Of a DNA stretch of 64,000 nt, positions 1-64,000 are shown piece after piece. The first letter of the stretch is position 1. Every line of letters begins with the position of its first letter. The position numbers and the translations under genes were made by a program. The stretch comes from a virus: IMG/VR virus record IMGVR_UViG_3300027749_000062, positions 1-64,000 of that record, one strand, 5' to 3'. The notes under the pieces are model-generated. The model did not search any database and was not told where the DNA came from. It saw only the letters and a list, made by a program, of their open reading frames with translations.

Positions 1-371
1 GGTGTCAACTGCCATTCATTCTTTTCTTTGTGTGACAATATTTTGATTTGTGAAATAAAAATTGGTTCAGGTTGTTGTACTTGTGCTTCATTAACAACTT
101 TGACTAAACCCCAATCTTCTAATAGGAGTGCGATAGCATTCCTACGAGATAAATCATTTTCAGATAAATCTGTCGGTTTCCCGTCAAGTGCAAACAATTC
201 TTTAAAATGTACAATATAGTATTTGCCTTGTTTATGCAAGATATGGCAAGATTGGAATAAAGTTTTGTCCTTCTTCGAAGCAACACCAATTCTGGTCAAT
301 GTCTCTCTTACTTTTAGAAAATCGTCTGGTTGTGTTAAAGTTACTTCAACTAAGTCCTGTATTCCTATCAT
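1..371 (-). CDS. regA: RegA translational repressor (3' end cut off)
   Basis: RegA binds early phage mRNAs near their start codons and blocks their translation. About 123 codons are visible and T4 RegA has 122 residues, so only the last few are missing at the window edge. The reading matches the family: a DFLKVRETLTRIGVASKKDK stretch near residue 16, QSCHILHKQGKYYIVHFKE near residue 40, and EDWGLVKVV near residue 88. The ATG at 371 lies inside the end of gp62, giving a 26-base overlap in another frame and probable translational coupling. Its place directly downstream of gp44 and gp62 is the standard T4 order. Identification is firm; the exact start is less sure because a second in-frame ATG is absent nearby. 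Confidence 0.93.
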   Translation of the reverse strand, partial: MIGIQDLVEVTLTQPDDFLKVRETLTRIGVASKKDKTLFQSCHILHKQGKYYIVHFKELFALDGKPTDLSENDLSRRNAIALLLEDWGLVKVVNEAQVQQPEPIFISQIKILSHKEKNEWQLT

Positions 372-753
372 TACTAATTCCGCCTTTATTTGTTTTTGCT
401 CTTATTTCAGCGATTTGGTCTTCATTAAGTATGCGGAGTGCTTCTTTGGCCTTTTCATTTGAATAACCAAAATATGTTTTAACGCATTCCAAATCTTTCA
501 AAACCTCTGTTTTTTGCCACGGTTGAAATTTCCGTTTCATGGGTCTAATAGTATTTAGAAGATACTGGTACTGGAGGTCTTTATCAACACCTGGATAGAT
601 GTTCATTTCGTTGGCATATAGTACACAGTCCATGTGATAGGACAAAGAACGGTTAATAAGAAAAGCTTTATAATCATCATACCCTTCACCATTGAAAACA
701 TCTTTCTTGGTTTGAAGGATAGAAGGAATAATCTCTTTGAATAAATCAGGCAT
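346..753 (-). CDS. 62: Clamp loader small subunit gp62
   Basis: gp62 is the single small subunit that joins four gp44 subunits to form the ATP-driven loader of the gp45 sliding clamp. At 135 residues it is shorter than T4 gp62 (187) but of the length usual in cyanophage-like relatives. Recognisable stretches are DLFKEIIPSILQTKKDVF near the start, a SYHMDCVLYANEMN segment around residue 40 and RPMKRKFQPWQK around residue 75. There is no ATPase motif, as expected. The start overlaps the gp44 stop by one base (TAATG), which suggests coupled translation and a fixed subunit ratio. Its last 26 bases overlap regA. Confidence 0.9.
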   Translation of the reverse strand: MPDLFKEIIPSILQTKKDVFNGEGYDDYKAFLINRSLSYHMDCVLYANEMNIYPGVDKDLQYQYLLNTIRPMKRKFQPWQKTEVLKDLECVKTYFGYSNEKAKEALRILNEDQIAEIRAKTNKGGISNDRNTGLS

Positions 754-1688
754 TATTTAAACTCACAGTCCACCATGATTTCAGTCATACAGGCAATCAT
801 ATTAATCTCATGGTCTGCAACGAATGCAGATTGATATTGATACTTAGCCAAATGCAAGACCAACTGGGGTACAGAGTTTGGTTTCAACAGGTCATATAGA
901 CCATCATAGATTTTACGATAGATTTTTGTTGGATCATTGTCTAGATTTTGTGTGACCCATTTACGAGCTGATGCAAAGTCTTTTTCTTTCAAAGATTTGA
1001 TTAAATCTTTTAGTTGTACATCTGCAACTGAACCGAGAGCACTTTTATCAATGACACCAGAGATGGAGAATCGTTGAAGTTCATTTAGAACCCTACGATT
1101 ATCTGGAAAGTGTTTAGAGATAATTGCCGCAACAACCTCTTTATCATATTTTACTTGTTCAAGTGTAAGGATACTTTCAACACGTTTGAAGAATCTGGAA
1201 GCCATTGCGGCTTTAGAACCATTCAACTTAAAGTCGATACAGGTACAACGAGAATGTATCGGTTCCATGATACGATTCTTAAAGTTGCAAGTAAAGATGA
1301 ACGAACAATTGGATGCAAATTCATCAATCACTCCACGAAATGCAGGTTGAGTTGAATTTGGATTTAGGTAGTCTGCTTCATCTACGATAACAACTTTGCG
1401 TCCACCCATTAAGGACATTGACGAGGCATAGTTCTTAATCTTATTTCTTAGAACATCGATGCCTGAATCATCAGAACCGTTAATCATGATATAATCACAA
1501 CCAACTTCCTGACATAAGGCTTTTGCAACAGTAGTTTTACCGACACCGGCGGTGCCAGACAACAAGAGATTAGGTATCTCTTTACGATTCACGAATTCCT
1601 GAAATGTTACTTTCAGTGATTCCGGAAGAATACATTCTTCAATAGTTTTTGGGCGATACTTCTCAACCCACAACATGTGTTCAGCCAT
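753..1688 (-). CDS. 44: Clamp loader ATPase subunit gp44
   Basis: This AAA+ ATPase opens and places the gp45 clamp on primed DNA. The 311 residues begin with the family's WVEKYRPKTIEECILP stretch. Walker A is GTAGVGKTT (45-53), Walker B ends in DEAD (103-106), and the Ser-Arg-Cys arginine finger lies at 146-148. Length agrees with T4 gp44 (319). The gene is followed by gp62 with a one-base overlap and preceded by three small genes that separate it from gp45, a looser spacing than in T4. I see no strong promoter in the 33-base gap upstream, so it is probably read through from gp45. Confidence 0.97.
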   Translation of the reverse strand: MAEHMLWVEKYRPKTIEECILPESLKVTFQEFVNRKEIPNLLLSGTAGVGKTTVAKALCQEVGCDYIMINGSDDSGIDVLRNKIKNYASSMSLMGGRKVVIVDEADYLNPNSTQPAFRGVIDEFASNCSFIFTCNFKNRIMEPIHSRCTCIDFKLNGSKAAMASRFFKRVESILTLEQVKYDKEVVAAIISKHFPDNRRVLNELQRFSISGVIDKSALGSVADVQLKDLIKSLKEKDFASARKWVTQNLDNDPTKIYRKIYDGLYDLLKPNSVPQLVLHLAKYQYQSAFVADHEINMIACMTEIMVDCEFK

Positions 1689-1721
1689 TCAAAAACTCCA
1701 TAATATAAAAAATTCATTGTA

Positions 1722-2066
1722 TCACACTTTACGCCAAATGTCACCCTCCTTGACGTAAAGTTTACCATCCGGTCCTGGTTTCAAATCCACGGAAACATTT
1801 TTTTCTGTTCCAGGAATATATCTTGTACCATTACGAAATGTGACTGATATTGGATCTACCGGTGATGTATCAATTTCACCATATGTAGCTTTAAAAGATA
1901 GATAATGGCCAGAGTAATTTAGTTGTTTAACAATATCATCTGTGGCAAGTTCATCACTTTTAAAGACAAGTTTTTCACTGGCTTGTTTATAACCTTCTAC
2001 ACCGATTGCAAAAAGGCCTAAAAGGCCTAGTGATTTTGCAAAAGTTCTACGACCTGTGGGTGTCAT
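1722..2066 (-). CDS. Small protein with twin-arginine-like leader
   Basis: I do not recognise a family for this 114-residue protein. Its N-terminus has a Gly-Arg-Arg-Thr-Phe-Ala-Lys element (residues 5-11) followed by a short hydrophobic stretch (SLGLLGLFAIG), which resembles a Tat export leader or a single membrane anchor. The remainder is polar and probably beta-rich, with a Pro-Gly turn region and an acidic-basic tail ending GDIWRKV. It overlaps the upstream 91-residue gene by four bases (ATGA) and lies between the clamp and clamp loader genes, so it is expressed with the replisome genes. A cell envelope location is inferred only from the leader; no cleavage site is evident. Confidence 0.7.
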   Translation of the reverse strand: MTPTGRRTFAKSLGLLGLFAIGVEGYKQASEKLVFKSDELATDDIVKQLNYSGHYLSFKATYGEIDTSPVDPISVTFRNGTRYIPGTEKNVSVDLKPGPDGKLYVKEGDIWRKV

Positions 2067-2338
2067 TTAGCGTCCTTGATACCTTCAATTAGAGCCTCAA
2101 CTTCTTTGAATTCTGCAAAGTCGGTTGATAGAGACTGTTTAAATTCATATACGGCAATTTTACGAATAATCTTTTTTGGAAGATTAAGTTCATCGTAAGC
2201 CAAATCAATCATATCAGAAATAGATTCATTATTGGATCTTGTTCTGTTCATACATGTAACAATTTCCTCAATATAACCCCTGAGACTCTTTAGTTGTTTT
2301 TCATCAAATGTACCAAATAGTGTATTTACTGTAGTCAT
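2063..2338 (-). CDS. Small DsbA-like protein
   Basis: A 91-residue mostly helical protein. The segment from residue 40 to the end (an acidic helix, a DELNLPKK turn, a basic helix and a final acidic helix) follows the same pattern as T4 DsbA, an 89-residue double-stranded DNA-binding protein linked to late transcription. Likeness is at the level of pattern and size, so the name is tentative. It sits two bases after a 62-residue gene and overlaps the next gene by an ATGA. An alternative is another small transcription accessory protein of the gp33 kind. Function is otherwise unknown. Confidence 0.55.
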   Translation of the reverse strand: MTTVNTLFGTFDEKQLKSLRGYIEEIVTCMNRTRSNNESISDMIDLAYDELNLPKKIIRKIAVYEFKQSLSTDFAEFKEVEALIEGIKDAK

Positions 2339-2339
2339 T

Positions 2340-2528
2340 TTATAGCTCCGCCTGTAGTTTACCTACAACTTCCAATAAAGGTTCTCTTGTTGCAACATTA
2401 CCATTCAATAGGTTAATCATTGTCAATTGAATACCTTCAGGATTTTTACCTTCAAATACAACAGAGATTTGTTTTGGATTTACAAAAATTGTGCCTTCTG
2501 TTTCGGCATCTAAAAATGGAATTAACAT
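2340..2528 (-). CDS. Small conserved-looking hypothetical protein
   Basis: A 62-residue protein with no family that I recognise. Alternating hydrophobic residues (TIFVNPKQISVVFE, IQLTMINLLNG) suggest a small beta-sheet domain followed by one C-terminal helix. There is no signal peptide, cysteine pair or nucleotide-binding motif. The ATG lies one base after the gp45 stop codon region and the stop lies one base before the next start, so it belongs to the gp45 transcript and is very probably translated. Its position beside the sliding clamp hints at a replication or late transcription accessory role, but that is only context. Confidence 0.6.
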   Translation of the reverse strand: MLIPFLDAETEGTIFVNPKQISVVFEGKNPEGIQLTMINLLNGNVATREPLLEVVGKLQAEL

Positions 2529-2529
2529 A

Positions 2530-3198
2530 TTACATTACACTTTCATTTTTTTCAAAAGCGACCCAATATTGAATGTCATCTTTTGTGTTTTTAAAATGTG
2601 CAAATCCTTTGAAAGAAATTTGCACTTCGTATTCACCAGGAATCATTTTTAAGTTTTCAACTTTAAAAACAATCTTGTATGATTTACCGTTACCGGCACC
2701 AACATTAATTGAGTTGGTATGTTGTGCATCATCTTTAGCATCATATGCAACCAATTCAACAGATTCACCGTCAGATTGTACAGAGATGTTTGGAGAAGAC
2801 AATACAGAAGATGCCTTCATAATGTCAGAGTAGTCTTCAGCAGTCAAAGTAAAAGAACAATCAACTTCATCCAATTTAATTTCTTTGTTTGGAGGAGTAA
2901 CAATCATTTCTTTTGCAGCTTTACGGAACTTAGTCTTACGGCGACCTCCGTTGAAGATAACATTAGCAGAATCAAATTCCAGTTCTGTTGCATCTTTAAA
3001 CAAAGAATATACAGACAAGAATTGGTTCAAATCATACACACAGAAATCTTCGGGAAAATCATCCTTGAGAATTGCTTGTGCGAGTACAGATTTACCTGCG
3101 GAAATTGTGGTAAGTTTATTACCTTTTTTAAATTCAATACCCTGATTGATTGTTGAAAAGTTTTTCAACACTCCTAGGGTTTCATTAGATAGTTTCAT
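2530..3198 (-). CDS. 45: Sliding clamp gp45
   Basis: gp45 forms the trimeric ring that tethers the DNA polymerase and also activates late transcription through gp33 and gp55. The 222 residues (T4 has 228) start MKLSNETLGVLKNFSTIN, the usual clamp opening, and include AGKSVLAQAILKDDFPEDF near residue 33 and a C-terminal strand rich in aromatic residues (YWVAFEKNE). A GGAG ribosome site lies seven bases before the ATG. The start overlaps the end of the upstream DUF5664 gene by 14 bases. It heads the clamp, clamp loader and regA group, matching T4 order apart from three inserted small genes. Confidence 0.93.
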   Translation of the reverse strand: MKLSNETLGVLKNFSTINQGIEFKKGNKLTTISAGKSVLAQAILKDDFPEDFCVYDLNQFLSVYSLFKDATELEFDSANVIFNGGRRKTKFRKAAKEMIVTPPNKEIKLDEVDCSFTLTAEDYSDIMKASSVLSSPNISVQSDGESVELVAYDAKDDAQHTNSINVGAGNGKSYKIVFKVENLKMIPGEYEVQISFKGFAHFKNTKDDIQYWVAFEKNESVM

Positions 3199-3523
3199 CT
3201 TTTTTCTCCATTACAAAATCTTCACTAGAATACATTATATCATGTTCATACAAAAACATCAAGCAGCACATTGCATGTGCCAAGTGATGAATACCAGATT
3301 CGGGATCCATGACTTCACCCTTTTTCCATGCCCACACATGTCTTTCTAGTGCATCAAAGTACCTGCGTTTTGAATCAGGTACTTTTTTCCAATTATCACG
3401 TTCATATTTTTGAGCACCAAAAGTCAAAACTTTAACAGTTTCTTCTAGCGCTAAAGGTGGAAGTAAACCATACTCTAACTTGTTAGCATCATATTTGCGA
3501 CCAGCCTCTATCATCTTAGGCAT
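3185..3523 (-). CDS. DUF5664 (dATP/dGTP diphosphohydrolase N-terminal type) protein
   Basis: The 112 residues carry the pattern of the small all-helical DUF5664 family, found in phages and related to MazG-type nucleotide pyrophosphohydrolases: GRKYDANKLEYGLLPPLALE at the start, FGAQKYERDNW (35-45), RRYFDALERHVWAWKKGE (53-70), and a DPESGIHHLAHAMCC stretch (73-87) whose acidic and histidine residues would bind metal. The likely role is trimming of dNTPs during replication, but the exact substrate cannot be read from the sequence. It overlaps the glycosyltransferase gene upstream by one base and gp45 downstream by 14 bases, so it is part of the replication operon. Confidence 0.75.
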   Translation of the reverse strand: MPKMIEAGRKYDANKLEYGLLPPLALEETVKVLTFGAQKYERDNWKKVPDSKRRYFDALERHVWAWKKGEVMDPESGIHHLAHAMCCLMFLYEHDIMYSSEDFVMEKKDETI

Positions 3524-4320
3524 TACATTTCTCCAACATAATTAGCAACAGCTGGCATATCTCCATGGAAGTGATAGGTACCAATGTGTGCAGTACGCAT
3601 CCAAGGACACAACCAGATTGAACCACCCATGTTTCTCCACCATTGACAGAACATGTAATCTTCCGATAGATAACGCTCTGATTTTTTATCAATTACGGTG
3701 TCAAAATATGCATGAATATATCTTGAGCCATCAAAGTTTGCCTGACCCACATGGTCTGGTTTATATTTGAGTTCAGGATACTGTGCAGCAAATTTAGGGA
3801 AAACTTCACGTTTAACCATCATAAAACCAGTTCCAATTTCTAGAACTTCAAGAGGTTGTGTAACCGAAAACTGTGCAGTTCCTTTAACAGGATTAAATAC
3901 AAAGTCACCTGCTACCTTTTCTAGTACACCAGCATCAAGTTCTGGATTCTTTTCAAGAGCTTTCTTGACAGATTTCCATTTGATTGCTTTCTTTGGATAA
4001 GGTCCACCGATAACATCTTTATCAAGTGCTAACATTGCGATAACATCTTGCGGATTAAAATTAATATCCGAATCAATAAACAATAGATGAGTGCATTCTG
4101 AACGATTCAAAAACTCATCGACCAAATAGTTTCTTGCCCTTGTAATCAACGATTCATTGAACAAGAAAGAGAACTTTACCTGGATGCCGTATTGCATACA
4201 AAGGCCTTGTAGGTCCAAACAAGCCTTCATATAAAGACCGTGGTTCATACCACCATACATTGGTGTTGCTACAAAAATACTAAACTTCTGAAGCTCTTCT
4301 TTTTTAATACTTATTTCCAT
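3523..4320 (-). CDS. GT-A fold glycosyltransferase
   Basis: This 265-residue protein has the layout of a family 2-like glycosyltransferase. The N-terminal FVATPMYGG (16-24) opens a Rossmann-like half, and TRARNYLVDEF is followed by the metal and nucleotide-sugar binding Asp-Ser-Asp at 83-85 in LLFIDSDINF. A GTGFMMVKREVF segment and a late SEDYMFCQWWR stretch supply the expected acceptor side and catalytic acidic residues. It may modify phage DNA bases or a virion or host glycan; the sequence does not decide. A terminator hairpin separates it from the winged-helix gene upstream, and it overlaps the next gene by one base. Confidence 0.82.
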   Translation of the reverse strand: MEISIKKEELQKFSIFVATPMYGGMNHGLYMKACLDLQGLCMQYGIQVKFSFLFNESLITRARNYLVDEFLNRSECTHLLFIDSDINFNPQDVIAMLALDKDVIGGPYPKKAIKWKSVKKALEKNPELDAGVLEKVAGDFVFNPVKGTAQFSVTQPLEVLEIGTGFMMVKREVFPKFAAQYPELKYKPDHVGQANFDGSRYIHAYFDTVIDKKSERYLSEDYMFCQWWRNMGGSIWLCPWMRTAHIGTYHFHGDMPAVANYVGEM

Positions 4321-4341
4321 GTAAACTCCATAAAATAGGGA

Positions 4342-4367
4342 AAACCACTTCCGCAGAGAAGTGGTTT
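4342..4367 (-). terminator. Hairpin terminator after the winged-helix gene
   Basis: A perfect 10-bp inverted repeat (AAACCACTTC and GAAGTGGTTT) encloses a 6-base loop. Read on the minus strand it is followed by TTCCC and a T-rich stretch. It stands in the 59-base gap between the winged-helix gene and the glycosyltransferase gene, so it should end or weaken the transcript that starts at 4698. Confidence 0.75.
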
Positions 4368-4379
4368 ATGTTTGCTTAA

Positions 4380-4649
4380 TTAAGCAGTTAGTGAGTAACC
4401 TGCGCTCATTGCAGCTTTAACCATTGCTTTGGTTGGTGAACCAAGACGGTAAAAACTGATTTTTTCGCCACTTTCTGTGTAGCGGGTGTTAGTGTAAATA
4501 ACATGACCTTCTTTGCGAAGCTCTTCGATCCGTGCGGAAACATTCTTGATACCGAAACGGCGTTGTGCAGCCTTAACTGTGAAAGTGTTGTAACCCTCAG
4601 TTTGTTTAAGTGCGGTCAAGATTTTTTGTTTTGCGGAAACTTTTTCCAT
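4380..4649 (-). CDS. Small winged-helix DNA-binding protein
   Basis: The 89 residues look like a helix-turn-helix domain of the type common in phages: a first helix (SAKQKILTALKQTEG), then KAAQRRFGIKNVSARIEELRK as the turn and recognition helix (about 27-47), then a beta wing with HVIYTNTRYTESGEKISFYRLG. It probably regulates phage or host genes. It forms a self-contained unit with a near-consensus sigma-70 promoter and a small inverted repeat at the transcript start upstream, and a hairpin terminator downstream. That arrangement suggests early and strong expression, possibly with self-repression. Confidence 0.8.
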   Translation of the reverse strand: MEKVSAKQKILTALKQTEGYNTFTVKAAQRRFGIKNVSARIEELRKEGHVIYTNTRYTESGEKISFYRLGSPTKAMVKAAMSAGYSLTA

Positions 4650-4675
4650 AATATAACTCCAATAATTAAAAATAC

Positions 4676-4690
4676 CTCACATTGCGTGAG
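4676..4690 (-). promoter_or_regulatory. Inverted repeat at the transcript start, possible operator
   Basis: CTCAC and GTGAG flank a 5-base centre directly downstream of the -10 box at 4698. The site would cover the first transcribed bases of the winged-helix gene, a usual place for an autoregulatory operator. It could also be a weak 5' hairpin. Confidence 0.4.
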
Positions 4691-4697
4691 TGTCACC

Positions 4698-4726
4698 ATC
4701 ATACATTTATATATGACGTTTGTCAA
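4698..4726 (-). promoter_or_regulatory. Near-consensus sigma-70 promoter
   Basis: On the minus strand TTGACA (4726-4721) and TATGAT (4703-4698) are separated by exactly 17 bases. It sits in the gap upstream of the winged-helix gene, just after the 421-residue gene ends at 4749. This is the pattern for host RNA polymerase, so early expression is expected. Confidence 0.8.
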
Positions 4727-4748
4727 GCATATTTGTGGTATACTTGTT

Positions 4749-6014
4749 TTACCTGCCAACTTGCGGCAGATATTTTGCCTTGGTTTCTTCCCAAGACAAA
4801 TAGATTAGGTCATCATAGAAAAGATTTTCATATGATACCTTGTTTTGTTTCTGTAGTTGCCGAATACGGCCTTTTGCATACTTTGTTTTCCAAATATTGG
4901 CCAAAGTTTCTTCACTGGTATCAAAAGACTTTACCAATTCTGCATCACCAATTTCTTTCCGTAAGAATTCATTTGTGTTATTATACAGGGGAGAAAAATA
5001 AATTCCGCGTTGGTGTTCGGTGCGAATCAGTTCTTTAGGAATACCAAGTTTAGAATATGCATAATTCAATGAACGATTTTTATGGTCGCGTTTCAATGGA
5101 AGTCCTTGTGGGTTCTTTGCTTCCCACCATTCAAAGTATTTTCTTGGTTCAATTTCTTTAATCCAATCAAACACCATATTGCGGGTAGAACGAGAAGGTT
5201 CAAACGCAACTGAGCCAGAAGAAAATCCCATTTTCTGCCAATGTTCCAAACCATCATACTGAGAAAGCCCGTTGGCTTTGGTTTTACCATATAATGACGT
5301 TGTAGTAACCCCAACAAGAGTGTCTCCATATCTTTCTTTCCAATCTTTCTGTACTGTATCTGCCAAACACAATAATGCCAATAGTTTACCACCCATGTAA
5401 CTATAACCAAGTGGTTGTAATGGAACAATAGTAGAACCAATTGCTGTATGGTTAATCATACTTTGTTGTGTCTTAACATCCCTAGACCATCCAATCGCAG
5501 TATCTCTAGGTGTAAGGTCAAGAAAGTCTGATGATATACAAATAACACCAAGGTACTTACCAGTGACGCCATCTTTGACTGTATAGAATAGATTGCGACC
5601 AATATTTGAGTTGTTCTTCATTGTAGAAGAAAATGTACGGACTGCATTCCATGTTTCTGCAAGTTCACCATTAGATAATTCTAATACAGGTTGCAGTTTT
5701 TCATAGTCATCAGGACCAGTTGGCATCCAAAAGTTCTTCTTGACCTTATTGATTATTTTGGCTTGCTCTTTGTCAATCAATTGTTGTTCCTCACCATCAA
5801 AGATAGTGAAGGTTGTTTCTGTTGGATAACGCTCTTTTACTTCAACCCATTTTTGATATAGTGTATATTCTTTCACATCCATTTTAGATGCATAAGTTAA
5901 ATCTTCAATCAGAATTTTTTTCAGATTGTCAACATCAATGTGTTCATGTTTTGGATTTTTCTCTAACCAATTATCCCATTGTTTTTCTACCGATTCAATT
6001 TGCGGTTTTGCCAT
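4749..6014 (-). CDS. DUF4338 / DruA-like protein
   Basis: The 421-residue protein has a central region (about 135-265) with the pattern of the DUF4338 family, to which DruA of the Druantia anti-phage system belongs: GRNLFYTVKDG, a GVICISS strand, RDTAIGWS, a PLGYSYMGGKLLALL helix, then GDTLVGVTTTSLYGK and a YDGLEHWQKMGFSSGS motif. The N-terminal 130 residues are helical and charged and the C-terminal part is basic. The molecular activity of the family is unknown to me, so I give no reaction. The start overlaps the deformylase stop by 20 bases, so both are cotranscribed. Assignment rests on recalled motif spacing. Confidence 0.6.
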   Translation of the reverse strand: MAKPQIESVEKQWDNWLEKNPKHEHIDVDNLKKILIEDLTYASKMDVKEYTLYQKWVEVKERYPTETTFTIFDGEEQQLIDKEQAKIINKVKKNFWMPTGPDDYEKLQPVLELSNGELAETWNAVRTFSSTMKNNSNIGRNLFYTVKDGVTGKYLGVICISSDFLDLTPRDTAIGWSRDVKTQQSMINHTAIGSTIVPLQPLGYSYMGGKLLALLCLADTVQKDWKERYGDTLVGVTTTSLYGKTKANGLSQYDGLEHWQKMGFSSGSVAFEPSRSTRNMVFDWIKEIEPRKYFEWWEAKNPQGLPLKRDHKNRSLNYAYSKLGIPKELIRTEHQRGIYFSPLYNNTNEFLRKEIGDAELVKSFDTSEETLANIWKTKYAKGRIRQLQKQNKVSYENLFYDDLIYLSWEETKAKYLPQVGR

Positions 6015-6636
6015 CGTTTAGTTTCTCAATTTTTTTCATCATGTTCATATAGTTAGCTTGAGCTTTAGAAATTTCTCTAATAGTCTTTTGGCGTTTCTCT
6101 TGTCCAGATTTAAGCGCCAAAGGCTTTGCACGGTCAGTATACACTATTCCATCCATGTGGTCAAGCTCATGGAGAAAACATCTTGCAGATATACCATTCA
6201 ATCTTGTGGTATGTTTTTCACCTACAAAATCTTGGTATTCTACCACAATTTCTTGTGGTCTGGTAATCCTAAGGCCCAATAATGGAAAAGATAAACAACC
6301 TTCAATCATATGGCACTCACCTTCAGATGAAATAACCTTAGGATTAAAAAATGCCACATAATCATCATTGGCACCCATGACAAAAACACGATAAGGAAAA
6401 CCACATTGATTCGCAGATAATCCTAAACCTTTATTCTTCTTACAAGTTTCCACTAAAGTAGATGCAAACTCATTAGCGTTCACAGGTGGATTTTGAAAAT
6501 CAAATTCTAATGTTTTTTGCCTAAGAATTTTCGCATTCTCATCAACCAAATCAAAAACTTTAGGTTCTTGTTTTGTTGCTGTTGGTGCAGTTTGTTTTAC
6601 TGCTTCTTCTGTACTATATGTAAATAAATCAACCAT
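5995..6636 (-). CDS. def: Peptide deformylase
   Basis: The enzyme removes the formyl group from the first methionine of new proteins. All three family motifs are present: GLGLSANQ (70-77), EGCLSFP (112-118, with the metal-binding Cys) and HELDH (156-160, two metal-binding His and the catalytic Glu). About 45 extra residues precede the catalytic domain and a basic helical tail follows it. I place the start at the ATG at 6636 because GAGGAG lies seven bases before it; the open frame extends 11 codons further. It overlaps the upstream ParB-like gene by eight bases. Deformylases are known auxiliary genes of aquatic T4-like phages. Confidence 0.93.
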   Translation of the reverse strand: MVDLFTYSTEEAVKQTAPTATKQEPKVFDLVDENAKILRQKTLEFDFQNPPVNANEFASTLVETCKKNKGLGLSANQCGFPYRVFVMGANDDYVAFFNPKVISSEGECHMIEGCLSFPLLGLRITRPQEIVVEYQDFVGEKHTTRLNGISARCFLHELDHMDGIVYTDRAKPLALKSGQEKRQKTIREISKAQANYMNMMKKIEKLNDGKTAN

Positions 6637-7774
6637 TTTCATTCTCCTCATCTTCATCAAAATCTTCAATATTAAAAACTGAATTTAAATTTCTGTTTGT
6701 AAGATAGTTATTGTTTATCTTCTGGTCTGTTTTACCAAAAACAATAAGCTTATTCATATCTTCACAAATGTCTTCAATGTTGGATGGAATGCATCCATAC
6801 AAATAAATTTTATTTGCTTTTGGTGTCATTCTTTCAAAAAATGCATTTGATATTTCATCTAAATGTGTGTGAAATTTATCTTTAAAAGAAAGAATGGATT
6901 TTATATAACATTTTTGTAAATCTTGTCCAGACAATTTACTAACATAAGTAATTACACGAATCTCTTTATTTGGATTCTGCTTAGACAATTTTGCAGCTAG
7001 AGATATTGCTTTCAATGGAGAGTTTGAAACATATGCCATGTATATAACAGTCGGAGTTTCAATATAATTATTTCCTTCCAACCAGGATTGCGCTTCTGTT
7101 GAACCTGCAAAAACCACAGGCAAAAGTTTATTATTTTTAAAAGAATCTGCACGTTGATAAATTTTATCAGCTAATTCATATCTTTTTGTCTGTGAAAATT
7201 TTCCTTTACCTAGGCAATCATTTATCCAATTTCTTATATCTTGAATATTTAACTCCAAGTCTTCATTATTAATTGCTCTTAATGCTCCTTGAAGTAGGTC
7301 ATCTTCTAATACCAAACCGGCCGGTGGACTTTCTTCACCTGCATTTAATCTAAAAGATAATTTTTCTTCTTCAATCTCATTAATTTTAACTACGGCACAA
7401 ATTCTATTTTTAAATTTCTTTTCTTCTAAAATTTTATCTTTTGTTCTACCATCAACTAATGAAAATTTTCCACCGGACATTCGTTTTACGAATATGGGTT
7501 TGCAGTACAATTTCCATCCAGAATCCAAAATGTCTGATTTTAATTCTTTATAATCTGGATTTAAACCACCTGCGCGAATTGATTGTGAAGATCCATAACC
7601 ATCTCTTTGAATTAGATTACTTTCTATCAGAAAAAACCCTTCAAATTGTAATGATTCAAATTTTTCATTACTATAAAATTGAGGAAACGTGTTTTTAGAA
7701 ATATGTTCTTTTACGAATTTTAAATTTTCTTCGGAAAAAGATCCATGTTCTTTGATTGTAATGATTGATTTCAT
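6629..7774 (-). CDS. ParB/sulfiredoxin-like domain protein
   Basis: A 381-residue protein. Residues about 55-130 resemble a ParB-type N-terminal domain: NPDYKELKSDILDSGW, then PIFVKR followed by FSLVDGRTKDKIL, where DGRTK (108-112) matches the nucleotide-contacting loop. The middle and C-terminal parts are not recognised; a helical segment is followed by an alternating stretch (YLYGCIPSNIEDICEDMNKL) and an acidic tail. In phages such domains occur in nucleases and DNA-modifying proteins, but no enzymatic site is evident. The gene looks more AT-rich than its neighbours. It starts after a 73-base gap with two hairpins and has an AGGAG ribosome site. Confidence 0.6.
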   Translation of the reverse strand: MKSIITIKEHGSFSEENLKFVKEHISKNTFPQFYSNEKFESLQFEGFFLIESNLIQRDGYGSSQSIRAGGLNPDYKELKSDILDSGWKLYCKPIFVKRMSGGKFSLVDGRTKDKILEEKKFKNRICAVVKINEIEEEKLSFRLNAGEESPPAGLVLEDDLLQGALRAINNEDLELNIQDIRNWINDCLGKGKFSQTKRYELADKIYQRADSFKNNKLLPVVFAGSTEAQSWLEGNNYIETPTVIYMAYVSNSPLKAISLAAKLSKQNPNKEIRVITYVSKLSGQDLQKCYIKSILSFKDKFHTHLDEISNAFFERMTPKANKIYLYGCIPSNIEDICEDMNKLIVFGKTDQKINNNYLTNRNLNSVFNIEDFDEDEENENG

Positions 7775-7814
7775 ATAAACTCCTGTTAAAGATTTGAGTA
7801 TTTTTTAGTTACTC

Positions 7815-7857
7815 TGTTCATTTTACTGAACATTAAAAAGGTAAATTTTACTTTACC
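7815..7857 (-). repeat. Two adjacent small hairpins with the same loop
   Basis: On the minus strand GGTAAA/TTTACC (7857-7840) and TGTTCA/TGAACA (7832-7815) each enclose the identical 6-base loop GTAAAA. The first contains the gp46 stop codon and a T-run separates the two. They may form a weak terminator or protect the 3' end of the gp46 message. Confidence 0.5.
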
Positions 7858-9563
7858 ACCTGTGAAAAGTTGTTCTTCTTTTCAAATTTTACGATTGACC
7901 TAAACTTGTCAAAGAGTTGGTCGCCTTTATGTGATATGACAAATATATTTGTATCTTGTCCCATCTCATGTATCAGTTTCAAAAATTCATCTGTACCTAC
8001 TGTATCTAGGCTGGAATCAAACACCTCATCTAATATCAATAGATTTGTGTTCGTTGAATTTTTTAGTTTTGCAATTTGCCTCCATGTAAACAACAGAGCC
8101 AAATCAATACGCATCTTTTCACCTTCAGAGAAGTTGGAATAACTAAACTCATCACGGTGCCTAGATTTGATTGTTTCTTCAAAGTTCTCATTTAAGTTAA
8201 AGTTAACAAAGAAGTCCATAGCCTTCAGATACTTGTTGACAAACTTGTTTATGATTGGCAAATACTGTTTGATAATCTTGGTCTTAATACCATTATCTTT
8301 CAGTAGGGAAGCTGCATACTCATGATAGTGTTTATCAACAGACAGATTCTCTTGTTCTTTCTCCAAATTGGCCAAATCAGACCTGAGTTCTTTTAGTTTC
8401 TCATTTACATCTGTTAGATTGTCCTTGCGTTCACTCAATTCTTTAATTTCTTTATTCAATTTAACGATATAGTTATTGACGGCAGTGATTGTAGAATTGT
8501 GTTTAACGACCTCATTATTGTGTTCTGTAATGTGTTTGTTGATGGCAATTATTTCATTGGTTCTGGTAGTAAGTTTCGACATTTCATCTATGATGGTTTG
8601 CAAAGCGCCTTCTATTTCCGTTTTCTTGTTTTGCTTTTCTTCTACCTGAGAACTTTTCCACTCTGTTGTGATTATTTGTTTACATGTAGGACAATCATCA
8701 TTGTGTTCATAGAACTGAATGTCCTTCTCTACCTTCAAATAAGTAGATGACATTTTAGCTTCAACTTGTACAAACTTTTTATATCGTTTTTCAACATCTA
8801 ACTTGTCAGTAATTTTGGTAGATAGTTTTTCAATGTGTTTGTTAATCAGTTCAATATCTTTTGTCAGCTTTGAGTTAATTAACTCATTGTCTGCAATTTC
8901 CTGTTTCTTTTTGGCGATTTCTTCATCATTGTTTTTCTTGTGTTCTTCAATGTTGTGTTCCTGCAACAGTATTTTTTCATTCACCAGTTCAAGTGCATAC
9001 TTTGTTTTTGTTGTGGATTCTTTAATCGTGGCCATTCTTTCTTTGATTAGACCATTCATTGAAGTGAAAATTTGAATATCTAACAATTCTTCTATGATAG
9101 TACGCCGGTCAGCTGGTGACAATTGCATGAATGGTACAAATGCTGCTGATCCAAGAATAACGATTTGAGTAAAAGATTTGAAATTAAACTTCAAAATCGA
9201 TTTTTCTAGGAAATCTTGATAATCTTTCGCCCTGGCATCTTGATTTACTAAAATAGAATTGCAGTAAATTTCAAACAAATTTGGTTTAATCCCACGAACA
9301 ATCTTATATTGTTTTTTACCAATTGTGAATTCAACTTCAACTACAGTATCAGAGTTGTTAATGGAGTTTATAAGGTTTGGTTTGTTTATCTTACGAAAAG
9401 GCTTACCGAAAAGACCAAAACATAGTGCATCAAGAATCGTACTCTTGCCTGCGCCGTTATTGCCAATAATCAATGTGTTCGTTGATTTGTTGAGTTTGAT
9501 TTCGGTAAACGTATTGCCAGTGGACAATAAGTTCTTCCATCTAATCGTCTGAAAAATAATCAT
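7848..9563 (-). CDS. 46: Recombination nuclease ATPase gp46 (Rad50-like)
   Basis: gp46 with gp47 resects DNA ends for recombination-dependent replication and takes part in host DNA breakdown. The 571 residues (T4 has 560) show Walker A GNNGAGKST (34-42), long coiled-coil arms with the zinc hook Cys-Pro-Thr-Cys at 291-294, the ABC signature FSEGEKMR and Walker B LLILDEVFDSSLD near the C-terminus. The start overlaps the gp47 stop in an ATGA, which suggests coupled translation of the complex. The nearest strong promoter is at 10992-11020, so the 46/47 pair may be transcribed early from there. Confidence 0.96.
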   Translation of the reverse strand: MIIFQTIRWKNLLSTGNTFTEIKLNKSTNTLIIGNNGAGKSTILDALCFGLFGKPFRKINKPNLINSINNSDTVVEVEFTIGKKQYKIVRGIKPNLFEIYCNSILVNQDARAKDYQDFLEKSILKFNFKSFTQIVILGSAAFVPFMQLSPADRRTIIEELLDIQIFTSMNGLIKERMATIKESTTKTKYALELVNEKILLQEHNIEEHKKNNDEEIAKKKQEIADNELINSKLTKDIELINKHIEKLSTKITDKLDVEKRYKKFVQVEAKMSSTYLKVEKDIQFYEHNDDCPTCKQIITTEWKSSQVEEKQNKKTEIEGALQTIIDEMSKLTTRTNEIIAINKHITEHNNEVVKHNSTITAVNNYIVKLNKEIKELSERKDNLTDVNEKLKELRSDLANLEKEQENLSVDKHYHEYAASLLKDNGIKTKIIKQYLPIINKFVNKYLKAMDFFVNFNLNENFEETIKSRHRDEFSYSNFSEGEKMRIDLALLFTWRQIAKLKNSTNTNLLILDEVFDSSLDTVGTDEFLKLIHEMGQDTNIFVISHKGDQLFDKFRSIVKFEKKNNFSQVVK

Positions 9564-10630
9564 GCTTGTTCTAGGTTCAGTGCCTCAACATAAAGTTCTT
9601 TTAACATAGTCTTTAGTTTTGTGTTATCGATGCCAGAGTTTTCCAGTGCATCAACGTATTTGTTAATGATGGTTATTGTATCCTCTGCTTCATCTATCTT
9701 ATCATCTTCCATACCTTCTGTCAAGTCTAAAGCGTCTTCAATAATGGTAATATCAAGTGGATTTACCATGTAGAGTTTGTTCATAAACTGGTCGAACAGA
9801 TACGGATTAATTTTGTTGACGGCAACAACTTTCACATATGAACCGGTAAACTTACTTAGGTCTTTTGCCATAACTTCTTGGATTGTTTCAACTTTATCAT
9901 CATAGACAATCCTGTGGAACATAACATTTGGATTCTTTAAGAAAGTAAGTTCTTTGCTTCCAAAATCAAAGATGTGAAAGCCCCTATCATCGCCATAGTC
10001 TTGCCAAGTAAGCTCATACGGGTTCCCGAGATAATGTATATCGTTAGCACTAGATTTATGGTGATAATGACCACTAAAAGTATGTGTAAACTTCCTAAAT
10101 AATCCACGATTCAATCCTTCTTCAGATGGCATGCCTCGATGCATGGCAAAACCTGCAATTTCAAAATGTCCCATGCATATCTCTGCATCGGTTTCTTTTA
10201 TTGTCTCCATACTATCTTCATAGTTTTCTGGACAAATCCAAGGCATCATACAAACTTTATGAGGACCAACATATATGTTTGATGGATGGTCAATCACATT
10301 TATATTACCATACTCTCTCAATAATAAATCTACAGAGTTAACGTCATTGGTGTTCTTGAAATATGTATCGTGATTACCTGCCAGCATATGTACTTCAATA
10401 CCTAGTTCTGCCAACTTATCAAAGAACATTTCTTTTGTTCTTTTGAGCGAGTAGAAGTTTACATATTTGCGCCTATCAAACGTGTCACCAAGAATAAGGA
10501 CAGTATTAATGTTGGCACTTGTGATAGCAGGAAAAAATGTTTCATTATAAAATTTTTCATAGTAATCCAAAAAGTGAACGGAGTCATTCCTGGCTCCAAA
10601 ATGTTGATCCGTGATTATTGCTACTTTCAT
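9560..10630 (-). CDS. 47: Recombination nuclease subunit gp47 (Mre11/SbcD-like)
   Basis: The metallophosphoesterase partner of gp46. The full set of motifs is visible: Asp-Gln-His in VAIITDQHFG near residue 8, GDTFDRR near 50, GNHD near 85, and GHYHH near 190. The length of 356 is close to T4 gp47 (339). I chose the ATG at 10630 because the protein then begins MKVAIITD as in relatives; a GTG six bases earlier is an alternative. The gene overlaps the end of the upstream 142-residue gene by about 47 bases, which is unusually long for this genome. Confidence 0.95.
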   Translation of the reverse strand: MKVAIITDQHFGARNDSVHFLDYYEKFYNETFFPAITSANINTVLILGDTFDRRKYVNFYSLKRTKEMFFDKLAELGIEVHMLAGNHDTYFKNTNDVNSVDLLLREYGNINVIDHPSNIYVGPHKVCMMPWICPENYEDSMETIKETDAEICMGHFEIAGFAMHRGMPSEEGLNRGLFRKFTHTFSGHYHHKSSANDIHYLGNPYELTWQDYGDDRGFHIFDFGSKELTFLKNPNVMFHRIVYDDKVETIQEVMAKDLSKFTGSYVKVVAVNKINPYLFDQFMNKLYMVNPLDITIIEDALDLTEGMEDDKIDEAEDTITIINKYVDALENSGIDNTKLKTMLKELYVEALNLEQA

Positions 10631-11012
10631 ATTCACACATTACCCTATCTGTAAGTCTTACGATTCTTTTGCGGTATTCAAACCCTAACAAACTTGCCTT
10701 GTTGCCCTCTGCATACGGAGGATTCTTTCCTCTACTTGTATATTGTCCGGCAGTTAAGTCTATAATCTTGTTTTCTTTATCGATAGCCCACCAATGCCAA
10801 ACATCTTCATAGTCTAGAGCTTTATAGGTGTGCATTGCTTTATATCCAAAAATCTTATACAAACAACCAGTAGCATTATGGCAATGACCAAATAATGGAT
10901 TGGTGGAGTTTTTACCCCACCATTTTCTAGGTAACAGGTCATAGGTTAAGTTTTTAAGGATTAATCCAGAAATTATACCAAGGTTTTTCTCATTATAATC
11001 TAAAAGGTCCAT
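10584..11012 (-). CDS. Small protein with a Cys-His-Asp pattern, possible thiol hydrolase fold
   Basis: This 142-residue protein has GHCHNATG (42-49), then VWHWW (71-75, His73) and IIDLTAGQY (83-91, Asp85). The order Cys, His, Asp, with the Cys at a helix start and the His in a strand before the Asp, is what papain-like, NlpC/P60-like and transglutaminase-like folds show. The substrate is unknown and the assignment is inference. Its ATG lies inside the spacer of a perfect sigma-70 promoter, so transcripts from that promoter begin inside the gene and only upstream transcripts can make the full protein. There is no clear ribosome site before the ATG. Confidence 0.65.
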   Translation of the reverse strand: MDLLDYNEKNLGIISGLILKNLTYDLLPRKWWGKNSTNPLFGHCHNATGCLYKIFGYKAMHTYKALDYEDVWHWWAIDKENKIIDLTAGQYTSRGKNPPYAEGNKASLLGFEYRKRIVRLTDRVMCEYESSNNHGSTFWSQE

Positions 11013-11020
11013 GTTGTCAA
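10992..11020 (-). promoter_or_regulatory. Perfect consensus sigma-70 promoter
   Basis: TTGACA (11020-11015) and TATAAT (10997-10992) on the minus strand are separated by 17 bases. The -35 box overlaps the gp55 stop codon and the spacer contains the start codon of the 142-residue gene. Transcription would begin near 10985 and cover gp47 and gp46, which are needed early. Two perfect hexamers at perfect spacing are unlikely by chance in coding sequence. Confidence 0.75.
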
Positions 11021-11607
11021 GCGATTTCTTCTTTATCGTTCAAGAATGCCTTTTCTGCAAGTATTAATGCCATTTCACCTTCAGGTTCCAAGAAAGCCTC
11101 AATGCCTTTTGGTTTTTTAGCATTCTTTTTTTCTTCTTTTTTCTTGGATTGACCTAACTCATAAACCTCTATGAAGTCGGCAATATTATCATATAGTTCG
11201 AACTGCTTAGTGCCTCCTAAATCTAAATCCTGCATCTCATACTCACTTAGGATGCCCATCTGAGCTGTAGACTTGTACTTGATATATGTTTGCTTCTTTT
11301 CTTTCTGTATACGTCTGAGGAATGCAAAGTATATAATCTGTGTGAAGTATGCAAATGGATTGGAAGACTTAGCTGGATTGAAGTTCTCAAAATACATTAG
11401 ACAGTTTTCAATACCATCAGAAATCATTTCATCTCTGTAAGAATAACTAATAAAGTTTGGTTTGTGTGATAGACCCTCGGCAATTTTCATCCAACATTCA
11501 CCAATATAATTTGGTATTGGTTCTTTTGGATTCTCAGACTTACGTTCTTTGTATGCCAGGAGTTCTTGTAGAAAGGTCGCGTTGTTAATGTAATGTTTAG
11601 AGCTCAT
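11017..11607 (-). CDS. 55: Late transcription sigma factor gp55
   Basis: gp55 is the small sigma-70-family protein that directs host RNA polymerase to TATAAATA late promoters, with the clamp and gp33 as coactivators. Matching stretches are INNATFLQELLAYK at the start, GECWMKIAEGLSHKPNF, then RDEMISDGIENCLMYFENF (region 2-like) and NPFAYFTQIIYFAFLRRIQK. I chose the ATG at 11607, giving 196 residues (T4 has 185) and an MSSKHYINN start; the frame is open 22 codons further to 11673. The C-terminal Lys/Glu-rich stretch is probably flexible. It lies downstream of uvsW and a small LSm-like gene, as in cyanophage-like relatives. Confidence 0.9.
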   Translation of the reverse strand: MSSKHYINNATFLQELLAYKERKSENPKEPIPNYIGECWMKIAEGLSHKPNFISYSYRDEMISDGIENCLMYFENFNPAKSSNPFAYFTQIIYFAFLRRIQKEKKQTYIKYKSTAQMGILSEYEMQDLDLGGTKQFELYDNIADFIEVYELGQSKKKEEKKNAKKPKGIEAFLEPEGEMALILAEKAFLNDKEEIA

Positions 11608-11678
11608 GCATGTATACCAAAATATGTGTTGACAAAAGGGCTTGACTAATGTTAGTCTCCCGGTGTTGACCATTTAAA

Positions 11679-12050
11679 TTAATGTAATACCTTTTCTTCT
11701 GGATCTAAGGCAATAAATGCCTTAATCATTAGGTCTCTAATTTTCTCAGGCAAAGGTTCTTCTTCAGATTCATTTTCAGCAAGTTGATCCACAGAGGTTT
11801 CATAATACTCGGCAAATTCTTCTTTTGGTGTTGTCATAAAAACAACGTCTTTAGAGTGAATAACAACTTCATTCTTTTCAACAAATTGGACTGGTAAGTA
11901 AGGAGCTAAAGTAATATGTGAAACTGGTCCGCGGTTTTGCACTTGAAATTCCATTGGATTAATTAAAAGAAATATATCAGCTTTTATTTCATCAATGACG
12001 GATACAATGTCTGTGCCATCCAATAATCTGACTATTTTGATGTTATTCAT
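11679..12050 (-). CDS. Hypothetical protein with LSm-like N-terminal pattern
   Basis: A 123-residue protein whose first 55 residues (VRLLDGTDIVSVIDEI, then DIFLLINPMEFQV) follow the strand pattern of Sm-like small beta barrels found in other T4-like phages at this locus. The middle contains VIHSKDVVFMTTPKEEFAEYY, and the C-terminal part is acidic and helical. RNA binding is conceivable from the fold alone, but no key residues can be named. It overlaps the uvsW stop by four bases (ATGA) and ends shortly before gp55, so it is translated with the recombination and late transcription genes. Confidence 0.6.
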   Translation of the reverse strand: MNNIKIVRLLDGTDIVSVIDEIKADIFLLINPMEFQVQNRGPVSHITLAPYLPVQFVEKNEVVIHSKDVVFMTTPKEEFAEYYETSVDQLAENESEEEPLPEKIRDLMIKAFIALDPEEKVLH

Positions 12051-13561
12051 TTTTTTAGTCCTATCTTATAGGTTTTAAATGGGAACTTCTCATCAGTATA
12101 TATCTTAACTCTTTCAATAAAATGTTTTAATGTAAAATTCATATGTTTCTTATAACGTAAATCATCTGCAATATCATATAGTGTTGCAATTTCTTTTCCT
12201 TCATTTTGCCTTAAACCTCGTCCAATTGATTGCAGGTTTCTGACTCTACTTTTAGAAGGTGAAGCAAAAATAATATTATGGAGATTACGAATATTAATCC
12301 CAGTGCTAAAGGTACCAAAAGAAGCCACAACAATAGCGTCATTTTCCGTCTCCATAATTTTCCTAATACTTTCTCTATCGTCTGTTTCCGTTTTACCTGA
12401 AATGAAAAAGACCTTTCGTTCACCAATTTTCTCGGTGTTCTTAATCATATCATAGAGGATTTGTCCATGCTTGGCAACCATTTGATATAATATAAGTGTA
12501 TTATTACCTAAACTAACCGCAAGATTCTTAATGAACTTATTTCTTTGTTCGTTCGCAATAAGATATTGTATTTCTTCCTGATAGTCTTTGCTTTTCATTT
12601 CCAAGCATACTTCATCTGGATGTTTCAAAATAAGACACTTTATTTCAAATTTTGATAGTTCATTCTTGTCAATCAGTTCTTTTGTCGTTATAACGCGATT
12701 GGTTGAACCGAAGAGCCCTTCCAATACTAACTTATGCGTCTTAGTGCCGTCAAGCGTTCCAGTGAGTCCTATTCGATATTTTGCGTTGGTACATGCAGTT
12801 AAAATGCTTGTAAGTGATTGAGCCTTGAATAAATGCGCTTCATCACCAATAACATAGTCAAATTGTTCAAAATATTTTTTAGGCAATTGATATAACGATT
12901 GCCATGTGGAAATAGTTACAGATTTATCTGTAAACTTATCTTTACCTTGATAAATTCTGTGGACGTGTTTGTCATTTTCAAAATTTGTTTCAGCTGAATA
13001 ATCACCAAAATCTGAATATAATTGTTCAACCAAAGAAGTTGTTGGAACAATAATCAGTCCTTTTAATTTCTGATAGTCCATTAACTGTCGAACAATCAAA
13101 TATATGATTAACGATTTACCTGATGCTGTAGGAGATAACAATAAAGCTCTGCGAGTTTGCATTGCATGGCAAAATGCATCCACCTGATGTTCTCTTATTT
13201 CAATCTTCTTACCTCTTGATGAAAGTTGCAAACTGTCTGCAAACTTTTTGGCATGATAGACTGAGAATTCATCTTCAATATCTAAATGATCCGAATCTTC
13301 ACTATAACCAATCGTATAGTCCCTAGATTCACAGAACTCTTGTAGATACTTTATTAAACCAATATACAGGTGATTAGTTCTTAAGTCCAATAGGCGGATT
13401 TTGCCATCCCATATTCTATTACGATATGCTGGAACAAACTGATAACCTGGAACAAAGAAAGTAAAAAACTCTGAGATTTCTTGAGATATGTGTTTCTCAC
13501 ATTTTATCTTCAAGTATACTTCATTAACCTTAGAGATAAATACATGATTACTGTCCTCCAA
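12047..13561 (-). CDS. uvsW: UvsW superfamily 2 DNA/RNA helicase
   Basis: UvsW unwinds R-loops and branched recombination intermediates and moves replication from origin-dependent to recombination-dependent. The 504 residues equal the T4 protein (503). An N-terminal domain (1-115) is followed by motif I SPTASGKS (143-150), the DEAH box (240-243), motif III GLTGTL (265-270) and motif VI QSIGRGLRQ near 430. The start overlaps the UvsY stop by 14 bases and the stop overlaps the next start by four. Order uvsY, uvsW, small gene, gp55 is the usual one in cyanophage-like relatives. Confidence 0.96.
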   Translation of the reverse strand: MEDSNHVFISKVNEVYLKIKCEKHISQEISEFFTFFVPGYQFVPAYRNRIWDGKIRLLDLRTNHLYIGLIKYLQEFCESRDYTIGYSEDSDHLDIEDEFSVYHAKKFADSLQLSSRGKKIEIREHQVDAFCHAMQTRRALLLSPTASGKSLIIYLIVRQLMDYQKLKGLIIVPTTSLVEQLYSDFGDYSAETNFENDKHVHRIYQGKDKFTDKSVTISTWQSLYQLPKKYFEQFDYVIGDEAHLFKAQSLTSILTACTNAKYRIGLTGTLDGTKTHKLVLEGLFGSTNRVITTKELIDKNELSKFEIKCLILKHPDEVCLEMKSKDYQEEIQYLIANEQRNKFIKNLAVSLGNNTLILYQMVAKHGQILYDMIKNTEKIGERKVFFISGKTETDDRESIRKIMETENDAIVVASFGTFSTGINIRNLHNIIFASPSKSRVRNLQSIGRGLRQNEGKEIATLYDIADDLRYKKHMNFTLKHFIERVKIYTDEKFPFKTYKIGLKK

Positions 13562-13982
13562 TGAATCTCTCCCATGCGATATATTCTCTTAGTTGCCATG
13601 TTCGTTGTTTTAATTCACCCATTATGGATTCAACCACCGATACTACCTCCTCATGATACATTTTTTTCTCAAGCAATTTAATTAAATCATTGTCTGATTC
13701 TAGGTAGGTGGGCATATCAGATTTAAGAGTGTACCCAAACTGTTCCCAACCATATTTCTCAAGTTCATCTTTGTCCATTTTTCCAGAATAGTATTCGTAT
13801 TTAATCTTACGCATACGGGTATAATCAAAATGGATCCGTTTGGATGCAATTTTGTGTTTGGTAAGTATAGACAAATACTTGTTGTGTAGTTTAGGTATTT
13901 TTAGAAGTTCTTTGCCGGGTTCTGTCTGGTCTATTTCTGAATCGGCTGTCCAGTATTCTAAAATTTGTTCAAGGTTTTCCAT
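13548..13982 (-). CDS. uvsY: Recombination mediator UvsY
   Basis: UvsY loads the UvsX recombinase onto single-stranded DNA covered by gp32. The 144 residues (T4 has 137) are helical: EQILEYWTADSEID at the start, a LLKIPKLHNKYLSIL segment, the basic RMRKIKYEYYSGKMDK stretch (about 56-71) that corresponds to the DNA-binding region, and a C-terminal helix SIMGELKQRTWQLREYIAW for hexamer formation. It lies directly before uvsW with a 14-base overlap and 17 bases after the gp3-like gene. UvsX itself is not in this window. Confidence 0.88.
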   Translation of the reverse strand: MENLEQILEYWTADSEIDQTEPGKELLKIPKLHNKYLSILTKHKIASKRIHFDYTRMRKIKYEYYSGKMDKDELEKYGWEQFGYTLKSDMPTYLESDNDLIKLLEKKMYHEEVVSVVESIMGELKQRTWQLREYIAWERFIGGQ

Positions 13983-13999
13983 AATATAAAATAAAAAAG

Positions 14000-14527
14000 T
14001 TAAGCTGGAGTTATATTAAAATATGAATATTGAAATGTTGCTGTTGCTGTTATAATTGTATCTGCATCTAATTGCGTATCAAACTTAATGTCTGATAGTG
14101 AAATAGGAAACATTCTCTGATAATTTATTCTCAATAATGGATTATTTAGGGCAGACATAATAGTTAAAGTTGCATCACAATAATAACTGTTATCTGTAGT
14201 AAATTGATTTTGTAATTGATTGAGTCTATTTCTTTCACTTAAACTATTTGGTGAACCAATTGCCAACATCCATTTATACAATTCATTCCACGACAGTAAC
14301 TGTTCATCTACAATAAAAGTTATATTAAACTCACTATATGACAGTTTATTTCCTGCAATAGGAACATCTCGCAATGGAGTTGTAAATGTGGATTCACTTA
14401 AAGTTACACCAGGCAAATTTGCTTCTTGACAAAAATATTGTACAGTAGGCAACCTTTCAAAAGCCAAGATAAACTTGGACGATTGTAACGGATTCGTATT
14501 CTCTGGTGTTCTAGATAATGCAGACAT
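14000..14527 (-). CDS. 3: Tail tube-fold protein, probable tail completion protein gp3
   Basis: The 175-residue protein has the tube-protein signature seen in gp19 of this phage: NLPGVTL (37-43) corresponds to QLPGSTL in gp19, followed by a VPIAGNKLSYSEFNITFIVDE strand pair and an LYKWM helix. Length equals T4 gp3 (176), which terminates the tail tube, and the location between gp23 and uvsY is where gp3 is found in cyanophage-like genomes. It begins one base inside the stop of a 57-residue gene (TAATG). A second gp19-like tube protein or another tube initiator is the alternative; fold is more certain than the name. Confidence 0.7.
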   Translation of the reverse strand: MSALSRTPENTNPLQSSKFILAFERLPTVQYFCQEANLPGVTLSESTFTTPLRDVPIAGNKLSYSEFNITFIVDEQLLSWNELYKWMLAIGSPNSLSERNRLNQLQNQFTTDNSYYCDATLTIMSALNNPLLRINYQRMFPISLSDIKFDTQLDADTIITATATFQYSYFNITPA

Positions 14528-14700
14528 TACTTAGTCTTTTTGTTGTAATTGCGTTTTTTCTTTTGTGGTGTTTCTGTAACAGGTGTTTCAATAACCGGTG
14601 CAATAACTTCTTCTTCAACCTTAGGTGTTGTTACCGCATCCAACGGATGTTCAAATTTAGATTCTCTTTTGGTGAAGAAAGATTTAATGAATTTAATCAT
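14527..14700 (-). CDS. 57-residue basic/acidic small protein upstream of gp3
   Basis: A short gene with an ATG at 14700 and a TAA whose last base is the first base of the gp3 start. The product begins MIKFIKSFFTKRESKFEHP (a basic amphipathic helix), has an acidic Val/Glu/Pro/Thr-rich middle and ends in a Lys/Asn-rich tail. I do not recognise it. It is the first gene after the gp23 terminator and is preceded by a GGAAA stretch and a CCTAAATA box 31 bases upstream, so it is probably expressed late with gp3. A repeated PVIETPVTETP motif suggests an unfolded linker. Confidence 0.65.
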   Translation of the reverse strand: MIKFIKSFFTKRESKFEHPLDAVTTPKVEEEVIAPVIETPVTETPQKKKRNYNKKTK

Positions 14701-14742
14701 GATTATTTCCTTTATAAGTTAACATACACCTATTTAGGCGCC

Positions 14743-14772
14743 AAAAAAAAGGGAACCCGAAGGTTCCCTTTT
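14743..14772 (-). terminator. Strong rho-independent terminator after gp23
   Basis: On the minus strand AAAAGGGAACC, the loop TTCG and GGTTCCCTTTT form an 11-bp stem closed by C-G, followed by a run of T (eight in total). The C(UUCG)G tetraloop is exceptionally stable. It lies 27 bases after the major capsid stop and fits the need to isolate a very strong transcript. Confidence 0.93.
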
Positions 14773-14799
14773 AAATACCTCTCTGCGGAGGTTCCCTGA

Positions 14800-16137
14800 T
14801 TACATCAAGTTTTTAACTGCAAATAGACGGTAATACACATTTGCTTGTGAAGTCAATAGGCCATTGCCTTTTGTGATACCTTCTGCGAATGGGTTTGCAA
14901 CCATGCCGTAACGAGTCTTGAATCCAATTTTTGGTTGGAATGTGAACTGGTCAACTGCACGAACCATTTGTAGAGGAACGTATGGGCAGTAGAATAGACC
15001 AGCGTCATAAGGAGAAGAACCCTTATAACCGATAGTAACCAATTCTTGGTTAGATGTATAACCACCATAGTATGGATCGATATACACTTTGATACGACCG
15101 TGTAACAAACCTGCAAAGGTGTTACCTGTATCATCAACTTGTAGGTCAGCTTGTAGAGCAGGTGTGTAAGAAAGAACACCGGCCATTGCCATCGCAGAAG
15201 CAACGTCAGATGAAACAATCATCACGTTACCTTTACCACGACGAGTTTGTTTTGCAATTACGTTTGCATCACGTTCAACTTGGAAAATCAAGCCTTTGAA
15301 ACGCTCAACAGACCAACGGCCGTTAGAGTCAGTATCAAGGTCAAAATAACCAGCAGTAGTTGTACCGTATTGAGCACCAATTTTTGCTACGTTGTAGATT
15401 GTACGGATAACTTCACGGTTGATTTCAGCAAGAATCTCAGTAGAAAGAATGTTGCTCAATTCTGTTTCAGCATCCAAACCGTGGATAGCTTTCAAGTCTT
15501 GTGCAAGTTCTAGTGAGTATTCAGCTTTCAACGCACGGCTTTGAGCAGTAACAGTAACTTTCTCGATTGAGAATGCCATTTGTTGGAATGCTGCACCGGC
15601 TTCTGAACCAAGCAATTCCGCATTAGCTGTTGGCATACCGATACCAGAAGTGGTATTAGCAGTGCCTGAAGCATTGATTTGGAAGAATGTGTTTGAGTCT
15701 GTCGCTGTTGTACCTGTGAAACCATATGGATTCAATGAAGAATTCATACCAGAGAAAATGGTATTAGCTTCGTTGTAGAATGCTTCTGGGTTACTTGAAC
15801 CTTGACCAGTGTAACGAGCTCGCATTGCGAAAATCAAACCTGTAGGACCAGTCATTGGTTGAACACCAGCAACATCATACGCAATTAGGTTAGGCAATGA
15901 ACGACGAACCAAGCTGATTAAGATTGGGTCAAAGTTAGAGATACCACCAGCTACGTTTGTAGGACCATTGTCTGTCAAAGTCTCATTAAGAGCTTGACGG
16001 TCTTGACGCATTGCTTGGTGTTGATTTTCCAAAACAAGTGCAGTAACTGCTTTCTTGTATGGGTCTTTGATGGATGCCAATTCTGGATGTTCCAAAACTG
16101 GTGCCCATTTTTGTTGTAGTTCTTCTGTCATATACAT
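14800..16137 (-). CDS. 23: Major capsid protein gp23
   Basis: gp23 forms the hexamers of the head. The 445 residues (T4 521, relatives near 450-470) contain the diagnostic LVRRSLPNLIAYDVAGVQPM stretch at about 77-96, then TGLIFAMRARYTG. The first 52 residues are a likely scaffold-binding propeptide; Leu-Asn-Glu at 50-52 fits the gp21 protease rule (Leu/Ile-X-Glu). The start at 16137 has GGAGA eight bases upstream; a second ATG two codons later is possible. An AATAAATA late box lies 32 bases upstream, and a UUCG terminator follows. This is expected to be the most abundant virion protein. Confidence 0.97.
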   Translation of the reverse strand: MYMTEELQQKWAPVLEHPELASIKDPYKKAVTALVLENQHQAMRQDRQALNETLTDNGPTNVAGGISNFDPILISLVRRSLPNLIAYDVAGVQPMTGPTGLIFAMRARYTGQGSSNPEAFYNEANTIFSGMNSSLNPYGFTGTTATDSNTFFQINASGTANTTSGIGMPTANAELLGSEAGAAFQQMAFSIEKVTVTAQSRALKAEYSLELAQDLKAIHGLDAETELSNILSTEILAEINREVIRTIYNVAKIGAQYGTTTAGYFDLDTDSNGRWSVERFKGLIFQVERDANVIAKQTRRGKGNVMIVSSDVASAMAMAGVLSYTPALQADLQVDDTGNTFAGLLHGRIKVYIDPYYGGYTSNQELVTIGYKGSSPYDAGLFYCPYVPLQMVRAVDQFTFQPKIGFKTRYGMVANPFAEGITKGNGLLTSQANVYYRLFAVKNLM

Positions 16138-16168
16138 GAGGGTTTCTCCTTGTGTGAAATTGATTTTT

Positions 16169-16176
16169 TATTTATT
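16169..16176 (-). promoter_or_regulatory. Late promoter box for gp23
   Basis: AATAAATA, seven of eight matches to the T4 late consensus TATAAATA, overlapping the gp22 stop codon and 32 bases before the gp23 ATG. The strong gene and its own terminator downstream support a dedicated promoter here. Confidence 0.6.
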
Positions 16177-17350
16177 ACTTTAGTGATTTAGAAATACCGG
16201 CGACATATTGGTCGATTGAAGGATCAGATGAACGCGGTGTCTTCTTTTCTTCTTCGATTAAAACTTCATCATCTAAAGCTGAATCCGTTGCAACTGTATA
16301 GTCTTCTTTGAAATACGATGACTTCAAAGTTTCTAGTTTGGTTGCGAATTCATCTTCTGTAGTAAATTCCACACTCTCTGCGAGCGATTTTAATTTTTCT
16401 ACTTGAGTTTGTGTCAAGCCGTCGCATGCTTCATAAACAGCTTCGACTTTCTTTTGCTCGTTTAACTCTTTAGTTAAAGCGATACCTTTTGTGATTTGTT
16501 CGTTAAGAGCATCTTCAAGTTCTGCAACTTTTCCTGCCATTTCTGAAACAACATCAACTTTGTCTTCTGGAATATCAATATAGTGTTCGATGAATAGATT
16601 GCGTAGACCACCAATGAAGTCTTCTGCAATTTCTGAACGTAGACCATTTTCAATAGCCAATTCATTTTGTTCCATCCACTCATTAACCATATAGTTTAGA
16701 TACTCATCAACCTTACCTGCTAGTTCTTCTTTGATTTCTTCAACAGCAGATTCGAATTGTTCAACTAATTGTTTTTCAACTTCTTCAGCAATAACTTCGA
16801 TGCGAGACATAACTGCTGCTTCGAAAATTGTAGTTGCCTTTTGTTTGAATTCTTCTGAAAGGTTTTCGCCTTCTAGTAATGCCTTAACATCATCAGACAT
16901 ATCTAAATTCTCAGAATAAGACTGGAATGTAGCGCCTGGATTTGCTTGCATTGTTTGTTTTGGTGGTTTACCAGCAATACGGTCACGGATAGCATCATAC
17001 TGTGATTCTGTGCCTTGAACACCGCCTGGATCACTACTACCAGTATCACCAGCTTTATCTTGACCTGGTTGGCCTTTTAATTTCATCATTCCTTGTGCGC
17101 TAACTGGAGGTGTTGCACCTGGAGGTGTTGCTGTTGGAACGCCCTTTAGGTAATCTGGTAATGGATCATTAACATCATTTGGTGAATCGCCAATTTTACC
17201 TGCGTCTTGCTGGCCATAAGCAATAGATGTTGATAGTTTTCCACCCTTGTTTCCGGGCCCACGCTTTGCTGCAATATTTGAATCGAAAGTTTCTTTAGCA
17301 CCTTCTAGAATAGCAGTAGCGGCTTCTGACAGTTTAAATCTGTTTGTCAT
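16175..17350 (-). CDS. 22: Prohead core scaffold gp22
   Basis: gp22 is the main internal scaffold of the prohead and is cut to small peptides by gp21 during maturation. The 391 residues are charged and largely helical: an N-terminal FKLSEAATAILEGAKE helix, a Gly/Pro-rich variable section (about 35-140), and a long acidic coiled-coil region (about 150-320) rich in Glu, Lys and Ala. T4 gp22 has 269 residues, so this copy is longer by the low-complexity section. A perfect TATAAATA box lies 28 bases upstream and an AAGGAG ribosome site is present. Position between gp21 and gp23 is standard. Confidence 0.92.
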   Translation of the reverse strand: MTNRFKLSEAATAILEGAKETFDSNIAAKRGPGNKGGKLSTSIAYGQQDAGKIGDSPNDVNDPLPDYLKGVPTATPPGATPPVSAQGMMKLKGQPGQDKAGDTGSSDPGGVQGTESQYDAIRDRIAGKPPKQTMQANPGATFQSYSENLDMSDDVKALLEGENLSEEFKQKATTIFEAAVMSRIEVIAEEVEKQLVEQFESAVEEIKEELAGKVDEYLNYMVNEWMEQNELAIENGLRSEIAEDFIGGLRNLFIEHYIDIPEDKVDVVSEMAGKVAELEDALNEQITKGIALTKELNEQKKVEAVYEACDGLTQTQVEKLKSLAESVEFTTEDEFATKLETLKSSYFKEDYTVATDSALDDEVLIEEEKKTPRSSDPSIDQYVAGISKSLK

Positions 17351-17377
17351 TTAAAAATCTCCTTGATTTTGATTATT

Positions 17378-17385
17378 TATTTATA
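17378..17385 (-). promoter_or_regulatory. Perfect T4-type late promoter for gp22
   Basis: TATAAATA, an exact match to the T4 late consensus recognised by gp55, directly after the gp21 stop and 28 bases before the gp22 ATG. No -35 element is required for this class. Confidence 0.8.
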
Positions 17386-17387
17386 GA

Positions 17388-18032
17388 TTAAAGTTTTTTG
17401 ACGAAGTTTTCAAATATGCGAAGACTTACTGCCTCGATTTCCGCTGAAGAAGCTTTTCTGATTTCTCTTACTGCTTCTGCGTGGTCTACTTCAGTCCAAA
17501 CACCATCAACCAACATCCATTCTTTTCCTTCCATGATACCTTGAACGAAAGCTCCAGGTGCTGAAGGGTCTGCTACAATATCCGCCGCTGTGGCCAGATA
17601 AAAATCGGATTGAACAACATTAACACCGTTAACATTTTTCAGTGATCCCATGCCTCTTGATGAAACTCCTAATGACGCACCGCCTTCAATTAATTGACGA
17701 GCGATATTTCCCATAGGAGTTGCCATAATTTTTGCTTTACCAATCCATTGAGTACCGTCTTCACGCAATCCAACAATCATGTGTGATACACGGTCTAAAT
17801 TAATTGTAGGTGAATCTGGATGTCCCAATTCACCAAATGCACGATTTTTGTTGATGTACTCTGTGGTATAACGATACACTTCTTTCTTCATCGTATTATA
17901 TTCATACAGGCGCCCATTCTTGTTTTTCTTTTCAGAAACAAGAAATGGACCTTCTATATACAGTTCTTTTTCTCCGTCAGCACCTTCGGTAATATAATTA
18001 ACGGTTTCGTTGATTTCTTTAATTAATTTCAT
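17388..18032 (-). CDS. 21: Prohead protease gp21
   Basis: This serine protease of the herpesvirus-assemblin type cleaves scaffold and capsid proteins after Leu/Ile-X-Glu inside the prohead. The 214 residues (T4 212) include the catalytic His71 in GELGHP and the catalytic Ser in GVSSRG (122-127), plus the KNGRLY stretch near 39-43 common in the family. It follows the conserved structural gene by one base and precedes the gp22 late promoter. The C-terminal helix (REIRKASSAEIEAVSLRIFE) is probably its inhibitory or core-binding tail. Confidence 0.95.
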   Translation of the reverse strand: MKLIKEINETVNYITEGADGEKELYIEGPFLVSEKKNKNGRLYEYNTMKKEVYRYTTEYINKNRAFGELGHPDSPTINLDRVSHMIVGLREDGTQWIGKAKIMATPMGNIARQLIEGGASLGVSSRGMGSLKNVNGVNVVQSDFYLATAADIVADPSAPGAFVQGIMEGKEWMLVDGVWTEVDHAEAVREIRKASSAEIEAVSLRIFENFVKKL

Positions 18033-18033
18033 A

Positions 18034-18588
18034 TTAACCTATCCCGTTATTACCGTTTGGTGTAATGCCATAAGGTGTGTAGTTGAATGCTGCAGGATCT
18101 CTGAATTGGCCGCGTGAATAGTATTCGTTATGTTTGCGTAATTCTAGAATGATTGTATAAGAATCATTTGCTAACATGCCGCGAGTTATGATACCAATAT
18201 TTCCATTTGCACCAGCTGTTCCTGCTGTGTTATTTGGAATAGTAATCCAGTTGCCATTGCCGTCATATTCACCATTACCATTTAAATAAAATATTGGTAG
18301 TGGTGTTGTGGCTTGCCAATTTAATTCAACGTCAGCTGTTGTTGCACTTGAACAATCGTACCACAAACGATACAATGAAAGTCCATAGTATGATAGTGCA
18401 GTATTCGCTGCACCACCTTGTGAGTTAGCAACAGGATAACCATTGGTTGCTAATGCACCAGAAAAGGTATTGGCCATGATTCTACTAGCATTAGATTCTT
18501 GGCCGGTACCGTCAAATTTACCTGTTAGTTTAATGACAACGTGTTGCGTGTCATCTTTTAGGATTTGATATGTAAAAGCATTTGCCAT
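18034..18588 (-). CDS. Conserved virion structural protein between gp20 and gp21
   Basis: A 184-residue protein known from cyanophage-like T4 relatives at the same place, starting MANAFTYQILKDDTQHVVIK and continuing with LTGKFDGTGQESNASRI. It is rich in Gly, Asn, Thr and aromatic residues, without a long helix, so a beta-sandwich is likely. A stretch of Trp/Tyr residues (YRLWYDC, VELNWQ) fits a packed sandwich core. T4 has no counterpart at this place. It is probably a head-associated or decoration protein, judged only by the surrounding head genes. A GGAAT sequence stands before the ATG. Confidence 0.7.
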   Translation of the reverse strand: MANAFTYQILKDDTQHVVIKLTGKFDGTGQESNASRIMANTFSGALATNGYPVANSQGGAANTALSYYGLSLYRLWYDCSSATTADVELNWQATTPLPIFYLNGNGEYDGNGNWITIPNNTAGTAGANGNIGIITRGMLANDSYTIILELRKHNEYYSRGQFRDPAAFNYTPYGITPNGNNGIG

Positions 18589-18602
18589 GTTTTATTCCAA
18601 TT

Positions 18603-19067
18603 TTAGTATCTGTCGCCGCTGCTGTGTGTGCGTCCAGTTTTTGTTTCTTTTGTTTTACCACCAGAAGATGATTTTGCAAACTCAGAAGGACCTTTGCTTT
18701 TCATTGTGAAAGCATTTGGTTTCTTTGGTCTTTCTTCTTTCTTTTCTGCATTTTCACCTTTTTCTTCATCTTCTTCGGCAACATGTTCCACTTCTTCTTT
18801 TTTATGGTCTGCCATAGTGTGCTTGCCATCACCGTTTTTATCTAAAGATTTCATCATCTTCTTTTCGGCTTTTTCATGTGCAGTACCTTCTTCACCTTCT
18901 TCTTTTTCCTCTTTAGCTTCTTGTCTGATTAAACTACCAGCAATTTCTTGTTTCTTTGCTTCAATAGCAGCAGTCACTCTATCGTGAATAGAAGCGTAAA
19001 GTTCGTTACGAAATTCTACACCATTGCTGTCCATTGCGTAATCGATTAAATTTCTTGTTGCGTCCAT
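18603..19067 (-). CDS. Prohead core protein, gp67/gp68-like, with an EF-hand loop
   Basis: T4 encodes small charged core proteins gp67 and gp68 between gp20 and gp21, and this 154-residue protein occupies that place. The N-terminus (VEFRNELYASIHDRVTAAIE, 17-36) is helical; the rest is highly charged and probably extended. Unusually, residues 76-87 read DKNGDGKHTMAD, which meets the spacing of an EF-hand or dockerin calcium loop (acidic or polar at 1, 3, 5 and 12, Gly at 6). The C-terminal 40 residues are rich in Lys, Ser and Gly. I cannot decide between gp67 and gp68. Confidence 0.72.
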   Translation of the reverse strand: MDATRNLIDYAMDSNGVEFRNELYASIHDRVTAAIEAKKQEIAGSLIRQEAKEEKEEGEEGTAHEKAEKKMMKSLDKNGDGKHTMADHKKEEVEHVAEEDEEKGENAEKKEERPKKPNAFTMKSKGPSEFAKSSSGGKTKETKTGRTHSSGDRY

Positions 19068-19079
19068 TTTTATCTCCTA

Positions 19080-20750
19080 TTAACTTAGTGTTCTTTTGAC
19101 TACTTCTAAAACCGGTTTATAATCTTCATTTTTTGGATTCTTCTCTTTTGCCTGGTTAACCTGTTTATCTAAGTTAGCCTGGTGAGTATTCTTCTCCATA
19201 TCTAGTTGTCCTAACATTTGTTGTTGTGCAACATCTGTGGTAACTCCGACTGGCAATCCAAATCCTGCATCTTTTTCTTTTTCCATTTCATCTTGCATGA
19301 CTTTGATTTCATCGTCATCCAAGCGCAATACGTTTCTTTGAATCCATGCCTGAGAGAAATATCTACCAGTGTATGGATCAACCTCACCTAACAACGACAA
19401 TCTTTCTTTCATCAACTCAGCTTCTTTAAGCTCAGTGAAATTATTGTCTTTAATAAAGTTATAGTGAATGTATTCTCTAAATGATTTCCATTCATCATCT
19501 GTACATATGCCTTTAAGTACACATTGTACTCTTAGACATTGGTCAAACAAATCTGAGAATCTACTTCTCATACGTCCAACAAACTTAGCAAACTTCAACT
19601 CGTCACGGGTAATCTCGCCAACACGGCCTAAAGAGAACCCAGACTGATTAGGATCTAACCTAGACACAGGAACATTCAATGACTTATATAGTTTCTTTTC
19701 AAAATACTTAACGTCTTCTAGCTCACCTAGGTTTTGTCCACCTGGAAGTGTAGTAATTTCTGTACCTTTGCCACCTTCTCTACGAGGCAACCAAAAGTCT
19801 TCCATCATAGACAAGAATTTACGGTCATCACGAATTTCACCTGTGTTGGCATCATATACCAACTTGTTCTTATACTTGACCATAATGTCGCGCAGATATT
19901 GTTCTGCTTTCAACTTGGGTAAATTACCCACATCAATGTAGAAAATACGGCGTTCAGGTGCTCTAGAGATACGATAGATAACTGTCGCATCTTCAATCAT
20001 ACGCAGCTGATTTAACGGTTTGATTGCTTTGTGTAGATATGATAAGACAACAGCCCTACGAGAATCCATAAGACCAGAAACCACAGAAACCACTGAATCT
20101 GTAGTAATTCTTGTACCAACTGGGCCATAGTTTGTAGAACTCCCTGTAGTTACTTTGTCATTGTAAATGTAATATTCATTTACAACATTCATAACTTCTA
20201 CGCCAGTGCGTTCATCTTTTTGTTTTTTGACTTCACGAATTTTACGCATTTTTCGTGGGTCAATATATCTTAATTCTCTAATACCTTTTGTTGGTTCTTC
20301 GCGGTCAACAATGATATGGTAATAGAGTTTTCCGTCGATGTAGTATCTACGGAATATGTCTTGTGCCATTTTCGTATAATTCAACATACGCAAAATAGTA
20401 CCGAATTCGTCTTTGATGGCCTTCTTAATCTTATCAGGTTGTTCTAGGTCATCTAAAATAATCTGAATGTTTTTACCATCATCATCTTGGCATATAGCTT
20501 CGTTTACAATATCATCAATAGCAGATTCAATTTCTGGTTGCATTGCCATTTCACGATAACGAGAAATTAATTCAACTTCATTCTTTGCAGTACCATCTAA
20601 GTCAACATATGTTCCATAATATGCAGCAGATGTAATCGTTAATGCACCGTCATCATTACTCGGTGGTGAGAATGATTGTTGAGAATCTTGTTTGTCTTCA
20701 TTCTCTTGGCGAGATATTGTGAAGCCAAAAAGTGAAAATTTATTTGCCAT
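19080..20750 (-). CDS. 20: Portal vertex protein gp20
   Basis: The portal dodecamer starts head assembly, binds the terminase and becomes the DNA channel. The 556 residues (T4 524) include the typical AMQPEIESAIDDIVNEAI segment (about 71-88), RYIDPRKMRKIREVKK near 166, a LPRREGGKGTEITTLPGGQN stretch near 320 and RVGEITRDELKFAKFVGRMR near 380. The C-terminal 60 residues are rich in Gln and Lys and are variable in the family. A UUCG terminator of gp19 lies 31 bases upstream, so the gene probably depends on read-through or a weak promoter of its own in that gap. Confidence 0.96.
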   Translation of the reverse strand: MANKFSLFGFTISRQENEDKQDSQQSFSPPSNDDGALTITSAAYYGTYVDLDGTAKNEVELISRYREMAMQPEIESAIDDIVNEAICQDDDGKNIQIILDDLEQPDKIKKAIKDEFGTILRMLNYTKMAQDIFRRYYIDGKLYYHIIVDREEPTKGIRELRYIDPRKMRKIREVKKQKDERTGVEVMNVVNEYYIYNDKVTTGSSTNYGPVGTRITTDSVVSVVSGLMDSRRAVVLSYLHKAIKPLNQLRMIEDATVIYRISRAPERRIFYIDVGNLPKLKAEQYLRDIMVKYKNKLVYDANTGEIRDDRKFLSMMEDFWLPRREGGKGTEITTLPGGQNLGELEDVKYFEKKLYKSLNVPVSRLDPNQSGFSLGRVGEITRDELKFAKFVGRMRSRFSDLFDQCLRVQCVLKGICTDDEWKSFREYIHYNFIKDNNFTELKEAELMKERLSLLGEVDPYTGRYFSQAWIQRNVLRLDDDEIKVMQDEMEKEKDAGFGLPVGVTTDVAQQQMLGQLDMEKNTHQANLDKQVNQAKEKNPKNEDYKPVLEVVKRTLS

Positions 20751-20780
20751 TTATTTTAAGTCCGTTCAAAAAATCATTAA

Positions 20781-20800
20781 AAGAGGACCGAAGTCCTCTT
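20781..20800 (-). terminator. Rho-independent terminator after gp19
   Basis: AAGAGGAC, the loop TTCG and GTCCTCTT form a perfect 8-bp stem with the stable C(UUCG)G loop on the minus strand, followed by TTAATGATTTTTT. It lies 16 bases after the tail tube stop and matches the design of the gp23 terminator. Confidence 0.88.
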
Positions 20801-20816
20801 TATATAGTAGACTAAA

Positions 20817-21407
20817 TTAGGTTGTTAAACCTGTGCTTTTCCCATCAGTGCCCGTAGTCCAGTACTGATATGCAAAAGTTACAGTAAATTCTTCAATTGT
20901 ATCGTTTGTTCCCCAATCTAAATCAATAGGAGACAAATCAACCGGAAACATGCCAACAAAATTATAAGATTTTATTACCTTGGCCGCATCGCCTGTTGGT
21001 CCACCTTTTCCATACTGATAAACTAGTGCGTCTAATGTATACGGTATTTTTGCTTGACCTCCCGCGGACCCAACTCCTCCATCAGTAGTTCTAACATTGG
21101 TTTCATGTGTGTTAATAGAATTCATCCATGATTCAAATGAATTTCTAATTAAAAAGTCTTCATCGTTAATAATAGTAATTGTCCAATCCGCAAAAGTTCT
21201 ATTACCAGCAAATTTCATTTCACGGCCAAAATAATACATTGGAACAATACCAAGTGTTGAACCCGGTAATTGTGCAGATTTTGCCATAAATTGAAGCTTA
21301 TCGGGAGCTCCTGCTATAGGTATTGCAGGCATACTCACCTGAAATAAATTAGGACGAGCTCCATCTCCCTTTAATCTTGTTGTAAAATCTGTAATCTGAA
21401 AAGCCAT
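20817..21407 (-). CDS. 19: Tail tube protein gp19
   Basis: gp19 hexamers stack to form the inner tube of the contractile tail. The 196 residues (T4 163) contain the tube motif QLPGSTLG (46-53), the YYFGREMKFAGNRTFADWTI strands (58-77) that follow it, and a C-terminal EEFTVTFAYQYW strand shared with other tube-fold proteins. An insert around residues 105-125 (Gly-rich) makes it longer than T4. An AATAAATA late box is 25 bases upstream, overlapping the end of gp18, and a strong terminator follows, as expected for a high-copy product. Confidence 0.94.
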   Translation of the reverse strand: MAFQITDFTTRLKGDGARPNLFQVSMPAIPIAGAPDKLQFMAKSAQLPGSTLGIVPMYYFGREMKFAGNRTFADWTITIINDEDFLIRNSFESWMNSINTHETNVRTTDGGVGSAGGQAKIPYTLDALVYQYGKGGPTGDAAKVIKSYNFVGMFPVDLSPIDLDWGTNDTIEEFTVTFAYQYWTTGTDGKSTGLTT

Positions 21408-21431
21408 TTTTTTCTCCTCTATTTGTTAGTT

Positions 21432-21439
21432 TATTTATT
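21432..21439 (-). promoter_or_regulatory. Late promoter box for gp19
   Basis: AATAAATA overlapping the gp18 stop codon, 25 bases before the gp19 ATG, the same word and layout as in front of gp23. It could give extra tube transcript beyond that read through from gp18. Confidence 0.55.
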
Positions 21440-23207
21440 ACGCGGTGGTGTTAGTAATTGTTGTGAAATTAACACCAGTACCAACTGCAACAAAATTCAA
21501 CTGGATAAAATTAATAGAACGAGCAGGTTGAATGTAAATATCGCCAACAAACTGATTGTTATTAATAACAGAAGGGGTATTATTTGTTGAATCGCAAACA
21601 ACTTGGAACGAACTGATACCTTTTTGTGCTTGAACAGAACGAAGATAAGGTGTTACCAACGAAACAAATTGTGCTTGTGTAAATGCATCATTAAATTCAA
21701 ATAGTGAGAATCTAGCTGCTCTTGCAATTGCTTGTTCAAGAACGATAAACAATCTACGAACATTGATACGGTCAAACGCAGAAGGTTGAGTTTGCATGGT
21801 TTTATCACCGAACAATACTGTACCTGATCCTGGGAATGAAACGATTGGATTAACAGCAACTTGATATAGATTATCTCTATTAGTTTGTGTTGGATTCCAT
21901 GCTACTTTAATAACATTCTTGATAACGCCGCGAGTATAACCAGCAGGTGAGTACCATGGACTTGTTGTTTGGTCTGTGTTTACGCACAATCCTGCAACGT
22001 CACCATTCATTGGAACCCAAACATAATTGTTATTGTAACGGTCAAACAAATATTTCCAACCAGAATCCGCAAATCCATAAGAACCATTTGGTCCGCCTGT
22101 CAATGAAGAAAGACCTGCCATCCAAGAAAGAACACTTGATTGTTCACTTCCTGAATTATTGACAACTGCTGATATTGGTGGTGAAACAAAAGCAACACAA
22201 TCTTTACGGGTAGCGGCCATGTTGATAGCTGCTGTTTGAACGGCTACATTTGTGTATGGACCTGTTGTCAACAATGAAATTGATGTTTGTGCAGTATCTG
22301 TAAAAAATGCCATAGCAGAAATAACATCCGCATCTGTAACAGCAACATCAACACCACCAGTCATTGGTAATGTATAAGGTGTAGCTAAAGTTGTGAAACT
22401 TGTATTGGCTGCTGTTCTACCCCATGTAGCATTCGTTGCAGAATAATTTACTGGATCAACTGCATAGATATATTTTGAGTTATTGAAAACAGCATTTTTG
22501 TAATAATTTGATTGACCAAGAGAATCAACTGAATCTACTGCTTTTGATAGATACGCGAATGTTTCTAAAACTGTACCTTTTGTTCCAGACAACAAACCAC
22601 CAGTATCAACAACTGCAATGTGAATTTGGTCATTTGCACCACCAACTTGTGTAGTGGAATAACTTGTACTTGGTGCACCATTGAAGAAACCTGCAAGAGC
22701 TACGTTTGCATAATTTGTTCCTGCAACATTATACAATGCAATATTCCATGAAGAAAATTGAGTTGTATTAGAACCAGCATCAACTACAGAAACTGTCAAT
22801 GAGTTTCCTAAAGCACCTGGATAACGAGCAATGAACGCGCCGTAAGAATTAGATGCACCTGAATTTAGTAATGTGTATTGGAAAGCATCTTTATTCAAAA
22901 CCTGTACAGCTGTACCAGCATTAACAGCATTTTTAGTTCCAGAATTAACTGCACGAACAACTTGAAGATTGTTTCCGTATGCCAAAAATGAAGCAGCTGT
23001 CCAAAAGGAAGAAGCAGTATTTGAATCTGGTTGATAAAAAATGTTAACAAGAGTTCTTTCGCTGTCAACTGTTGTAATTAATTTGCCTGGACCCCAGTTA
23101 AAGGCTCCTGCATAAGCACCGGCTGTAGTTAGAACTGAAGGAACAACTGTTGTTAAGTTGGTTTCGGTTGTAATTACGCCTGGAGATAATTGAGCTATTT
23201 GCGCCAT
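21438..23207 (-). CDS. 18: Tail sheath protein gp18
   Basis: gp18 forms the contractile sheath around the gp19 tube. The 589 residues (T4 659) begin with the family's QLSPGVITTETNLTT segment, followed by AGAFNWGPG, and end with the conserved core: NRDNLYQVAVNPIVSFPGSG, then DRINVRRLFIVLEQAIARAARF and a FNDAFTQAQFVSLVTPYLR stretch. The middle, variable part is the surface domain. An AGGAG ribosome site precedes the ATG and a CATAAATA box lies 54 bases upstream, just after the gp17 start region. Confidence 0.96.
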   Translation of the reverse strand: MAQIAQLSPGVITTETNLTTVVPSVLTTAGAYAGAFNWGPGKLITTVDSERTLVNIFYQPDSNTASSFWTAASFLAYGNNLQVVRAVNSGTKNAVNAGTAVQVLNKDAFQYTLLNSGASNSYGAFIARYPGALGNSLTVSVVDAGSNTTQFSSWNIALYNVAGTNYANVALAGFFNGAPSTSYSTTQVGGANDQIHIAVVDTGGLLSGTKGTVLETFAYLSKAVDSVDSLGQSNYYKNAVFNNSKYIYAVDPVNYSATNATWGRTAANTSFTTLATPYTLPMTGGVDVAVTDADVISAMAFFTDTAQTSISLLTTGPYTNVAVQTAAINMAATRKDCVAFVSPPISAVVNNSGSEQSSVLSWMAGLSSLTGGPNGSYGFADSGWKYLFDRYNNNYVWVPMNGDVAGLCVNTDQTTSPWYSPAGYTRGVIKNVIKVAWNPTQTNRDNLYQVAVNPIVSFPGSGTVLFGDKTMQTQPSAFDRINVRRLFIVLEQAIARAARFSLFEFNDAFTQAQFVSLVTPYLRSVQAQKGISSFQVVCDSTNNTPSVINNNQFVGDIYIQPARSINFIQLNFVAVGTGVNFTTITNTTA

Positions 23208-23260
23208 TTGTGTCTTCTCCTTAATATTGTTCTGATGTTTGGCAGTTTATACCAATGAAT

Positions 23261-23268
23261 TATTTATG
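23261..23268 (-). promoter_or_regulatory. Possible late promoter box for gp18
   Basis: CATAAATA, seven of eight matches to the late consensus, in the 72-base gap between gp17 and gp18, 54 bases before the sheath ATG. The distance is longer than for the other boxes, which lowers confidence. Confidence 0.45.
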
Positions 23269-23279
23269 AAACATAATTT

Positions 23280-24959
23280 TTACATATTTCTGAGCATATC
23301 TCGCGTGAAAGAACCATAGGTATCTCCACCAACAGTAGAGTCCCACAAATCGCCACCAATCAATTCAAGTTCCATTTGCCTACCATCGTCCATTATCATT
23401 TCTGGTAAGCCTTCATCATCAACCTGATTCATTCTTTCCAATTGAATCTGTTTACGAATGTCATGGCTAACAATTTCTTTGAAGTAGGTTTGAGTAGTTA
23501 ACCATGCAAAAATCACCAAAGACATAACTAAGTCATCATTTGAACCTTCTTCCGCACAAAAAGAGTTTTTCTCTGCAACAAACGTGGTCAATTCTGAAAT
23601 AGTATCAAAATCATTGATTAAAAGTTTATCACCCTCAATCAACATTTTAAGATTAGAACAACCAATTCGTTTGACTTGAGGTGACATTTTCAGACCCAGC
23701 TGAATACCTCTTGCAAAACCTGCCGATAATTGTTGTGGTTTCTTGTTACCAGTAAACACTTTCCAAAGATTTTCGTATTCTAAATCATTGTGTAAAGTTT
23801 CAGCCACTTGTGGTGTGTTATTAATTTCTACAAGAACATATGCATCATTATACAATTTTGCAGTATTATAGATTACAGTTGGAAATAATACAGGTGATAT
23901 AGACGAACTGTGATATGTTGCAACCTGTTTGTATGGAGTATGTGATATGTCCATTACATTAAATGCCGAACAGTCCATGTTTCGACCTTCAGAAACGTCT
24001 ACCGTTATTGCATACAGATGGTCTTTTTGATTTTCTCCATCAGACTCTTTGATAGGTTGTTCGTAGATTTTAACCTTGTCGTGTTCATAAATGGCATCCA
24101 TGTATGCCAATTGTTGGAGTTTTTCACCTGAAATCAAAGTGTTGGTGGAACCCAAAAACTCACATTCAAACTCTTGCCTGAATTGTTCAAGTGAGGTGTT
24201 CTTGATAGTTTCTTCTTTCCATTTTTCATCACGACCTGGAACCATAGACCAATGAATAGAGAAAGTCTTGTATCCATTCTTTTTGCCAATAGCATCCATC
24301 CACAGTTTGTAGAATAGATTCATACCGTTTGGTGTCGATACAATAATAATCTTGGTAGATTTACCAGAAGAAATGACAGGATATACAGAGTTAAAGAATT
24401 CGTTTGCGATATTTGCAGGAACGAAAGCAAATTCATCCAAGAATACTACATTGAAAGAACCTCCACGAACTGCGGATGATGAGGTAGATGCGGCAATAAT
24501 CTTAGAACCATTTTCTAATTCAACATTACCTTTGTTCCAAGTAATGATACCCTGTTGCAACCACATTGGAAGATTCTCATATGCCAACTGATACTTAGCC
24601 AGAATGTCTCTTGCAAGTGATCCCTTGTTTGCCAGGACTGCAATGTTCTGTGAGTCTGTAAAGAGTGTTAACCAAAGAAGATATGCTACCGAGGTTGTTG
24701 TTTTACCAACCTGACGAGGACATTTTGTGATTGCAAAACGATTCTCATGGTATAATCGAATCATGTCTTTTTGAAATGGCCACATATTGAATGGTATCAG
24801 ACCTTGATCCACGTTGACAATCTTGATATAAGTTTCTGCAAAGTATACTGGATCTTTTGCACACTTCATGTATTCTTCCACTTGTTCTTTGGAGAACTTT
24901 ATTTGCACCCCTGCTTTTTTTAACAGAGGATTATCGCGGTATGAATCTTTATTAATCAT
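23280..24959 (-). CDS. 17: Terminase large subunit gp17
   Basis: gp17 is the ATP-driven DNA packaging motor and headful nuclease. The 559 residues (T4 610) show Walker A CPRQVGKTT (80-88), Walker B VVFLDE (171-176), the coupling motif STPNG (208-212), and the nuclease domain with Asp321 in ITVDVSEGRNMD, a further acidic residue in VLVEINN and Asp residues in SNDDLVMSL. The start overlaps the gp16 stop by an ATGA. No intron or intein is present; the frame is continuous, although this gene often carries insertions in the family. Confidence 0.97.
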   Translation of the reverse strand: MINKDSYRDNPLLKKAGVQIKFSKEQVEEYMKCAKDPVYFAETYIKIVNVDQGLIPFNMWPFQKDMIRLYHENRFAITKCPRQVGKTTTSVAYLLWLTLFTDSQNIAVLANKGSLARDILAKYQLAYENLPMWLQQGIITWNKGNVELENGSKIIAASTSSSAVRGGSFNVVFLDEFAFVPANIANEFFNSVYPVISSGKSTKIIIVSTPNGMNLFYKLWMDAIGKKNGYKTFSIHWSMVPGRDEKWKEETIKNTSLEQFRQEFECEFLGSTNTLISGEKLQQLAYMDAIYEHDKVKIYEQPIKESDGENQKDHLYAITVDVSEGRNMDCSAFNVMDISHTPYKQVATYHSSSISPVLFPTVIYNTAKLYNDAYVLVEINNTPQVAETLHNDLEYENLWKVFTGNKKPQQLSAGFARGIQLGLKMSPQVKRIGCSNLKMLIEGDKLLINDFDTISELTTFVAEKNSFCAEEGSNDDLVMSLVIFAWLTTQTYFKEIVSHDIRKQIQLERMNQVDDEGLPEMIMDDGRQMELELIGGDLWDSTVGGDTYGSFTRDMLRNM

Positions 24960-25372
24960 TCTTTGCCCTTAATTAATTTATTAAGTTCAGAAGTTGAACC
25001 AACAAATATGGCTTTATCTATATGTGTTGCACCTGATGGTTGATTTTGTTTATTCATTTCACGCATCTGCTTCTGTACTGCAAGTAGTTCTTTGTTTGCA
25101 TCTACTACATTTTTAAGTAGTGTTCCGTACACTTCAAATGCTCTTGGATGTTGACCTGCTTTTGCAATCATCAATATTTCTTCCATTGCATCTTTGCCTT
25201 GGTCAATCAAGTCTTGAAGATTGGTCTTAGTCTGCTCATAGGCATCGTTCAAATCTTCTTCTAAATTTGAATCTAATTGCGAAACAGGTGTTTCTGGTTT
25301 CACAACAACTGGTGTTTCTGGTTTTGGAGCAATATCAAATATTTCTTCCATGTTTTTTTCAAATGTATTCAT
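24956..25372 (-). CDS. 16: Terminase small subunit gp16
   Basis: gp16 recognises phage DNA and regulates the gp17 motor. At 138 residues (T4 164) it has an N-terminal Pro/Val-rich stretch, a central coiled coil (about 38-105, DLNDAYEQTKTNLQDLIDQG and NVVDANKELLAVQKQMREMN), which forms the oligomer core, and a C-terminal segment (IDKAIFVGSTSELNKLIKG) that contacts gp17. Overlap with gp17 by four bases suggests linked expression. Upstream in the transcript, instead of gp15, lie two adhesin genes, which is an unusual neighbour. Confidence 0.9.
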   Translation of the reverse strand: MNTFEKNMEEIFDIAPKPETPVVVKPETPVSQLDSNLEEDLNDAYEQTKTNLQDLIDQGKDAMEEILMIAKAGQHPRAFEVYGTLLKNVVDANKELLAVQKQMREMNKQNQPSGATHIDKAIFVGSTSELNKLIKGKE

Positions 25373-25386
25373 ATTATAATCCGTAT

Positions 25387-26700
25387 TTAATAACCAAATC
25401 TTGCTTTATATGTTGCGTGGAGTGATTGAATATCCGCTAAAGCTAATACACCATTGTACGCTTTGACAAATGCAATATTACCCGATTGAACTTCTGTGCC
25501 TGCTGCTCGGCTAAACATTCTTAACTGATTAAAACCTCCACCAGCAGCATTTGTTACTGTGAATGCTGCAGCTGATGGTGCCGTGCTTGTTGATGTATAC
25601 AATTTACCAGTACTTGTAGTTGTATCCCAAGTTGCCCAGTCTAAGTGCCAAACTGTATCAGCACCAGTTGATGGTAAATTAACAGCATAGTTTGGATAAA
25701 AAGTATTTGGGTTACCATTATAAGCACCCATCAACCAATCTTTAACACCTTCATTTTGAGTATTTAATAGTCTACCAGAAGATGTTGCGGATAGTTTGTA
25801 TGCCATGAATACTGTATAACTTTGTCCAGTCACATAATTTGGACCACCGTAAATATAATCTGTTCCTGTACTATTTGATTTAGCAAACGATCCACCATTA
25901 GCACTGTTCCAAGAAAGTGAAGTGCCGTTGTTCTGGGTTATATTATAGGTTCCAGTTGCATCTTTTACATATATGAATGGTGTTGCAGAATTATATGTTA
26001 CAGTACCATTATTTGTAACAGTAAGTGGGGCTGCACTATAATCAGTTAACAATGTTGAACTATTTTGTGGTTGTATAAACAATACTGTATTTGTAATTGG
26101 GTAAAGTGGTTGTGTTGGTGGAGTAAAGTTTGCAGTATAAACTGCTGTTCCCTTGACTATTCTAAAGTTACTTATACGACCATTAAAATAATTGTTGGCT
26201 TGAGATGAACTATATCCAATTTCAAGTATTCTATTAGCTGAACTATCATATCCAATTCCGCTTTGAGACATTACAGAAACTCCATCTACAAATAGTGTTA
26301 CAGTTCCGCTGGCTCTTACTAACGCTATATGCTGCCAAGTATTTAAGTTTATTACTGTATTGGTAGCACTTTGATATTGACTTCCATTGAAGTAAAAAAT
26401 ACCACCATTACCATTAAGGTCTACATTATCGGTGTTAGTTCCAAAATACCATAATCTTCCTGAATTGCTAGTAGTGTAGAACCAACCTTCTATTGTATAA
26501 TCGGCAGTTCCAAACGCAAATGCAGCACTTGAGGCTAATGAAAGATACTGACTGGTGCCATTTAAATTAAAACTGCCACCTGTACTAGGAAGTGCTACAA
26601 AATTAGCTGCGTCTAAATCATAGACCAAACTTGGTGTAAACACTGAAGCAGTAATAGTTCTTTGAAAATTACTGGCTACCATAGCCATCATTCCACTCAT
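25387..26700 (-). CDS. LamG-type lectin-like adhesin
   Basis: The 437 residues hold two concanavalin A-like jelly-roll domains. The first (about 35-210) has the LamG/laminin-G-3 pattern: FNLNGTSQYLSL, then DYTIEGWFY, NTWQHIALVR with VTLFVDGV, and YFNGRISNFRIVKGTAVYT. The second (about 240-437) has YTVFMAYK, WHLDWATWD and IAFVKAYNGVLALADIQSL. Such domains bind sugars and are common in fibre tips. There is no shaft or trimer motif, so it may be displayed by the repeat protein encoded next door (one-base overlap). Placement between gp16 and gp15 is not typical of T4-like phages. Confidence 0.78.
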   Translation of the reverse strand: MSGMMAMVASNFQRTITASVFTPSLVYDLDAANFVALPSTGGSFNLNGTSQYLSLASSAAFAFGTADYTIEGWFYTTSNSGRLWYFGTNTDNVDLNGNGGIFYFNGSQYQSATNTVINLNTWQHIALVRASGTVTLFVDGVSVMSQSGIGYDSSANRILEIGYSSSQANNYFNGRISNFRIVKGTAVYTANFTPPTQPLYPITNTVLFIQPQNSSTLLTDYSAAPLTVTNNGTVTYNSATPFIYVKDATGTYNITQNNGTSLSWNSANGGSFAKSNSTGTDYIYGGPNYVTGQSYTVFMAYKLSATSSGRLLNTQNEGVKDWLMGAYNGNPNTFYPNYAVNLPSTGADTVWHLDWATWDTTTSTGKLYTSTSTAPSAAAFTVTNAAGGGFNQLRMFSRAAGTEVQSGNIAFVKAYNGVLALADIQSLHATYKARFGY

Positions 26701-27704
26701 TATACTACTCCCGTACCATTAATAAACCATGTATTTGCAGCAACCCTCATTAATGTTGCCATACCATATGTAGTAACATTTCGTGAAGCACTTGTTGTAT
26801 TACCTGCAAGATACAATGACACGCCAGTATTTGGTGTTATTGTTACATTTGCAGCTGATGTTGTTTGTGATACAATTAATACGGCTGCACCATTTTGAAA
26901 TGATGCTTGTCCCGAATTGGGAATATACAATGTTGTATTGGATGCTTGAGTGTAGTAAATATGTTTACCTGCATCAGATACTTGTAAAACATAATTTGTT
27001 GTTTGTAGATTTTGTGGTATTGTATTTGCTGCGGTATTGGCTGCCGTGAAAGCCGCATTAGCATAGAGTGCTGCAGAATTTGCCACATTGCTTGGTGTAT
27101 TGGCTGTTAAAAACGCGGCATTAGCATATGTACCAGAGGTTATTGCGTTGGCATTGGCACCATTGGCTGCTGTATATGCCGAATTGGCGTATGTGCCTGT
27201 AGTATTCTGTGAACCATATGATGAGTTTGCCTGAGTGAACGCAGCCGTAATGTTGGTGTTTTGTGTTAAATTAATTCCGTTTGCAGAAGAAAAAGCAGAA
27301 TTAGCATAAACACCGGATGAAATTGCATTTGCGTTGGCACCATTAGCTGCTGTATATGCTGAGTTGGCATAGCTACCAGTTACGTTTTGAGAACTATAAG
27401 CCGCATTGGCTTGAGCAAAAGCTAAATTGCCTGTGTTATTTTGAGTAACATCTATACCTAAAATTATTGCAACATTAGAAGCAAGATAGGTTAAATCTGT
27501 GTTTGCCTGTGCATATGCTGCATTAGCCTGATTGAATGCTGCCTGTAATGTTATAGCATTTGCAGTATAAAAACCACCAGGTTGACTACCAGTGTGTACT
27601 GTAATTGCATTTAATGTTGTATCTATAATTAATTCACCATTTGCTCCAGTTATACTTGAAAGATTTGCTGTTGTATATCTTCTAAATTGTAATGTTTTTG
27701 CCAT
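26700..27704 (-). CDS. YANSAY-repeat fibre protein
   Basis: A 334-residue protein with an N-terminal MAKTLQFRRYTTANLSSITG module typical of phage structural proteins that display features (about 1-50), a repeat shaft (about 50-235) with alternating AN, YANSAYTAANGANANAIT and NLTQNTNITAAFTQANSSYG units, and a compact C-terminal domain (about 240-334: QVSDAGKHIYYTQ, then VTITPNTGVSLYLAGN and WFINGTGVV) resembling a beta-rich tip. The repeats match those of the larger fibre proteins at 40923-43166 and 44032-47538. It overlaps the LamG gene by one base, so the two are probably made and assembled together. Confidence 0.75.
   Translation of the reverse strand: MAKTLQFRRYTTANLSSITGANGELIIDTTLNAITVHTGSQPGGFYTANAITLQAAFNQANAAYAQANTDLTYLASNVAIILGIDVTQNNTGNLAFAQANAAYSSQNVTGSYANSAYTAANGANANAISSGVYANSAFSSANGINLTQNTNITAAFTQANSSYGSQNTTGTYANSAYTAANGANANAITSGTYANAAFLTANTPSNVANSAALYANAAFTAANTAANTIPQNLQTTNYVLQVSDAGKHIYYTQASNTTLYIPNSGQASFQNGAAVLIVSQTTSAANVTITPNTGVSLYLAGNTTSASRNVTTYGMATLMRVAANTWFINGTGVV
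27050..27560 (-). repeat. YANSAY repeats in the small fibre gene
   Basis: Direct repeats of units containing the Ala-Asn-X-Ala pattern. The protein repeats are nearly regular while the codons vary (for instance GCA, GCC and GCG for the same Ala), so the DNA copies are imperfect. Confidence 0.85.
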
Positions 27705-27719
27705 TTTTAAATCCTTGAA

Positions 27720-28796
27720 TTAAGTATTTGGATATTCGGTGATAACAGTATTGTATGTGAAAGGATCAATTGGTCCATTATCACTTGTTACCGTTAGTAA
27801 ATCTTCTGTTCCGGTTTCGGTCATAATATCTTCTGAACCTGTATCTGCCGCTAAATCATCTTGAGATGGACCATATGCGGGTGTGATAACAATATTTGTA
27901 TATTTTTCAGTTACGATATTATAAGAATCAAAAGTCCATGTTGCATCTGTTATGGAACCAATTAGTTTTTGACCTGATATAAAATTACCATCTAAATTAC
28001 TTACTGTTAATTTTAAATTTAAATAGTCCCAATTGACAATCCTTGCACTTGCTGTCGCATAAGCAGGAGAAGCTCCCTGATATACCAATTCACCAATCTG
28101 ATAATCACCTGTTCCAAGAGGAGTAAGCGAAAATATCACAGTATCTCTGTCGGATATTGTATTGTATATATTAGTAATGGATGTTTTAATTACACCAGCG
28201 GTAGATGTTGCACCAAATATAAAACCTTTGACAGTGAAATTTAATGTCCAAATTACAGACCTTGTATCTGAACTATAATCACCTTCATATGTTACTTCAT
28301 ATTTTGTATCTTTTAAAATAACAGGAACTTCTTTAACGATTCCCATTTCAGGAATCATGTTGACCTTAATCGTATAATCTGGTGCAAAAAATGGTAAAAT
28401 ATGTTCGATAATTTGATTTCCGTCTTCAATGTTTCTTACATACAGATACAAAGAGAAATCAAAGTTATATGGAACAGGAACATATTGAGAAGAAGTTACG
28501 GCACCACTTTGATTGAATTGTTTTATGTTTGTCATCTGTTTTCTGGTCGAATCATAAGATAGGCCATTCATCTCATATGACATTCTAGGCAAAGTCATCA
28601 TAACTTTCTTGTCAAGGTTTGGGTCACCTTGTATACGCATTACATATAATTCTTTGGTTGCATATTCAATAGGAACAATGAATCTTTCTTGTTCCGAATC
28701 ATCTGCATTGTAACGAACCATTGTGATGTTCTTAAACAAATCACCAAAAGCAACAGTTATCTTTCTTATCATCCTATTGTAGTAAACATTTGCCAT
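27720..28796 (-). CDS. 15: Tail terminator gp15
   Basis: gp15 caps the tail tube and sheath and joins the tail to the neck. The 358 residues (T4 272) start with VYYNRMIRKITVAFGDLFKN, then ERFIVPIEYATKELYVMRIQ and TLPRMSYEMNGLSYDSTRK (about 70-92), which are the strongly conserved part. The C-terminal 150 residues are an extension not present in T4, with a GTGDYQIGELVYQGASPAYA module that recurs in gp14. The start overlaps the gp14 stop by one base. Confidence 0.92.
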   Translation of the reverse strand: MANVYYNRMIRKITVAFGDLFKNITMVRYNADDSEQERFIVPIEYATKELYVMRIQGDPNLDKKVMMTLPRMSYEMNGLSYDSTRKQMTNIKQFNQSGAVTSSQYVPVPYNFDFSLYLYVRNIEDGNQIIEHILPFFAPDYTIKVNMIPEMGIVKEVPVILKDTKYEVTYEGDYSSDTRSVIWTLNFTVKGFIFGATSTAGVIKTSITNIYNTISDRDTVIFSLTPLGTGDYQIGELVYQGASPAYATASARIVNWDYLNLKLTVSNLDGNFISGQKLIGSITDATWTFDSYNIVTEKYTNIVITPAYGPSQDDLAADTGSEDIMTETGTEDLLTVTSDNGPIDPFTYNTVITEYPNT

Positions 28797-29680
28797 TATA
28801 AACCACCAATTGGATTAGTTTCTGTCGTGTTTATATAAGTGTTACCTTCTGATTGCAATAGACTGTTTGAATATGGTTCAAGATGTCCTGGATTATCTAA
28901 AGGATCATATGAAGATAATGTGAATCTGGCATTACTTGATTGGCCAATAATAGTTACACCATCGACAAATTCACCTGCAATGTATATAACAGAAAGTGTA
29001 TTAGTTGTTGGAATCCAAGTTTGTACAGTAGCAATTGTTGTTGCATTTGCATATGTATTATCAGGTGATTGATATACCAATTCTTTGAGTGTATAAGAAC
29101 CTGTACCAGCACCAACATTTAAATGTAGTGTATATGCAGAATCTGAAGAAGCAACATCTATATCTGCCATACCAGTAGAAATAATTTCTTGTGAATACTT
29201 GAATTTTTCCATTTCCAATTCGTAGTAGTATGGATTTCTTCTTCCCAATGTAAATCCATCTTTGTTTTGGTCAACATATTTAATCTCATACAATTCACCA
29301 CCACCGTTCAAAAATGGAACGTAAACTAAGTCACCTTCAATTGGTCTTAAATAAGTTGTTTGAGGTGTTCTTTGATAGAAAGCCTTGCGTGAAACTAGTA
29401 CATGGACTTGATTGCGTATTTCTAAACCAAATTTGGAAAAGAAATCTTTTTGTCCTTCTGTTCCCATAACACTAGACAAATACATCTCAACAGGAAATGC
29501 TGTGTTGAATTTCTTTACAGGATCTTCACCGTATAATAAATCTCTTGCTATAGAATTATCATTAGGAATATAGTACGCATCAAAGCCCTGAATCTTAATT
29601 GATTCAGCCATCAAATCATCAACGAGCCTTTGTTCGCTGTATTTGGCTTTGTAATTATTGAAATATGGTGATGTTGCCAT
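28796..29680 (-). CDS. 14: Neck protein gp14
   Basis: gp14 with gp13 closes the filled head and links it to the tail. The 294 residues (T4 256) include SEQRLVDDLMAESIKIQGFD, then IPNDNSIARDLLYGEDPVKKF and FFSKFGLEIRNQVHVLVSRK, all typical. Near the C-terminus, GTGSYTLKELVYQSPDNTYA is similar to a stretch in gp15, which suggests a shared small beta module. It follows gp13 by one base and overlaps gp15 by one. Confidence 0.92.
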   Translation of the reverse strand: MATSPYFNNYKAKYSEQRLVDDLMAESIKIQGFDAYYIPNDNSIARDLLYGEDPVKKFNTAFPVEMYLSSVMGTEGQKDFFSKFGLEIRNQVHVLVSRKAFYQRTPQTTYLRPIEGDLVYVPFLNGGGELYEIKYVDQNKDGFTLGRRNPYYYELEMEKFKYSQEIISTGMADIDVASSDSAYTLHLNVGAGTGSYTLKELVYQSPDNTYANATTIATVQTWIPTTNTLSVIYIAGEFVDGVTIIGQSSNARFTLSSYDPLDNPGHLEPYSNSLLQSEGNTYINTTETNPIGGL

Positions 29681-29681
29681 T

Positions 29682-30455
29682 TTAGTTCATCATGAATTCT
29701 AGTGGGCCACCGTAATTTGTTTCCATTTCTTGATGGAGTTGTGATATTTCTTCAATAGCTTCATCAAATACTTCTTTGCCATTCAATGTTATTCCGCCGG
29801 GTAATTGAATACCTCCAAATTTCTTCATGTTCTCACCCCAATTTTTCTTAATTAAAGCAGTAGCATAAAGTTTTAGAAATCGGTCTTGCCAAATATTTGG
29901 ATATGAAGTTGGATTAATACCACCATAAGCTTCGGCAACAACTATTGTTCCTACAGGAGCTTCTTGGTCACCCCAAGCCCAATCGATATACAGTCTTTGT
30001 GTTACTCTATTCCAACGAATAGGAACTTCTCCTGTAAACATTATTTCCAATGAACGAAGATGTTGTTGAGTCAGAACATAATTGACATAGGATGCTGAGG
30101 TAAAGTCATATAGTTCATTCAAGCGGAGTTGGTATCTTAGGTCAAACATATTAACATTAGCCTGAGAATCATTAACTGGAAATATACGAGAGATACCAAC
30201 AATTTGTATTGCATTATTGCTTTCGTCCAAAACACCAGATGCACTCAAGTATCTATTATTAATATCTTGTTGTGTTACTGAATGAATCCAATAGAATTTT
30301 TGTGTGCCATCAAAATGATAATCTTGCCAATATTGAATTGCATCATCTACTCTATCTTCAATTTGGTCTTGATCCATGTTAATATCAATAACAGGCGCAC
30401 CTAATCTACGAAGGCAGTAATCTATAAATTCTTGTCTATTATTAATTGTTGGCAT
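29682..30455 (-). CDS. 13: Neck protein gp13
   Basis: gp13 is the head completion partner of gp14. The 257 residues (T4 309) begin with NRQEFIDYCLRRLGAPVIDI and continue with DQIEDRVDDAIQYWQDYHFD, the signature of the family, then YTQQHLRSLEIMFTGEVPIR-like strands and a C-terminal GGIQLPGGITLNGKEVFDEA stretch. A GATAAATA box lies 22 bases before the ATG, and an AGGAG ribosome site follows it. The gene starts the neck, terminase and tail block. Confidence 0.92.
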   Translation of the reverse strand: MPTINNRQEFIDYCLRRLGAPVIDINMDQDQIEDRVDDAIQYWQDYHFDGTQKFYWIHSVTQQDINNRYLSASGVLDESNNAIQIVGISRIFPVNDSQANVNMFDLRYQLRLNELYDFTSASYVNYVLTQQHLRSLEIMFTGEVPIRWNRVTQRLYIDWAWGDQEAPVGTIVVAEAYGGINPTSYPNIWQDRFLKLYATALIKKNWGENMKKFGGIQLPGGITLNGKEVFDEAIEEISQLHQEMETNYGGPLEFMMN

Positions 30456-30476
30456 TGAAAAACTCCTATTATGTTC

Positions 30477-30484
30477 TATTTATC
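30477..30484 (-). promoter_or_regulatory. Possible late promoter box for gp13
   Basis: GATAAATA, seven of eight matches to the late consensus, 22 bases before the gp13 ATG in the 50-base gap after the 113-residue gene. It would start the neck operon. Confidence 0.45.
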
Positions 30485-30505
30485 CAGAACATAATCATTA
30501 GTTAT

Positions 30506-30847
30506 TTAACTTAGAGACACCCAAGAAGTGGTTGATTCGTCCCAAGAATACATCTTATCATCATTATTTCTTGGAACTGGTGCTTGCCATAAACAAGTAT
30601 CTTCGTTCAATATCCAAGATGGAAATGGTTGTGGTGGTATGAAAGCGTCACGGTCGTTATCATATGTATAACCGACACCAGCATAATTCTTACGCAATGG
30701 TGTACCACCTTCATTATGAACACCACCATGTGTATTGTAACTTGTTTGAATCCATCCGTGACCCATTGCACCTGTATTAATAAAATCTTGCTCTGCAACA
30801 AGTACCTGTGTTACTATTCCGTTCTCTACTTTTGCAAAATGGCTCAT
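30506..30847 (-). CDS. Conserved small protein following a polyglycine adhesin (paralogue 1)
   Basis: The 113 residues begin HFAKVENGIVTQVLVAEQDF and contain WIQTSYNTHGGVH, GTPLRKNYAGVGYTYD and FIPPQPFPSWILN, ending in DESTTSWVSLS. A paralogue with about 60-65 % visible identity is encoded at 39003-39347. Proteins of this kind occur in many cyanophage-like genomes and are annotated as hypothetical or structural. The domain is rich in Trp, Tyr and Pro and probably compact. Both copies follow a polyglycine adhesin gene directly, which suggests a chaperone, capping or tip role, but that is inference. It begins nine bases after the 1344-residue gene. Confidence 0.75.
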   Translation of the reverse strand: MSHFAKVENGIVTQVLVAEQDFINTGAMGHGWIQTSYNTHGGVHNEGGTPLRKNYAGVGYTYDNDRDAFIPPQPFPSWILNEDTCLWQAPVPRNNDDKMYSWDESTTSWVSLS

Positions 30848-30856
30848 GTGTTCTCC

Positions 30857-33800
30857 TTAACGAGCGTTAGCATACTTGAATGGGTTTTCGGCAAAGCAGG
30901 CGTAGATGTAAGTTCCGCCGCTTGTATTTTGCCGTACATCAGATGTTCTTATTTTGAATCCGTTGGACAGTGTGTCAATTGAATACGCACTTTCTTCTGC
31001 GTCAGAAGAATTTGGCTTTAATGTTAAATTTGCGGCGTTGTATGAAATTCGTGAGGAATCCCAAACAAACCAACTATCAATGTCATTGGTATGTTTAACT
31101 AATACAAACCGTGGACGGAATCCCGTGTACACAAACGGCCCATCACTTGAGCCGTTGCCCGTGTAGCTACCAAATGCGCTGTACCCTGCTATTGCGGAAA
31201 AAACGTAGGCAACATAGGTTCCAGCACTTGCGTTGATACCAGAAAAAGCGCCAATACCAAATACAGATGAGGTCGGGCCACCATTCCAGTAGCTTGCTGT
31301 TGTTGCTTGCGCAGCGGTGCTATTCAAATACAAATAACTTGTCGTTGGGTTAGTTAATGAACTGTGATAGGTAAGCCAATTTTCAGACCCAGAATTGCGC
31401 TGCTTCACAATAATCATGCTTGGCGTTACACCCAACCCGTGACCAACAGTGGCAGCGGTATTTGTACCCGTATAGGTAACCACGCTGAACCCAGCCGTAG
31501 GATTTGCGCTCACCGTGCTGGTGATAGAGCCGCTGGTGTTGGATACGCCTGCGCCGTTGGCTTTCCATTGCCAGCCAATGTAGGTTGAACCAGACAAGTT
31601 ACTGTCTGTTGCGCTGCCAGTTGTATTGTTGCCTAAATTAAACCCGTTTGAGTTAAAGGCAATCAGGTCACCACCAGAACCAGTTCCGTTATTTCTTTCA
31701 GCGTCAGTGATATTGCTAGTTAATACGACTCCAGCGCCTCTAAGAACATCAAATAAACCAGAGCTAGCCGCCGCACTTCGCTTCTTAATCCAAACCCAAT
31801 CAGGCTGAAATACTGTGCCATTGACCGTGTTGACAATGCTCTGAGTAGAACCATTGCCCGTGTAGGTCGTAGCCGCCATTTGCGTTGCGCCATTTGGTAT
31901 CGTAGGCGTGGACAGGTTGTAAGTGTTCAGCGCAACAAAGCCGCTTGGTGGGGTGTAGGTGAAGCCTTGTTGACCGAAGTTGGCGGAAATCGCTACAGAA
32001 TTTTCTGGCCTACAAGCAAATGCAAGCGGGCCTGTTCCTGCGACTATGCCGATTTGGTTTGTGCCAGCCGCTGGGTTTCCGCTTGAAATCCAAGTGTTAT
32101 TTTTGGCAAACCATACCTTGCGAGTTGCCCCGTCAAAAGCAATACCAAGCACATCACCAGACGCAAACGTAGCGGCCGATGAAGAAGTGGAGCCATTTAT
32201 AAAGTAGCTACTGTTGTCCCATGCAATTACCCCGCTGACGTTCATCGAACCGCTTGGAGAAATATTGGCAACAGTAATATCTGCAACAGCAACAGTAGGG
32301 TATGTTGTGTTTGAAAGCGTTAATTCTGCATACCAAAGTCCTGAACCTTGTGAAGCAATTGTGGACATAAACGCACCGCTTGGGTAATTTGGCCCTTGCG
32401 CTGTTAAATTCCCATTGGTTAAATATATTGTTGAAATATTATCTTTTCTCAATGGATTCCAAGTAGCGTAATTCGCCACTGTCGCGCTTGTCAGCGTTGG
32501 CACATCCGTCATGGAGTCGTAGGTTGTGCCAGTAGTCACGCTGATGTTGTTCGTCGTCCAGTTGTTGCCCTGCGGGCTGGTGTCGTAGCCCAGCGTGGTG
32601 GTCGATGTGTTGTTGCCGAAGGTCAGATAGAACCCGTTCGTGCCATACGAGCCGCCGTAGGTGATGGGTTGCCATACGCCGTAGCTGTTGAACGTGCCAA
32701 AACTGGATGGTGTCAGGGCTGCGCCGTCAATGAAGTTGACCTCAGCAAGATAGCCATCAAAATTTTCAGTGCTGGACGATGAACATCCTAAGTAATGGGC
32801 AATTGCGCTGTTGAATTGCGTATCAAAATTTTGTGATGGGTAGTTGGTGGCAGAAAATGAAGTAACTACAACTCCATTAACATAAATCAAAATACGATTT
32901 GATGCTGTTGCTTGCGTGGTGTCAACCGCAACTACTATGTGATACCAAGCAGATGGGTCACGATAAAGCGCAGTAGTGTAAGTTCCACCGGAAACTCCAG
33001 CGCTAAATGATACTTGAATAGCATTTGTTGAATCTAAAATAATACCACCCCAAGGAGAACCGCTATGCGCTGTAAAAAGAAATTGCGCCGCGCCTGTAGC
33101 AAGATTTCCGCGCTTAACCCAACCGCTCCATGTCCATGTTTTTTGGTTGGATGCTTTAGCGGGAGTTCGGTTCAAATAAGAATTGTTGGTGCTACGGAAC
33201 CGCAGTGAACGGCTTGCGTACTTGATGGGCGTTAGGTATCCGCTGGAGGTAAATGTGTGGATGACATTGCCGCCAGAGATGGTCACTGTGCCACCAGCCA
33301 TCTGCTGGGTAGAGCCGGCGTAAGAAATGATGACTACGCCAGAGCCGCCGTTACCGCCGGTGCCTGAAACATAAGAACCACCGCCGCCGCCGCCAGTACC
33401 GGCTGTTCCACTGGTGCCGGTTGTTGTGCCACTTCCTGCGCCTCCACCGCCGGCGCCGCCGGTGCCCGCAGTGCCACTACCATAACTACCGCCGCCGCCA
33501 CCGCCAGCATAGGTAACGCTTGAACCACTAATACTGCTTGCCGTGCCTGCACCGCCATTACCTGAAATTGAACCACCAGAACCATTTCCTCCAACTGCAC
33601 TAGCGCCACCGCCACCACCAGCGGGATAAGGAGAAGATAGTTGAGTTCCATTGCTGCCGCCATTATTACCTTGACTTGGGCTGGTACTTGGAGTATTTCC
33701 TGATCCTCCATTTGTTATAGAATTTGAAAATCCGCCACCGCCGCCACCAGATCCACCAGATCCGCCGGACAGTTCTCCACTATTTCCAATTCGTGCGCCG

Positions 33801-34891
33801 TTGCCGCCACCAGCTGAAGTAATATTTAAAAAAACTGAATTAGCGCCATTAGTTGATGCCGGTGTTCCGCTGCCACCAACTCCTCCACTTCCTCCACTGC
33901 CAACGGTGATTACATAATTAGAGTTGGTATCAATCGTGACCCCAGTACCAGTGCGAAAACCTCCAGCACCACCGCCGCCTGAAGCGCCTCCGCCACCACC
34001 ACCAACAACAAGATATTGTGCTGTCAGTGAAGACAAAGGCAACAGAGTTCCTGATGTGTTAAATATGTGAATTGTGTTTGTGCCATCAGTTGTGACAACT
34101 CCGCCACCGAATTGCTGTGCGCCAACGTAGGAGATGATTACGACACCGGAGCCTCCGTTGCCGCCCGTTGTACCACTAACTGATGCTCCACCGCCACCAC
34201 CACCAAGGTTTGCTGTACCGGAGCTACCAGCACCAGAGGATGCACCATTGCCACCACCGCCATTACCACCTGTGCCTCGAGTTGATTGAGTTGTAGCACC
34301 GCCTCCACCGCCACCAGCATAGTAGGTAGATGTGCCTGAGATGCTATTTGCAGTACCTACGCCACCAGCACCAGATTGCCCATTTACACCGGCAGCACCG
34401 ACCGCCGAAGAACCGCCGCCACCACCAGTTGCACTGTAAGAAGCATTGTCCGTAATACCTTGTCCACCAGCGTAACCTTGCACTGGGGATGTAGATGGTG
34501 TGTTTCCAGCGCCGCCAGCGGCTGGTGTTCCATCAGGGCCACCACCACTACCAGAACCACCAGCAACGCCTACGTTACTAGCGGTAACTCCTCCCCCACC
34601 TCCTGCCGAAGTGGTTGCGTTAAATGTGGAATCACTACCAGATGCACCAGTACTATTTGCACCAGCACCTCCAGCGCCAACTGTGACTGTGTAAGACAGT
34701 GATGGGTTTAATGATGCTGTTCCCGTCCGATAACCGCCCGCGCCCCCTCCGCTACCGCCGTGAGAAGCAACGCCTCCACCACCCGCGCCCCCGCCAGCAA
34801 CTACAAGATAACTGACGGTAACCGATTGCAGTCCAGTCCACCCAAAGGCAGCAAGTGCGGCCGCTCCAATTTTCGATAAACGTGGCATCAA
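30857..34891 (-). CDS. Giant modular adhesin: two polyglycine domains, LamG, SPRY-like and DUF7483-like heads
   Basis: The 1344 residues are ordered as follows. Two glycine-rich domains (about 25-260 and 285-540), each opening SYLVV or QYLVV and closing GGSGVVIISY, with Gly-Gly-Gly-Gly tracts like the polyglycine sandwiches of gp38-type adhesins. A LamG-type lectin domain (about 560-740, WTWSGWVKRGN, WYHIVVAVD, YLAEVNFIDG). A SPRY-like region (about 830-990, GLWYAELTLS, VLGIAFDGATRKVWFAKNN). DUF7483-like repeats (about 1005-1340, PDWVWIKKRS, FDVLRG, MIIVKQRN, YVFSAIAGYSAFGSYTGNG). It is probably the main receptor-binding protein. Codons in the LamG to DUF7483 part are much richer in G and C than those of the core genes. 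Confidence 0.82.
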   Translation of the reverse strand: MMPRLSKIGAAALAAFGWTGLQSVTVSYLVVAGGGAGGGGVASHGGSGGGAGGYRTGTASLNPSLSYTVTVGAGGAGANSTGASGSDSTFNATTSAGGGGGVTASNVGVAGGSGSGGGPDGTPAAGGAGNTPSTSPVQGYAGGQGITDNASYSATGGGGGSSAVGAAGVNGQSGAGGVGTANSISGTSTYYAGGGGGGATTQSTRGTGGNGGGGNGASSGAGSSGTANLGGGGGGASVSGTTGGNGGSGVVIISYVGAQQFGGGVVTTDGTNTIHIFNTSGTLLPLSSLTAQYLVVGGGGGGASGGGGAGGFRTGTGVTIDTNSNYVITVGSGGSGGVGGSGTPASTNGANSVFLNITSAGGGNGARIGNSGELSGGSGGSGGGGGGFSNSITNGGSGNTPSTSPSQGNNGGSNGTQLSSPYPAGGGGGASAVGGNGSGGSISGNGGAGTASSISGSSVTYAGGGGGGSYGSGTAGTGGAGGGGAGSGTTTGTSGTAGTGGGGGGSYVSGTGGNGGSGVVIISYAGSTQQMAGGTVTISGGNVIHTFTSSGYLTPIKYASRSLRFRSTNNSYLNRTPAKASNQKTWTWSGWVKRGNLATGAAQFLFTAHSGSPWGGIILDSTNAIQVSFSAGVSGGTYTTALYRDPSAWYHIVVAVDTTQATASNRILIYVNGVVVTSFSATNYPSQNFDTQFNSAIAHYLGCSSSSTENFDGYLAEVNFIDGAALTPSSFGTFNSYGVWQPITYGGSYGTNGFYLTFGNNTSTTTLGYDTSPQGNNWTTNNISVTTGTTYDSMTDVPTLTSATVANYATWNPLRKDNISTIYLTNGNLTAQGPNYPSGAFMSTIASQGSGLWYAELTLSNTTYPTVAVADITVANISPSGSMNVSGVIAWDNSSYFINGSTSSSAATFASGDVLGIAFDGATRKVWFAKNNTWISSGNPAAGTNQIGIVAGTGPLAFACRPENSVAISANFGQQGFTYTPPSGFVALNTYNLSTPTIPNGATQMAATTYTGNGSTQSIVNTVNGTVFQPDWVWIKKRSAAASSGLFDVLRGAGVVLTSNITDAERNNGTGSGGDLIAFNSNGFNLGNNTTGSATDSNLSGSTYIGWQWKANGAGVSNTSGSITSTVSANPTAGFSVVTYTGTNTAATVGHGLGVTPSMIIVKQRNSGSENWLTYHSSLTNPTTSYLYLNSTAAQATTASYWNGGPTSSVFGIGAFSGINASAGTYVAYVFSAIAGYSAFGSYTGNGSSDGPFVYTGFRPRFVLVKHTNDIDSWFVWDSSRISYNAANLTLKPNSSDAEESAYSIDTLSNGFKIRTSDVRQNTSGGTYIYACFAENPFKYANAR

Positions 34892-34898
34892 TTATCCT

Positions 34899-35393
34899 TT
34901 ATGCAAATTTTGTCAACGAAGCCAACACAACAAAAGTTGCACTTCCAGTTTTCTGAATAACATATGTATAACAGTCAATAGAACTTGCATTACCACTTGT
35001 TGGCGCAGAACCGCCTTGCCATTTAGGTGTTACTGAATTACCGTCAATTGTCACGGCACTATTATAATATGCTGTAGAACCTTGAGTAACTAGAAAAGTA
35101 GCAGAAGCAACTTCACCAGTTGCAAGCATAGAGTCCAAACTGTTACCACTTGAAGCTCGAAAATTAAGTGTCCAGTTTCCGGATGCGTTAGTGCTATAAT
35201 ACATTACAGATTGAGTAGCCAAATCATAGTTAACTGTACCTGTAGCAGCAGTCGCAGCAATCGTATCAACTTCAGCAATGCTTGACGTTTTAATAGAAGG
35301 CAGACTTGACGAACCAGTAAAAATAATGGTGTCAGTATTTTGTTGTTCTTGTATTGATGTTCCGTTAAGAACCAATGTGTATCTAGTTGTCAT
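34899..35393 (-). CDS. Structural/fibre-associated beta protein
   Basis: A 164-residue protein starting MTTRYTLVLNGTSIQEQQNT. The rest alternates polar and hydrophobic residues and includes ATGTVNYDLATQSVMYYSTN, NWTLNFRASSGNSLDSML and a C-terminal YTYVIQKTGSATFVVLASLT, a pattern seen in phage virion proteins with repeated short strands that I know from cyanophage-type genomes. No enzymatic motif is present. It lies between a shaft-like gene and the giant adhesin (gaps of seven and eight bases), so it is part of the fibre operon. Its exact part in the fibre is unknown. Confidence 0.7.
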   Translation of the reverse strand: MTTRYTLVLNGTSIQEQQNTDTIIFTGSSSLPSIKTSSIAEVDTIAATAATGTVNYDLATQSVMYYSTNASGNWTLNFRASSGNSLDSMLATGEVASATFLVTQGSTAYYNSAVTIDGNSVTPKWQGGSAPTSGNASSIDCYTYVIQKTGSATFVVLASLTKFA

Positions 35394-35401
35394 ATTTTTC
35401 C

Positions 35402-35824
35402 TTAACTTACTGGCACGTTAATTGTAGAACCTGAGCGATTCAAAATTGGCAATAAACCGTTACCAACAGGTATACTAATTGAGGAACCTGCTCTATTTAG
35501 GACGTATAAAGTAGTAGGTAATGTGCTCCAGCTAGCAGTAGTTCCATTTGTTTTTAAGAAATTATTCGCATAACCTGTTTGCGAAGGTAATGGAGAAAAA
35601 GTAGTCCATGCTGGAGGTGAATCTCCTCCACTGATTAGTACTTGTCCTGAAGTACCATATGCAGTATTACTCGTACCAAATGCAATACCTCCATTGGAAG
35701 TCAAAGTAACTACAGTTACATTATTACCTGTTTGAAATTGCAAAGAGCCGGTACTATCGGCACTTGTTTTAAGTCCTGGTACTCCTGTTATTAATCCTGA
35801 ATCTGCTGATATAATGCTAGACAT
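35402..35824 (-). CDS. Short fibre protein with shared N-terminal module
   Basis: The 140 residues open with a GLKTSADSTGSLQFQTGNN stretch that parallels the N-termini of the proteins at 35833, 37127 and 39366. A middle GTSGQVLISGGDSPPAWTT segment is a common phage fibre element and is also found in the 515-residue fibre at 39366. The C-terminus has two similar tips (LNRAGSSISIPVGNGLLPI and LNRSGSTINVPVS). It has no large head domain, so it may be a minimal or shortened fibre of the family, or a shaft that needs a partner. Confidence 0.72.
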   Translation of the reverse strand: MSSIISADSGLITGVPGLKTSADSTGSLQFQTGNNVTVVTLTSNGGIAFGTSNTAYGTSGQVLISGGDSPPAWTTFSPLPSQTGYANNFLKTNGTTASWSTLPTTLYVLNRAGSSISIPVGNGLLPILNRSGSTINVPVS

Positions 35825-35832
35825 TTTTTTCC

Positions 35833-36963
35833 TTATGCTGTGTATGTGCCGCTGGAGGTGAACGTGTGGATTGTGTTTCCACCAGAAGATGTTACTGTAC
35901 CGCCAGAACCGCGTTGTGAACCGGAGTAACTGATGATTACGATACCGGAGCCGCCATTGCCACCAATTCTTCCATTACTTCCGGCATTACCACCGCCGCC
36001 GCCGCCACCGCCAAGATTTGTAGTGCCAGCAACTCCATTTGCGCCGTTGTAAACAGCCCCGGCTCCACCACCGCCAGCGCCGCCTGCTCCGTTGGTTCCC
36101 CCGTTGATACCACCACCTCCACCACCACCAGCGTAATATGTGGAAGTACCTGAAATTGAAGAAGCAAGGCCAGCGCCGCCTGCACCAGAATTAGAGGTAC
36201 TAGAACCGCCTACTGCGCCAGCGCCACCACCGCCGCTGCACCCGTTTCCGCCACTGGCAGTTCCACCTGCATTACCTTGCCCTGCTGTGCCAGCGTAACC
36301 ACTGGTAGCGGGGCCACCGCCGCTTCCAGAACCGCCAGCAATTCCGTTACCAGTGCCTCCGCCAATTGCAGTAAGAGAACTAAGAACTGAATTGCCGCCT
36401 GCTGTTGCGGTGTAGGTGCCATCTCCTGTTCCACCAGCGCCAATGGTGACGGCATATGCAGTTCCCGAAGCAAGACTCAAAGAACTGCCCGACAACAACC
36501 CACCAGCCCCGGCTCCGCCACCTGCTGGCCCATAACCGCCCCCGCCGCCAGCCACAACTAAATAGCTAACTGCGTATGTAGTAACAATTGAACCCCAGTA
36601 GGAGCCGTTGTACAGTTCAAATGAAGACGTTGTGGAGTTGTAGCGAATCATGCCAGCCACTGCTGTGGGCTGCTGTGCAGTAGTGCCGATGGGCAATGTC
36701 AATGCACCCGTGCTATTCAAGGTGACGTTCTGGCTCGTGTCGATGGTGACCGCAGTCGTTCCTGCGCTTTTTATTGTTAGTGCCGTAGCTGCTGCTGAAC
36801 CAATAGTATTTACCGTAGCTGTGCCTGCAAAGGTAGTGTTCCGGCTTGCATCTATGGTGACCGCAGTTGTTCCTGCCGTTTGGAATGCAAGGACTCCTGA
36901 GGCATCTGCGGTCTGTATTAAACCACCTGTACCTGTATTGCTGGCGTTGATTGTTGTGGTCAT
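35833..36963 (-). CDS. Polyglycine-tipped tail fibre
   Basis: Residues 1-120 form the shared N-terminal module (GLIQTADASGVLAFQTAGTT, then DASRNTTFAG and the QQPTAVAGMIRYNSTTSSFE motif). From about 128 (SYLVVAGGGGGYGPAGGGAG) to the end runs a polyglycine domain closing with GGSGIVIISYSGSQRGSGG and TFTSSGTYTA. The last 40 residues are almost identical to those of the fibre at 39366-40913. Such domains are known at the tips of T2- and S16-like fibres where loops contact the receptor. The start overlaps the stop of a 56-residue gene by an ATGA, so it is coupled with it. Confidence 0.82.
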   Translation of the reverse strand: MTTTINASNTGTGGLIQTADASGVLAFQTAGTTAVTIDASRNTTFAGTATVNTIGSAAATALTIKSAGTTAVTIDTSQNVTLNSTGALTLPIGTTAQQPTAVAGMIRYNSTTSSFELYNGSYWGSIVTTYAVSYLVVAGGGGGYGPAGGGAGAGGLLSGSSLSLASGTAYAVTIGAGGTGDGTYTATAGGNSVLSSLTAIGGGTGNGIAGGSGSGGGPATSGYAGTAGQGNAGGTASGGNGCSGGGGAGAVGGSSTSNSGAGGAGLASSISGTSTYYAGGGGGGGINGGTNGAGGAGGGGAGAVYNGANGVAGTTNLGGGGGGGGNAGSNGRIGGNGGSGIVIISYSGSQRGSGGTVTSSGGNTIHTFTSSGTYTA

Positions 36964-37130
36964 GCTGGTGTATCCGCTGGTTCAGGTGTATTACCTTCAG
37001 CAAGCCATTCTAGGTAGGCTTCAGCAGTAACTAAACAAGATTCCTGCTTGCCATCAGACCATTCACGCCACACAACATTTTCTTGTTGAGTCGTTGGGTC
37101 TTTAACTAATTTCCAAATTGGTGTTGTCAT
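36960..37130 (-). CDS. 56-residue protein between two fibre genes
   Basis: Not part of a larger frame: ATG at 37130, TGA ending at 36960. The product starts MTTPIWKLVKDPTTQQENVV, has a WREWSDGKQESCL stretch and ends AYLEWLAEGNTPEPADTPA. It overlaps the upstream fibre gene by four bases and the downstream one by four bases (ATGA both times), so it is almost certainly translated with them. Similar short proteins occur beside tail fibre genes in other phages, often taken as assembly helpers. I give no function beyond that context. Confidence 0.72.
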   Translation of the reverse strand: MTTPIWKLVKDPTTQQENVVWREWSDGKQESCLVTAEAYLEWLAEGNTPEPADTPA

Positions 37131-38344
37131 AATTCACATCCTGTCGCAATAATTAAACTAGTCGCACTACTGCTTTGTAAAGAAGTTGCATTTCCAATAG
37201 TAAGACCACTTGAACCAGTTACATTTAAGGCAAAAGTTGACAAATTTGTTCCAGTTCCATAAATAGCTACTGTTCCTGCGGCAGAAGTTCCATAATTAGC
37301 TGGTATCACAGCAAAAGTTCCACTAGTCGTTATTCCTGTTGCCGCTACTCTAGGCTGAACAGGATAAGGTGCTGTAAAAATAGCCGCAGTTGATGCATAA
37401 CATTGTCCCGCAAACGGGAAATTGCTACTTGCACCAGAAACAGACCAAGCAGGACAATATCTCTGACATAAAGCCAACTCAGTACCATACGGGCGGTAAT
37501 CAAACGATGTAGCTGTGCTGCCTTTTTCTAGCTGTACGCCTGTGATGTAGAACGTGGCTCCGCTTGTGCCGACTACGCTGGTTGCGCCTGTAGCAGAACG
37601 ATAATCACCAGCCGCCCATGCTCCAGCCGTTCCGCTAAAAGTAGAGCCTACACCCAATCCAAAATTAACATAAACCCCAACCCCATTAGTTGCCCCCGCC
37701 CAAGTTCCAGTAGTATCACCAGCAATTGTTATGCTGATTGTTGTCCATGTATTTGCTGAAGAGATGGTGTATGTAAAAGGATATGACCTATTAAAACTTG
37801 ACCCATTTCCTAAACTTCCACCAAAAGTTCCAGTAAGTGATGAATAAACTCTAAAAGATAATGTAACTGTCTGTGCGTTTGCAGTACCCCAAGCCATATC
37901 TGCAAAATTAAACCCTTCAATTGCTTGAATAAATGTGTAAATGCTTCCAGCAACTATTGAAAATGCCGATTGGGATGTTATTCCAAAATAGTTATTAAAT
38001 CCAACTGGAGGAGTTACCGAGCCAGCATTTTGTTGCCCAACAACTTTACCAGTTGTCGGGTATTGAACAACTTGCCATCTATCTACCGTGTATCCACTAA
38101 TAGTATTCGCCGTTGCCGCCCCCGCATTACGCTGGTCAATCACCATCGCACCATTGATGATGCGGTTCTTGAAGCCAAAGGTGTTTGGCAGGTTTGCGTA
38201 GCCAGCAAAGGTGGCATTTTGCGAAGTATCCAGTGTGAGCGCAGTCGTGCCGTTGTTGGTCTGCAATACCAACGCACCTGTGGTATCAGCAGTAGCAACC
38301 AAACCGGTACTGGATGTTGTTCCTGCAGAAATACTTGATGCCAT
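37127..38344 (-). CDS. Tail fibre with carbohydrate-binding-type head
   Basis: The 405 residues comprise the shared N-terminal module (about 1-55, GLVATADTTGALVLQTNN, DTSQNATFAG) and a head (about 56-300) starting FGFKNRIINGAMVIDQRN, followed by TVDRWQVVQ, strands of a jelly-roll, and closing with TFYITGVQLEKGSTATSF and DYRPYGTELALCQRYC. This head is frequent in tail fibres of environmental phages and resembles carbohydrate-binding modules. The C-terminal 100 residues form a separate small beta domain. It couples to the 56-residue gene through an ATGA overlap. A sugar target is inferred. Confidence 0.82.
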   Translation of the reverse strand: MASSISAGTTSSTGLVATADTTGALVLQTNNGTTALTLDTSQNATFAGYANLPNTFGFKNRIINGAMVIDQRNAGAATANTISGYTVDRWQVVQYPTTGKVVGQQNAGSVTPPVGFNNYFGITSQSAFSIVAGSIYTFIQAIEGFNFADMAWGTANAQTVTLSFRVYSSLTGTFGGSLGNGSSFNRSYPFTYTISSANTWTTISITIAGDTTGTWAGATNGVGVYVNFGLGVGSTFSGTAGAWAAGDYRSATGATSVVGTSGATFYITGVQLEKGSTATSFDYRPYGTELALCQRYCPAWSVSGASSNFPFAGQCYASTAAIFTAPYPVQPRVAATGITTSGTFAVIPANYGTSAAGTVAIYGTGTNLSTFALNVTGSSGLTIGNATSLQSSSATSLIIATGCEL

Positions 38345-38353
38345 TTATTATCC

Positions 38354-38968
38354 TTAAAAAATTAACCAGCGTTGGCCGCTGGTAATTGTAACTGATTGTC
38401 CATTCGCCACAGTCACAGGACCAACTGTCATAGCATTATAACCTGCAGCAATTGTATAACTTGAACTTATCGTTGCTCTATTTAGGTATAAACCATTATT
38501 TGCCGTGACTACAGATGCTTGTAATTCACCGGTAGATGGTTTATATAACAAATTTGTATTGCTGGTATAAACTGTAGTCGCAGAACCAGTTGTTGATGCC
38601 GCAAACAATGGATACTCATAACTAGCAGTCGTTGTATCGTTGCTTAGAGTTGCACCACCAACAGAAGTCCATGCAGGAGATGCACCACCATATCCCTCAA
38701 ATTGGCTTGTCGTTGTATTGTAACGCAACATACCAGTAGCTGGACTTGCTGGTTGTTGTCCTGTTGTACCTTTACTTAATGTAAGAGCTCCAGTGGATGT
38801 AAAAGTGCCATTTTGGTTTGCATCAATCAAAAAGGCTTGTGTGCCGTTAGTGGATATAGCTAATTGATTTGTGTTTGGATAGTAAACACCCGTAGTTGTG
38901 CCAGCAGTACCACCTTGTATTGCTGGTGTCGTTGCGCTATTGTCTGTGCCGTTAAGAAATAATGGCAT
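38354..38968 (-). CDS. Short fibre with common C-terminal tip
   Basis: A 204-residue fibre. It has LFLNGTDNSATTPAIQGGTA at the start, GQQPASPATGMLRYNTTTSQ in the middle (as in the 35833 fibre) and a C-terminal stretch TVGPVTVANGQSVTITSGQR followed by Trp-Leu-Ile-Phe. The same closing motif ends the 747-residue repeat fibre at 40923-43166. The tip resembles the small terminal domains of cyanophage fibres. No head with lectin features is present, so a distinct receptor role is uncertain. It lies nine bases before the 405-residue fibre gene. Confidence 0.75.
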   Translation of the reverse strand: MPLFLNGTDNSATTPAIQGGTAGTTTGVYYPNTNQLAISTNGTQAFLIDANQNGTFTSTGALTLSKGTTGQQPASPATGMLRYNTTTSQFEGYGGASPAWTSVGGATLSNDTTTASYEYPLFAASTTGSATTVYTSNTNLLYKPSTGELQASVVTANNGLYLNRATISSSYTIAAGYNAMTVGPVTVANGQSVTITSGQRWLIF

Positions 38969-39002
38969 AGTTTACTCCACAATTTAGAATGGTTGTTTTC
39001 AT

Positions 39003-39347
39003 TTATTCCAGAACAACCCAAGAAGTAGTTGATTCATTCCATTCGTATATGCCGTCAGTAGGCATTGGTGTTGGTGCATCCCACAGGCAAGTTTCATCAT
39101 TCAATGTCCAAGATGGAAATGGTTGTGGTGGAATAAAAGCGTCACGGGTTCTATCGTAAGTAAAACCAACACCAGCGTAATTTTTACGCAATGGAGTGCC
39201 GCCGTTAGCGTGAACACCGCCTCGGGTATTATAACTAGTCTGGATCCATTCACCAGGACTTGTGTCTACGAATGTTTGAAAAAACTCAGGTTCAGCCACA
39301 ATGACTTGAACTACTACGCCGTTTGATACTTTTGCAAAATGTGCCAT
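39003..39347 (-). CDS. Conserved small protein following a polyglycine fibre (paralogue 2)
   Basis: The 114 residues parallel the 113-residue protein at 30506-30847 over their whole length: HFAKVSNGVVVQVIVAEPEF, then WIQTSYNTRGGVHANGG, PLRKNYAGVGFTYDRTRDAF and PPQPFPSWTLN, ending NESTTSWVVLE. Differences concentrate in residues 20-32 and 85-100. It starts 18 bases after the polyglycine fibre gene 39366-40913. The repeated pairing of this family with a polyglycine protein is the main clue to its role. Duplication within the phage or independent gain with the fibre are both possible. Confidence 0.75.
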   Translation of the reverse strand: MAHFAKVSNGVVVQVIVAEPEFFQTFVDTSPGEWIQTSYNTRGGVHANGGTPLRKNYAGVGFTYDRTRDAFIPPQPFPSWTLNDETCLWDAPTPMPTDGIYEWNESTTSWVVLE

Positions 39348-39365
39348 ATTAACTCCTTAACTTTT

Positions 39366-40913
39366 TTATGCTGTGTATGTACCGCTTGATGTAAATGTAT
39401 GTATAGTGTTTCCACCAGAAGATGTTACTGTACCACCTGTGCCTTTTTGCGAACCGGAGTAACTGATGATGACGATGCCGGAACCACCATTAGTGCCCGT
39501 ATTTGGGGCGTTCCATGTACAGCCCCCACCACCACCAGAATTTACAGTCGCGGCATTGGGATATGCGCCGCCGCCACCTGCACCGCCGCTGCCGTTACCA
39601 CCAGCGCCGGCACCACCACCACCGCCAGCGTAAGTAACACTGGAACCGGATATGCTACTTGCTGTTCCAGCACCACCCGTTCCACCAGAAGAACCAGAAC
39701 CAGAATTTCCGGCCGCTGAAGCGCCTCCGCCGCCACCACACGCATTGCCACCACCTCCACCGCCACCGGCATTTCCTTGCCCAGTAGTGCCAGAGCCGCC
39801 GCCATTACCACCGCGGCCGCCACCACCAGAACCACCAGAAACGCCAGTACCGGAACTACCGCCACCACCACCAAGAGCAGTTACAAGACTACCAATACTT
39901 GAATTACCGCCGGTATCACCAACACCGGTTGCCGCTGGTTGAGCGGATCCACCTGCACCAACAGTCACTGTGTATGCGGTTCCAGTAAGAACACTGGTAG
40001 ACGAAGTTAAAAGGCCTCCAGCCCCTCCGCCACCTGAACCTCCGCTGCCACCGCCACCGCCAGCAACTACCAAATAACTGACTGTGTAAAAACCTAAATT
40101 AGCTAATGTGGTGAGAAATGTTGGTGTAAGAGCCGTGCTGAACACAAACCATGAAGTGGATGCAGAACGATATATGTAAGATATTGATTGTCCCGGCACT
40201 AACCCAGGAATTGTGTTATTCAGCGTCTGTCCTGTATTAGCATTAAGTGTAAGTGTAGTAATTTCTTTTGTGCTACTGAAGCTAACCACCATTCCATCAC
40301 TAGGTGAAGCAGGCATTGTAATGGTTCCGGTAAGCAATGTACCGGCCGGGTTGATTATCAGCGTGTTGTAGGTGCTGAAAGTATATGAGAACCCCGTAGT
40401 CGGGACTAGGTAGTCGTAGTTTTGCACTACGCCTTTACCAGTGGATTTAATTGTGCCCGCGAACGTGGCGTTTTGGCTTGTGTCAATAGTGACCGCTGTG
40501 TTTCCATTAGTAGCAATAGTAACTGGACCACCAGACGAGGCCACAGATACGTTAGATGTGCCGTTAGAAATGGATGTTGTTGACAGAGTAGTCCAAGTAG
40601 GTGATGCACTCGATCCTGCTGAAGTCAGAACTTGTCCGTTTGTTCCAAAAGATGGTGTAGAACCTAAACCTATTGCTTGACTTGAATTAAGTGTGAGCGC
40701 AGTAGTTCCTGCACTTTTTAATGTGAGTGATGTAGCTGCTGCCGAAGTGATAGTGTTTGATGTAATTGAACCATTAAATGTTACATTTTGATTAGAATCG
40801 ATAAGAACTGCATTAGCTGAACTTGTACCAGTTTGTATTTGCAGATTGCCAGATAAATCTGACCTTACTGTAAATGCTGTTGTGAGTAAAGTTCCAGTTG
40901 ATAGTGTGCTCAT
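39366..40913 (-). CDS. Polyglycine-tipped tail fibre with long N-terminal shaft
   Basis: The 515 residues start with a variant of the shared module (SDLSGNLQIQTGTSSANAVL, then DSNQNVTFNG, a GTNGQVLTSAGSSASPTW segment and DTSQNATFAG), followed by a compact region (about 165-265). The polyglycine domain begins with SYLVVAGGGGGSGGSGGGGA near residue 282 and ends GGSGIVIISYSGSQKGTGG with TFTSSGTYTA. Compared with the 35833 fibre the last 40 residues differ at only two or three positions, while the N-terminal parts differ strongly, which indicates head exchange or recent duplication of the tip. Confidence 0.82.
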   Translation of the reverse strand: MSTLSTGTLLTTAFTVRSDLSGNLQIQTGTSSANAVLIDSNQNVTFNGSITSNTITSAAATSLTLKSAGTTALTLNSSQAIGLGSTPSFGTNGQVLTSAGSSASPTWTTLSTTSISNGTSNVSVASSGGPVTIATNGNTAVTIDTSQNATFAGTIKSTGKGVVQNYDYLVPTTGFSYTFSTYNTLIINPAGTLLTGTITMPASPSDGMVVSFSSTKEITTLTLNANTGQTLNNTIPGLVPGQSISYIYRSASTSWFVFSTALTPTFLTTLANLGFYTVSYLVVAGGGGGSGGSGGGGAGGLLTSSTSVLTGTAYTVTVGAGGSAQPAATGVGDTGGNSSIGSLVTALGGGGGSSGTGVSGGSGGGGRGGNGGGSGTTGQGNAGGGGGGGNACGGGGGASAAGNSGSGSSGGTGGAGTASSISGSSVTYAGGGGGAGAGGNGSGGAGGGGAYPNAATVNSGGGGGCTWNAPNTGTNGGSGIVIISYSGSQKGTGGTVTSSGGNTIHTFTSSGTYTA

Positions 40914-40922
40914 TTTTTTATT

Positions 40923-43166
40923 TTATAAAATTATCCATCGTTGTCCACTCGCAACATTAACATAGTAACTACTAGCTATGGTTAATGGGCCAACGGAAAG
41001 TCCATTTGTATTTGCTGCAATCGTTGCATTACTGGTTATATATGTACTGTTGAGAAGAATTAATGGAGCAGGACCAGTATTTGCCACAGCGAAAGCTGCA
41101 TTAGCTTGCGTGAAAGCACCGTTAGCATATATGCTGGCACTATTAGCCTGTGCATATGCGGAGTTAGCATATGTACCAGTTGTATTTTGACTACCATATG
41201 CAGAATTCGCTTGAGTGAATGCAGCTGTAATGCTGGTGTTTTGGGTTAAATTGATTGCATTTGATGAAGTAAAAGCCGCATTGGCTTGTACGAAAGAACC
41301 ATTGGCATATATTGAAGCACCATTAGCTTGTGCATATGCGGAGTTAGCATATGAACCAGACGTTATGGCATTAGCATTTGCATTATTGGCCGCCAAATAT
41401 GCTGAGTTGGCATATGTACCAGTTACATTTTGACCACTATATGATGCATTAGCTTGTACGAAAGCACCATTGGCATATATCTGCGCTGAGTTTGCGGTAT
41501 AGTATGCTGAGTTGGCATAAGTTGCGCTTACATTTTGAGAATTGAAAGCCGCATTTGCTTGTACAAAAGCACCGTTAGCATATATCTGTGCTGAGTTTGC
41601 AGTATAGTATGCTGAGTTGGCATATGTACCGGTCACATTTTGTGATGTATATGCAGCATTCGCTTGTACAAAAGCACCGTTAGCATATACACCAGCTGAA
41701 TTGGCGGCTACAAATGCAGAGTTGGCGTAAATACCAGTTGTGTTCTGTGAACCATAAGCTGAATTCGCTTGAGTGAATGCAGATGAAATACTTGTATTAT
41801 GTGTGCTGAATACCGAATTAGCAAATATGTATACTGCGTTAGCCTGTACAAAAGCACCATTAGCATAAACACCAGATGTTATTGCGTTGGCGTTTGCATT
41901 ATTAGCCGCCAGATAAGCTGAATTAGCATAGATACCAGTTGTTATAGAATTAGCATTGGCACCATTAGCTGCTAGATAAGCTGAGTTAGCATAGGTACCA
42001 GTTACATTCTGTGAACCATAAGCCGCATTAGCTTGTACGAAAGCACCATTTGCATATATCTGCGCTGAGTTTGCAGTATAATACGATGAATTGGCATAGG
42101 TACCAGTTGTTATTGCATTGGCATTGGCGTTGTTAGCTGCCAGATAAGCTGAATTGGCATATGTACCGGTTACATTCTGAGAAGCATATGATGAGTTTGC
42201 TTGTGTAAATGCTGATGAAATACTGGTATTCTGTGTGCTGAATACCGAATTAGCAAATATGTATACCGCATTTGCTTGAGTAAATGCGGAATTAGCATAG
42301 GCACCAGATGTTATAGCATTTGCGTTGGCATTATTTGCGGCTAGATACGCTGAATTGGCATAGGTACCAGATGTTATCGCATTCGCATTGGCGTTGTTAG
42401 CCGCTAAGTAAGCTGAATTGGCATATGTACCGGTTACATTCTGAGAAGCATAAGCCGCATTAGCTTGTACAAAGGCACCATTAGCATATAGACTTGCGCT
42501 ATTGGCTTGTGCATATGCTGAATTGGCGTAAGTGCCAGTTACATTCTGACTACCATAAGCCGCATTAGCTTGTACGAAGGCACCATTGGCATATAACTGA
42601 GCTGAATTAGCCGTATAATATGCTGAGTTAGCATAAGTGCCTGTAGTTATTGCATTAGCATTAGCATTGTTAGCTGCTAGGTATGCTGAGTTGGCGTATG
42701 TACCTGTTACGTTTTGAGAACCATAAGCCGCATTAGCTTGTACGAAAGCACCATTTGCATATATCTGCGCTGAGTTTGCAGTAAAATAAGCAGAATTGGC
42801 GTATGTACCTGTTACGTTTTGAGAACCATAAGCCGCATTGGCTTGTACAAAAGCTCCGTTAGCATATATTTGTGCAGAGTTAGCTGTATAGTATGCTGAG
42901 TTAGCGTATGATGCTGTCGCTGCAGGTGATGTTGTTTGTGTTGTTCCATCGACAAAGGTTATACCATTGCCTGTACCTGTAATTACATGATTTCCAGTAT
43001 ACACATTACCAACAACACCCAAACCACCAATCGATATGACAAGCGCACCAGTTAAATTTGATGTAGAATTATTTGCTCCAGAAATAGAAACATTTGAGCC
43101 TACCGTTATAAAGGTATCTACTGATGTATTTCCGTATATTCTTGTTCCACTTAGAAGTTTTGCCAT
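40923..43166 (-). CDS. YANSAY-repeat long fibre with common C-terminal tip
   Basis: The 747 residues have an N-terminal 75-residue module (YGNTSVDTFITVGSNVSISG, ITGTGNGITFVDGTTQTTSP), a shaft of roughly 600 residues made of repeated units such as QNVTGTYANSAYYTANSAQI and YANGAFVQANAAYGS alternating with YLAANNANANAIT, and a C-terminal tip (SVGPLTIASSYYVNVASGQR and Trp-Ile-Ile-Leu). The Ala/Asn/Tyr-rich repeats are probably a slender trimeric shaft. Units differ mostly by synonymous changes. It directly precedes the polyglycine fibre genes on the transcript. Confidence 0.8.
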   Translation of the reverse strand: MAKLLSGTRIYGNTSVDTFITVGSNVSISGANNSTSNLTGALVISIGGLGVVGNVYTGNHVITGTGNGITFVDGTTQTTSPAATASYANSAYYTANSAQIYANGAFVQANAAYGSQNVTGTYANSAYFTANSAQIYANGAFVQANAAYGSQNVTGTYANSAYLAANNANANAITTGTYANSAYYTANSAQLYANGAFVQANAAYGSQNVTGTYANSAYAQANSASLYANGAFVQANAAYASQNVTGTYANSAYLAANNANANAITSGTYANSAYLAANNANANAITSGAYANSAFTQANAVYIFANSVFSTQNTSISSAFTQANSSYASQNVTGTYANSAYLAANNANANAITTGTYANSSYYTANSAQIYANGAFVQANAAYGSQNVTGTYANSAYLAANGANANSITTGIYANSAYLAANNANANAITSGVYANGAFVQANAVYIFANSVFSTHNTSISSAFTQANSAYGSQNTTGIYANSAFVAANSAGVYANGAFVQANAAYTSQNVTGTYANSAYYTANSAQIYANGAFVQANAAFNSQNVSATYANSAYYTANSAQIYANGAFVQANASYSGQNVTGTYANSAYLAANNANANAITSGSYANSAYAQANGASIYANGSFVQANAAFTSSNAINLTQNTSITAAFTQANSAYGSQNTTGTYANSAYAQANSASIYANGAFTQANAAFAVANTGPAPLILLNSTYITSNATIAANTNGLSVGPLTIASSYYVNVASGQRWIIL
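41090..42910 (-). repeat. Tandem YANSAY repeats in the 747-residue fibre gene
   Basis: About 1.8 kb of imperfect direct repeats, basic units near 54 and 100 bases, coding for Ala-Asn-X-Ala patterned segments. Synonymous variation between copies is high. Confidence 0.9.
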
Positions 43167-43186
43167 AGTATGTTATTTATTCTAGG

Positions 43187-44032
43187 TTAAAAAGGTGTGA
43201 TAGTGTAAGTGTATTCATCAAAGTAACCACTGACCATATACGTTCCAGTGTTGGTTCTGCGTTCGGCAAAATCTGGAGTCACTATCACTCCAGTAGCACC
43301 TATTCCCTGATAAGGAGTTAAATATCCTGCTTCAAATTGAGCACCCCAACCATAAAATCCTGTTGCACCGTCACCTACATAAGTAGGGTTTACAAGGCTG
43401 GCATTAGTGGTACTTTTTGTTATACCAATACTACCTGTTAATGTTCCGGCTCCTGCTAATGCGGTATTGGTGATATTACCAGTTACACTTACTCTATACC
43501 ATCCATTTCCTTTTGGTTCGGAAGTTGAAGTAATATATGTTCCGCTACCGGATGTTGCTATATTATTAATAACTCCGGTAGATGGATTTACATTTATGCC
43601 GATTCTATCAGGTTGTTGATATCCTGTTGCAAAATATAAAGTTAAGTAGGTCGATGCAGAATATGATTTTACATGTACCGACCATGTATAAGTAGCAACT
43701 CTTTCTAATACAGTCATTGGATCTGTGAGTATTGTATGTCTACCTAACGGTGCTGAGTTCAATAGTAAATCTGCGGTTAGCGTACTATTAGGTGCTGCTA
43801 TTGCATTTCCGGTTACTACTACTTGACCCGAGGCAGTGTTCCACCCGGTTGCGTTATCAAATTCTTGAGAAGAAATGGCTAAATTCTTAATAGGTGATTG
43901 TGTAACTTCATCAAATAGTGCCGCATATACTCCTGCGGGTCCTACTTTAACAGAACTATAGGCTACTTCATCAAATGCCACACTTGATTGAAGTATTCCA
44001 GTGGGAAACAGTTTAGTTATAGTTGTTGCCAT
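43187..44032 (-). CDS. Fibre-associated protein with carbohydrate-binding-like jelly-roll
   Basis: A 281-residue protein starting TTITKLFPTGILQSSVAFDE. Residues about 50-250 have the pattern of a jelly-roll module found in phage and CBM-like proteins: AISSQEFDNATGWNTASG, VTGNAIAAPNSTLTADLLLN, YTWSVHVKSYSASTYLTLYF, NGWYRVSVTG and the closing YGWGAQFEAGYLTPYQGIGA. It lacks the shared N-terminal fibre module, so it may be bound as a separate tip or a side domain. It overlaps the 1168-residue repeat fibre gene upstream by one base, which suggests joint assembly. Confidence 0.75.
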   Translation of the reverse strand: MATTITKLFPTGILQSSVAFDEVAYSSVKVGPAGVYAALFDEVTQSPIKNLAISSQEFDNATGWNTASGQVVVTGNAIAAPNSTLTADLLLNSAPLGRHTILTDPMTVLERVATYTWSVHVKSYSASTYLTLYFATGYQQPDRIGINVNPSTGVINNIATSGSGTYITSTSEPKGNGWYRVSVTGNITNTALAGAGTLTGSIGITKSTTNASLVNPTYVGDGATGFYGWGAQFEAGYLTPYQGIGATGVIVTPDFAERRTNTGTYMVSGYFDEYTYTITPF

Positions 44033-47000
44033 TATCCAAATACCGTGTCTAAACTACCTGTAGCTGAGTTATAATATTGATAGACTACACTTACATTGCT
44101 ATTGACAAATCCAACTCTATTACCAACATAAATACTGTCTGCAACGCCGACACCACCAAACACTTGTAATGCACCTGTAGTATTTGATATAGATGTGGTT
44201 GTATTTGTTATTATTAAATTACCAGTAATTGTTACATTACCGGTAATTGTACCACCAGTATTTGCATTGACTGTATTGTTTGCTCTTGTATAAGCCGCAT
44301 TAGCTTGTACAAAAGCACCATTGGCATATAATGATGACGAGTTTGCAACATTAAATCCGGCGTTTGATTGTACAAAAGCACCGTTAGCATATAGTTGTGC
44401 TGAGTTTGCAGTAAAGTAAGCAGAATTGGCATATGTGCCGGTTACATTCTGACTACCGTAAGCAGCATTCGCCTGAACAAATCCACCGTTAGCATAAAGT
44501 TGTGCCGAGTTAGCCGTATAGTAAGCTGAGTTGGCATATGAACCAGTCGTGTTCTGACTTATGTAAGCTGCATTTGCCTGTGTATATGCATTTGTGATAT
44601 AAGTGAATACATTATATCCACTAACATATATTGTGTTGGCTATGACATTTGCTTTTACAGTATTAGCTATTAGATTTGCACGTTGATAAGAAGGATCTGT
44701 AATTATAATATTGTTATTGGGTGATACTTCTGGTGTATAACCTTCAAATATATTCCATTCTTTTGTATCCGAATCTCGGAAAAAACCTGTGTGTGCGTTT
44801 GTTCCATTATTATAATGTGCAGCAAAACCAATATCTAATGCATCTGAGTAATAATTTCCTAAACCCAATAATATCAAAGTATCTTTTACAGTAAAAGATT
44901 CAGTATTGGTTGTTATAGTAGTACCTAATACAGTCAAGTTACCTTGAATTGTTGCATCTTGGACAATGGTTAAATTGCCTGTAATTGTTCCGCCTGCCAA
45001 AGGTAAAGCATTATTAGCTTTCAAGAATGCAGAGTTTGCATATGACCCAGCTGAATTAGCAAAACTAAGTGCAGTATTGGCATATGTACCTGTCACATTC
45101 TGGCTACTATAAGAAGCATTGGCTTGTACAAAAGCACCATTTGCATATAACTGTGCTGAATTGGCCGTATAATATGCCGAGTTAGCATATGTGCCTGTAG
45201 TTATTGCATTTGCATTGGCGCCGTTAGCTGCTAGATAAGCCGAGTTTGCATAAGAACCAGATGTTATGGCATTCGCATTTGCATTATTAGCCGCCAGATA
45301 AGCTGAGTTAGCATAAGTTCCTGTTACATTTTGACTAGTGTATGATGCATTTGCCTGTACGAATGCACCATTAGCATATAACTGTGCTGAATTGGCGGTG
45401 TAATATGCTGAGTTTGCATAAGAACCAGATGTTATTGCATTCGCATTTGCGTTATTAGCCGCTAAGTAAGCTGAATTAGCATAAGTTCCTGTTACATTTT
45501 GACTAGTGTATGATGCGTTAGCTTGAGTAAATGCACCATTCGCATATACACCAGCAGAATTTGCAGAAAGAAATGCTGAGTTAGCATATGCACCTGAGGT
45601 TATTGCATTTGCATTAGAATTGTTTGATGATAAAAATGCAGAATTGGCATATGAACCGAATGTTATTGCATTAGCATTCGCACCATTGGCCGCCAAATAA
45701 GCTGAGTTAGCATAGGTACCAGTTACGTTTTGGGAAGCATAAGCTGAATTTGCCTGTACAAAAGCACCATTGGCATATAACTGAGATGAATTGGCTGTAT
45801 AATATGCTGCATTAGCATATGTACCTGTTACGTTTTGTGAACTATAGGCCGCATTGGCTTGTACGAGAGCACCATTCGCATATACGCCAGCAGAATTTGC
45901 TGTTGTAAAAGATGCATTAGAATATGCATAAGGTGCAGCCGCAGTAACTTGATATGTTGTATCGGGAAATATTACACTAACTGAAGTATTAACAGAATTT
46001 GCATATATGATATTAACACCACCAATATTTCCACTCGAACCGGTTGTGGTAAAATAAGCAGCTGTTACATTATTTGCAACTGTTAAATTATTGGATACAG
46101 TTAAGTTGCCTGCTGTAATTATTGTGCTTGTATTTTGTAATGCCGTATTTGCAACTCCAAAAGATGCATTGGCCTTAACAAAAGCACCATTCGCATATAC
46201 ACCAGCAGAATTTGCTGTTGAGAATGCTGAGTTAGCGTAAATACCAGTAGTATTTTGAGAACTAAATGCTGAGTTAGCGTAAATACCAGTAGTATTTTGA
46301 GAACTAAATGCTGAGTTAGCGTAGGCACCAGTTGTTATTGCATTGGCATTCGCACCATTAGCCGCCAAGTAAGCTGAATTGGCATATGTACCGGTTACAT
46401 TCTGAGAAGCATATGCTGAATTTGCTTGCAAGAAAGCTGCGTTTGCCGCGCTACCAGCTGAAGTTGAATTTGCTGTTGCGAAGGCAGCATTAGCCTGAGC
46501 AAATGCACCATTAGCATATACACCAGCAGAATTTGCAGTATAGTATGCTGAGTTAGCATATGTACCAGATGTTATTGCGTTAGCATTTGCACCATTGGCT
46601 GCTGTATATGCGGAGTTAGCATATGTGCCAGTCACATTTTGTGAAGCATATGATGAGTTTGCTTGTGCAAACGCTGATGTAATACTGGTGTTCTGTGTTA
46701 AATTAATTCCATTCGATGAAGAATAGACCGAATTTGCTTGAGTGAATGCACCATTGGCATATGTACCAGATGTTATTGCGTTGGCGTTTGCATTATTGGC
46801 TGCTAAGTAAGCTGAATTAGCATAAGTTCCAGTTACATTTTGACTAGTATATGCAGAATTGGCTTGTACAAAAGCACCATTCGCATATAAACTCGCTCCA
46901 TTTGCTTGTGTAAAAGCGGAGTTAGCATAGATGCCGGTGGTATTTTGACTATTATAAGCCGAATTGGATTGTACAAAAGCACCATTAGCATATAATGCTG

Positions 47001-47538
47001 CCGAATTGGCGGTATAATATGCTGAGTTGGCATATGTGCCTGTTACATTTTGACCAGTGTAAGATGCATTTGCCTGAGCAAAAGCACCATTAGCGTATAT
47101 CTGTGCTGAGTTTGCGGTATAGTATGCTGAGTTAGCATAGGTTCCAGTTACGTTTTGTGTATTAAAAGCTGCATTCGCTTGAGCAAAAGAACCATTAGCG
47201 TATGTTTGTGCCGAATTGGCTGTATAGTACGCACCATTAGCATAGGTACCTGTAGTGTTTTGGCTAATGTAGGCCGCGTTTGCCTGAATGAAAGCGCCAT
47301 TAGCATATAGTGCCGCAGAATTTGCTTGAGAATGACTAGAATTTCCATGAATATATGCTGCATTTGCTTGTAAGAAAGCTGCATTCGCTGATAAGAACGC
47401 AGAATTGGCATATGATCCAGTAGAGTTTTGACTACTATAAGATGAGTTGGCCTGAAGATATGCGGTATTTGCATAGTCACCTGCAACCCGTACATCTTTA
47501 TTCTCTTGATTACCTAAAATGGTATAAATTGTCTTCAT
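44032..47538 (-). CDS. Very long YANSAY-repeat fibre
   Basis: The 1168 residues are mostly repeated units of YANSAYYTANSAQLYANGAF and QANASYTSQNVTG type, with YLAANNANANAIT insertions. Two non-repeat islands occur: near 500 (TIITAGNLTVSNNLTVANNV, then NIGGVNIIYANSVNTSVSVI) and near 865-985, a structural module with GNLTVLGTTITTNTESFTVK, LILLGLGNYYSDALDIGFAA and HTGFFRDSDTKEWNIFEGYT, which recurs in the 884-residue protein. The C-terminus has a second such small module (GTITGNVTITGNLIITNTTT). It is probably a long fibre shaft or tape-like element on the tail. Confidence 0.8.
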   Translation of the reverse strand: MKTIYTILGNQENKDVRVAGDYANTAYLQANSSYSSQNSTGSYANSAFLSANAAFLQANAAYIHGNSSHSQANSAALYANGAFIQANAAYISQNTTGTYANGAYYTANSAQTYANGSFAQANAAFNTQNVTGTYANSAYYTANSAQIYANGAFAQANASYTGQNVTGTYANSAYYTANSAALYANGAFVQSNSAYNSQNTTGIYANSAFTQANGASLYANGAFVQANSAYTSQNVTGTYANSAYLAANNANANAITSGTYANGAFTQANSVYSSSNGINLTQNTSITSAFAQANSSYASQNVTGTYANSAYTAANGANANAITSGTYANSAYYTANSAGVYANGAFAQANAAFATANSTSAGSAANAAFLQANSAYASQNVTGTYANSAYLAANGANANAITTGAYANSAFSSQNTTGIYANSAFSSQNTTGIYANSAFSTANSAGVYANGAFVKANASFGVANTALQNTSTIITAGNLTVSNNLTVANNVTAAYFTTTGSSGNIGGVNIIYANSVNTSVSVIFPDTTYQVTAAAPYAYSNASFTTANSAGVYANGALVQANAAYSSQNVTGTYANAAYYTANSSQLYANGAFVQANSAYASQNVTGTYANSAYLAANGANANAITFGSYANSAFLSSNNSNANAITSGAYANSAFLSANSAGVYANGAFTQANASYTSQNVTGTYANSAYLAANNANANAITSGSYANSAYYTANSAQLYANGAFVQANASYTSQNVTGTYANSAYLAANNANANAITSGSYANSAYLAANGANANAITTGTYANSAYYTANSAQLYANGAFVQANASYSSQNVTGTYANTALSFANSAGSYANSAFLKANNALPLAGGTITGNLTIVQDATIQGNLTVLGTTITTNTESFTVKDTLILLGLGNYYSDALDIGFAAHYNNGTNAHTGFFRDSDTKEWNIFEGYTPEVSPNNNIIITDPSYQRANLIANTVKANVIANTIYVSGYNVFTYITNAYTQANAAYISQNTTGSYANSAYYTANSAQLYANGGFVQANAAYGSQNVTGTYANSAYFTANSAQLYANGAFVQSNAGFNVANSSSLYANGAFVQANAAYTRANNTVNANTGGTITGNVTITGNLIITNTTTSISNTTGALQVFGGVGVADSIYVGNRVGFVNSNVSVVYQYYNSATGSLDTVFG
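44280..47470 (-). repeat. Tandem YANSAY repeats in the 1168-residue fibre gene
   Basis: The longest block of imperfect direct repeats in the window, interrupted by two unique islands. The tandem pair at 46205-46310 is nearly perfect (AFSSQNTTGIYANS twice). Such arrays are prone to recombination that changes shaft length. Confidence 0.9.
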
Positions 47539-47539
47539 G

Positions 47540-47866
47540 TTATGTTATTTCTAATAGACTAACTATCACATCAACTGAAGAAGCTGTATTTGTATTTACT
47601 GAAAGATAATCACCAGATTCCAATACTACTTTTTGGCCGCCGCCTATTGGAATTAAAGAACTTCCTGGATCAATCTGAGCACTTTTTACCATATAAAAAT
47701 TTGAACCACTAATGTTTAAAATAACATTTGCAGATATTGAAGTATTTAATAGATTTGCAACTGACATACCAATAATTGTGGCTTGAGTTCCGGCGCCAGC
47801 TGTATACACTACTGTCGGAGATGTACCGACTGCGGCCGATCCATAATTTTTAAAACTATTTGCCAT
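47540..47866 (-). CDS. Small structural beta protein
   Basis: The 108 residues have the pattern of small head or tail accessory proteins of cyanophage-like genomes: FKNYGSAAVGTSPTVVYTAG, TQATIIGMSVANLL, a SGSNFYMVKSAQIDPGSSLI stretch and GGGQKVVLESGDYLSVNTNT near the end. A single beta-sandwich is likely. It may form a decoration or adaptor at the base of the fibres. An AATAAATA box stands 21 bases before its ATG, and it precedes the long repeat fibre gene by one base, so it heads that transcript. Confidence 0.7.
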   Translation of the reverse strand: MANSFKNYGSAAVGTSPTVVYTAGAGTQATIIGMSVANLLNTSISANVILNISGSNFYMVKSAQIDPGSSLIPIGGGQKVVLESGDYLSVNTNTASSVDVIVSLLEIT

Positions 47867-47886
47867 TTTTATTTCCTAATAACTTA

Positions 47887-47894
47887 TATTTATT
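47887..47894 (-). promoter_or_regulatory. Possible late promoter box before the 108-residue gene
   Basis: AATAAATA overlapping the stop codon of the 125-residue gene, 21 bases before the next ATG. Same layout as the boxes of gp23 and gp19. Confidence 0.45.
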
Positions 47895-48270
47895 AACCTA
47901 ATGCAATCGCATAAGCCAATGCATCTGAATCAGCTGTATTTGCTTTAGAGAAAGCTGCATTTGCATAAATTCCAGTTGTATTTTGACTAGCATATGAAGA
48001 ATTTGCGGCAATAAAAGCAGCATTTATTCCAGCAGTCGCAGAATTTGCAGCTGCAAAAGCTAGGTTTGATTGATTATATGCTGTAGAAACTTGCGATAAA
48101 GCAGTATTTGCAGTAGATAAAGCTGAATTAGCTACATCGTAAATTTGCTGAATCTGTTGAGATTGACTTGATGCACCTAAAAATTGTGCAGTGGATTGTA
48201 CAGATGCGGGTGCTCCTGGTCCAACCCTTACACTAATTTGTGATATAGGATTTACTACTACTGTTGCCAT
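47893..48270 (-). CDS. Small protein with a YANSAY-type unit
   Basis: The 125 residues begin with a beta segment (VVVNPISQISVRVGPGAPAS), continue with a helical, Gln/Ala/Ser-rich part (QQIQQIYDVANSALSTANTA) and include two units typical of the repeat fibres (NSSYASQNTTGIYANAAFSK). It may be a short partner that caps or nucleates the repeat shaft. It overlaps the 121-residue gene upstream by one base. No other function can be seen. Confidence 0.68.
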   Translation of the reverse strand: MATVVVNPISQISVRVGPGAPASVQSTAQFLGASSQSQQIQQIYDVANSALSTANTALSQVSTAYNQSNLAFAAANSATAGINAAFIAANSSYASQNTTGIYANAAFSKANTADSDALAYAIALG

Positions 48271-48635
48271 TATGCATCTGTACCATAAGAATTGGTTACA
48301 CCAGTAACTCCTGGAGATACATAAATTTGTCCTTCTAACACCCTAGAAACTTGATTTGTTGCACTTGTTGTGATAACATCATACACATACTTGCCATACG
48401 GAATGTTTGCGGTTACTGGCGCAGTTAAAGAAAGTGTTATAATTCCGTTGTTTGCACTGGTAATTGTTGTTGTAATATTGAACGCAACATTGGCGGTGGT
48501 ATAAGACTTTTTAGCTCTTGATGATACAGTAAATCCTGTAAGATTATAAGGGCTTCCGTAATCGTCAGCTAATGTTAGTTGTGATGTAAAAGTGGAACCT
48601 TGTTCCAAATATTGGTCTGAATATCCTGCGGCCAT
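48270..48635 (-). CDS. Small structural protein
   Basis: The 121 residues show an immunoglobulin-like layout: DQYLEQGSTFTSQLTLADDY, then LTGFTVSSRAKKSYTTANVA, ITSANNGIITLSLTAPVTAN and IPYGKYVYDVITTSATNQVS with VLEGQIYVSPGV. The pattern matches small phage proteins that resemble the N-terminal domains of receptor-binding baseplate proteins. It is located between the S74 fibre gene and the small genes that start the repeat fibre transcript. A CATAAATA box lies 32 bases before its ATG, and no other motif stands out. Confidence 0.7.
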   Translation of the reverse strand: MAAGYSDQYLEQGSTFTSQLTLADDYGSPYNLTGFTVSSRAKKSYTTANVAFNITTTITSANNGIITLSLTAPVTANIPYGKYVYDVITTSATNQVSRVLEGQIYVSPGVTGVTNSYGTDA

Positions 48636-48666
48636 TTGTTGTACCTTTTATTTTCTGCACTCAACA

Positions 48667-48674
48667 TATTTATG
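48667..48674 (-). promoter_or_regulatory. Possible late promoter box before the 121-residue gene
   Basis: CATAAATA, the same word as in front of gp18, 32 bases before the ATG and just after the S74 fibre gene. It would start the transcript of the small structural genes and repeat fibres. Confidence 0.45.
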
Positions 48675-48681
48675 ATATTTT

Positions 48682-51336
48682 TTACGGTAGTTTTGCCTTC
48701 AGTTCCTCTACTTGGTCACTCAGTTCTTTGATGGCCTCAATCAATAATGGCACCAGACGTTCATAATTAATTGTCAAATATTGACTATCTATAGGTGCAG
48801 GATGAACAATTTCAGGTAAAACTGATTGTACTTGTTGTGCAGATACACCAACTTCGCGCCTTACTTTATAACCCAAATCTTGTGCCGTTTGATTAGCTTC
48901 ATAATAGAAACCATTGAGTGACTTAACTTTATCTAAAGCACCTATGATGTTTCCTAAATTCGTTTTTAGTTTATCATCAGAATAATATGCAGTAATAGTT
49001 CCAATTGCACGAATTTCACCAGCCGTTGTTGAAGCAGCCGTACCAATACCAATTGAATTAAATTGAGAATTCTGTGTTGTGCTAGTAAATGTTGCAGCAG
49101 AACCTGTGGTATTTTGATTCAATGTTGGGAATGTACAATTGCTCAAATTACCTGATGATGGAGTACCAAGTATTGGAGTTACTAAAGTGGGACTTGTTGC
49201 AAAAACTAATGCACCAGAACCAGTTTCATCAGTAACAGCTGCCAGTAAATTGGCAGAATTGGAAGTTGCTAAGAAATTAGCAACATTTGTGGCAAGACCT
49301 GAAATACCAGTAGAAACTGGCAAACCAGTACAGTTTGTCAATGTACCTGAATTTGGTGTGCCAAGTACAGGTGTTACTAAAGTTGGAGTATTTGAAAGTA
49401 CAACTGAACCTGTTCCGGTAGAAGATGCAACTCCTGTACCACCAGATGAAACTGGAACAGGTTGTGAAGAAGTTATTTGTCCTGCAGCAATATTTGCATT
49501 TAGTGTTCCATAATTTGCATACACTATAGCACCAACTGAGTTACTTGTTGGATTTGTTGCTAGACCTTGGAATAGATAATAATTACTTCCTGCAACTCTT
49601 ACTAAACCTGCATATTTTGTACCTGCACTTACATATTGGCCATAAAAACCAATGTCAACTGTATCCGATAAATTGTTCGCAGCTAATTCAATCAATGAAT
49701 CAACTGTTTGGAAGGTTGAAACATTAATATATGAAGAAGTTCCATTGACAAATAAATTACCTGTGACACCTAAATCACCAGACAATGTACCACCAGTTCT
49801 TGGTAATGCATTATTTGCCGTTGTGAAAGCTGAATTTGCATAAGAACCTGATGTTACTGCTTTAGTGTCTGCTGTAGCTGCATTTGTTGTTGCTGTATTT
49901 GCTTGTGTATACGCAGCGTTTGCCTGAATAAATGCAGGTTGTGCAGATAAAGCCGCCGTATTAGCAGCACTAAATGCTGAGTTAGCATAAGCACCAGATG
50001 TTATTGCATTAGCGTTGGCATTATTTGCCGCCAAATATGCAGAGTTAGCATAAGTGCCTGTCGTATTTTGAGATTGATATGCTGAATTTGCTTGTGTAAA
50101 CGCAGGTTGTGCAGATAAAGCCGCCGTATTAGCAGCACTAAAAGCGGCATTTGCTTGGATAAAAGCACCAGTTAAAACTTTATTTGTTGGTACTGTTGTT
50201 GTGCTTGTTGATGTTGTACTATCAGAAATCATATTTGCAGTCATGATTTGTGAGTACTGTGTACCATTGTTTACATCTAAAATATCAAAATATTTACCTG
50301 TTTCATACCAACGTATAGTCGCATTGGCATTTGGAATACCAGTTGGTTGATTATTTGCAGTACCTCTATTAACACTAAAATAACTTATAACAGGTGTATT
50401 TGTGTTTGCATTTATTACAAAATTATTTGTTGTATAAACAACTGTTCCATTAAGTACAAAAGAACCGCCAACAGTTACTGAACCTGATGTTGTCAATGAT
50501 TGAAAAGCACCAACAGCATTTGTTGCTGAAAGTGATGATCCAGTCAATGTCATATTATTGATTGTTTGAGCACCAGACTGTAGATTATTAGCAAACAAAT
50601 ACGAAGAATTGGCAAAACTAAATGCCGAATTGGAATATATTCCGGTAGTATTTTGGGAACCATAAGCTGAATTAGCTTGTGTAAATGCTCCTAAGATGTA
50701 TGCAATAATATCATAACCATTAACAACTGCGCTTGTTGCTGCAATAATGGAACCTCCAAAATTACCATTTGAAGTTACTGTTAATTGGCCAGCATTAATT
50801 CTATTATTTGAAGTTAAAAATGATGTATAAGTGTTTCCTGTTATACTTACGTTTCCTGTAATTCCTGCACCTGCACCTACAGTCAATGAATTTTGTAATG
50901 TTGCTGCACCTAATACATTGATTGTGTTAGAAATGGTTGTTGTACCAGAAACACTTAATGTTCCACCTAAGGTTGAATTATTTGATACTGATAAACTAGT
51001 ACCTGTATTTGTGGCGTAGATAGTTCCATTAGAAGTAATCGAACCACTTGCAACTAAACTCTGTGATGTATTTGTGAAATATACTTGTTTACCTACAGTT
51101 AAGTTGTTGTCGATGGTTGCAGAAGAAGATGTACCTGTAACTTGTAATAATCCGGAAATTGTAGCATTATTTCCAACAGATAGAGATGTGCCTGTTCCAT
51201 TTAAAATCAAAGAACCAGAATCTTTTGTCCAATCATACTTACCGATTGAATTGATTTCATTTGAATCGGCGTTTGTTGCAACAATCCAATCACCAAATGT
51301 GTTGGCGAAACCTAAAATATTGACTGTATTTGCCAT
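48682..51336 (-). CDS. Tail fibre/spike with C-terminal S74 self-cleaving chaperone
   Basis: The 884 residues contain an N-terminal region with FANTFGDWIVATNADSNEIN, short repeated strands (TLSVSGTTTISNTINVLGAA), YANSAY-type units near 440-540, the module VDSLIELAANNLSDTVDIGF, and two TPTLVTPVLGTPNSGTL-type elements (about 640-740), all common in fibres. The last 99 residues, starting with the Ser-Asp-Asp-Lys-Leu-Lys motif at 786, form a Peptidase_S74 intramolecular chaperone: VGVSAQQVQSVLPEIVHPAP, LTINYERLVPLLIEAIKEL and a coiled-coil end. It folds the trimer and then cuts itself off near Ser786. Confidence 0.85.
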   Translation of the reverse strand: MANTVNILGFANTFGDWIVATNADSNEINSIGKYDWTKDSGSLILNGTGTSLSVGNNATISGLLQVTGTSSSATIDNNLTVGKQVYFTNTSQSLVASGSITSNGTIYATNTGTSLSVSNNSTLGGTLSVSGTTTISNTINVLGAATLQNSLTVGAGAGITGNVSITGNTYTSFLTSNNRINAGQLTVTSNGNFGGSIIAATSAVVNGYDIIAYILGAFTQANSAYGSQNTTGIYSNSAFSFANSSYLFANNLQSGAQTINNMTLTGSSLSATNAVGAFQSLTTSGSVTVGGSFVLNGTVVYTTNNFVINANTNTPVISYFSVNRGTANNQPTGIPNANATIRWYETGKYFDILDVNNGTQYSQIMTANMISDSTTSTSTTTVPTNKVLTGAFIQANAAFSAANTAALSAQPAFTQANSAYQSQNTTGTYANSAYLAANNANANAITSGAYANSAFSAANTAALSAQPAFIQANAAYTQANTATTNAATADTKAVTSGSYANSAFTTANNALPRTGGTLSGDLGVTGNLFVNGTSSYINVSTFQTVDSLIELAANNLSDTVDIGFYGQYVSAGTKYAGLVRVAGSNYYLFQGLATNPTSNSVGAIVYANYGTLNANIAAGQITSSQPVPVSSGGTGVASSTGTGSVVLSNTPTLVTPVLGTPNSGTLTNCTGLPVSTGISGLATNVANFLATSNSANLLAAVTDETGSGALVFATSPTLVTPILGTPSSGNLSNCTFPTLNQNTTGSAATFTSTTQNSQFNSIGIGTAASTTAGEIRAIGTITAYYSDDKLKTNLGNIIGALDKVKSLNGFYYEANQTAQDLGYKVRREVGVSAQQVQSVLPEIVHPAPIDSQYLTINYERLVPLLIEAIKELSDQVEELKAKLP

Positions 51337-51337
51337 C

Positions 51338-51559
51338 TTAACCTTTTATTAGTAATTGTTGCAACAACGATTTAATCTCGGACATGTCCGATTTGATGCA
51401 ATCTATTTCTGATTTTACTTTATTTATTTCTTCTTTTTGAATCTTTACCAACCTAAGTTTATTATAATACTCATTTTTTTCTGTACTATCTGTAGGCAAA
51501 AGAGCTCTACTGTTTATATCACGAACAAAATTTGTTCCAGTAACTCTTACTAGTTCCAT
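51338..51559 (-). CDS. Small coiled-coil protein
   Basis: The 73 residues split into a short N-terminal segment (ELVRVTGTNFVRDINSRALL) that occurs in small proteins next to baseplate and fibre genes of cyanophage-like phages, and a strong coiled coil (about 30-72, YYNKLRLVKIQKEEINKVKS and SDMSEIKSLLQQLL). It probably oligomerises and connects fibre and baseplate proteins or assists their assembly. It begins one base before the 730-residue gene ends on the same transcript. Confidence 0.7.
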   Translation of the reverse strand: MELVRVTGTNFVRDINSRALLPTDSTEKNEYYNKLRLVKIQKEEINKVKSEIDCIKSDMSEIKSLLQQLLIKG

Positions 51560-51560
51560 T

Positions 51561-53753
51561 TTAGATTCCTGTTCCTGCTGGCAATGCTAATGCACGAATA
51601 TCAGTTAAGAAAGGAACATTTGTATTATCACTTGTCGCTAAAACAATTTTGATTGCAAATTGAATAAATGATGTATACTTTTGACCTGTTGTTGCACTTA
51701 CATAACTGATGCTGTTGTTTGCTTGGTTACTTGCATAAATGCCAGGCGCAGCTTCATATTCATACAAATCGGTTCTAGATGTGGAAAATGTATTTGGATT
51801 CTGCATAGTTGTCATCAACTGCCAGTTACCTGATTCAAACGGAGCTGTATCTAATGAATTCAAAATTTTGTAATAAACATAGATAGCTGTACCTAATGGT
51901 TTATATGCAGTATAAAATACTCTTAAATCACCTGAATCATTTCCTGGTGCAAGTACAACTTTCTTAGTGAAATATTTTGCATATGAATTACCACCTTTTG
52001 ATGATGTTTCACCTGTTACTGTAACAACAGCATTTGCATTTCCTCCGCGAGTAGCTGGATTGGAAATTGTAATTGTTGGTGATGTTAGATAACCAGAACC
52101 TGGTGTAATTGCATATACAGAAGTAATTGCACCGTTGGCATTTGCAGTAAATCCTAATGTTGCAACATTTGAACCAACATCTGGACTTGAAATTGATATT
52201 GTTGTTGCATTGACGTTATAACCATAACCTGGATTGGTAATAGATATAACATTATTACCAATTCCCATGTTATTGATGAGATAAGAAATCGCATACATCG
52301 TAACACCATCGTCCGAAATGATTGGGGTCACGTTAGGATCACTTGTGGCCATTGTTGCATACAATGAGAAGGAATTATTTGAATACTTTAATAGGGTTCT
52401 TTCTCCATTTCCATCATTTAAGTAAATGTCATCAGGTAAAGGACTTCCTAATCTTCCAGGAGTAATTGAATTTGTACCTGTTGGTACATTTCCAGTCTTT
52501 AATGTTGCTGTATATGAATAATTGATACTTGTTCCTGTTGGTGCAAGGTCAGTTGTGGTGATATTCATTGCATCATAAACTCTACTTGGAGAATAATTAC
52601 CAAATATCTGTGAGGCACTATTCGCATCTATCTTATTCAAAATATCTTGGTTGCCCATTTTTCTAAATGGCAAACCTTTGGGTACAGTAAACTGAACCGA
52701 AGCTGTGGTTGTAGAGAACACACATTTATCAATAACAAACATCAAATCTTTTGTTTGGTCTGCTGACCATGTTATACCATTTTGAGATTCAAACAAAGCA
52801 CCAACATAAGGAGCTGCACCAATTTTTGTTGGATTACTTGGATTTGCATCTGATACATTAGCTTTTGCAGTAGAGGGTACAGCTATTTGATTTTGTTGAC
52901 CATAATAAAGTACATAATCTTTAGAAGCTGAATTAACAATAAAAGCGTACAATACACCAGATTGAATATAAACCGGTGCATCAAAAACAAATTCTGTATA
53001 AGCACTTGGATCCAAATAATGTGGTGTGCTGGATGTGTTTACTTGGTTTGGAAGTAACATAACCGTAGAGTAATCTAATGTAGAACCATCAGGATAACCA
53101 TTAATTGTAGGTACAACACTAATTTTTACTGGAATATTTGTTGAAGGTTTTGAATAGAAAAATAATTTGATTGAGTATAAGAAAATGCCATTGGGGTAAT
53201 TATCTTTTGAAACAATAAATGTTTGTGCAACCGGATCACTATTACCTGTTTGTACGGTAGTAGAACGAGTCGTTGTAACTGAACTAATTAATTGATTGGC
53301 TCTTTGATTTACTTGAGTAAATACAGATTTAGAAGAATCTATTGAAGGTGCAAAATCTAATTTTTGTGAGGATGTTGAAAGACCTGAGGCGACAAATGTT
53401 CCTTCGGCAAATGTTGTTGCGGTTGTTAAATCTGTGGCCACAGTTCTATTATCTACGCGAAATACTCTACTTCCGGTTTGAAATGTAGTGGAAGGAACAT
53501 TGAAAATACCAACAAAATTACCAGCTTCATCTGTCGAAGGTTTAGCTAATGAGTTTCCAGTTTGCACCGCCGAGCTAATTTTAGTTAAATTGCCTGAAAT
53601 GGAATAACGAGAACTAATATCTCCACCCATTTCTGTATTTGTACCCAACGATAAATTTACAGGAGTACTAAGTGTAACAAGTTTTGTTACCGGATCATAT
53701 GCTGTAATGGTTGCAGAATAAGTGTAAAGACTTGAGCGATAAAGTGTTGTCAT
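51561..53753 (-). CDS. Large baseplate/tail structural protein
   Basis: The 730 residues begin TTLYRSSLYTYSATITAYDP and contain DPVAQTFIVSKDNYPNGIFL, SIKLFFYSKPSTNIPVKISV and a jelly-roll type region (about 160-300) with VQFTVPKGLPF. This is the pattern of the protein that follows DUF4815 proteins in cyanophage-like genomes. Around 480-560 lie two Gly-Ser-Gly-Tyr style units (ITNPGYGYNVNATTISISSP, ITPGSGYLTSPTITISNP), which also occur in gp8 and in the protein at the right edge. An AATAAATA box is 25 bases before the ATG. Confidence 0.72.
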   Translation of the reverse strand: MTTLYRSSLYTYSATITAYDPVTKLVTLSTPVNLSLGTNTEMGGDISSRYSISGNLTKISSAVQTGNSLAKPSTDEAGNFVGIFNVPSTTFQTGSRVFRVDNRTVATDLTTATTFAEGTFVASGLSTSSQKLDFAPSIDSSKSVFTQVNQRANQLISSVTTTRSTTVQTGNSDPVAQTFIVSKDNYPNGIFLYSIKLFFYSKPSTNIPVKISVVPTINGYPDGSTLDYSTVMLLPNQVNTSSTPHYLDPSAYTEFVFDAPVYIQSGVLYAFIVNSASKDYVLYYGQQNQIAVPSTAKANVSDANPSNPTKIGAAPYVGALFESQNGITWSADQTKDLMFVIDKCVFSTTTASVQFTVPKGLPFRKMGNQDILNKIDANSASQIFGNYSPSRVYDAMNITTTDLAPTGTSINYSYTATLKTGNVPTGTNSITPGRLGSPLPDDIYLNDGNGERTLLKYSNNSFSLYATMATSDPNVTPIISDDGVTMYAISYLINNMGIGNNVISITNPGYGYNVNATTISISSPDVGSNVATLGFTANANGAITSVYAITPGSGYLTSPTITISNPATRGGNANAVVTVTGETSSKGGNSYAKYFTKKVVLAPGNDSGDLRVFYTAYKPLGTAIYVYYKILNSLDTAPFESGNWQLMTTMQNPNTFSTSRTDLYEYEAAPGIYASNQANNSISYVSATTGQKYTSFIQFAIKIVLATSDNTNVPFLTDIRALALPAGTGI

Positions 53754-53772
53754 TTATTTTTCCAAAATTTTA

Positions 53773-56700
53773 TTAATTATTTATTGTCTTGGGAAATGAT
53801 TTATCACCAAAAACTCTACTAATTGTATATAAGAAAGCAAATAGTGCCCACATTCCGTAACCTGTTACTATACCAGCTTGCTTGTCTTTTCTTGGTAATA
53901 AGTTGACTATTTTACTAATTGGTTTACCAATATTCATAATAATTTTACCAGCGAGATTATCTTTATCTCTCTTACCCATTATATATGCCATATGTTCAGC
54001 CCAAGGTGTTGCAATTCTATGAGCCCATTTTGTTGCAAGTTTTGCTTGGACTTCAGAACGCTTCTTATCATCTTTAATCCAGAACATACATTGTGGACCT
54101 TCACCGGACATCCAATCAACAACAACTGTAGCCCAACGAATATAACCATGATAGGCCGCAGGGTCATTCAATTTTAACAATTCACCAAATTCTTGGTCCG
54201 CCTTGTAAATTGATTCATCCATTAGTCCCAATTGGTATAGTTTGGTACAGATAATTTTACCTCCACCACCGCCACCTCCAGAAGGTTTTGGTGGAGGTGG
54301 AACATATGTTGCAGATACATCGAGACTGTAAACATATTTTGATGTAATGTTAATTGTTGAACCAACATAGTAACTAGAAGTATTTGAAGCAGTAGCTGGA
54401 TCCAATCTTAATTGAGTTGCACCAACAAACCACTCTGCGCCAGCTGGCATTCTAACCGAAGTTCCTGCATTAGTATATGTAATCGGTGGATTAATTGTAG
54501 TATACACTATCGTGTTTGATGCATTCTTAATTGTTGCACCAAAAGCTGATGTTGTTGTACCTGAACTTGTTGCGGTCCATCCAAGTTTTACCGTTGTTGG
54601 TGCATTTGATACTGTATAAGTAAAAGTTGTTGTTGATGCTGGTGTGTTCGTTAAAGAAGTTCCAATGCTTGTACCATTCGCATAAACTGTTGCTGAACCT
54701 GATGCACCAACCTCTATCGTGTAAATTCCGTTAGCTGTGAGTGTGACGGGTGAGGTAAAATTGAAATTGGTACTATTAGTTCCATCACCCCAAACTCCAT
54801 AGTTATTCAATAGTGATGAATAACCTTGTACTATTGGTGTTCCAAATATTTGTGTTGTTGTATTACCATTTAATGTATTTGACCAACCACCACCAACACC
54901 ACTAATTGAACCACTTTGGCTTATGTTTATTACTGAATTAGAGGCTACTGTTCCTGATGCAGAAGAAGACAAGTAATTTCCACTAGAGTCAAATGTTGCA
55001 TTCCTTAAAGTTGTAGATCCTAATAAATTAGGAACACCAAGAATATCTGAAACATATAAACGAACTTTTGTCGTATCTGTATAATAATAAACAGTTGTTA
55101 CACGAGCAATTGGATAGAACACACTGGCAATATAAAAACCAATAATATCATCATTATTAAATGTGCCAGAAACACCTGTCAATTCAATTGTATTTGGAGC
55201 AGTCATGTATCGTGATACATCTACACCATCAAAGAATGTCGATACATTTGAATTGACCAACAAACCAGATGCACGAATAATAACTTGTTGCGGTCTAATG
55301 TAAGGCAATACTGTAATATTAGTCAAGTATCCATTATTAATTCCAAATGTGGAAGAAGTAGGATTATATGCACCTGAAGTAACATTTTGAATTTGACTTG
55401 CATATGTTTGCGTTGTTGTGCTTACAGTAGTTGTCCTAGATGTACTAGTAGTGGATACGCTTGAGCTAGAACTACTACTTGATGATAATGTTCCTGGAAT
55501 AGTTTGATAATCACCTGAATTTAACAAGTTAACACCAGTTGTGGCTTGATATATTTGAAAATTAGGATTAGTAACTAAAATCGCTGGTGCTTGATTGTTA
55601 TCTACCCAATTGTCCATTGGTGGGTTCATTTGTAATAACCCCTGTTGGACTGAAACATTGAATGGATTTACAGAAACTGTACTACTTGCAAGTGGTTGAA
55701 CAGCAACATTTTCTGTTGTGTATGGTAAAGTAAACAGATTTGTTTGAGCACCATTGATGCTATTAATTCTATAACTATTTGTATTTGCTATCGTTCCTAA
55801 ACTCGCAAGCACAACAGGATTTTGGAGTTGAAAATTATCAACCAATTGCAATGCAGTTAGTTGATTTTTACGAACATTGATGTTTGCAGCATAGTCTGGA
55901 TTTTGTGTGTCTGCTGTTCCAAATGATGAAAAATCATCAACCAATATACCATTCTTAAAACGATTTAAACCATTAGCATCAGGAATTTGTAAAGAACTAG
56001 CTTTTTGTTCCAAAATACTTAATGATGTATAATATTCTAAATTATTAACACGGGTTTCTAAATCTGTAATATCTTCTTTAGCCCAACGCTTGTGAATAAT
56101 TTTATTGATAGACAAGTTTGATGGAACACCAGGTGTACCCTCACCAGGAACAAAAGCTGTATATGGGTCGTGAAATAAATTTGCAATTATCATAGAACCA
56201 GATGGTTCATTTGGCAATAATGGATTAACAGAAGGTGTACCTTGAATTATATTAAAACTCTTATCTTTTGTTAATACTAATTTGTCGTTTCTACCCAAAT
56301 AGTATTGATAGAAACCTGTAAAGTTTGATAAATTATTGGGTATCAACATACCAATATCATTCGTAGAAGTTTGTGTACCTGAATATTCCCAAACATATGC
56401 AGTCTGACCATTAACTCGGCAAGGCCTAAAATCAATACAATCTCTTAATGCATATTGTACACCATCTTTAGCTGTGTATGAACCAATTTGTGCATAAGCT
56501 TCTGCTGAACTCGATACACCACCATAAGTTGAGCCTGATGTATTATATGATTGGATACTGAAATAACCATCACCAGAAGATGCTTGTGTGTGAGAATAGT
56601 AATCTACAGCAACAAGAATATTTCCTGAAGGAATCGGCGCACCTGGAATCAATGAAACCGATGCATGGTCATAGAAACTATCTCTTTGGCCATTGTCTAA

Positions 56701-59085
56701 TGTGAAATAAGAAGTAATATCTGTATAATTTGACAATGAACCTGATGGATTTGTACCAGCAACACCTGAATCAAATACACCTACAATTCTTTTAACATCA
56801 TTTACATACAATGACATTTTTCCAGTTGCTGTAATGTCTGTTTTACTAATTGTAATTTGACCTTTTGTTAAATCCTGATAAGAATTTGTTCCAGAAACTG
56901 ATGCAAGTGTACCAACAGTTACGGTGTTACCCGTAACTAAAGATTTTGATTTTAAAACATAACTTGAAGAATCACCACTGCTTGCTTGGACTTGTGCAAT
57001 AATTGTAACATTTTTATTTGTACCAACACCAGAACCAACTGTAAATGTTGCTTGAGTTTTATCAGAAGAAATTGAAATTGTATTACCTGATGTAGTAAAA
57101 TCTAAAACATTACCTGTTGAATTATCAACAACCATGAATAATTGCGGCGCAGATGAACTATCTAAAGTACCTGTACCTTCAAATCTTAATGGATTACTTG
57201 CATTGCCTGATGTTGCTTGTAGTGTTAATGTATTACCAGTAAATGTTTTTGAACGATATACTCTTTGTGTAAAATAAGAAGTGGTGGTTAATTGTGCAAC
57301 ATATGGATAACCAATTTGAAATATTAATTCGGGTGAAACTTGTGAATATAATATTGTATCTGAATTTGCAAGACCATTAACTTTACCACTTGCTGCATTT
57401 ATATTCACATTTGCGGTTAGCGCATAAGAACCAGAACCGGCAGTTTTAACAATAGATTCAACATCATAATTTTCATATATCAATGAGAAAGTTGATGTTG
57501 CTGTTGGTGTTACTGTGAATGGAGAATCCACATTTACTACTTTGGAAGCACCATTGTAACTTGTAATATTTCTCAAATCAATAATACCGCCAGTATTCAT
57601 ACTTACTGTTACATTGAAGTAAGAATTTGAAGTGGCTGAGAATGAACCGTTTGTATCATTAATTGTGAAGGTTGTTGCAGTGCCTGATGTAACATTTCCG
57701 GATAATGTGTTTGCAGCAAAATCTGAAATATATGCATTGAAAATATATGTTTTAGTATTTGTTCCAGTACCTGAATTATATTTCAAGTTACGCATGAAAG
57801 CAGAACCAATCAATGTTGATGAATAAGTTGTAGTATTTGTTGAAACAATGTTAGCTGCAGGAACACAATGCAAATCAACTTGAGGCAATGTAGAAATATC
57901 AAATACACCATTAGAGGTGTCTACAACAAAATAATTTCCGTAATCCACATAAACTGGATTATTACTGATATTTGCAACAGACTGAGCTCTTGTGTTTGTT
58001 AATTTAATATCAGATTGGTTCTCTACTCGATAACCATGAACATATGCAACACCTTTACTAATACTTAAATCATAGGTTGTATTTGATGTAGAATTTGCAG
58101 ATGGTGTTAGTTTGAAATCATTAACAATATAATCACCATTTGTTTCATAATCACGTTTTGCAAAGTAATCATCGATGGTTGAGTAAACAGTGCCATCAAC
58201 TTGTTTTAAAATATTACCATTTTCAATCCGAACCAATTCAATAAAATTATCATCATTACCTAAAGTCAAAGGCAACGTAATCAATGTTAGTGTGATAACA
58301 TATCTGTCTGCACCCGGTGCTTGATAGTTGGATGCACCAATAGCAGGATCCAACAAAGAAGAATCATTGATGTAATCGTAAATTGTTTCTGTAATTTGTA
58401 AACCAATGCGGTATGATGGTAAATTATCATACTTGTCTAAAATGATTGTCTGTGGATTAACAGTAACAAAGTTACCTATTGAATATTGGATGCCAGTACT
58501 ATTTGAAATGGAATATCCATTAACAACATAAAATACACCATTCGCAATAGAAGCAACCGATGAAAGACCAGTTGAAGATATGGTTGTTGATACTGAATTA
58601 ACTACTGTAGTGGTCGATGTAGCGACAGAAGCATAGTATGTTGAACCTGTGCTTGTTGAAATAACACTACCATCGGTAAATTGAGCACCTGAGAGATATG
58701 TTACAATCAATGTTGGTGGGTCACCAACGGTGGAACCACTAGTTGTAGTTTCAGCCGTAGCAATAACTCTAGCAAGAATTGTTCCTGTTGAATCTTGAAT
58801 AATTTGGCCTGCGAAATTCCCAGCAGTTACTGTAATACCATTGTAAGTATTGTTCAGTTTAATATAATAACATTGTTGATTAAGTGTGACTTGTCCACCC
58901 GAAACTGGTGTATTTGTAGAATATATCGCAGAAGCAAATTCAGAAATTTGATTCTGTAAAATTGTTTGAGACTGTGTTAATTCACGAGCTTGAACCGCAG
59001 AACCTGGCTTAAACAGTATGCGGTGAAAGTTTTTTGATGGGTCAAAATCGTCAAAATATGGACCAACATTGAAATTTAAAGACAT
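53773..59085 (-). CDS. DUF4815-type giant baseplate/tail protein with separate C-terminal domain
   Basis: The 1770 residues open with YFDDFDPSKNFHRILFKPGS and VQARELTQSQTILQNQISEF, the start of the DUF4815 family of T4-like aquatic phages, which takes part in baseplate or fibre attachment. The long body (to about 1590) is beta-rich; a KWAKEDITDLETRVNNLEYYTS-like helical piece lies near 1010. Then a Pro/Gly linker (PPPPKPSGGGGGGGK) leads to a C-terminal domain of about 160 residues with different composition: CTKLYQLGLMDESIYKADQE, GYIRWATVVVDWMSGEGPQC, basic residues and a hydrophobic GYGMWALFAFLYTISRVFG near the end. The largest gene in the window. Confidence 0.82.
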   Translation of the reverse strand: MSLNFNVGPYFDDFDPSKNFHRILFKPGSAVQARELTQSQTILQNQISEFASAIYSTNTPVSGGQVTLNQQCYYIKLNNTYNGITVTAGNFAGQIIQDSTGTILARVIATAETTTSGSTVGDPPTLIVTYLSGAQFTDGSVISTSTGSTYYASVATSTTTVVNSVSTTISSTGLSSVASIANGVFYVVNGYSISNSTGIQYSIGNFVTVNPQTIILDKYDNLPSYRIGLQITETIYDYINDSSLLDPAIGASNYQAPGADRYVITLTLITLPLTLGNDDNFIELVRIENGNILKQVDGTVYSTIDDYFAKRDYETNGDYIVNDFKLTPSANSTSNTTYDLSISKGVAYVHGYRVENQSDIKLTNTRAQSVANISNNPVYVDYGNYFVVDTSNGVFDISTLPQVDLHCVPAANIVSTNTTTYSSTLIGSAFMRNLKYNSGTGTNTKTYIFNAYISDFAANTLSGNVTSGTATTFTINDTNGSFSATSNSYFNVTVSMNTGGIIDLRNITSYNGASKVVNVDSPFTVTPTATSTFSLIYENYDVESIVKTAGSGSYALTANVNINAASGKVNGLANSDTILYSQVSPELIFQIGYPYVAQLTTTSYFTQRVYRSKTFTGNTLTLQATSGNASNPLRFEGTGTLDSSSAPQLFMVVDNSTGNVLDFTTSGNTISISSDKTQATFTVGSGVGTNKNVTIIAQVQASSGDSSSYVLKSKSLVTGNTVTVGTLASVSGTNSYQDLTKGQITISKTDITATGKMSLYVNDVKRIVGVFDSGVAGTNPSGSLSNYTDITSYFTLDNGQRDSFYDHASVSLIPGAPIPSGNILVAVDYYSHTQASSGDGYFSIQSYNTSGSTYGGVSSSAEAYAQIGSYTAKDGVQYALRDCIDFRPCRVNGQTAYVWEYSGTQTSTNDIGMLIPNNLSNFTGFYQYYLGRNDKLVLTKDKSFNIIQGTPSVNPLLPNEPSGSMIIANLFHDPYTAFVPGEGTPGVPSNLSINKIIHKRWAKEDITDLETRVNNLEYYTSLSILEQKASSLQIPDANGLNRFKNGILVDDFSSFGTADTQNPDYAANINVRKNQLTALQLVDNFQLQNPVVLASLGTIANTNSYRINSINGAQTNLFTLPYTTENVAVQPLASSTVSVNPFNVSVQQGLLQMNPPMDNWVDNNQAPAILVTNPNFQIYQATTGVNLLNSGDYQTIPGTLSSSSSSSSSVSTTSTSRTTTVSTTTQTYASQIQNVTSGAYNPTSSTFGINNGYLTNITVLPYIRPQQVIIRASGLLVNSNVSTFFDGVDVSRYMTAPNTIELTGVSGTFNNDDIIGFYIASVFYPIARVTTVYYYTDTTKVRLYVSDILGVPNLLGSTTLRNATFDSSGNYLSSSASGTVASNSVINISQSGSISGVGGGWSNTLNGNTTTQIFGTPIVQGYSSLLNNYGVWGDGTNSTNFNFTSPVTLTANGIYTIEVGASGSATVYANGTSIGTSLTNTPASTTTFTYTVSNAPTTVKLGWTATSSGTTTSAFGATIKNASNTIVYTTINPPITYTNAGTSVRMPAGAEWFVGATQLRLDPATASNTSSYYVGSTINITSKYVYSLDVSATYVPPPPKPSGGGGGGGKIICTKLYQLGLMDESIYKADQEFGELLKLNDPAAYHGYIRWATVVVDWMSGEGPQCMFWIKDDKKRSEVQAKLATKWAHRIATPWAEHMAYIMGKRDKDNLAGKIIMNIGKPISKIVNLLPRKDKQAGIVTGYGMWALFAFLYTISRVFGDKSFPKTINN
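53778..53785 (-). promoter_or_regulatory. Possible late promoter box before the 730-residue gene
   Basis: AATAAATA in the end of the DUF4815 gene, 25 bases before the next ATG; layout like that of gp19 and gp23. Confidence 0.4.
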
Positions 59086-59094
59086 TTTTTTCCT

Positions 59095-60519
59095 TTAGTA
59101 TCCTAGTACAAATTTAAATTGCTCGATGCCATCAACGCTTCTTTGAACACCAACACGATTCTCAATATATGTTATATATCCTGAAAATGGAATGAGTGAA
59201 GGTGAAGTTACAGAGAAAACCACCCTCGATGCACCTGAAGATAAACCAATAATTGATTGGCCAACTGTATATGTTCCATTTATATTTATCAACTGTAATA
59301 TATTCGTTGATGTGTTGAAATTTAAGACTGTTCCGTAGTAAATAACATTTCCATTATTATCGAATTGTTGTACAATTTCATCGGCCGTGTAGACATTTCC
59401 TGCACCAGCTGAAACTAGAAATTGGGTTGAAGTGTTATATATTGCACCATTTGCGAGTGCTGGACCAGAGGAACCATATACTTGTGGATTAATAAGAAGT
59501 CCAACTTGGCGATAATTTACACCGGTTGTAGGCAAAACACCATTTTCAGAACCATTGAATTCAACTGAATACATTACATGATTGCAACCCAACTCAGATA
59601 TTGGATCGTATGCATGGCCGCCGACTGGTGAAATAGGAGCTACGGCTGTTGCACCAGAACCTAATGAAGAAATATAACTTAGATTCGCTGAGGTGTATGC
59701 CTTGATTGATACATTTGCATATGTATAATTGTTTCCTGCAAAACCTGTTTTGACAACAATATCATTAATTACACCATTGGTTATCTGTGAACTTGTTATA
59801 TTTGCAACGGTTCCTGTACCATCACCTGTTACGGTAACCACAATATATGTGTTAACTGCATCATATCCTGATCCTCCGTTTGTTACATTTATTACCTCAA
59901 TGTCTCCGCAACCTGCGTTAGTCAGATATGGTTGAGGTGTGTTTGCACCAACAGGGATAGGCATCCAATCAGTATCCAAGAAACTTTTCTTGAGACCTGC
60001 ATCAATTGTATACATGTATTTCCATTTATACAGGTCATTACCTTGATAGATATTATTTGTTCCGTATGAACCTGGTTGAAAATATGGCTCAGAAGTTGAC
60101 AGTCCGCCATTATTATTCGCAAGACATTTGAAAACTTGGTCGTAACGGTTCTTTACATAAAAATTATAAAGTGGAAATCCATTGGCATCTTTTGCATTCA
60201 TGTTTACTGAATCGGAATATGCAAAGAAATTGGTGTTATTTGCCCAATTAATCCTTTGAATAACAGGTGAAATGTTACTGGAGTTAATTAGTTTTGCTCC
60301 AAACATATTTTTAAACACTCTTTTCAGATATGTCTGGTCTTCTGTCGGTTGTGTTGGTGTTTCACTTGAATTCACTATTGGCCATGAATCCTCTTGGCCA
60401 ATAAAAGCATATATGGAATTAATGGTAGCACCATTGAGTTTGACTGTCGGATTGTAATAATCCGTCTCAACTCTGATTACTTTTGCTTGATTTGTGAGTA
60501 TGTTTAGATTTGATGCCAT
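59095..60519 (-). CDS. 8: Baseplate wedge protein gp8
   Basis: gp8 is a dimer in each baseplate wedge. The 474 residues (T4 334, relatives longer) include YAFIGQEDSWPIVNSSETPT, the FKNMFGAKLINSSNISPVIQ segment, INWANNTNFFAYSD, KWKYMYTIDAG, and HAYDPISELGCNHVMYSVEF followed by GVNYRQVGLLINPQVYGSSG, all characteristic of the family. An insert with VTNGGSGYDAVNTYIVVTVT (about 215-260) explains part of the extra length and is shared with neighbours. The start is only four bases from an AATAAATA word, without a clear ribosome site. Confidence 0.88.
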   Translation of the reverse strand: MASNLNILTNQAKVIRVETDYYNPTVKLNGATINSIYAFIGQEDSWPIVNSSETPTQPTEDQTYLKRVFKNMFGAKLINSSNISPVIQRINWANNTNFFAYSDSVNMNAKDANGFPLYNFYVKNRYDQVFKCLANNNGGLSTSEPYFQPGSYGTNNIYQGNDLYKWKYMYTIDAGLKKSFLDTDWMPIPVGANTPQPYLTNAGCGDIEVINVTNGGSGYDAVNTYIVVTVTGDGTGTVANITSSQITNGVINDIVVKTGFAGNNYTYANVSIKAYTSANLSYISSLGSGATAVAPISPVGGHAYDPISELGCNHVMYSVEFNGSENGVLPTTGVNYRQVGLLINPQVYGSSGPALANGAIYNTSTQFLVSAGAGNVYTADEIVQQFDNNGNVIYYGTVLNFNTSTNILQLININGTYTVGQSIIGLSSGASRVVFSVTSPSLIPFSGYITYIENRVGVQRSVDGIEQFKFVLGY

Positions 60520-60529
60520 GATTTATTTA

Positions 60530-62188
60530 TTAAGCGTGGGTGACAGAACAGAAAGTATTTTGCACGGTACCATCTATTGACATATATCTAAGAAATACAG
60601 TTGATGTTCCTGGAATATTATATGTTGTTGCATTTAAGGTTGAATTTAATGCTGATACTCCTGTAGTTAATGTTTGGTTTGTTCCAGCAGTGTTTGTTAT
60701 CCATGCAACAACTTCTTTACCTGCCAGTAAATTTGATAGTGTAACAACTAAACCTGTGGACGTTTGAGCCCTAACAACAGAAGTATTTGCATGGTCAATT
60801 GTTATTGCGGTTTGAGCACCAGGATATACTATTGGAGTATAAACAAAACCTTTTTGCGGTTCAACACGGCCTGTAAAAGTTACAGAATCTGCATTAAATA
60901 ACGCGATTCTTTGAATTGTATTTGAACCAACTGGTGTATTATAAAATTCAATACGAGTTCCTCTTGCAGAATCGGTAAAATTTTCAGATGCAACAAAGTC
61001 AATTTTTGTTGGACTGGATCCAGGAAATTGTGTTCCTGTGAAACCATTTCCAACAATTCTCATCATAATGTCATTGTTTGAAGTTGCTGCAGGTGCCGCA
61101 GATGAACCGCGACCCATACGGCCGATTAAAACAGGATAGGTATTTTGACCAAAACTATCTAATACTAAGCGTGTTGTTGTGTTTGCTTTACCGGTAATCT
61201 GCAACATATAATTTGTATTTGATGCTTGATAAGCCGTATTAGCTCCAGTTATCTGTATAAAAGCGGTATTTGGATCAAAAGTTGTGTTGTTGAAATCTAT
61301 TAGTGTTCCGTTAGTTACTAGATTGCCTGTTATATTAATATCTTTAGTGATGTTTGTTGTACGATTGATAACCAAATTTGCAGTTGCTATTGATTGGCCA
61401 ATAATCATATCAACAGTTGTTAATGCTGAATATATTGTATTATTTGCAAGTGCTAAACTACCAATATTACCGGTATTAGCAACAACTGCACCTGTAATAG
61501 TTAAAGAACCTGAAAAAGTGCCTGTTGTATTTGCAAGTGCATTATTTGCTTTAGCAAATGCAGACTGTGAGTATGCATTAGAAGCAGCTGCGGTGTTCTG
61601 AGAAGTTCCATCTGAGAAGAAAATTTGATTTCCATTGACCATCTTGAAACCGGTAGAAGTCATCTTAGCAATAACATTGGATGATGTGCCACCAGAAACC
61701 ATAAATCTAGTTTCTGTATTTGATGTTGTAGTACCAATAATCAAATTACCACCAAGTAATCCTGCTGAACTTCCGCCTTGAACATAAAGATAACCATCTA
61801 ATGGAGCAACAGCAGTACCGATGTTATTGAATTCGGAACCTGGTTGATATGCAGGATTTGCCAAACCTAAATCTAAGAAATATGTAGAATCTGTACCATT
61901 GTTTGCAGTAATAACATGGTCAGCTGTGCCGCCGCCATTCAGGTTAACAAAGTTGGTTTGTACATATGATTCACCGGCCAATGAAAACTGTGCAATCGTA
62001 TTAGGTAAAAGGGTGGTATTGTTACCTACAACCAATGCAGTATTCGCATAAAGACCAGCTGCTAATGTTCCGGCAGAAAACTGGAATGTTTGTGCAGAGG
62101 GTATATCAATACCAACAAACAAAGTGTTTGCTGTGTTTGCATTGATTGTTGAAAATTTAGGTAATTCTGAGATTTTAATTGTTGACAT
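60530..62188 (-). CDS. Virion structural protein near gp8
   Basis: The 552 residues begin with STIKISELPKFSTINANTAN, a common start of phage structural proteins with discrete modules, and continue with repeated short beta elements (GNLIIGTTTSNTETRFMVSG, NQIFFSDGTSQNTAAASNAY). The C-terminal 130 residues include RVEPQKGFVYTPIVYPGAQT and a beta domain ending with FLRYMSIDGTVQNTFCSVTH. No enzyme motif is seen. It resembles fibre-like baseplate components of cyanophages. It lies between gp8 and the right-edge protein with tight spacing of ten and three bases. Confidence 0.7.
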   Translation of the reverse strand: MSTIKISELPKFSTINANTANTLFVGIDIPSAQTFQFSAGTLAAGLYANTALVVGNNTTLLPNTIAQFSLAGESYVQTNFVNLNGGGTADHVITANNGTDSTYFLDLGLANPAYQPGSEFNNIGTAVAPLDGYLYVQGGSSAGLLGGNLIIGTTTSNTETRFMVSGGTSSNVIAKMTSTGFKMVNGNQIFFSDGTSQNTAAASNAYSQSAFAKANNALANTTGTFSGSLTITGAVVANTGNIGSLALANNTIYSALTTVDMIIGQSIATANLVINRTTNITKDINITGNLVTNGTLIDFNNTTFDPNTAFIQITGANTAYQASNTNYMLQITGKANTTTRLVLDSFGQNTYPVLIGRMGRGSSAAPAATSNNDIMMRIVGNGFTGTQFPGSSPTKIDFVASENFTDSARGTRIEFYNTPVGSNTIQRIALFNADSVTFTGRVEPQKGFVYTPIVYPGAQTAITIDHANTSVVRAQTSTGLVVTLSNLLAGKEVVAWITNTAGTNQTLTTGVSALNSTLNATTYNIPGTSTVFLRYMSIDGTVQNTFCSVTHA

Positions 62189-62191
62189 TTT

Positions 62192-64000
62192 TTATCCTAT
62201 TAGAAGCCAAGCGCCTGTTTCTGAAGTTAATATATCACCGGTTTCTGTTCCTAGTTGAGCAAGATACTGTGTTCCGACTGGTCCAATAATTTGAACATTG
62301 TTGTATAGAGAAGTAATACTTCTACCAACAGAAATATATCCGTTTGCACCACTTGTCAATGGACCACTTAAAGTAACAGAAGTATACGGAGAACTGAAAG
62401 ATGTTACTGTCTGAGCTACTCCATTAACTGTAATCGTATCACCAACACGAATAATATCTAATATAGGATACGCCGTATTACTATAGGTACCATTGTTGAC
62501 AATGTTATAACTATATGTCAATGATGTTATATTTATTATCTGGTTATTACCATTGGATGCAGAAGTACCTACAGCCACATTTGCAAAGTATGTCCAAACA
62601 TTGTCTTGTAGTGTTACTGTATTCGCTGCATAGTTTATTTTAGAAACTAAACCATGAACGGAATCATTGATTCCTGTTCCATAAACAAATACGATTTCTG
62701 TGGTATTTGCAGTAAGAAAACTAGCAATATTTGCACCATACAAATTATTGAAAGTAACCATGTTATTACTTGGAGTTGTTGCATTACCTGCCGAAATAGA
62801 TACTGTTGCAGCATTTCCTGCATAGAAACCTAGTGTGTGGCCTGTATCTAATGCATCATTGACAATGAAGTTCATATTGTTGCTTGAACGCATTGCAATT
62901 CGACCAATAACTCTTGTGCCTGATGGATGTAATAGATTCAATAACACATCACGATACTTTTCAATCTCTTTAGATAGTGTTATTTGATAGGTGTAGTTAT
63001 TATAATCCACACTTTGCAATACATCAAAGGCGCTTGGTTGACCTGAAGTGTCCAAATATTGGCCATTTCCAATTACCAAACCATTCAAGAAAGTTGCATT
63101 CGCTTTTGCAAAACCATCACCATATGTAATTATACCATTTGCAGAATCAAATCGTGTATTCTCTACAGAATTATCAAATGTGGTATTATGTATGGATGTA
63201 TAACCAGAAACAAGAGAATAAGCAGCACTCCTAACATCAATTTTCAATGGCAGATTTTTATTAGGTATTGCATTATAGTTATATACTCTCAACTGGTATA
63301 TACTGTTATTTGCAGGAATATAATTTTGTAATGCGTTGATTGAGTCCACAGAAGCAATATATGTGGCAGTATTTACATTTGCACCTTGATAAATTATATC
63401 ACCATTCACTGGTATACTCAATGTCGAAACATTGGAAACAATTAAGTCTTGGACTTTTAATGATACTCTTGGTGCGCTAATATAATCTTGACCGTTTTCT
63501 GTGATATTGAATGATGTAATTGCACCTACACGATTTAATGTTTGTGAAAAAGTTGCACCTGTACCTAAAGTTCCAGGTATCGATAATTGTGCCGTTCCTA
63601 AATAATATGAATTTGCATTTCCATTAATTTTAGAATTTGCAGTAAGTATCATTGATGTTGCATTGACAATAGATTGAACCGTACCAATTACAATATTTGT
63701 ATTTGTTACCAGTAAAGCACCATTACTGAATTGTGCAGTAAAGTTTGTTCCGTTACCTGTAACTGTTGAACTTGTTGTTCTTATTGTTACATTACCATTG
63801 GCTGTACGTTTAACAACAGCAACAGGTAATGAATTCATGTAACCCATGCCACCTAAAGAAATCATATTGGTTAAGTTACTTACATAGTCCGCAGATACAA
63901 TTGAACCAGAACTATTGACAGTTACATTAGCAAAAGCACCATAACCAGATCCACCAATAATTGCAATTTGGTCATTGTTAGCATAACCTGAACCCGGTTT
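62192..64000 (-). CDS. Large structural protein, start beyond the window
   Basis: The frame is open to the right edge: reading leftwards from there gives PGSGYANNDQIAIIGGSGYG and then VNSSGSIVSADYVSNLTN before the first internal Met at 63865, so the start lies beyond 64000. At least 602 codons are visible. The product holds two or more Gly-Ser-Gly-Tyr units, a region with YQITLSKEIEKYRDVLLNLL and HPSGTRVIGRIAMRS, and a C-terminal part ending QLGTETGDILTSETGAWLLI. Its place beside gp8 suggests a baseplate wedge role such as gp6 or gp7, but I do not recognise either with confidence. Confidence 0.7.
   Translation of the reverse strand, partial: KPGSGYANNDQIAIIGGSGYGAFANVTVNSSGSIVSADYVSNLTNMISLGGMGYMNSLPVAVVKRTANGNVTIRTTSSTVTGNGTNFTAQFSNGALLVTNTNIVIGTVQSIVNATSMILTANSKINGNANSYYLGTAQLSIPGTLGTGATFSQTLNRVGAITSFNITENGQDYISAPRVSLKVQDLIVSNVSTLSIPVNGDIIYQGANVNTATYIASVDSINALQNYIPANNSIYQLRVYNYNAIPNKNLPLKIDVRSAAYSLVSGYTSIHNTTFDNSVENTRFDSANGIITYGDGFAKANATFLNGLVIGNGQYLDTSGQPSAFDVLQSVDYNNYTYQITLSKEIEKYRDVLLNLLHPSGTRVIGRIAMRSSNNMNFIVNDALDTGHTLGFYAGNAATVSISAGNATTPSNNMVTFNNLYGANIASFLTANTTEIVFVYGTGINDSVHGLVSKINYAANTVTLQDNVWTYFANVAVGTSASNGNNQIINITSLTYSYNIVNNGTYSNTAYPILDIIRVGDTITVNGVAQTVTSFSSPYTSVTLSGPLTSGANGYISVGRSITSLYNNVQIIGPVGTQYLAQLGTETGDILTSETGAWLLIG

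Follow-up and report, generated by a model that had tools for sequence, protein, structure and literature searches.

Typed N-terminal modules with exchangeable heads suggest position-specific fibres in a T4-like freshwater phage

Introduction

When several fibre genes of one phage begin alike and end differently, do their products share a single docking site on the virion, or does each occupy a place of its own? This question is raised by a fibre array in a T4-like freshwater phage, contained in IMG/VR record IMGVR_UViG_3300027749_000062. We analyzed positions 1-64,000 of this 104 kb record, and the whole of this 64,000-nt stretch is referred to below as the window. The phage is T4-like by its neck, sheath, portal and terminase genes, which are of T4 type. 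An initial annotation had described fibres with a common N-terminal module and different heads, and had suggested that they use the same docking site. The five open reading frames concerned (35402, 35833, 37127, 38354 and 39366) are all intact and lie on the minus strand, at the coordinates listed here with those of their parts and neighbours:

29682..30455, minus strand: gp13-like neck protein at the end of the fibre array, by which the position is recognized as T4-like
35402-35824, minus strand: fibre A, 140 aa, short tip; module significant in the HMM test
35687..35824, minus strand: N-terminal module type A, MSSIISADSGLITGVPGLKTSADSTGSLQFQT...
35833-36963, minus strand: fibre B, 376 aa, RYN element and Gly_rich_2 head
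36826..36963, minus strand: N-terminal module type B, MTTTINASNTGTGGLIQTADASGVLAFQT...
37127-38344, minus strand: fibre C, 405 aa, predicted CBM4-like beta-sandwich head and C-terminal beta tip
38207..38344, minus strand: N-terminal module type C, MASSISAGTTSSTGLVATADTTGALVLQT...
37457..38173, minus strand: exchanged head segment of 37127, residues 58-296, 91% DNA identity to L085
38354-38968, minus strand: trunk-like protein 2 (38354), 204 aa, RYN element, C-terminal SGQRWLIF domain; N-terminus of a different type, E, MPLFLNGTDNSATTP; directly precedes fibre C
38357..38491, minus strand: C-terminal SGQRW domain of 38354, the putative socket of module C
39003..39347, minus strand: small phrog_7759 protein, MAHFAKV..., follows polyglycine-headed fibres
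39366-40913, minus strand: fibre D (C-like N-terminal type), 515 aa, Gly_rich_2 head
40776..40913, minus strand: N-terminal module type D, MSTLSTGTLLTTAFTVRSDLSGNLQIQTG...
40923..43166, minus strand: trunk-like protein 1 (40923), YANSAY repeats, C-terminal SGQRWIIL domain; directly precedes fibre D
40926..41060, minus strand: C-terminal SGQRW domain of 40923, the putative socket of module D

Results

A common N-terminal module of ~50 residues is found in 35402, 35833, 37127 and 39366, whose C-termini differ. In leave-one-out HMMs built on the first 60 residues, these genes scored 23.3, 39.2, 42.8 and 23.3 bits, respectively, while shuffling any of them 2,000 times with composition preserved never gave more than 14.2 bits, and no other gene of the window had an N-terminus above 4.9 bits. 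Each gene thus stands above every shuffle, and the claim of the initial annotation of one module with unlike ends holds. The fifth gene, 38354, lacks the module (9.0 bits, below its own best shuffle at 11.1 bits); the sole feature that it shares with 35833 is the QQPxxAxGM(I/L)RYN(S/T)TTS element (the RYN element of the list), as had been noticed before.

Of the two motifs by which the module had been recognized, only the TADxxGxLxxQT half is specific to the N-terminus: together with its N-terminal lead, it is essentially restricted to protein starts, the part found only there being roughly residues 1-24. The other half, D(T/A)SQNxTFAG, is a repeat of the shaft in general: it recurs at residue 74 of 35833 and at residue 143 of 39366, and is also found as RIDSSGNVGIGT inside many relatives. 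In viral contigs chosen independently, non-T4 phages included, the module begins at residue 1 in 69 of 72 matches. Its predicted structure consists of four short strands, and it has no match in Pfam. No named phage was matched by the region in megablast, and tblastn with the B module alone was equally without a match, probably due to low-complexity filtering.

The ends that had been listed, namely a polyglycine domain in two genes, a carbohydrate-binding-type head and a short tip, are borne out. Gly_rich_2 (PF21722) is matched by 35833 with 54 bits and by 39366 with 56 bits (Pfam cut-off 24.3), and the phrog_7759 protein at 39003 is a putative head-specific partner of the polyglycine-headed fibres. 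The modelled head of 37127 is a CBM-like beta sandwich resembling CBM4/11/22-type folds (target TM 0.66-0.68, E about 4e-4, Foldseek probability 1.00); by its jelly-roll fold it would be a CBM4-like domain, with carbohydrate binding as a prediction. The heads are interchangeable behind the module, as had been suggested: head families occur on all N-terminal types, no head of the window is kept in its slot in two near T4-like relatives, and the head of 37127 is 91% DNA-identical in a gene of another phage (L085) with an unrelated N-terminus. This last identity stops at residue 58, exactly at the module edge.

Unlike the heads, which differ between genomes in the same slot, the modules keep to types, with 35402 as A, 35833 as B, 37127 as C and 39366 as the C-like D. 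Two close T4-like relatives retain all four types at 65-80% identity to the window modules, and among the three T4-like genomes identity is at least 0.65 between modules of the same slot and at most 0.58 between those of different slots. The order of the four types is equal in the two relatives, and A and B are exchanged in the window. In a wider set of contigs, which are partly non-independent and most of whose loci were retrieved with module or head queries, two modules of the same type rarely occur together (4 of 71 pairs within one contig, against a null of 27.8 +/- 3.9 with a minimum of 14 in 20,000 shuffles). This per-contig test was run after a pooled-contig version and is the sharper of the two, the pooled one being blurred by strain pooling (P = 0.052). 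Moreover, C comes before A in 46 cases to 0 and before B in 19 to 0, and in these 65 cases it never comes after either. Two further N-terminal types, E and G, were set by simple rules.

These patterns bear directly on the docking site. The initial annotation had all four fibres using one common site on the virion, as a mixed or alternative population, and the homology of the modules, with a TADxxGxLxxQT core common to all four, is what such sharing would lead one to expect. However, a single site would allow the types to stand in any order and to be repeated, so the strict order and the near absence of duplicates within a contig count against it, as does the conservation of types by slot; we therefore regard a single site as quite unlikely. 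Modules that are typed, kept by slot, rarely duplicated and ordered instead fit non-equivalent positions, although the order and the pairing described below could be inherited operon structure.

A second regularity concerns the neighbour of the C-type fibres. A gene with an SGQRW domain lies directly upstream of 57 of 60 C-type genes and of none of 63 A-type genes, against a background of 31 in 1564. The trunk proteins that precede C modules have N-termini of 17 families; they were grouped by N-terminal families, as single-linkage clustering collapsed them via their repeats. Furthermore, the variable residue of SG(x)RW is Q in 54 of 57 C partners, whereas types B, G, F and H have a Q in only 12 of their 46 partners (Fisher p = 9e-14). 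A scan with the D module as single query returned only the same phage, and an alignment query with it added two distant contigs, both with the SGQRW gene followed by a D/C module. An SGQRW domain fused to a module in one polypeptide, sought as direct evidence, was not found, and a model of a fused tail plus module (pLDDT 62, no significant PDB match) gave no support for docking.

It might be argued that the junction is a hitchhiking block, in which conserved DNA anchors recombination without any contact between the proteins. The conserved segments do adjoin in the DNA, with a 9-nt gap or an ATGA overlap in most cases, and one other locus, L100, shares a block across the junction with the window (38117-38807, 73% DNA identity). 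Yet in the codons of tail and module only 38-42% of third positions are identical, as against 70-84% of first and second positions, which argues that the protein and not the DNA is conserved. In addition, the Q of the tail tracks the module type of its partner. We consider hitchhiking very unlikely.

The module could also be a mere folding cap or trimer nucleus of the beta shaft, with types that prevent paralogous trimers from mixing and with attachment through other features. The four short strands and the shaft-repeat nature of the second half would suit such a role, and the divergence of types within a genome would also block mixed trimers. Neither the fixed order nor an SGQRW gene upstream of C and never of A is predicted by it, however, and it seems to us unlikely.

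Three contigs, assembled in different metagenome data sets, carry the complete fibre set with identical sequence, and the 104 kb record, which is possibly incomplete, has no match to a reverse transcriptase (PF00078) or a serine resolvase/recombinase (PF00239). A fibre-switching mechanism is thus without support. Past exchanges might have left the extra genes behind as unexpressed remnants, given the shortness of 35402 and the high variability of such regions in T4-like phages (PMC7029224). But the reading frames are intact and tightly packed, and both the constancy of the set in the three contigs and the persistence of all four types in the two relatives speak against decay, which makes remnants extremely improbable.

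Discussion

Beside the demonstrated homology, typing, order, low copy number per type, head exchange and adjacency of C to an SGQRW gene, we place an explanation that we think probable: these are separate fibres with position-specific N-terminal adaptors and exchangeable heads. The four fibres would share one ancestral adaptor that has since split into types; it would consist of the first shaft repeat and, ahead of it, a small cap rich in beta structure (about residues 1-24). Within the ordered array every type would keep to one place, and recombination at the module edge would freely swap the heads that follow it. We propose that each type marks an attachment point not equivalent to the others, that a C-type module sits as a plug on the SGQRW tip of the product of the gene directly upstream, and that A- or B-type fibres take a second attachment point; all fibres together on the virion would then form a multi-headed receptor-binding complex. 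In this T4-like lineage the array seems to be doubled, with 40923-D and 38354-C, and then both B and A.

Several known systems are comparable in part. As in the window, the Ackermannviridae have several receptor-binding proteins in one cluster, each joining an exchangeable head at the C-terminus to a conserved N-terminal region specific to its role; their gp10-like XD and TD domains make known contacts, whereas the window has a ~50-residue module whose contact is only proposed. The heads also differ, being beta-helix enzymes in the Ackermannviridae and lectin-like, polyglycine, S74 or C1q in the window system. The branched tail-spike complex in question is that of CBA120 TSP1-4 (PMC11414711), and the CBA120-type XD and TD domains are called gp10-like by comparison with T4 baseplate proteins (PMC10253068). 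Pfam and PHROGs scans at the sequence level found none of these domains in the fibres. The adsorption complex of RaK2/phiK64-1 (Alcyoneusvirus) likewise has many fibre proteins, joined into an assembly by conserved N-terminal domains (PMC10253068), but these are jumbo phages with depolymerase fibres and CBA120-like domains, of which the window has no sign. T4 fibritin (wac) resembles the window system in lying directly upstream of gp13 in a T4-like region and in joining a conserved N-terminus of ~50 residues to swapped C-terminal domains (PMC3797505). It is, however, a single gene with a coiled-coil shaft, while the window has several beta-rich fibres, with module and head predicted as beta and no match to the fibritin family in Pfam or PHROGs.

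The same genomic position is taken by the host recognition cluster of pelagimyophages and cyanomyophages, a hypervariable, fibre-rich island between VrlC and gp14 in T4-like phages; the available part of that account gives the island and its fibres, without typed N-terminal modules, an order rule or the SGQRW pairing (PMC7029224). Fibre modules are also traded between phages of different morphologies in the Alteromonas phages A5, V22 and P24 (PMC10579305), but there a whole module is shared by few phages, whereas here only adaptors and order are shared and heads are exchanged. An isolate, the Methylophilales phage Venkman (MT375522), has an SGQRW-ended gp58 followed directly by gp57, a module-headed fibre with a CBM-type head. 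Venkman differs in being non-T4 and in having one module-type fibre along with G- and E-type fibres; its annotation says no more than "tail fiber".

It is tempting to go further and propose, tentatively and with considerable doubt, a plug-and-socket code common to unrelated aquatic phages, T4-like and non-T4 alike. Short, typed N-terminal plugs (A, B and C/D, perhaps also E and G) would fit defined, non-equivalent docking points, C plugs would match the preceding SGQRW tip, and any head on the right plug could be traded across tail types.

The occurrence of the same ordered system in many unrelated phages suggests a shared way to swap receptor binders without rebuilding the tail. If this is true, it would provide a rule, readable from sequence, for which fibre sits where in uncultured phages, and it would account for the movement of heads among phages whose tails differ in type. 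Studies of multi-receptor binding would gain small, testable parts in the SGQRW tip and the module, and many genes of aquatic phages now called "hypothetical" or "tail fiber" would be given defined roles.

Shared modules and exchanged heads

The window is a 64 kb part of a 104,241-base IMG/VR virus record of T4-like type. Its T4-like character shows in portal, sheath and terminase genes, in neck genes resembling gp13 and gp14, and in a long tail fibre gene that ends in Peptidase_S74. All genes of interest lie on the minus strand and, named by lower coordinate, are transcribed in the order 40923, 39366, 39003, 38354, 37127, 35833, 35402, 34899, 30857, 30506 and gp13, at which the fibre-rich stretch terminates.

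Principal features of the fibre array
35402, minus, fibre with type A module, MxSIISADxGxxSGxxGLK
35833, minus, fibre with type B module, MTTTINASNxGxGGL
37127, minus, fibre with type C module, MASxISAGTTSSTAL
39366, minus, fibre with type D (C-like) module, MSTLSTGTLLTTAF; counted together with C
39003-39347 and 30506-30847, small MAHFAKV/MSHFAKV protein (phrog_7759); also at 9403-9741 of contig L165
29682-30455, minus, gp13-like gene, end of the fibre-rich stretch

The initial annotation held that these four fibres begin with related modules and end differently, and both points were borne out. By alignment and HMM tests, each module was found by an HMM of the other three, scoring above all 2,000 shuffles of itself. 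The C-termini are polyglycine (Gly_rich_2) in 35833 and 39366, a predicted CBM4-like beta sandwich plus C-terminal beta domain in 37127, and a short tip in 35402. Named relatives of the 37127 head carry annotations as tail-fibre or carbohydrate-binding proteins. The RYN element proposed for the trunk-like protein 38354 is likewise present, shared with 35833 only; the N-terminus of 38354 carries no module by the HMM, its score not exceeding its own 2,000 shuffles. The module has two halves, of which the first is essentially N-terminal, standing at the protein start in 69 of 72 near-full matches (loci fetched by head gene or by gp13), and the second (HMM positions about 25-55) is a generic shaft repeat, RIDSSGNVGIGT and variants (DTSQNATFAG in the window), that recurs inside many fibres. 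AlphaFold, at moderate to low confidence in the module (block means about 50-78), places four short strands in both the C and D modules, a prediction compatible with one fold.

Modules keep their slots, and heads are exchanged. Two T4-like relatives, L174 (gp13 92% identical to that of the window) and L242, retain D, E (the N-terminal type of 38354) with SGQRW, C, and both A and B, the last two reversed relative to the window. Module identity is 0.65-1.00 (mean 0.81) within a slot and at most 0.58 between slots. No head of the window stays in its slot in these relatives; the sole large head in common, that of C in the window, occupies slot B of the relatives. Taking all contigs together, the larger head families are not tied to one N-terminal type but are found with each of the major ones. 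The 37127 head (37456-38173, residues 58-296) is 91% identical in DNA to a gene of contig L085 whose N-terminus is unrelated, a sequence match suggesting that the two were exchanged recently, with the break at the edge of the module. A C-B-MAHFAKV cassette resembling that of the window is found in L165, a non-T4 contig with a phrog_283 capsid protein.

A type is seldom repeated within a contig: same-type pairs number 4 of 71, where shuffled labels predict 27.8 +/- 3.9 (lowest value 14 over 20,000 shuffles), counting one locus per group of sequence-sharing contigs; contig independence is approximate, and most loci were obtained via module or head queries. Two of the four exceptions come from the window lineage, where D and C occur together. 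Order is strict: C precedes A in 46:0 and B in 19:0 cases.

The array contains further genes. The phrog_7759 protein has a polyglycine-headed gene before it in 15 of 17 cases having an upstream gene, and might act as a chaperone or cap dedicated to such heads. A 1,344-residue protein (30857-34891) with two Gly_rich_2 domains, DUF7483 and a different N-terminus (MPRLSKIGAAALAAFGWTG) could be one more fibre, with a plug type of its own. Long YANSAY/ANGAFVQANA repeat proteins lie at 40923-43166, which alone has the SGQRW end, and 44032-47538, and between them a gene (43187-44032) has a weak, below cut-off LamG-like match (Laminin_G_3). More N-terminal fibre types recur in such arrays (L245, L272, L301, L231 and others), among them E (M..(L/I)(D/N)GT.G) and G (GDTSGxVTLSAPAVAGT), which were assigned by rules; an SGQRW-like gene, usually with S in place of Q, precedes G in 20 of 39 cases.

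A recurrent neighbour upstream of C-type fibres

A conserved domain closing in SGQRW(V/I/L)(V/I)(F/I/L) or a variant ends the gene directly upstream of C-type fibres. Such a gene precedes 57 of 60 C, 0 of 63 A and 19 of 65 B fibres and 31 of 1564 background ORFs, typing rules and tests having been refined on the same loci; in L328 and L329, contigs found later and alone out of sample, the pairing occurs again. Most pairs are tightly coupled (9 nt stop-to-start or ATGA overlap), and the unit occurs twice in the window, as 40923 (SGQRWIIL) with 39366 and 38354 (SGQRWLIF) with 37127.

Adjacency alone could hold the SGQRW tail and the C module together. However, tail and module both show conservation of the protein sequence, with 70-84% identity at codon positions 1 and 2 and 38-42% at position 3, and the tail residue varies with the type of the partner: Q follows SG in 54 of 57 C partners, and for types B, G, F and H it does so in 12 of 46. 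Because conservation is thus at the protein rather than the DNA level, and the residue follows the partner, the sequences favour functional coupling of tail and module. The upstream proteins fall into many families by N-terminus, and C partners occur in 17 of these. The collected set contained no fused tail-module protein, and a model of tail and module joined was poor (pLDDT 62) and had no PDB match.

The same architecture is found in Methylophilales phage Venkman, in which gp58 (ending SGQRWVIV) is followed by gp57 (module plus CBM-type head), and in Manatee Spring podovirus ctXG6705; the literature found, within open-library coverage, does not remark on it. In function the closest analogies are the branched spikes of Ackermannviridae (PMC11414711) and RaK2 (PMC10253068), fibritin (PMC3797505) and, in Alteromonas phages, the exchange of modules across families (PMC10579305). 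The T4-like position of the array is that at which pelagi- and cyanomyophages have their host recognition cluster (PMC7029224).
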